IMG/VR virus record: IMGVR_UViG_3300034190_004471
Coordinates: 1 to 20,635 of that record
From: a virus
DNA length: 20,635 bases
Direction: 5' to 3' (one strand)
Under the pieces are notes generated by a model that was given only the letters and a program-made list of their open reading frames with translations, searched no databases and was not told the origin of the DNA. How positions within the stretch are numbered: position 1 is the stretch's first letter; each line of letters opens with the position of its first letter. The position numbers and the translations under genes are program-made. Below, one piece after another: positions 1 to 20,635 of this stretch.

Positions 1-900
1 GTCCTTACAAGCATAAGGTGCAAGAATATCCATTGGTAGCATACCATAATTAAAATCTGCTAATTTAATTTTGTTTCGCCTTGCAAAAGTTTTCTTATAG
101 TCATCTAATTCTTTTTCGTAATCACCGAGATCTGTAAAACGTAACGCTAAAGATTTTAATCCGTGTGTCCCCACTGATTCTTCTAAACAATAATGAAGAA
201 GCATTGTATCTTCCCAACGATCAAATACAAAACCTAGAGAATCTTCCATAAATTGCATGTCAAACTTCGCATTGTGAAACACACAACGCTTATTCGCAAA
301 TAAATCAAAGAAATAATCGTAATTATTACTTACAACTTCAAGAGAGACGAAATGTCCTTGATGCTCCCTCGAAGAAATAGCAATACCGATAATAACACCT
401 GTTCTGGCAGATAACGAAGTAGTTTCAATATCTACTACAAGGGTGTCAGCATTATCATAATCAGGAATAGCTTTTAGTAGTTGATCTTGAGTCTCAATAA
501 ATTGATAATCTTTTTCTATTTCTTGACCCACATTATCATCTTCTAAAATTGGTTTAATCTTAGAAAAGGCAGAAACAATATCATCATTTAGTTGCGGTTT
601 AAAAATTGTCATATTAGGGTGCATTATAGGAAGATATTTTTTTTCTATAAATACACCATTATATTTTTGTACACCTGTATAGCCCGCAGTATATTTGAGA
701 GATTCTGCGCCAATAGGACAAATAAGTTTGTACTTATTAAGTTCGTCTAATTCTAAATCTATGTCTTTTTTGAGTATTTTTTCTTTCTTACTTGAACAAA
801 GAAATTTAATATCAAAATCTGCATCAGAGAAATATTTTCCAATAACACCTTCAGCATCTTTTTCTGCATTACTGGCAAAAACAAAACATAAATCAGCCAT
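1..900 (-). CDS. Family A DNA polymerase, N-terminal part (UDG-like domain plus 3'-5' exonuclease); C-terminus beyond window
   Basis: This is the first 300 codons of a phage replicative DNA polymerase; the polymerase domain itself lies outside the window. The proofreading exonuclease domain (about residues 150-300) is clear. Exo I is D157-I-E159 in VVDIETTSL, Exo II is the HNAKFD block (N210, D214), and Exo III is Y296-A-C-K-D300 at the window edge. Residues 60-112 (CPIGAES..., YNGVFIE, LPIMHPN) resemble the C-terminal half of family 4/5 uracil-DNA glycosylases, as in SPO1-type phage polymerases. The GExPG-type UDG active-site motif is not visible, so this part is probably structural. The ATG at 898-900 overlaps the stop of the upstream 2OG oxygenase gene by 8 bases (ATGGCTGA), indicating translational coupling. 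It is the last visible gene of the replication operon. The polymerase family assignment is firm from the exonuclease motifs; the UDG-like call is moderate. Confidence 0.87.
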   Translation of the reverse strand, partial: MADLCFVFASNAEKDAEGVIGKYFSDADFDIKFLCSSKKEKILKKDIDLELDELNKYKLICPIGAESLKYTAGYTGVQKYNGVFIEKKYLPIMHPNMTIFKPQLNDDIVSAFSKIKPILEDDNVGQEIEKDYQFIETQDQLLKAIPDYDNADTLVVDIETTSLSARTGVIIGIAISSREHQGHFVSLEVVSNNYDYFFDLFANKRCVFHNAKFDMQFMEDSLGFVFDRWEDTMLLHYCLEESVGTHGLKSLALRFTDLGDYEKELDDYKKTFARRNKIKLADFNYGMLPMDILAPYACKD

Positions 901-1657
901 TTTTAATTCTCTCTTCTATAGAAGTTTTTAAATTTACTTTACTTGGAATAGGGTTATCATAATAATCATCATCCCAAATTACGCTTATATTATATGATAT
1001 ACTGCGCCGCTCACCTTCGCCTCTAAAAGGATAAACAACATGATTTAGCCACAAAGGAAATAAATAAAAAACTCCAACTTCTGGAACTACATATTCTGTC
1101 TGTGGAAACTTAAATACAACTCTATCTCTATTTCCTACATCACCCCATACTAGCGAAGTTATCCCGTCCATTGCACCTTGTGCGCCATAAATTGACTCTG
1201 GTGAGAGGTGTTCCCTATCAATAATTTGATCTGGTACCTTAGTATGTATAAAACCCGCAAATGAAGAAAAATGTTCTGAACCGTGATCGTGAAGAGGGTT
1301 ATAATCACCTTCATATTGATGTACGGTCCATACATCGTGTACGTCTAGGTGATAAGGAATTGGAGTGCTACCGGTAGTCTCAAAAAAATGATTTATGTAA
1401 ATATTTGCTGCATCTTTCAAAAGTTTTCTAAACTGCTTAAAACGTTTATTCGAGACATCAACCTGTAACTGACTGCCTTTATGTATTTCTCCTACAAGCC
1501 TATCAGCATAAGATGGTGTTTCTGGATCAGCCAACATATCGTCACACATTGCATTAAGGTCTTCAATTATGTTTTCTGTTACTTTACCTTTACCTACAAG
1601 TAGTTGAGGTTTAGGGTAAATATTAAATTCAACTTCTCCGGGTTTTAATTCGGTCAT
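893..1657 (-). CDS. 2OG-Fe(II) oxygenase-like protein in the replication operon
   Basis: A 254-residue protein resembling the putative 2-oxoglutarate/Fe(II) oxygenases common in marine phages. Candidate iron ligands are H123 and H125 (with D124) in NPLHDHGSEH, and H206 in WLNHVVYP. R217/R218 in GERRSISYNI fits the 2OG-binding arginine, and the surrounding strands fit a double-stranded beta-helix core. The substrate cannot be read from sequence; it could be protein, nucleic acid or a small molecule. The ATG overlaps the primase stop as ATGA, and the 3' end overlaps the polymerase start by 8 bases. The gene is therefore embedded between primase and polymerase and is translated with them. No strong Shine-Dalgarno is visible, consistent with coupling. 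Family assignment is fairly confident; its replication role is inferred only from position. Confidence 0.75.
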   Translation of the reverse strand: MTELKPGEVEFNIYPKPQLLVGKGKVTENIIEDLNAMCDDMLADPETPSYADRLVGEIHKGSQLQVDVSNKRFKQFRKLLKDAANIYINHFFETTGSTPIPYHLDVHDVWTVHQYEGDYNPLHDHGSEHFSSFAGFIHTKVPDQIIDREHLSPESIYGAQGAMDGITSLVWGDVGNRDRVVFKFPQTEYVVPEVGVFYLFPLWLNHVVYPFRGEGERRSISYNISVIWDDDYYDNPIPSKVNLKTSIEERIKNG

Positions 1658-2511
1658 CGTAATATTTCTTTTACTTCTTGTTTGTTTAAATCTCCTGGAT
1701 CACGACCAAGAGGCAATTTTATTATTCTTGATTGTATGTTTCTCTTGTCTAACTGATTAGAAATTTTTTCTGCTGCAATAGCACCCGCAGTGTCTGGGTC
1801 CATCATAATGTCAACTTTTGTAACACCAATTATGTCAACTAATTCCAATTTAGTTTTATTAAAATTAGATGCACCAAACAAACATACTGTGTTTTTATAA
1901 CCAAGTTGCCACATATTTAACATGTCAAAAATACCCTCAACAAAGATAAGATGATTTGTATTTTTAATCTTATCTAAAGGATAAAGAATGTTATTAGTTT
2001 TTGCATTTGCAGGTCTACGGTAATACTTTGGTTGGTGATTATTGTCTTTAAACTTTCTACCTTCAATAAATTTAAGTTTACCAAATTGATATACCGGTAT
2101 GCAAATGTAATTTTGTAATTGAAGGTGCTGAGTCGTAAAGGCATTAAATTCCATCATCGTTTTAGCAGAAATACCTTTGAATTGTTGCTTAAAAACATGA
2201 CGCTCAGATGGCAGTTTAATGTCGTCAATTTCAATAATGTGCCTAATTTTATCTTTGAGTTTCTTAATACGGTAAGGTTGTTTACTATCAACAGATAAAC
2301 GAGTTACTTCACCAATACTTTCTAAAAATTTAGACGCACCACCACCAAAACCACAACTCCAACAATGGAATAAATTTTTATCTAAATTATAACTTAAACT
2401 AGGATTAGTATCATTATGCAAACCAGATGTGCAAGATATTAATATCTCACTTGGATTATTAGTTTTTTTATATTCAATACCCCGTGTATTAAGTAATTCA
2501 ATTAATTCCAT
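1654..2511 (-). CDS. DnaG-type DNA primase, short phage form
   Basis: This 285-residue protein makes RNA primers for lagging-strand synthesis. An N-terminal CHC2-type zinc ribbon is formed by C27, H32, C50 and C53 (HCWSCGFGG). A TOPRIM domain follows: E192 in FVEGIFD and D238-P-D240 in MMDPDTAG supply the metal-binding acidic residues, and RDPGDLN at about 270-276 is the usual trailing motif. At 285 residues it is about half the length of bacterial DnaG and has no room for the C-terminal helicase-binding domain, so it must contact the helicase differently. Its ATG overlaps the helicase stop by one base (TAATG) and its own stop overlaps the next gene as ATGA. The helicase-primase-oxygenase-polymerase order indicates one operon. 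Confidence 0.9.
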   Translation of the reverse strand: MELIELLNTRGIEYKKTNNPSEILISCTSGLHNDTNPSLSYNLDKNLFHCWSCGFGGGASKFLESIGEVTRLSVDSKQPYRIKKLKDKIRHIIEIDDIKLPSERHVFKQQFKGISAKTMMEFNAFTTQHLQLQNYICIPVYQFGKLKFIEGRKFKDNNHQPKYYRRPANAKTNNILYPLDKIKNTNHLIFVEGIFDMLNMWQLGYKNTVCLFGASNFNKTKLELVDIIGVTKVDIMMDPDTAGAIAAEKISNQLDKRNIQSRIIKLPLGRDPGDLNKQEVKEILR

Positions 2512-3902
2512 TATACGTCTCTTGAGCCTTCTTTTTCATTATCCGTTCCAAATTTTGTAGCACTGTGTGGTTTTTCATTGATAAGTGCAGATTGATTTGG
2601 GTCAATTTTTACACAACTCCAATCCATCAACACATCAAAACTCATGTGCTTACCATTACGCATTTTTGTTGTGTGAATTGTAATCTTATTTTCAAGCTCT
2701 CTATCATCGCCTTCAGGCGGTGGGAAGAAGTTAAAACTACGATCAGCAGAATCAAGAATACCTTTAGAAAATCTTGCTTCTCCTGTCGCATCAATTTGGT
2801 AGGGAGATACTAATGTAAGATCATATTTACGACTTATACCTTTAAGTGCTTCTGCAATTACTATCTGAGTTTTCCAATCTTTTTGATCATCATGTTTTAC
2901 AATATTAATATAATCTACGACACCCATATTAAAATTAGGATATTTAGAAGAAAACATATTACAATAATGATCAATCCTATTAATAGTCAGTGACTCATCG
3001 TCGATCATAAATAAACGATTATCTTTAAACTCTGGTTTTTCAATTTTAATACGTTGTTCAAATGTTTTAAAATCTTTACTTGCTTCTAATTGTTTAACCA
3101 TTTGTTTTAGATTATCATCAGGTTTATAGAATGTATCAATTTTAGCTTTAGCCATTTGAATTTTTTGACTATTATTTAGTTTATTTCTGAATATATCAAG
3201 AAAGGGTACACCTGAAATAATACTAAGAACTCGATCATAAACTTCTTTATAGCGCATTTCAATAGTAAAAAATGCAACAGTATTACCTTGTAAAAAACGA
3301 TTAAGAGCTAAATTTAGAGATATGATAGACTTACCAGAGCCTCGACGACCGCCAAGTAACACAAGTTCTTGTGTAGCAAATCCGCCATTTATATTGTCAA
3401 ATTCAGCACTTAACCCACTTGGATAAATCTTGAAATCTTCTTCGGAGGGAAAAAATTCTAATTCAGCAACATCATAAAGCTCATCATCATGGGGTATAGC
3501 TTGATTTAATTTTAATAAGTGATTTTGAAATTGATCAACAATTTCTACTTTCTCAAAATCATCTAAGTTATCTACAAATTTATCTAAAAAATGTATTGTC
3601 TCGTCACGAATATAGAAGTCTTGTAATTGGGATACAAGAAATTCATCCGCTATTGTTTCATTGTGATTCTCATTATCAAGAATTTGATTTTCAATGTATT
3701 CTTGTAACCCTATGTCTTTTCTAAGCGCAGTGATTTCATCAGTAGATGGCAAACGCATGTGTGACTTGTAAAAGCTTTTTATCTTATCAAAAAGCACATG
3801 ATTAATGCCAGTAAAATACTGGTTGAGAAGTTTAGAGTATAGGTCGTTACTTTGAGTATCTAATAATCTACGCAAAGTTAATTTTTGTAAATCAATTGCC
3901 AA
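2511..3902 (-). CDS. Replicative DNA helicase, DnaB/gp4-like RecA-fold
   Basis: A 463-residue hexameric 5'-3' helicase candidate. The RecA-like domain carries Walker A GGRRGSGKS (184-192), a putative catalytic glutamate E215 in FFTIEM, Walker B VVDY (328-331), a sensor-like Q369 in SPYQIDATGEAR, and KMRNGK (413-418) where DnaB proteins have an arginine finger. The N-terminal 150 residues are divergent but include PSTDEITAL, compatible with a helical DnaB-like N domain. The start appears to be TTG at 3900-3902, preceded at 6 bases by GGTGA. The next in-frame ATG is at codon 49, which would remove conserved-looking sequence. The gene overlaps the upstream HTH gene by 11 bases and the primase by one base. 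Confidence 0.9.
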   Translation of the reverse strand: MAIDLQKLTLRRLLDTQSNDLYSKLLNQYFTGINHVLFDKIKSFYKSHMRLPSTDEITALRKDIGLQEYIENQILDNENHNETIADEFLVSQLQDFYIRDETIHFLDKFVDNLDDFEKVEIVDQFQNHLLKLNQAIPHDDELYDVAELEFFPSEEDFKIYPSGLSAEFDNINGGFATQELVLLGGRRGSGKSIISLNLALNRFLQGNTVAFFTIEMRYKEVYDRVLSIISGVPFLDIFRNKLNNSQKIQMAKAKIDTFYKPDDNLKQMVKQLEASKDFKTFEQRIKIEKPEFKDNRLFMIDDESLTINRIDHYCNMFSSKYPNFNMGVVDYINIVKHDDQKDWKTQIVIAEALKGISRKYDLTLVSPYQIDATGEARFSKGILDSADRSFNFFPPPEGDDRELENKITIHTTKMRNGKHMSFDVLMDWSCVKIDPNQSALINEKPHSATKFGTDNEKEGSRDV

Positions 3903-4665
3903 TTGTCATCACCGGATAAAGTTTGTGTCTGTTTAATTCTAGAAAGTGCCCATGATCTCCAAGAATGTAGAGGCGATACGCTTCTCTGCCTGTTTCTTCG
4001 ATGATCGATTCAATTTGATTAATTCTATTTTTGATAGCCCACTCCTTCCATTGCGAACCATCATCAAATTCCCAATAGATAGTCCAGTGAACATCTTCTT
4101 TACCTTCGTATTCTTCACCATATATTTTCTTTGCTCTTTGCATTACATGATGTTCTACATATTTGCGACGAGCAGGATTCCTGTGTTCTTCAATCCATTC
4201 TTCGTCAAATACTTCTTTTACTTCTGCATACTCACTAGTATCTGCAATAAATACTTTTTGTCCTACTTTAAACTTTATATCTAAATCTTGTACAACATGT
4301 TCTACTTTTGCCGCCTTTTTCTTGCCACGACTTCTTAAAGGAACATTAAGTTCCATTAAAAACTTTTTGACTCGTTGTGGTGAAATAAAATTACGTTGAG
4401 CAATAGCAGAAAGACCATCACCTTTTAGGTAATCATCTGCCATAGATTTCTTTTCTGTTTCTGAAAACTTTTTAAATCTTGCTTGTGCTTTTAACTGTTT
4501 ATCTCGCTCGATGCGTTTATGAAAATCTTCAATTAGTGTATCGAGTCTTTTAGGGCTGTAAGCTATGCCAACATGGCTACAGACATCTTTTTTGGTTTTG
4601 CCTTTTTTCAGCATCCAAATAGCTTGACGAATTTTTGCTTCAGGGATAGTTGGGGATTTTGCCAT
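3892..4665 (-). CDS. Helix-turn-helix protein at the head of the replication operon
   Basis: A 257-residue protein I cannot assign to a named family. Two helix-turn-helix-like stretches are visible. One is about 10-45 (IRQAIWMLKKGKTKKDVCSH), and a clearer one is about 67-113 (KFSETEKK..., LSAIAQRNFISPQRVKKFL, followed by basic RSRGKKK). The second resembles DNA-binding modules of phage regulators and homing endonucleases. The C-terminal half begins with a short beta-rich stretch (FKVGQKVFIADTSEYAEVKEV) of possible SH3-like character and has several aromatic residues. No nuclease motif is evident. The start is ATG at 4665 with GGAG 7 bases upstream. It lies just behind a strong sigma70-like promoter and overlaps the helicase by 11 bases. 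It could regulate or load replication proteins; function unknown. Confidence 0.7.
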   Translation of the reverse strand: MAKSPTIPEAKIRQAIWMLKKGKTKKDVCSHVGIAYSPKRLDTLIEDFHKRIERDKQLKAQARFKKFSETEKKSMADDYLKGDGLSAIAQRNFISPQRVKKFLMELNVPLRSRGKKKAAKVEHVVQDLDIKFKVGQKVFIADTSEYAEVKEVFDEEWIEEHRNPARRKYVEHHVMQRAKKIYGEEYEGKEDVHWTIYWEFDDGSQWKEWAIKNRINQIESIIEETGREAYRLYILGDHGHFLELNRHKLYPVMTIGN

Positions 4666-4684
4666 TGTTTACTCCATTTTTTAT

Positions 4685-4713
4685 ATTATAGGACAAAAGT
4701 AAGCAAGTAGCAA
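4685..4713 (-). promoter_or_regulatory. Sigma70-like promoter of the replication operon
   Basis: Reading the minus strand, TTGCTA (4713-4708) is separated by exactly 17 bases from a perfect TATAAT (4690-4685). Transcription would start near 4678, only about a dozen bases before the start codon at 4665, with the GGAG ribosome site in between. It sits in the 58-base gap between two genes. The -35 is embedded in TTCTTGCT, shared with the promoters at 5844-5872 and 7673-7701. Confidence 0.75.
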
Positions 4714-4723
4714 GAACATTATA

Positions 4724-5029
4724 CTAATGAGTGATAAGATCGTCCTCAACAAAATAAACGTCATTTATAACATTCCTTATTAACCCTGTTTGAGTATATA
4801 TAATAGTAAACTGTTCATTGAAAAACCTATTTGAACGGTACAGTTTTTCTACATACATAGAAGAAATGTAGTTTTCAACTAAACTTTCATATTCTAATTC
4901 ATCTTTTAAAGAATTTGGATAATATGTCTCAATTAGTTTATGAATGTAAGCACGTTTATCATCTAATTGCATACCTAAAATATAATCAATAGTTTCGTCT
5001 TGAAGATCACAAAGAGTTAAATCTGTCAT
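4724..5029 (-). CDS. Small acidic hypothetical protein
   Basis: A 101-residue acidic protein without recognisable motifs, rich in Asp, Glu and Tyr, with alternating predicted helix and strand and no membrane segment. It uses the AT-rich codons of most genes here. Its ATG lies 3 bases beyond the T-run of the intrinsic terminator of the preceding gene. The bases before the ATG are a T-run plus the terminator stem, so there is no Shine-Dalgarno and no room for a promoter of its own. Expression would need terminator read-through or an unusual initiation mode. An internal ATG (codon 20) has no well-spaced ribosome site either. The ORF stops just before the replication promoter. It is probably a real gene because it fills the interval neatly, but this is less sure than for its neighbours. 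Confidence 0.55.
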   Translation of the reverse strand: MTDLTLCDLQDETIDYILGMQLDDKRAYIHKLIETYYPNSLKDELEYESLVENYISSMYVEKLYRSNRFFNEQFTIIYTQTGLIRNVINDVYFVEDDLITH

Positions 5030-5032
5030 AAT

Positions 5033-5070
5033 AAAAAAAAAGGGGATAGATGTTTATCTACCCCCCTTTT
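5033..5070 (-). terminator. Intrinsic terminator after the four-repeat gene
   Basis: On the minus strand an arm GGGGGGTAGAT (5066-5056) faces ATCTATCCCC (5051-5042) across a 4-base loop. This gives a stem of five A/T-rich plus four G-C pairs with one mismatch. It is followed at once by nine T (5041-5033). It begins 18 bases after the stop codon at 5088. On the opposite strand the trailing T-run is only four, so it is directional for minus-strand transcripts. Confidence 0.88.
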
Positions 5071-5087
5071 CCCTTCGCTAGAGTTAA

Positions 5088-5771
5088 TTACTCTGCAACC
5101 GACTTCGGTGTGTAGTCGGCACAAGCAAGACCGCGACGAGTAAGAACCGTCTTGACTCCGCGAACAGTCTTGTCAAAGTGATCCGCGATCTCTTCAACTG
5201 TTTGCTCGAGCATATCCTCAATCCCCTCATAAGGATCGCTCTTCGAAGTCTTCTTGTCTCGCTGTACTGCGCGAAGACCCATGCTAAGAAGTTTGCCACG
5301 AATCGAATTAACAGTGCGGCCAAGAGCTTCTGCAATTTCTTCCAGATATTTCTCGTCACTCACCATTGACTCAATTTGTCCTTCTTCCTCCTCAGAGAAA
5401 GTGCGTTGTGGAGCCTTCTTCTCAGCAGGCTTAACATGAGAAGTCATTTCAAGAGAAAGTGCCTTCCCATTAATCTGACGGGCAGTAAATTTGCCGTCAG
5501 CAAACTCAGCAGCAATTTCGTCTGCCGTATGTACTCCGGAATTTTTTTGCAGAAAATCTGCAAGTGCGTCTGTCTCTTCTGCCGAAAATACAGGAGCTGC
5601 ACCCGGCTTCTTCGGAACGTCATAACCAAGCTTACGTAGCTTAGCCGTAACCGAACGACGCGGAAAACCGAAGTCTTCCATAAGAGTTTCGATGACGCTC
5701 TCTGTAACGCCACTATCGGCTGCTTCATGCATTTCAGCAACCATTTCATCAGTGTATTCAAACTTACTCAT
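5088..5771 (-). CDS. Four-repeat SANT/Myb-HTH-like protein, stand-alone transcription unit
   Basis: A 227-residue, probably DNA-binding protein built from four diverged copies of one helical unit at about residues 4-52, 60-108, 123-168 and 180-217. The shared pattern is an aromatic-Ser/Thr-acidic start (FEYTDE, PVFSAEE, RTFSEEE), then (I/V)xEIAxxF/L (HTADEIAAEF, LEEIAEAL, VEEIADHF), then a basic recognition-like helix ending in KLxxLG-type sequence (SVTAKLRKLGY, SIRGKLLSMGL, GVKTVLTRRGL). This looks like tandem SANT/Myb or HTH modules. The ATG at 5771 has GAGGGGG upstream. The gene is visibly GC-richer than its surroundings: 34 of 60 bases in 5101-5160, against 13 of 60 in 4861-4920. It has its own promoter, 5' hairpin and terminator. 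Recent acquisition, or codon selection for very high expression of an abundant nucleoid-like or regulatory protein, would both fit. The family name is not known to me. Confidence 0.8.
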   Translation of the reverse strand: MSKFEYTDEMVAEMHEAADSGVTESVIETLMEDFGFPRRSVTAKLRKLGYDVPKKPGAAPVFSAEETDALADFLQKNSGVHTADEIAAEFADGKFTARQINGKALSLEMTSHVKPAEKKAPQRTFSEEEEGQIESMVSDEKYLEEIAEALGRTVNSIRGKLLSMGLRAVQRDKKTSKSDPYEGIEDMLEQTVEEIADHFDKTVRGVKTVLTRRGLACADYTPKSVAE

Positions 5772-5810
5772 TGGATTAAATCCCCCTCGTTGATAAATTT
5801 TGAAGTTTGC

Positions 5811-5833
5811 TCAAGAAGCTGTTGTCTTCTTGA
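5811..5833 (-). repeat. 5'-UTR hairpin of the four-repeat gene
   Basis: Perfect 8-bp inverted repeat TCAAGAAG (5811-5818) and CTTCTTGA (5826-5833) with a 7-base loop. The expected transcription start is about 5837, so the RNA would begin with this hairpin within a few bases of its 5' end, a position known to stabilise messages. No T-run follows, so it is not a terminator. As DNA it could equally be an operator. Confidence 0.65.
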
Positions 5834-5843
5834 CTATGTAATG

Positions 5844-5872
5844 ATTATAAGAGAAAATTGTATTAAAAGCAA
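5844..5872 (-). promoter_or_regulatory. Sigma70-like promoter of the four-repeat gene
   Basis: On the minus strand, TTGCTT (5872-5867) and a perfect TATAAT (5849-5844) are 17 bases apart. This gives a leader of about 66 bases before the ATG at 5771. It lies in the 146-base gap after the ligase gene. The -35 is preceded by ATC, making ATCTTGCT, close to the TTCTTGCT of the other two promoters. Confidence 0.8.
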
Positions 5873-5893
5873 GATTAATTTTGCGGAATCTTG
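5870..5893. repeat. Inverted repeat overlapping the -35 box; candidate operator
   Basis: CAAGATT (5870-5876) and AATCTTG (5887-5893) form a perfect 7-bp inverted repeat with a 10-base spacer, so the half-site centres are 17 bases apart. The left half overlaps the -35 hexamer of the promoter at 5844-5872. A repressor bound here would block polymerase. It might also act as a weak hairpin ending ligase transcripts, since CTTTT follows on the minus strand. Confidence 0.45.
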
Positions 5894-5917
5894 TGTTTTG
5901 CTTATTTTAGGATAAAC

Positions 5918-7648
5918 TTAAAATTCGCCGTTTAAGATACTGGATTTATTTTTCCAATAGTCTAAAATAATAACTTTTTGTTTCTGCGCTTTTTTGTACT
6001 TAGAGCTAGTAGAGTCTCCGCCTGAGATTAACGCATAGCAATCTTTTGTAATTGTAGAAGCTATCGCAAATCCGTATTGTTGAAGATGTTCTCCTAATTG
6101 TGATCGAGTCATATCCATCTTGCCAGTGATACAAATCTTTCGTTTAGGAGTCTGTAGTACTTCATCTACAGATAAATCTTCTTCTAGTTGAAGTGGAAGT
6201 GTTTCCACCCATTCTTCATTCTCATCCAACCATGTGAGAATGCTATCAATCGTGCTTGGACCCACACCTTTAATTTCGGTAATTTCAATATCTCGCAAAT
6301 TATTAAATCTTGAAATGTGGCGGGTAATGAGTTTTGCTGCTCGTTTTCCAACTCCTGGAATACCAAGAGCAGCAAGTACGAGTGAATAGGGCTTAGTTTT
6401 AGTTCGCTCAATTTCTTCTTCAATTTTTGCCCCGTTTGCACCTAGTATGTCCCAGTTAGGATCATCAAATAAATCAACTGGGTGCATTAGTTTTAATTTC
6501 CTTATACTTGCTGGGCCAAGTCCTTTGATGTCTAATGTTTTTATAAAGTGTTCCAAAACTTTAGTAGAGTTCGCACGATCTGAGAAAAGTTTTGGTCCGA
6601 CTCGTTTTAGTTTACAATCAACACTCTCTTCAGCATGTTTCTTAGTAATTTTAAGATTGTGTGGAGAATGTTCAATCACTCGTAAAAATTTAGGTATTAC
6701 GCCACCAGCCCGTTCAATCTCAATACGGTCACCAAAGCCTAAATTATGGCTTTCGATTTGTTCTATGTTGTGAAGAGTAACTCGGGAGATAGTGGCGTCG
6801 TCTAGTACTACAGGATCAACTACGCCAGTAGGAGCAACAACTCCAGTCCGGCCAACAGTCCATAGCACTTCTTTTAGTGTAGTAATTGCAGTAATAGTTT
6901 CTCTACTTTTTAGTGCTACAGCAAATCGAGGATATTTTGAAGTGTATCCTAAATTTTGACACTTTTGCCAATCATTACAACGATATACTACACCGTCACA
7001 AGGATATTCCCATGCAGCATCATCTAATACTGTAAAGAATCCCATGTTCTGTAGAATATCAATCTTATTAGTATAATTCATTGTAAACGAAAGAATATCG
7101 TGTGCAATAAATTTAATGTTTCTTTCTTTAAACTCTTGTGGTGATTTTAAGCCTAACGCGCCACTAACATAATTGCGAAAGTTTTCAACATCGTTGTCTG
7201 TGACACATTCGCCATTTATTACGACTTGCGCGTGAATAGTAGAGATTTTCTGAGGGATGTTGGTAATTTCTCGGACGAGTTCTGTAACATCATCTCCTCG
7301 ATCTCCATTCCCTCTAGTGAGCGCCAAATGTAATTTTCCATTCTTATAAATGACTGTAAGATTTGTCCCATCAATTTTTGGGGTTCTAATATCCATCCAC
7401 TCATCTAATTCGTCCTTTTCATATATTTTTCTTAGCGAATAAAGGGTATAAGGGTGACTTACCTTACCAGCAGCACCACCTACTTTTAATGTTGGGGAAT
7501 CAGAGTCTCGCCAACCTTGTGCTTTTTCCATTGATTCAAGCTTATCATAGGCTTGATCCCACTCTGCATCGGAGATGCTTGGCGTGGATAGGTCATAGTA
7601 TTTATGGGAATGTTCAAGAACGAAGTTCTTTAATTGGGGATAGTTCAT
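5918..7648 (-). CDS. ligA: NAD-dependent DNA ligase without zinc finger
   Basis: A 576-residue LigA-type ligase that seals nicks using NAD+. Domains in order: Ia NMN-binding helices (HKYYDLSTPSISDAEWD, 16-31); adenylation domain with the AMP-accepting lysine K91 in KIDG, TRGNGDRGDDVT (111-122) and YTSKYPRFAVALK (235-247); OB fold (VGRTGVVAPTG, 265-275; ERAGGVIPK, 312-320); helix-hairpin-helix repeats (DIKGLGP, GIPGVGKR, IKGVGPS); and a BRCT domain (about 502-565). The four-cysteine zinc finger that should lie between OB fold and HhH is gone: residues 335-370 hold only C345. The protein is about 100 residues shorter than bacterial LigA. The ATG at 7648 has AAGGA 9 bases upstream and its own candidate promoter. 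It would serve Okazaki-fragment joining. Confidence 0.95.
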   Translation of the reverse strand: MNYPQLKNFVLEHSHKYYDLSTPSISDAEWDQAYDKLESMEKAQGWRDSDSPTLKVGGAAGKVSHPYTLYSLRKIYEKDELDEWMDIRTPKIDGTNLTVIYKNGKLHLALTRGNGDRGDDVTELVREITNIPQKISTIHAQVVINGECVTDNDVENFRNYVSGALGLKSPQEFKERNIKFIAHDILSFTMNYTNKIDILQNMGFFTVLDDAAWEYPCDGVVYRCNDWQKCQNLGYTSKYPRFAVALKSRETITAITTLKEVLWTVGRTGVVAPTGVVDPVVLDDATISRVTLHNIEQIESHNLGFGDRIEIERAGGVIPKFLRVIEHSPHNLKITKKHAEESVDCKLKRVGPKLFSDRANSTKVLEHFIKTLDIKGLGPASIRKLKLMHPVDLFDDPNWDILGANGAKIEEEIERTKTKPYSLVLAALGIPGVGKRAAKLITRHISRFNNLRDIEITEIKGVGPSTIDSILTWLDENEEWVETLPLQLEEDLSVDEVLQTPKRKICITGKMDMTRSQLGEHLQQYGFAIASTITKDCYALISGGDSTSSKYKKAQKQKVIILDYWKNKSSILNGEF

Positions 7649-7672
7649 GCCTAAAATCCTTGTTAGAAATAT

Positions 7673-7701
7673 AATTTAGCATAAATGAAGGGCATTAGCA
7701 A
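7673..7701 (-). promoter_or_regulatory. Candidate extended -10 promoter of the ligase gene
   Basis: On the minus strand, TTGCTA (7701-7696), which includes the stop codon of the preceding gene, is 17 bases from TAAATT (7678-7673). TGC immediately precedes the latter, giving an extended -10 (TGn) element that would compensate for its 4/6 match. It shares TTCTTGCTA with the promoter at 4685-4713. It sits in the 46-base gap, the first break in the overlapping gene run from 20597. Confidence 0.55.
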
Positions 7702-8291
7702 GAATTTTTTAAAAAATGTAAAACTAGTTTAGCCAATTTTTTATTATCTTCGATGGTTAAGTGATTGTAAATAGTTTGTTTAGTCTTACTTTCTCTTAAA
7801 TAAGTTTTAAAATTTTTCTTAAGAATTAAAGAAGTATTTATACCATTTTTAAAAGTGTAAATATTATCATAACAAAAAAGATGTAAAAATCTTTTTTTAC
7901 TTTTTTCTAAAACACAGTGGTCAAACCAATATAAATCTCTAATTTGTCTTTCTTTAGCGTAGTTTGAATTATGTAGATATTGATAGTATTCGTTTGCTGC
8001 TAGAAACTCTTTTTTTGAATTTGCTTTTTCTTGTGATAAATGACGTTGAACGCTTCCAAAATTAAAACTATATTTTTTATGATATAATCTATTAGGTTCA
8101 GTCCAGCAAAATATAGTTATATCTGTCTTTTCATTGAAAGTTTTAATTGCATGCTCATGAGCAGCTCCATCTCTACCGCTGCCGATTATTTCTGCATTTA
8201 GAAATGAAGCGACTAAATTACACCAAGAAAGTTCTCCAGTATAAGAACAAAAAGAATCTCCACAAAAATTAATAAGGATTTTGTTTTTCAA
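7695..8291 (-). CDS. SGNH/GDSL-hydrolase-like protein
   Basis: A 198-residue protein with the block I signature of SGNH hydrolases near the N-terminus: INFCGDSFCSYTGE (serine of GDS, residue 13). IIGSGRDGAA (35-44) follows at the position of the block II glycine, and FCWTEPNR (61-68) at block III. Near the C-terminus YNHLTIEDNKKLA offers H177 as the block V histidine, but the usual Asp three residues earlier is Ile, so activity is uncertain. Related marine-phage proteins may act on acylated or glycosylated surfaces. The start appears to be TTG at 8291, overlapping the DUF3310 gene by 23 bases; no ATG is available upstream of the GDS motif, so the exact start is uncertain. Basic and aromatic-rich C-terminal half. 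Confidence 0.62.
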   Translation of the reverse strand: MKNKILINFCGDSFCSYTGELSWCNLVASFLNAEIIGSGRDGAAHEHAIKTFNEKTDITIFCWTEPNRLYHKKYSFNFGSVQRHLSQEKANSKKEFLAANEYYQYLHNSNYAKERQIRDLYWFDHCVLEKSKKRFLHLFCYDNIYTFKNGINTSLILKKNFKTYLRESKTKQTIYNHLTIEDNKKLAKLVLHFLKNSC

Positions 8292-8775
8292 GTTCTTTAA
8301 TTAAATCCTCTAAATACCATTTGGCTTTCATTAAATCTTGTATTTGAAGGTTAACGTCATCTTTATTTTTTAAATTGTAACGAGAAACATACTTAATCAC
8401 ATTAGCTTGGTTCCAATTCATGTCCCAAGATTTTATGTATTTTGTAGTTTCAATACCTTTATTATAATGTGGAGGGTGATTTACAGCGTCAGCCATACTT
8501 GACTGTTCACTCTGTATAGCAGATTTTTCGCTCATTGCAGCAGCTCCGATGGGGCCTCGCACTTTTGATTTTGCTACGGGTTTACCCCATAAGTCAGCAG
8601 GAACATCTTCTCTTACCGGGTATACTTTGCCAGTAACCGTAGTAGTTCCTGTAGTTATCATTGTTCCTCCTCCTGCTCCTCTACGAGCCATATAATCCCA
8701 GTATGGTTCTCTTACACTTGTTTTCATGCTAAAATTTGCTTCTTTACCATACATGTAGTTTGCTTTAGTTGACAT
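8269..8775 (-). CDS. DUF3310 protein with N-terminal extension
   Basis: A 168-residue protein. Residues 97-160 match the DUF3310 pattern found in many phages: AVNHPPHYNKG (97-107), NVIKYVSRYNLKN (125-137) and DLMKAKWYLEDLI (147-159). DUF3310 has no firmly established function. The preceding 95 residues are unusual: a Gly/Thr-rich low-complexity stretch (RRGAGGGTMITTGTTTVTG, 31-49), then a Ser/Gln-rich linker, with no recognisable domain. The ATG at 8775 has AAGGA 9 bases upstream. The gene overlaps its neighbours by 11 and 23 bases. Domain identity is confident, function unknown. Confidence 0.8.
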   Translation of the reverse strand: MSTKANYMYGKEANFSMKTSVREPYWDYMARRGAGGGTMITTGTTTVTGKVYPVREDVPADLWGKPVAKSKVRGPIGAAAMSEKSAIQSEQSSMADAVNHPPHYNKGIETTKYIKSWDMNWNQANVIKYVSRYNLKNKDDVNLQIQDLMKAKWYLEDLIKELEKQNPY

Positions 8776-9079
8776 TTAGTTTATCCTTAATCGCTGTTAA
8801 CAATTTATACAAATTTTCTTTTTTATTTAAATTTGTCCCTTCAACTTGTATTTCTAACAAGTCTTCCAAATCACGAAGCATAACTTTTACTGTTTGTCCT
8901 TTTTCTACTTCGTTAGTCTCTGGTTTTTCATAAATTTTTAACTGAACTAATTTACTGATAACACTACGATACCCTTTTCCGAAGTGTTTGGCAAGTTCAT
9001 GTACATCTTTTATATTATCTTTAGTATATAATGAAATTAATTCATTTTCCTGATCATCGCTCCAAGCTTTAACGCTCAT
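8765..9079 (-). CDS. Single SANT/Myb-HTH-like small protein
   Basis: I take the ATG at 9079 as start (104 residues): GGAG lies 6 bases upstream, whereas the longer reading frame would need a TTG at 9097. Residues 5-50 (AWSDDQENELISLY..., VHELAKHFGKGYRSVISKLVQL) match the repeated unit of the 227-residue protein at 5088-5771, including the acidic helix after an aromatic residue and the basic third helix. The C-terminal half is a helical, Leu-rich segment (VMLRDLEDLLEIQ) that might mediate dimerisation. The start overlaps the PC4-like gene by 11 bases. Likely DNA-binding; partner and role unknown. Confidence 0.72.
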   Translation of the reverse strand: MSVKAWSDDQENELISLYTKDNIKDVHELAKHFGKGYRSVISKLVQLKIYEKPETNEVEKGQTVKVMLRDLEDLLEIQVEGTNLNKKENLYKLLTAIKDKLNVN

Positions 9080-9347
9080 TATTTTCTCCAAACTCAAATT
9101 GAATTTGAGTAGAATGCACGAATCTTTTACTAACTTCTTCCGCTGCTTCTTCTAGGAGAGGTAATAGAGAGCAAACTTCATCTGCAGGTAGTGCAAAACC
9201 ACTCTTTGTCGGAAACCACTGTCCTGTGTCACCGTCCATTGCGTATTCTCTGATATGTAAGTATAAATTTTCTCTGAACTCGTTAACAGTTACTTTGACA
9301 GCGTTTCCATTATTTTTATGAAACGCAGTTCCATAGTCTTTATTCAT
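9069..9347 (-). CDS. PC4-like ssDNA-binding transcriptional coactivator protein
   Basis: A 92-residue protein whose residues 16-75 fit the PC4/p15 (Sub1) fold: VKVTVNEFRENLYLHIREY, then a turn with GQWFPTKSGFALP, then a C-terminal helix (EVCSLLPLLEEAAEEV). The (D/H)IREY and PTK-G-(I/F)-(S/A)-L blocks are the family hallmarks. PC4 proteins dimerise and bind single-stranded DNA; phage and bacterial members are known. The gene's ATG overlaps the preceding stop by one base (TAATG). No clear Shine-Dalgarno is seen, so coupling is likely. It neighbours another putative DNA-binding gene (8765-9079), suggesting a replication or transcription role. Confidence 0.82.
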   Translation of the reverse strand: MNKDYGTAFHKNNGNAVKVTVNEFRENLYLHIREYAMDGDTGQWFPTKSGFALPADEVCSLLPLLEEAAEEVSKRFVHSTQIQFEFGENNER

Positions 9348-9544
9348 TATTTTGTTTCAACTGTTGAGTCTGTTTCAGTAACAACTATAGTTGTCTTTTC
9401 TACTTTAGAGGAACTAGAATTAATACTTTTCCACCTATTGACGGCTTCATTAATTGCGGCACCACTATTTCCATTTACTTTTAAATATTGTACTAAATCA
9501 CCTTCTAAATTAAATATTTTTAATTTATCATCACTGATTTTCAT
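9347..9544 (-). CDS. Small hypothetical protein
   Basis: A 65-residue protein with no recognised family. An N-terminal stretch (KLKIFNLEGDLVQYLKV) looks like two short strands, followed by one helix (GAAINEAVNRWKSI) and a Ser/Thr/Val-rich tail. The ATG at 9544 is preceded by a strong AAGGAG at 7 bases. It overlaps the upstream gene by 14 bases and the PC4-like gene by one, which supports it as a real gene. A perfect 14-bp palindrome (9381-9394) lies inside it but is within chance expectation. Confidence 0.65.
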   Translation of the reverse strand: MKISDDKLKIFNLEGDLVQYLKVNGNSGAAINEAVNRWKSINSSSSKVEKTTIVVTETDSTVETK

Positions 9545-10889
9545 TTAAGTACTCCTTAAGTGTCCCGCCTTCAACAGGACGATTTAAATAATCTTTACCC
9601 ATAATGTATAAGTTATCATTCTTATCATTTAATTGTTGAATCCAATCATTATAACAGTTTTTAACCCCTTGTAAACCTCTTAAATAATGCGCATTAACAG
9701 TATGAAATGCATTACTCCACCATATTACTTGAGTGCCTTTATTAGAAATTTTATTAGTTAACTTTTCTGGATTTTCGCAAATATCACAATGAACATATGT
9801 ATGTTCAAGTGTTTTATAATCTTGCCAATGATTTTTGATAATCTTTTCTGAACCCCAATAGTTTAACTCCCTTAACCATAAATCTTCTGGAGTTTCATTT
9901 TCTGTTCTAGTTCCCGCAGTTTCATTTATGGAATATTTTGATTTTGCCCACTGAATAAAATGTGGATAATCCTGCCCATCCCAATGTTTTAATAACATGC
10001 GTTTATATGCTAAGGCTTGTTTACTATAATCATAATAAGTAATTTTAGTAGTGTTTTTAAATCCAAAACGATTTAAAATAAAGTTAGGTTTAAAATCAGC
10101 GGCTACCGAATAAAGGTGATCTATAGGTTCGACTAATTGAACATATTTTAAATCTTGATACCCTTCTGTATTCCATAGAAATACGCAAGTAGGAGCGTAT
10201 GTAACTATGTTATTAATCCAGTATAATTGTCTATTTAATTCTTCTGCACTTTTATTTGGGTATACGTACTGCTTTTGTTCTCGTATTTTAGGATGAAAAT
10301 TATACACAGTTAATCCATTTTTTAAGCTTTTATTAATAAAATTCCAACCATCTACAAGAGGTGTGCATACTAGGGTTTCATCTGTTGGTTTAAGTGTTAG
10401 AGGAGTATAATCGTCGTGTATATTGTGTACACTTCTAATTGCTTTAGTAATGTTTACAGATTCTTTTTGATTTTTATTTCCATATATGGGTTTATCAAAT
10501 TTTTTATAATAGTCTAAATTTACTAATAAACATTGCTTATGAAGTCCATAATACCCGTCACCATTTGGATGTGCAGAATTTGGATTTTGTTTATCCATTA
10601 TATGTCCTGTAATAAAAAAATTATGCGAATCCATCCATTTTTCTAATAAATTAAAAAAATGCGCTTCTTTTATTAAATGTCCTACACAGTGAATAATGCA
10701 GTATTTTTTATTTTCTTCTAATGCTTTATCTAAGATTTGATTAACAGAAGTTCCGGAGAGAATTTTACCGAAATACTTAAATCTTGTAAAAAATTCAGTT
10801 AATTCTTTTGATTTTTGTGCTGCTGTGGGATTTGGAATTACAGAGGAATCATCAAGTATTCCTACTATATAATTTTTATTTATCCCCAT
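9531..10889 (-). CDS. Unidentified 452-residue protein, possible sugar-modifying enzyme
   Basis: I cannot name this family. I choose ATG 10889 over the in-frame TTG at 10910 because it gives a shorter overlap (14 bases) with the preceding gene and starts directly at MGINKNYIVGILDD. The N-terminal 150 residues have alternating strand and helix with CIIHCVGHLIKEAHF and FFITGHIMDKQ, then GDGYYGLHKQCLLVNLDYY, faintly like nucleotide-sugar GT-A enzymes. The C-terminal 120 residues (YVHCDICENPEKL, VIWWSNAFHTVNAHYL) resemble the second half of a Rossmann methyltransferase-like domain, but no glycine-rich SAM loop is clear. It is highly aromatic and asparagine-rich. It lies between the oxygenase and small DNA-binding genes, at the tail of the sugar cluster. 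Confidence 0.6.
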   Translation of the reverse strand: MGINKNYIVGILDDSSVIPNPTAAQKSKELTEFFTRFKYFGKILSGTSVNQILDKALEENKKYCIIHCVGHLIKEAHFFNLLEKWMDSHNFFITGHIMDKQNPNSAHPNGDGYYGLHKQCLLVNLDYYKKFDKPIYGNKNQKESVNITKAIRSVHNIHDDYTPLTLKPTDETLVCTPLVDGWNFINKSLKNGLTVYNFHPKIREQKQYVYPNKSAEELNRQLYWINNIVTYAPTCVFLWNTEGYQDLKYVQLVEPIDHLYSVAADFKPNFILNRFGFKNTTKITYYDYSKQALAYKRMLLKHWDGQDYPHFIQWAKSKYSINETAGTRTENETPEDLWLRELNYWGSEKIIKNHWQDYKTLEHTYVHCDICENPEKLTNKISNKGTQVIWWSNAFHTVNAHYLRGLQGVKNCYNDWIQQLNDKNDNLYIMGKDYLNRPVEGGTLKEYLNENQ

Positions 10890-11514
10890 TTTTCTCGTAA
10901 CTGTTCTCAACTAGTTTTTTCCATTTACTATTAGATTTATAATTTCCATGTATTATAATATGATATCTATCTTCGTTACTTTTGTTATAATAAGCATGAA
11001 TATTGCCTACATCAAGAAGATAAGCCTCTCCTGCTTTAAACGGGACAGTTCCGTGATTCGTCATTTTCATTACACACCCTTTAGGGTGATTTAATGCAAT
11101 ATTTACAGGAGATAATACGTGTTTATCCATATCAGTATGTGGTGCTATAAAACCCCCAGGCTCTAATAACATAAACCGCACACGATAATAAATATCACAA
11201 GGATAAACTTCTGTTAACCATTTAGTAGTTTCGTAACATAAATTAGAGAGTTTAGTCCATCTATACGGAGTTTTATCATTAGATTTATATCCATATGAAG
11301 TAAAATGATTAGTATGAGTAGGAGAAATACCATGAAGACATAAACTAGACCAACCAGCATGTTTATATCCATGTATCGTATCTTCTGCTCGATGTTTAAC
11401 AAAAAGATGTTTGTAAGATTTAGCTTCCTGTAACATTTTTTCATGTGGAAACTCTATATCTAATTTTAACCAAGGAAGGTTACTTTCTGTTAAGATCCAT
11501 TTAAAATTAGACAT
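10876..11514 (-). CDS. Aspartyl/asparaginyl beta-hydroxylase-like 2OG-Fe(II) dioxygenase
   Basis: With the ATG at 11514 this is a 212-residue protein. The frame extends upstream to a GTG at 11556, but that would put 50 bases inside the Fe-S gene. The double-stranded beta-helix core is visible: FMLLEPGGFIAPHTDMDK supplies H126 and D128 of the HxD facial triad, NIHAYYNKSNEDRYHIIIHG supplies H173 and the 2OG-binding R183, and the intervening LSPVNIALNHPKGCVMKM and AGEAYLLDVGN strands match the AspH family. Substrate unknown; it may hydroxylate a host or virion protein. The start overlaps the Fe-S carrier gene by 8 bases, an interesting pairing of two iron-related proteins. Confidence 0.82.
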   Translation of the reverse strand: MSNFKWILTESNLPWLKLDIEFPHEKMLQEAKSYKHLFVKHRAEDTIHGYKHAGWSSLCLHGISPTHTNHFTSYGYKSNDKTPYRWTKLSNLCYETTKWLTEVYPCDIYYRVRFMLLEPGGFIAPHTDMDKHVLSPVNIALNHPKGCVMKMTNHGTVPFKAGEAYLLDVGNIHAYYNKSNEDRYHIIIHGNYKSNSKWKKLVENSYEKNGDK

Positions 11515-11941
11515 CCCAAACATCGGGGTCAAAACTAAAGCTAGTACCGCACCCACAACTTTGTGCTGCCCCAGGATTATCTACAACTAATGATTTTCCA
11601 AATCCATTTTGTGTTAAAGTTATAGTAGAGCCGTATAAATATTTTAAACTAACAGAATCAATGACAGCTTTAGGAGCTTCACAAAAAACAATGTCATCCT
11701 CTTTTATTTCTGTATCTTCATCCATTAAATAGTTAAAACCGGAACATCCGCCCCCAGAAACACCAAATCTAAAAAAAGAATTTTCTTGTTCTAAATTGTC
11801 CTGAATAAAAATTTTTGCTTTGTTTGTGAGTTTTGGTAGATTTCCATGAACTTCTTCATTAATTGTAGGCGGGTGAAAATGAAAGTCTTTTAAAATTTTT
11901 TCTTCAAGAGAGTCTGTTTGGTTTTGTACATTCTGAGACAT
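11507..11941 (-). CDS. A-type Fe-S cluster carrier, IscA/HesB-like
   Basis: A 144-residue protein with all three cysteines of the A-type carrier family: C66 in SGGGCSGFNY and C129/C131 in SCGCGTSF, 63 residues apart as in IscA. It would bind and pass on iron or Fe-S clusters. The core spans about residues 38-137. The first 37 residues (MSQNVQNQTDSLEEK...) are an extension containing HFHPP. Such genes are known auxiliary genes in marine phages. The start is set by a near-perfect AGGAGG 9 bases upstream, the strongest ribosome site in the neighbourhood. The gene overlaps the GT4 gene by 38 bases and the AspH-like oxygenase by 8. Confidence 0.92.
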   Translation of the reverse strand: MSQNVQNQTDSLEEKILKDFHFHPPTINEEVHGNLPKLTNKAKIFIQDNLEQENSFFRFGVSGGGCSGFNYLMDEDTEIKEDDIVFCEAPKAVIDSVSLKYLYGSTITLTQNGFGKSLVVDNPGAAQSCGCGTSFSFDPDVWDV

Positions 11942-13067
11942 TTTTTAATACCTCCTCATATTTTTTACACACATTTTCCCAAGTATTTTCTAATTTAACA
12001 TTTTTAATGTCGTCTATCAATTTATTTTTTTGATGATGGTGATAGATTCCCGCAAGTTTGTGCTTAACATCTTCTGTATTAGGTTCGTGCGCAAAAGTAT
12101 GAGTGCTCATCATGGTTGTTGAATCGCCCGGTTTTAGGGCAAAATATTGTTGATCAGTTAAGTTTATAGGAATTGACTCTGTTTGAAATCTAACCCCTAC
12201 ATCTTCTGGTATAAAATCATTATGTGGACCAACGTTTGGTAAAAATGGAAAACATCCGCAAGCTACAGCTTCTTGGATATGCATACCAAAACCTTCAGCT
12301 CTATAAGGGTGTACTAAAAATTTTGAATTTTTATATATACTCGCCATTTCTAAATCAGAGAGTTGATCATCAATGTATAATATTTCACCACATTGAGTTT
12401 TATACTGAAGTTTGATAATTTCATTAAGAAGATTGTTTACCCCATAAATCTGAGGATTATCTTTAATGATAAGAGTGCATTTGTCATATTTTTTAAGTGC
12501 ATCTTTCCACGCATTTAAAAGAATATCAATTCCTTTTCTCCACTGCCCATTGCCGACAAAAACAAAATTGTATCTTGTTGGATCAATTTTATTAGTATAA
12601 GGGGCGACATATTCATGATTAAAAATAGAATCATCATAACCATTGGGCACGGTAACGACTTTTTCAGGATTCATACCGCCAGTAACAAAAACATCTCTTT
12701 CATAGTTAGAAGGCACACAAAGCATATCAGCAAAAGTTTCAAACCTGTATTGCCACTCAAAAAGCATTTTAGGATATTCCCAGGGTTGAATATAAACGAC
12801 TTTAGTATTTTTATCTGTCGGCCAATTCCATATTGGGGGATAAGAATGTCTTAACTGTACATCAATTACTTTTTCTTCTTTATTAGCTAGCTTTTTAATT
12901 AACTTTAAAATATCAATGCTAACACTACAATTAGGATTAGGAGAGTCTAATGGTGTAAGAAAGACATTAAAATCCTTACATTTATTTAAATATAGGGCCA
13001 ATTGTCTGTTAATAAGAGATAAAGAGTGATTATCGTAAAATTTTCCTAGTATTTCAATATTTATCAT
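11904..13067 (-). CDS. Glycosyltransferase family 4
   Basis: A 387-residue GT-B-fold retaining glycosyltransferase. The N-terminal acceptor domain (1-150) ends in VPSNYERDVF and VTVPNGYDDSIF, typical of GT4. The C-terminal donor domain starts with YNFVFVGNGQWRKGIDILLNAW (about 166-187) and contains the EX7E motif E258-GFGMHIQ-E266 in RAEGFGMHIQEAVACG, which binds the nucleotide-sugar donor. The donor and acceptor are not predictable. The ATG has AAGG 7 bases upstream and overlaps the preceding stop as ATGA. It is part of the sugar cluster and overlaps the Fe-S carrier gene at its 3' end by 38 bases. Confidence 0.9.
   Translation of the reverse strand: MINIEILGKFYDNHSLSLINRQLALYLNKCKDFNVFLTPLDSPNPNCSVSIDILKLIKKLANKEEKVIDVQLRHSYPPIWNWPTDKNTKVVYIQPWEYPKMLFEWQYRFETFADMLCVPSNYERDVFVTGGMNPEKVVTVPNGYDDSIFNHEYVAPYTNKIDPTRYNFVFVGNGQWRKGIDILLNAWKDALKKYDKCTLIIKDNPQIYGVNNLLNEIIKLQYKTQCGEILYIDDQLSDLEMASIYKNSKFLVHPYRAEGFGMHIQEAVACGCFPFLPNVGPHNDFIPEDVGVRFQTESIPINLTDQQYFALKPGDSTTMMSTHTFAHEPNTEDVKHKLAGIYHHHQKNKLIDDIKNVKLENTWENVCKKYEEVLKNVSECTKPNRLS
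11951..11956 (-). promoter_or_regulatory. Strong Shine-Dalgarno of the Fe-S carrier gene
   Basis: On the minus strand AGGAGG (forward CCTCCT) is 9 bases from the ATG at 11941, inside the end of the preceding glycosyltransferase gene. Most neighbouring starts have only partial sites, so this gene may be translated at a higher rate within the polycistronic message. Confidence 0.75.
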
Positions 13068-13897
13068 TGGTATGCCTTGTGCGAAAACTGTTCATAATAA
13101 CTTAATAATTGTTCTGTTTTTACAGGATAAAGAGAGGGCCATTGAGCAGAGCCTAGTCCTGACGTTCTAAAATCTTTTAATTCGTGATAATTGTCAAGAG
13201 TGACATCCTTCCACAGACTAAAAAAAGGATCAGTTTCTACTAAATCTGAATGACCGATGTTGTTAATTTTTTTATGTAAATCCTCTTCTTGTCTACAAAG
13301 GCTATAATGAATACAAACAAGAGGACTTAATAGTCTTCCTAATCCTCCAGAACTTTTATCTGTCCATCTTGCATAGGTAAAAGTGCTATCTTTATGAGTT
13401 ATAAAGCCTTGATTCTCTCCAAAATAAGGAGTTGAGTCATGGTCTGCAATTACGAGAGTTGTATCGTCAATCTCCTTGTATGGAGTAGCCCAAGTCATAC
13501 AAATATCATAATTTTTTATATAAGGAAGAGTAAGAGGTAAGTAATCAATAAAAAAATCTTTTGGGGTTAAAAGATTTTCATCAGCATCAATACTGACTAT
13601 GATATCGTGTTCACATTGTTCTTTTAAAAAATTTCTTTCATAGTTATCGTTTTCAATGGCGACTTCACTTTTATGAAAATTTTCTTCAATTACAGAAATT
13701 TTACCTTTAGTATCAATCAATCCTAATTCTTTCCAAAGAGCTTTCTCATCAAAAGAAAATTTATTTCTACTCCAAGTAATTCGATCACTGTCAAGACCAA
13801 GCACAATTTCATCTACATAATCATAGTATGTTTTAATACTATTAGGTAGTAAATGTGCGTCGTAACTAATTAAGCTAATAGCGCTTTTCTTAATCAT
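13064..13897 (-). CDS. GT2-like glycosyltransferase (GT-A fold)
   Basis: A 277-residue protein when started at ATG 13897; the frame extends to a TTG at 13936, which I reject because it lies deep in the preceding gene. SAISLISYDAHLLPNSIKTY resembles the N-terminal strand and helix of GT2 enzymes, and IIVSIDADENLL provides the metal-binding D104-A-D106. The remainder (WATPYKEID, GFITHKDSTFTYARW, LSPLVCIHYS) fits a distal acceptor region. A purine-rich AAAAAGG lies about 12 bases upstream. It overlaps the methyltransferase-like gene by 8 bases and the GT4 gene by 4 (ATGA). Confidence 0.75.
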   Translation of the reverse strand: MIKKSAISLISYDAHLLPNSIKTYYDYVDEIVLGLDSDRITWSRNKFSFDEKALWKELGLIDTKGKISVIEENFHKSEVAIENDNYERNFLKEQCEHDIIVSIDADENLLTPKDFFIDYLPLTLPYIKNYDICMTWATPYKEIDDTTLVIADHDSTPYFGENQGFITHKDSTFTYARWTDKSSGGLGRLLSPLVCIHYSLCRQEEDLHKKINNIGHSDLVETDPFFSLWKDVTLDNYHELKDFRTSGLGSAQWPSLYPVKTEQLLSYYEQFSHKAYQ

Positions 13898-14594
13898 TTT
13901 TTGCAAATGCCTTTTTTCTAAAACCGTATACAGCAATACCGCTGTGATATCCCCATGAATCAGCGTTACCTGATGAAATTTTTTGAAACTTAAACTCTGT
14001 CACTAATCTATCTGAATATTGTTCGACTTTTTCTTCAAGTAATGGGGCAATTTCTTCACTAGAGTAACTACTAAAAATTACTACACTTTGTCTTGAAAAA
14101 GCATTAAAGACTTTTCTAAAAAAGTTATCATAAACTTCTGGGGTAATAGGGTCAATGTCCATAAAAATTACATCAAATTTTGAATGACTTGACCAAGATA
14201 CTTCTTCAAAATCAGATTCAATAATTTTTAAATTGTCGGTGTTTACATCTTCCACAAATTGATATTTTTGAAAAACATCATACATTTGTGACTTCATGTT
14301 TGGCCAACCCTCTTCCATAAAGTATTGTGTTTCTTTTTTATCGTATTTGAAATTTTCTATTCCTACTGCTTGTAAAGTTTTATTACCGTACATTGCAGAG
14401 ATAATTGTAGAACCTCTATATACTCCTAGTTCTAAATAACGTGTATTATCTTTAGAACACACGTTATTTAGAAATGTTTTTAACTTAATAGATGATTGTC
14501 CATATAATTCTCTTTCAGAATCTGTCAGTTTAGATCTTTCTCCGTCTGACATTTTTAAGCACGCGCCTACAAACTCTTCACTCAGTTTTGGCAT
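13890..14594 (-). CDS. Class I SAM-dependent methyltransferase-like protein
   Basis: A 234-residue protein with Rossmann methyltransferase features: motif I RYLELGVYRGSTII (about 52-65), an acidic residue after the second strand in VGIENFKYD, and motif IV-like FDVIFMDIDP (about 139-148) followed by a helix and SVVIFSSY. This arrangement resembles the Methyltransf_24 group often found in surface-polysaccharide clusters. The ATG at 14594 has AGGAG 8 bases upstream. Likely target: a sugar hydroxyl or an acyl group of the cluster product. A perfect 15-bp inverted repeat lies inside the coding sequence (14430-14473). Confidence 0.75.
   Translation of the reverse strand: MPKLSEEFVGACLKMSDGERSKLTDSERELYGQSSIKLKTFLNNVCSKDNTRYLELGVYRGSTIISAMYGNKTLQAVGIENFKYDKKETQYFMEEGWPNMKSQMYDVFQKYQFVEDVNTDNLKIIESDFEEVSWSSHSKFDVIFMDIDPITPEVYDNFFRKVFNAFSRQSVVIFSSYSSEEIAPLLEEKVEQYSDRLVTEFKFQKISSGNADSWGYHSGIAVYGFRKKAFAKND
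14430..14473. repeat. Perfect 15-bp inverted repeat inside methyltransferase gene
   Basis: TTCTAAATAACGTGT (14430-14444) is the exact reverse complement of ACACGTTATTTAGAA (14459-14473); the loop is 14 bases. The stem would form in the mRNA just upstream of the codons for the SAM-binding motif I (the message reads from 14594 downward). No T-run follows on either strand, so it is not an intrinsic terminator. Confidence 0.85.
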
Positions 14595-14811
14595 TTTTTA
14601 TTCTCCTAATAATAAATTGATCAATAAAGTAAAAAGGTATAGAGCTTAATAGTACTAATAAACTACAAAAAATAATTCCAAAGATAAAAGGAATTAATGC
14701 GATTAACCAAATTACTATAAAAATAGAGGTAAAAAACCCTACATCTTTTTTTTCTTTAAAAGATAAAGCTTTTTCTAAATTTTCTTTACTAATAAATACT
14801 TTATCAGTCAT
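14578..14811 (-). CDS. Small two-helix membrane protein
   Basis: A 77-residue protein with a charged N-terminus (about 22 residues), a long hydrophobic stretch from about 24 to 66 that can form two transmembrane helices with a short turn near SLLVLLSSIP, and a basic C-terminal tail (RRIKNAK) likely facing the cytoplasm. The ATG at 14811 has GAGG 6 bases upstream and overlaps the GT2 gene by 8 bases; its 3' end overlaps the methyltransferase gene by 17. It could anchor sugar-cluster enzymes at the inner membrane or be a hydrophobic phage accessory protein. No family recognised. Confidence 0.72.
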   Translation of the reverse strand: MTDKVFISKENLEKALSFKEKKDVGFFTSIFIVIWLIALIPFIFGIIFCSLLVLLSSIPFYFIDQFIIRRIKNAKTE

Positions 14812-15559
14812 TTATAACCTCGTCAAGAGTTTTATAAAATTCAGAGTTTGCCCACTTAGATTTGAGAGTTTCAAGGTTTCTCATCTCAGCTTTTACTTTA
14901 TTAGGGTCTTGAGCTTTAATTTGTTTATTATCTTTACTCTCGTAGTGTAATAATTTAACAGGTATTTGAAAAATTTTAAATCCTGCCTCTCTAGCTCTCA
15001 AACAATAGTCCACATCTCTATTGTAAGTCCATTCATATCCTACAGAAAAATTACCTATTTTATCAAATACCGACCTTCTAATATATATACCACCGAAGGT
15101 AGTCCAAGCAACTTCTCGTACACAGTCAAATTGTCCATCATCTAAAAGTAATTCTTCTTTAAACTTACCGCTTGTTTCAAGATTTAGTCCGCTTCCAAAA
15201 TGATCGGGATTTCCTTCTGTAAATTGGCCGCCCGCAGATTGGATATAGAATAACTCATTTTCATTTTTAGCAGGATAAAGAAGTAAACAACCAAACATAC
15301 CTGCTTCAGAATATTTTTCAACATATTCTAATACCTTATCAAACCACTTATTGTCTTCATCCTCTTCAAGAGGAACCATATCTGCATGCATGATAAAAAT
15401 GTCATCATTAGGAAATTTATTCCATAATTTTTGATACATCATGTCAGAACCTATACGAGCATGATCTTTTTCAAAATAAATAGGGAGATTCCAAAGTTTA
15501 TTTTTAAGTTGATTAATTTCATTATCATTTACATATGGGCAAATTATTTTAACACTCAT
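14804..15559 (-). CDS. GT2-family glycosyltransferase
   Basis: A 251-residue GT-A enzyme. I use the ATG at 15559, which overlaps the preceding TGA as ATGA; an in-frame ATG at 15577 would add six residues and cannot be excluded. MSVKIICPYVNDNEI is the first strand; DIFIMHADMVPLEE (54-67) holds a variant DxD region. The GT2-typical block GGIYIRRSVFDKIG, then YNRDVDYCLRAREAGF and LLHYES, resembles the ED-motif and C-terminal histidine of rhamnosyl-type transferases. Donor and acceptor unknown. It lies between the epimerase and the membrane protein. Confidence 0.85.
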   Translation of the reverse strand: MSVKIICPYVNDNEINQLKNKLWNLPIYFEKDHARIGSDMMYQKLWNKFPNDDIFIMHADMVPLEEDEDNKWFDKVLEYVEKYSEAGMFGCLLLYPAKNENELFYIQSAGGQFTEGNPDHFGSGLNLETSGKFKEELLLDDGQFDCVREVAWTTFGGIYIRRSVFDKIGNFSVGYEWTYNRDVDYCLRAREAGFKIFQIPVKLLHYESKDNKQIKAQDPNKVKAEMRNLETLKSKWANSEFYKTLDEVIND

Positions 15560-16578
15560 ATTAGTTTTTCCGTCCATGTTTTAGGGGTATAATCTCTTGT
15601 AAATTCAAGGTCAAGATGATATTCAAAAGGTTTACCTTTTTCGCCCGCCTCTCTTTTAATCCAAGCAACCATTTCTTGAATAGTTTTATCTGTTGTAACT
15701 TCTATATTATAATTAAATTCTTTCATTATTTTATTACTTGAACAATAAGCATTTTTTACTTCTGCGGGTCTATCTGGAAAATACTCAAGATTAGGGTATC
15801 TACTACAATGATGGCCTATTTTATATGCTAAATCTTTAATAGATATTTCATTTTCATGGGGTCCAATGTTAAAAACTTGTCCACAAATATCTCTATCAGA
15901 TTCAATCATTGTTACAACCGCTCGGATACAATCTTGTACATTACTAAAACTTCTTTTTTGCTCTCCATCCCCATAAACAATAATTGATTTGCCAGAAAGA
16001 CATCTATTAATCATTATACCAACTACATTTCTAAAGGGATCATAATATCTTTGACCAATTCCGATAACATTATGAGGAACTAAGGTAACATAATTCAATC
16101 CGTGTAACTTATTAAGAAGTTCTAAATGTTCTTCGGCTTGAACTTTTGCTAATCCATAAGGATCTTCTGGTGCTCTCGGTAAATCCTCAGTAAAAGGAGG
16201 AGTTTGTGCACCATACCTTGCCATAGAACTACAATTAATAAGAAGGTTAACATTATTGTGCAAGGCTGCGCTTGCTACACTAACAGTACCTCCCACAATA
16301 TTTTGTGCTACAATTGCGGGGCTAAAAACAGATAAGCCTTCGTAAGGTAAGGCAGCTGTATGGAAAACAACATCAACGTTTTCCATTACTTTTTTAAGCT
16401 CTTTAGTGTTTAGAATATCTATCTCGTGTAAAGTTATATCAGGCACATTAGATCGTATACCGCCTACAAAGGTATCACAACCAGAAACATGATAATTATC
16501 TTTAAGCATTAAATTTCTTGCAAGAGTAGAACCTAAAAGACCCCCTACTCCTGTAATAAAAACTTTTTTCTTTACCAT
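15556..16578 (-). CDS. NAD-dependent nucleotide-sugar epimerase/dehydratase (extended SDR)
   Basis: A 340-residue extended short-chain dehydrogenase. The NAD-binding loop is TGVGGLLGS (G10, G13, G16), the active site has S117/S118 in NCSSMARYG and Y141-GLA-K145, and VYGDGEQKRSFSNVQDC is the substrate-loop signature shared by UDP-glucose 4-epimerase-like enzymes. It likely epimerises or otherwise modifies a nucleotide sugar; the exact substrate is not readable. The ATG at 16578 overlaps the RmlB-like gene by 7 bases and its own TGA overlaps the GT2 start. Paired with the 4,6-dehydratase-like gene upstream, it may act on the same nucleotide-sugar pool. Confidence 0.88.
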   Translation of the reverse strand: MVKKKVFITGVGGLLGSTLARNLMLKDNYHVSGCDTFVGGIRSNVPDITLHEIDILNTKELKKVMENVDVVFHTAALPYEGLSVFSPAIVAQNIVGGTVSVASAALHNNVNLLINCSSMARYGAQTPPFTEDLPRAPEDPYGLAKVQAEEHLELLNKLHGLNYVTLVPHNVIGIGQRYYDPFRNVVGIMINRCLSGKSIIVYGDGEQKRSFSNVQDCIRAVVTMIESDRDICGQVFNIGPHENEISIKDLAYKIGHHCSRYPNLEYFPDRPAEVKNAYCSSNKIMKEFNYNIEVTTDKTIQEMVAWIKREAGEKGKPFEYHLDLEFTRDYTPKTWTEKLI

Positions 16579-17546
16579 ACAAACTTCTCTCTAAAATGTT
16601 TTACAATTTCTTGTATTTCAGTATCAAATATCTTAGTTGGATTCCACCCATACTGTTTAAGATATTTACAACTAATTGAATATCTAACGTCTTGTCCAGG
16701 TCTTTCATATCCAAAATCTACATATTTCATGTAATCAGGAACATTTACTTTTGCACGTCCCATAAAAAAGCAATTAATAATTTTTTGTACTGTTTCAAAA
16801 TTGTTTTGCTCAAATTCTGATGATATATTATAAATTCTATTTTTATCCGCTTGTTCTACTAATAATGTAATGGCGTTTACCGTATCTTCAACGTGTGTCC
16901 AAGTACGAATAGGTTTGCCTTTATCGTGAAGTTTAATCTTTTTACCTTCTTTTAACCTTTTAACAGCTAAAGGAATTAGTTTTTCGTGATATTGAAATTT
17001 ACCATAATTATTAGAAGGACGAAGTATGAGATAGTCTAGTCCGTGAGTTCTTGCCCACGATTTTAGGAACAAATCTGCTGATGCTTTTGTTGCAGCATAA
17101 GGATTACTTGGATTTAGTTCTGATTCTTCGTTGAAAGATCCTTCTTGAATATCTCCATACACTTCATCTGTAGACATTTGTACAAATAAAGGTTTATCAT
17201 AGCTACTTAACGTGCATCGTACTATTTCTAATAAATTACGAACACCATCAATATTACTTTTAATAAATCTACTTGAATTATTAAAACTGTTTTCTACATG
17301 ACTTTCTGCAGCAAGGTTAAAAATAACATCGCATTGAGGAAGTCTTTTTATTTCAGAAATATCAGCTTCAATAAATTTGTACTTGTTTGGAAAATTTTCT
17401 GATATGTAAGTAATTTGATCAAAATTACTTACATATGTATGTTTATCTATACCAAACACATGCCATCCATCTCTAAGTAATTTAATGGTTAAATGATTTC
17501 CTATGAATCCAAAACAACCAGTTACAATTGCTATTTTAGAGATCAC
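16572..17546 (-). CDS. rmlB: dTDP-glucose 4,6-dehydratase-like enzyme
   Basis: A 324-residue extended SDR closely matching RmlB signatures: NAD loop TGCFGFIG (9-16), LAAESHVENS (79-88, canonical AAESHVDRS), catalytic T126-D127-E128 in STDEVYGD, Y150-AAT-K154, and RPGQDVRY (282-289, canonical RPGHDxRY). It would form a 4-keto-6-deoxy nucleotide sugar. The start is GTG at 17546, supported by GGAGG 5 bases upstream; no closer ATG exists before the NAD loop. It overlaps the aminotransferase gene by 11 bases. No RmlA, C or D gene is in the window, so its dTDP-glucose would come from the host or from genes outside. A perfect 15-bp inverted repeat lies near its 5' end. Confidence 0.9.
   Translation of the reverse strand: MISKIAIVTGCFGFIGNHLTIKLLRDGWHVFGIDKHTYVSNFDQITYISENFPNKYKFIEADISEIKRLPQCDVIFNLAAESHVENSFNNSSRFIKSNIDGVRNLLEIVRCTLSSYDKPLFVQMSTDEVYGDIQEGSFNEESELNPSNPYAATKASADLFLKSWARTHGLDYLILRPSNNYGKFQYHEKLIPLAVKRLKEGKKIKLHDKGKPIRTWTHVEDTVNAITLLVEQADKNRIYNISSEFEQNNFETVQKIINCFFMGRAKVNVPDYMKYVDFGYERPGQDVRYSISCKYLKQYGWNPTKIFDTEIQEIVKHFREKFVW
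17402..17436. repeat. Perfect 15-bp inverted repeat inside rmlB-like gene
   Basis: ATATGTAAGTAATTT (17402-17416) and AAATTACTTACATAT (17422-17436) are exact reverse complements with a 5-base loop. In the mRNA the hairpin would span codons about 37-48 of the dehydratase. No trailing T-run is present on the minus strand. It is AT-rich, so somewhat more likely by chance than the repeat at 14430-14473, but the arm length with so short a loop is exceptional here. Confidence 0.85.
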
Positions 17547-18549
17547 TTACGCCTCCATGAACTGGGTAACAAATAATTCTATCGTATATTAAATGACTGT
17601 TTACAGTTGCGTCACTTCTAAGAGGTTTATAATATTTTTGACATTCAATATGTTTATAAAAAGCTTCTTCAACTTTGGTTGGCTTTTCATGAATCCACGG
17701 CAAACAAAAAGGAAAAAATTCATCATCAGAATGATTTGGAAAACATTGCCCTTCACTTTCTGTAGTTAACTTATATTTTCCTGTATAGTAATTATCTAAA
17801 TAAGTTTGCATAAGTTCATCAATATCGAAAGAGTCCCACCATTGAAGAATACCCGCTGCTGCTAACTCACTTATTTTGTAGTTTCCACTACGTTCAGAAA
17901 ATCTTTTGTTCTCATCATAGCCAAAATTAACAGCTCTGCGGGTCATTTCTTCGTACTTTTTATCAATAATGGCTAAGCCACCCTCACCAAAACCTATTGG
18001 TTTAGTATGGTGAAGAGAAATAGAAGAACCAACACCTAAATTACAACTGTTTGTCCCTTTGTAAAAACTATAAGGAGTAGCTGAATTATCGAAAATAATT
18101 ATTTTATCTAATTTTTTTGCTTGGTTAATAAGATATTCTAAATTTTGTAAATGACCAAAACAATTAGTAGCAATACAAATTTTACCGTAATCTCTTAAAT
18201 ACGTGTCTTCCATTTGCATATTTAATTCTGTATCAAAATCAACCACAATGGGACCAGCGCAGGGACCGAGCGAAGCTGAAGGAAAGGTAAAATCTTGAGT
18301 TGTTACTCTATGATCTACTTGATCAAATTCTCTGATTCCATAAACCATAGCGTGTAACGCACCAGTACCATTTGATGTAGCAATAACAGCTTTTTCATCA
18401 GATATCTTAAGCATTTCTCGTGCTCGATTTTCTAATTCTTTAACTGCTACTCCATAGTTTGACCAATGATTGGTGCTTTCAGCACTATGTAAGTATGTTG
18501 ACAACGTAGTGGAGTTAAAAGTTTTATGCTGTATAAAAGGAGTAATCAT
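17536..18549 (-). CDS. DegT/DnrJ/EryC1/StrS-family sugar aminotransferase
   Basis: A 337-residue PLP enzyme using the ATG at 18549 (ATGA overlap with the upstream stop); an ATG at 18561 would add four residues. Family landmarks in order: SNGTGAL (59-65, phosphate-binding turn), FTFPSAS, FDNSAT with the cofactor-binding aspartate D154, and LHHTKPIGFGEGG with the Schiff-base lysine K183. It transfers an amino group, usually from glutamate, to a keto-sugar nucleotide. It is shorter than typical members (about 370-400 residues), with a condensed C-terminus. Directly upstream of the 4,6-dehydratase gene, it would aminate that enzyme's 4-keto (or an isomeric 3-keto) product. Confidence 0.88.
   Translation of the reverse strand: MITPFIQHKTFNSTTLSTYLHSAESTNHWSNYGVAVKELENRAREMLKISDEKAVIATSNGTGALHAMVYGIREFDQVDHRVTTQDFTFPSASLGPCAGPIVVDFDTELNMQMEDTYLRDYGKICIATNCFGHLQNLEYLINQAKKLDKIIIFDNSATPYSFYKGTNSCNLGVGSSISLHHTKPIGFGEGGLAIIDKKYEEMTRRAVNFGYDENKRFSERSGNYKISELAAAGILQWWDSFDIDELMQTYLDNYYTGKYKLTTESEGQCFPNHSDDEFFPFCLPWIHEKPTKVEEAFYKHIECQKYYKPLRSDATVNSHLIYDRIICYPVHGGVSDL
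17552..17556 (-). promoter_or_regulatory. Shine-Dalgarno that fixes the GTG start of the rmlB-like gene
   Basis: On the minus strand GGAGG (forward CCTCC) lies 5 bases before the GTG at 17546, within the last codons of the aminotransferase gene. It is the reason for accepting a non-ATG start. Confidence 0.75.
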
Positions 18550-19193
18550 TGCTTTAACCATGAATTTACTTTTTCGAGGGGTGCTTTAACTAATGAAGTT
18601 AAGCCTTGACACGCATTTTCACAATTTAAAATTGTCCATTCTTCATTTTCTTCAAGAAACTCGTTAATTGCAGGAATCAACTCCATACCGTATTTCATGG
18701 TATCGTGAAAAACTAAATATTTTCTTGATTTATTACCGTGTAATTTAAGTTCTTGTGAAAGTTGATTATAATTATGATCAGTATCAAAAAATATTAAATC
18801 ACAAATTGGTAATTCAGTTTTAAGAGAGTCCTCAATTTTTAACTCCCATTTTATGTTATTTTCCTCAGCTATCTCAAAAACCTCATCAGTATTTACGCCA
18901 TGCTCCTTTGGATGAAATATGTCGTAAGACCAAAGTGTCTTAGCAGAGCCAAGGTAAAGTTTTCTTCTGCTTTCATCCATAAATACCATTCTTTCAGCGC
19001 TGTCTGACATACCGTGTAAAAAAGCCCAAGTAGAAACAACAGATCTAGTCCCTAGTTCCATAATAATATTACAGTCTGATGATAAAGCGCTTAAATAGTC
19101 AAAATGAAACCACATGTCGCTTTCGCGGTCATTGCTGTGATAATCAAATTTTTCTTGTAGTCGTTTACTTGTCATGTGACATGGCCCATTCAT
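18546..19193 (-). CDS. SAM-dependent methyltransferase-like protein, cluster member
   Basis: A 215-residue Rossmann protein: motif I IIMELGTRSVVSTWAFLHG (43-61), DLIFFDTDHNYNQLSQEL at the motif IV position, and KYLVFHDTMKYG after it. This pattern is typical of Methyltransf_24 or cephalosporin-hydroxylase-like proteins in polysaccharide clusters. The start is uncertain: the ATG at 19193 has GAGG only 3 bases upstream, while the ATG at 19175 overlaps the preceding gene less (11 instead of 29 bases) but lacks a Shine-Dalgarno. Like its distant relative at 13890-14594 it may modify a sugar; the two are not near-identical copies. Confidence 0.75.
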   Translation of the reverse strand: MNGPCHMTSKRLQEKFDYHSNDRESDMWFHFDYLSALSSDCNIIMELGTRSVVSTWAFLHGMSDSAERMVFMDESRRKLYLGSAKTLWSYDIFHPKEHGVNTDEVFEIAEENNIKWELKIEDSLKTELPICDLIFFDTDHNYNQLSQELKLHGNKSRKYLVFHDTMKYGMELIPAINEFLEENEEWTILNCENACQGLTSLVKAPLEKVNSWLKQ

Positions 19194-19965
19194 ATACCTC
19201 TTCCCAATTTACATAGGGTGATAGGTAGTTTTCTTGAAAATGACAAGACCAGCTTGGAATGGGACAGAAAGCATTAGTTTGTTTAAATGCTTTCCATGTC
19301 CAGCCATCATCACAAAAGACAGAACCTCTAAGAACTTCAAGTTTATAGCGCATCCATGTTTGTTTGTCTGCCATCATAGTAAAAGTAGCGCTAGGCACGG
19401 AACGAAGGTGAGAAACTGGACCTAAAATTACATCGGCTTGTCTTCCTTTATCAATTGAGTAGCGATCCGGATAATCATAAGGAAGGAAAAAACCTTTGTA
19501 ACCACTTGCATATAAATTTTTTATGAAGGTAATTGCATTTGGCCGATGTAGGTAATCATCTTCACAAAGGTAAAAAATATCATCATCTTCTCCTTGCTCA
19601 ATTTCTTCATATAAAAGCTCAAAAAGAGCAAGAGAGCAATTTATTCTTACAGGATGTAAATGAGGAAAAGGATGAGAGTCAAAACCAGGACAATAATCAA
19701 GAGGGGGTACTTCTTTAAATTCAAAGTCTGTTGTTTTTATTGTGTTGCGCATCCAAGTTTCTGTTTCTGCGCTTACTGCGTCACAAAAAACTCTTACACG
19801 ATCTTCATCAGTAACACCAGAATTATTTACCGATAACCATACCGCTTTGAGGATGTCTGATTTAGTGTGTGTACCGACTCTGTACGTTTCTTTAGTAATA
19901 TCTTTGTTTATACTACCAGCACTTTTTGCTGATTCGTTTGCTCTAAAATAAATATTTAATTTCAT
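19165..19965 (-). CDS. GT-A-like glycosyltransferase
   Basis: A 266-residue protein. KLNIYFRANESAKSAG starts the fold, and DDIFYLCEDDYLHRPNA (128-144) provides an acidic EDD triad (135-137) at the usual DxD position. PYDYPDRYS, SATFTMMADKQTW, GSVFCDDGWTWKAF and PIPSWSCHFQENYLSPYVNW resemble marine phage glycosyltransferase-like proteins. It is rich in Trp, Tyr and Phe. The ATG at 19965 overlaps the preceding TGA (ATGA). Assignment rests on the acidic motif and the neighbourhood, so GT activity is likely but not proven by motif alone. Confidence 0.68.
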   Translation of the reverse strand: MKLNIYFRANESAKSAGSINKDITKETYRVGTHTKSDILKAVWLSVNNSGVTDEDRVRVFCDAVSAETETWMRNTIKTTDFEFKEVPPLDYCPGFDSHPFPHLHPVRINCSLALFELLYEEIEQGEDDDIFYLCEDDYLHRPNAITFIKNLYASGYKGFFLPYDYPDRYSIDKGRQADVILGPVSHLRSVPSATFTMMADKQTWMRYKLEVLRGSVFCDDGWTWKAFKQTNAFCPIPSWSCHFQENYLSPYVNWEEVYEWAMSHDK

Positions 19966-20597
19966 GGTTTATTTACTATATACCCACTTTGAAAAAATTT
20001 ACGATTCTCTAAATTATCAAAGAGAACTTCTCCAGCACTAATGGTATTTTCAGATCCCATTTTAATTTTTGTTACTACAACAGCACTTGAGGCTAATACA
20101 TTATTATCTTCCATAGAAGAATCCCCTAAAATTTGCGATTGAGGTAATAGGACATTATTAGACCCCATAACTACATCATGATGAACAATTGATGCAGCAT
20201 TAAGTAAGTTAAAATTACCTAGCACAGCATTAGCTCTTACAAGACTATTCCAAAGAAAAACATTACCAACTCCATAACTTGCTAAAGGAGAGATATTGGC
20301 AGAATCTGCTAATACATTTGGAAAATATTCATCTGTGATAGGATATTTTGCCGTAAAAATATCAATAAATTTACATCGCCACTTTTTGACTCCTGTTGCG
20401 AGCACAAATGCGGCTTTCTTAGGGAAAGTAAAACCTGCCTCATTTCCCTCTTCGTCAATTACAATAGGATTATTTAGTTTAGAAAGATAAATATATCCTG
20501 AAAATTTACCATACTCTGAGGCATTTCCTTGTAAAAATACTTCAGAGTAAACTTCTTGTGCAAAGTTTCCTGCACCTAAAATATATATGGGATTCAT
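19962..20597 (-). CDS. PglD/NeuD-like sugar N- or O-acyltransferase
   Basis: A 211-residue protein with the two-part architecture of PglD/NeuD acyltransferases. The N-terminal Rossmann-like half begins IYILGAGNFAQEV (4-16), the glycine-rich sugar-nucleotide loop. The C-terminal half, about 95-195, is a left-handed beta-helix of hexapeptide repeats (for example NISPLA, LLNAASIVHHDVVMGSNNVLLPQ, NNVLASSAVV). H139/H140 in VHHD matches the catalytic histidine (NHD in PglD). It would transfer an acetyl group from acetyl-CoA to the amine made by the aminotransferase two genes downstream. The ATG at 20597 has AGGA 8 bases upstream. It is the first complete gene of the run; the 38 bases before it hold no clear promoter. 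Confidence 0.82.
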   Translation of the reverse strand: MNPIYILGAGNFAQEVYSEVFLQGNASEYGKFSGYIYLSKLNNPIVIDEEGNEAGFTFPKKAAFVLATGVKKWRCKFIDIFTAKYPITDEYFPNVLADSANISPLASYGVGNVFLWNSLVRANAVLGNFNLLNAASIVHHDVVMGSNNVLLPQSQILGDSSMEDNNVLASSAVVVTKIKMGSENTISAGEVLFDNLENRKFFQSGYIVNKP

Positions 20598-20635
20598 GGA
20601 TAAAGTCCTAAAAAGTTATTAAAGTATTTTAATAT

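Follow-up and report, generated by a model that had tools for sequence, protein, structure and literature searches.

Gene D5 of an uncultured marine T5-like phage has a clade-specific expression arrangement

The 20,635-nucleotide viral sequence IMGVR_UViG_3300034190_004471 from IMG/VR, designated here the window, raised the question of why one of its genes appears as a self-contained unit that is richer in GC than its surroundings. An earlier note on this DNA had suggested two explanations, either that the gene encodes an abundant, independently regulated DNA-binding phage protein with optimised codons or that it is a recently acquired cassette. The gene was identified as D5 of an uncultured marine T5-like phage, an orthologue of T5 gene D5. 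The gene family is already known; what is slightly new is the clade-specific expression arrangement, a modest regulatory variant.

Identity of the gene and its neighbors

The gene (5088..5771, (-)) encodes a protein of 227 amino acids, of which residues 1-221 matched phrog_323 (transcriptional regulator, D5-like) with an E value of 4.3e-32. In tblastn searches, 895 cultured T5-like phage records matched the protein at a coverage of at least 80% and approximately 33-46% identity, and the similarity to D5 of the T5-like phages was full-length. The relatives in IMG/VR comprised at least 80 loci with 71-97% identity, on contigs of up to 107 kb, and aligning the 80 marine loci gives the depth needed to dissect the four DNA-binding modules of the protein.

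The placement of the gene, between an NAD-dependent ligase and the DnaB-like D6 helicase, followed by the primase and polymerase A, is T5-like, and the same order was found in T5 and in Vibrio phage PG07. In the window, D5 and the helicase are separated by an additional gene, orf101, and by a D2-like gene. The T5 early-region genes with counterparts in the window were the polymerase, the primase (1654..2511, (-); E 4e-41), the D6 helicase (2511..3902, (-); E 2.7e-50), D2 (ORF102; the D2-like HTH protein, 3892..4665, (-), 26%, E 1e-11), ORF106, and ligA and ligB, which are fused into one ligase gene (5918..7648, (-); E 1.6e-54 for ligA and 4.5e-15 for ligB). The ligase is split into ligA and ligB in the enterobacterial and Vibrio T5-like phages.

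Two other regions of the window were also recorded. A 110-residue protein with one D5-like HTH unit (8765-9097, (-); phrog_323, E 5.6e-7; 25% to D5) was present in 51 marine loci; it may correspond to T5 D3 or be a D5 paralogue with a single module. A long block (9531-20597, (-)) upstream of the genes for replication carried glycosyltransferase-like, nucleotide-sugar epimerase/aminotransferase-like and IscA-like genes, and much of it was conserved in the record of one relative, L006.

An AlphaFold2 model of D5, calculated from a 45-sequence alignment of T5-like and marine proteins, consisted of four three-helix HTH units, as the earlier note had proposed. The units spanned residues 8-47 (helices 8-17, 24-34 and 38-47), 64-106 (64-76, 83-93 and 97-106), 127-163 (127-138, 143-150 and 154-163) and 184-213 (184-187, 192-199 and 203-213). 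The mean pLDDT of 88.4 and the pTM of 0.40 indicate that the modules are predicted with confidence, while their mutual arrangement is undefined. The columns that showed no variation between T5 and the marine clade were mostly in, or adjoining, the third helix of each unit. The T5 mutations of a phage that escapes retron Kva2 include D5 G53D (PMC13405049) and, by count along the T5 sequence, G53 would fall within the first of these conserved motifs, RSVGSKLR (RSVTAKLR in the window).

Among viral structures, the model matched D5 from a Vibrio phage best (E 5e-19). A fold search of the PDB gave nothing below E 0.001, the weak matches including homeodomain and paired-domain proteins, and the top match of a PDB sequence profile search, 8vd6 ('CAP REPEAT', 7e-4), covered only 28 residues. 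Sigma70 regions 3 and 4 and the Myb/SANT domains are, like the D5 units, small three-helix DNA-binding modules, but the D5 scores were below the Pfam curated cut-offs (PF08281, 19.8 vs 25.7 bits; PF04539, 17.2 vs 25.3; PF00249, 13.5 vs 24.4). The fold is common to all of these, and membership of D5 in either family is not supported.

Promoter, leader hairpin and terminator

The D5 promoter, TTGCTT-17-TATAAT, was located at 5844..5872 (-). It agreed with the consensus at only 9 of 12 positions and was not in the list returned by a generic scan of the window, which gave 87 promoter-like sites compared to the 88.7 expected from shuffling. Since such sites are as common in this AT-rich DNA as chance predicts, the match alone is not evidence for a promoter. 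It counts as evidence because the same core, TTGCTT-17-TATAAT/TAATAT, occupied the same place in all 77 marine loci that had enough upstream sequence (74 with the 17-nt spacer), whereas it occurred in 54 of 5000 random 70-nt windows. Among 50 non-marine T5-like loci, none had a promoter within 150 nt of D5.

The promoter was followed by a hairpin at the 5' terminus of the leader, TCAAGAAG-(7)-CTTCTTGA (5811..5833, (-)), which folded in all 42 distinct marine leaders, with a mean z of -3.35 and z < -2 in 38. The sequence of the arms differed between relatives (TCAAGAAG, TCAAGAG, GTTGAGAAAA, AGAGAG and GTTGAGAG) but the pairing was kept. Changes on both sides were seen in four of the five consensus pairs, a count that is indicative since the alignment of the 3' arm is imperfect. 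The promoter and the leader hairpin were each found only in the marine clade. A Shine-Dalgarno sequence, GAGGGGG (5782..5788, (-)), precedes the ATG of D5 by 10 nt, and a similar G-rich sequence was present in many relatives.

The inverted repeat at the start of the transcript, just 3' of the promoter, could have a different purpose, allowing D5 to restrain its own production by acting on the repeat as an operator or a translational target. The element is both a DNA repeat and an RNA hairpin, so an HTH protein could sit there, and for T5 D5 an interaction with a DNA stem-loop has been predicted (PMC13405049). However, the repeat sequence varied widely among relatives while the D5 recognition helices were nearly invariant. 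That structure was kept rather than sequence speaks more for a hairpin in the RNA than for a fixed operator, and autoregulation of this kind is considered distinctly unlikely.

The unit ends in an intrinsic terminator (5032..5068, (-)) with the stem GGGGGTAGAT/ATCTATCCCC, the loop AAAC and a U-tract; the folded region, 5028-5080(-), had an energy of -23.2 kcal/mol and a z of -5.4. A generic terminator scan, with counts equal to those of shuffled sequences, missed this element, probably because the U-tract can pair with an upstream A-run. A terminator followed D5 in 58 of 60 distinct marine loci, compared to 18 of 600 shuffles and 21 of 600 random windows. It was also present in T5 and PG07 and in 48 of 50 further T5-like loci, a set that includes many near-identical T5 strains. 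The suggestion of the earlier note that the gene has its own promoter, 5' hairpin, ribosome site and terminator was therefore borne out.

In the T5 record (AY587007, locus L003), the corresponding element is a strong intrinsic terminator, GGGGAGGGGGCTATGCTCCTTCCCC-TTTTT, approximately 20-44 bases past the D5 stop, that is unannotated. This element and the start annotated for ORF110 (D6 helicase) overlap, and the true ORF110 start may be further on.

Downstream of the terminator, orf101 (4724..5029, (-)) is a small gene conserved in 76 loci. In the window its start lies directly at the terminator U-tract, and in many relatives the start and the terminator are likewise no more than a few bases apart. 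The translation start is puzzling, as both the window and many relatives have no Shine-Dalgarno sequence there. The promoter pattern preceded orf101 in one of 54 loci and was not seen before the helicase or primase in the relatives, a situation that would fit expression of these genes at a lower level by read-through. A promoter candidate was found at 4713-4685 (-), before the D2-like gene, where a somewhat looser promoter-like pattern was present in 32 of 46 relatives. The earlier description of the rest of the window as polycistronic thus holds for the most part, but a second promoter may interrupt it at this point.

Codon usage and the origin of the base composition

The GC counts that had drawn attention to the gene, 34/60 at 5101-5160 and 13/60 at 4861-4920, were exact, and the excess extended over the full gene (GC 0.474, compared to 0.22-0.38 in the other window genes). 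The GC3 of D5 was 0.379, whereas the codons used in the 26 remaining window genes would predict 0.185 for its amino acids (z = +7.5; the runner-up was the ligase, z = 4.2), so that the full-gene codon usage is distinguishable from that of the rest of the window. A similar deviation was found in a 62.5 kb relative, G003, with an overall GC3 of 0.114 (D5 GC3 0.34, z = 10.6, the top deviation among the 22 most D5-like ORFs listed), and in a 107 kb relative, G001 (z = 4.4).

When D5 was compared with the replication genes, pooled over the marine clade, CGT (0.62 vs 0.29), GGT (0.61 vs 0.47) and ATC (0.39 vs 0.14) were increased, as were TTC, TAC, AAC and CAC, while ATA (0.01 vs 0.30) and AGA (0.13 vs 0.46) were decreased. 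At the fourfold sites, T and C were gained and A and G were lost. The shift looks like the pattern produced by translational selection and not like a foreign base composition.

The local GC and codon contrast is what would be expected if D5 were a GC-rich cassette that had recently arrived from another genome, but the other observations contradict this explanation: 1) the synteny is T5-like, 2) D5 distances track those of the ligase (r 0.89), primase (0.88) and helicase (0.79), values reached in none of 999 Mantel permutations, 3) the fourfold sites gained T, not G, and 4) the GC excess of D5 was present in all 50 of the other T5-like loci. The gene was conserved across the T5-like phages examined and, in every locus compared, D5 was more similar to the window copy than were the ligase, primase, D2-like gene and orf101, and about equal to the helicase. 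If the helicase is set aside, D5 ranks first in conservation among the genes of the replication region that were compared. There is no sign in these sequence comparisons of a recent import, and the acquisition proposed by the earlier note is extremely improbable. The terminator and the base-composition bias are common to the whole T5-like group; the marine clade helps to tell these T5-wide features of D5 expression from those that are clade-specific, the promoter and the 5' hairpin.

A codon comparison with a capsid gene was made in T5, since none was found in the marine clade: eight long marine relatives (including L033, 107 kb) had no match to Phage_capsid, portal or Terminase_6N, and blastp gave no match to T5 virion proteins in the two of the eight that were searched. 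The virion genes of these relatives are either missing from the fragments or highly diverged. With E. coli ribosomal proteins as the reference set, T5 D5 had a CAI of 0.780 and ranked first among the 48 genes that were compared, with the capsid protein (0.721), D11 and D3 behind it. This test, which is independent and has a known host, supports a high expression of D5. The codon bias of PG07 D5 was weak with the E. coli reference, which may suit Vibrio poorly.

Proposed role of D5 and comparison with known systems

Classical T5 genetics identified D5 as a dsDNA-binding protein that is required both for late transcription and for replication to proceed normally. Although D5 ranks first in codon adaptation among the T5 genes tested, how it acts is poorly understood. 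Family models label it a transcription regulator. T5 D5 has been described as a DNA-binding HTH protein (PMC3326045); it is toxic when expressed alone, is predicted to bind a DNA stem-loop and was newly reported as a type IX retron trigger, that of retron Kva2 (PMC13405049).

We consider it likely that window D5 is a four-HTH dsDNA-binding early regulator that links replication to the early-late switch and is arranged for high, separate output. The four modules would bind double-stranded DNA, probably as many copies along the phage genome, and the part played in the switch from early to late transcription would be carried over from the T5 family, on the strength of the family annotation and of T5 genetics. 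Most likely, the protein is abundant and early, and made from a stable monocistronic message. Host sigma70 polymerase would start at the dedicated promoter, the 5'-terminal hairpin would probably shield the message from 5'-end decay, the optimised codons would raise output, and the terminator would end the message before the replisome genes. According to this proposal, D5 would be in excess over the helicase, primase and polymerase because its message ends at the terminator, and these enzymes would depend on read-through or other promoters. These results support the first explanation in the earlier note, an abundant and independently regulated DNA-binding protein with optimised codons, and the protein can now be assigned to the T5 D5 family, the codon usage being what points to abundance.

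Alternatively, D5 could be mainly architectural, a nucleoid-like protein that coats or protects phage DNA, with effects on transcription secondary to coating. The four tandem modules in a predicted flexible arrangement would suit this function, as would T5 codon adaptation above that of the capsid protein. In phiR2-01, D5 was one of the major virion-associated proteins detected, which fits abundance under either interpretation, but it was reported absent from the T5 virion proteins (PMC8624392), and the family annotation is transcription regulation. We regard a mainly architectural function as plausible but on balance not expected. An extension of the regulator proposal is rather doubtful: that in the marine clade D5 acquired its sigma70 promoter and structure-conserved hairpin and, with the ancestral terminator, would dominate the early transcripts and act as a self-limiting switch, the D5:replisome ratio, and with it the timing of the early-to-late transition, being set by leaky termination and by the hairpin or inverted repeat.

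The known proteins most like window D5 are T5 D5 (AY587007 ORF109, T5.118) and the Demerecviridae D5 proteins of phrog_323, with 43% identity over 191 residues. The T5 and window genes have in common the gene order, the terminator directly downstream, the GC excess and the codon optimisation. In contrast, T5 D5 overlaps ligB and has no promoter within 150 nt upstream, whereas marine D5 has its own promoter and 5' hairpin, encodes 227 rather than 255 residues, and comes after a ligase gene that is in one piece. The closest cultured relatives are D5 of the Vibrio phages PG07 and vB_ValS_X1, with 43% identity and the same neighbors, but their ligase is still split, the same search found no adjacent promoter, and the codon bias with the E. 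coli reference is weaker. A functional comparison can also be made with T4 gene 32, which encodes an abundant phage DNA-binding protein from a message with a structured leader. D5 resembles it in having a structured leader and, as the codon usage suggests, in abundance. However, the fold and the substrate (ssDNA) of the gene 32 protein differ, there is no homology, and autoregulation of D5 is only a candidate.
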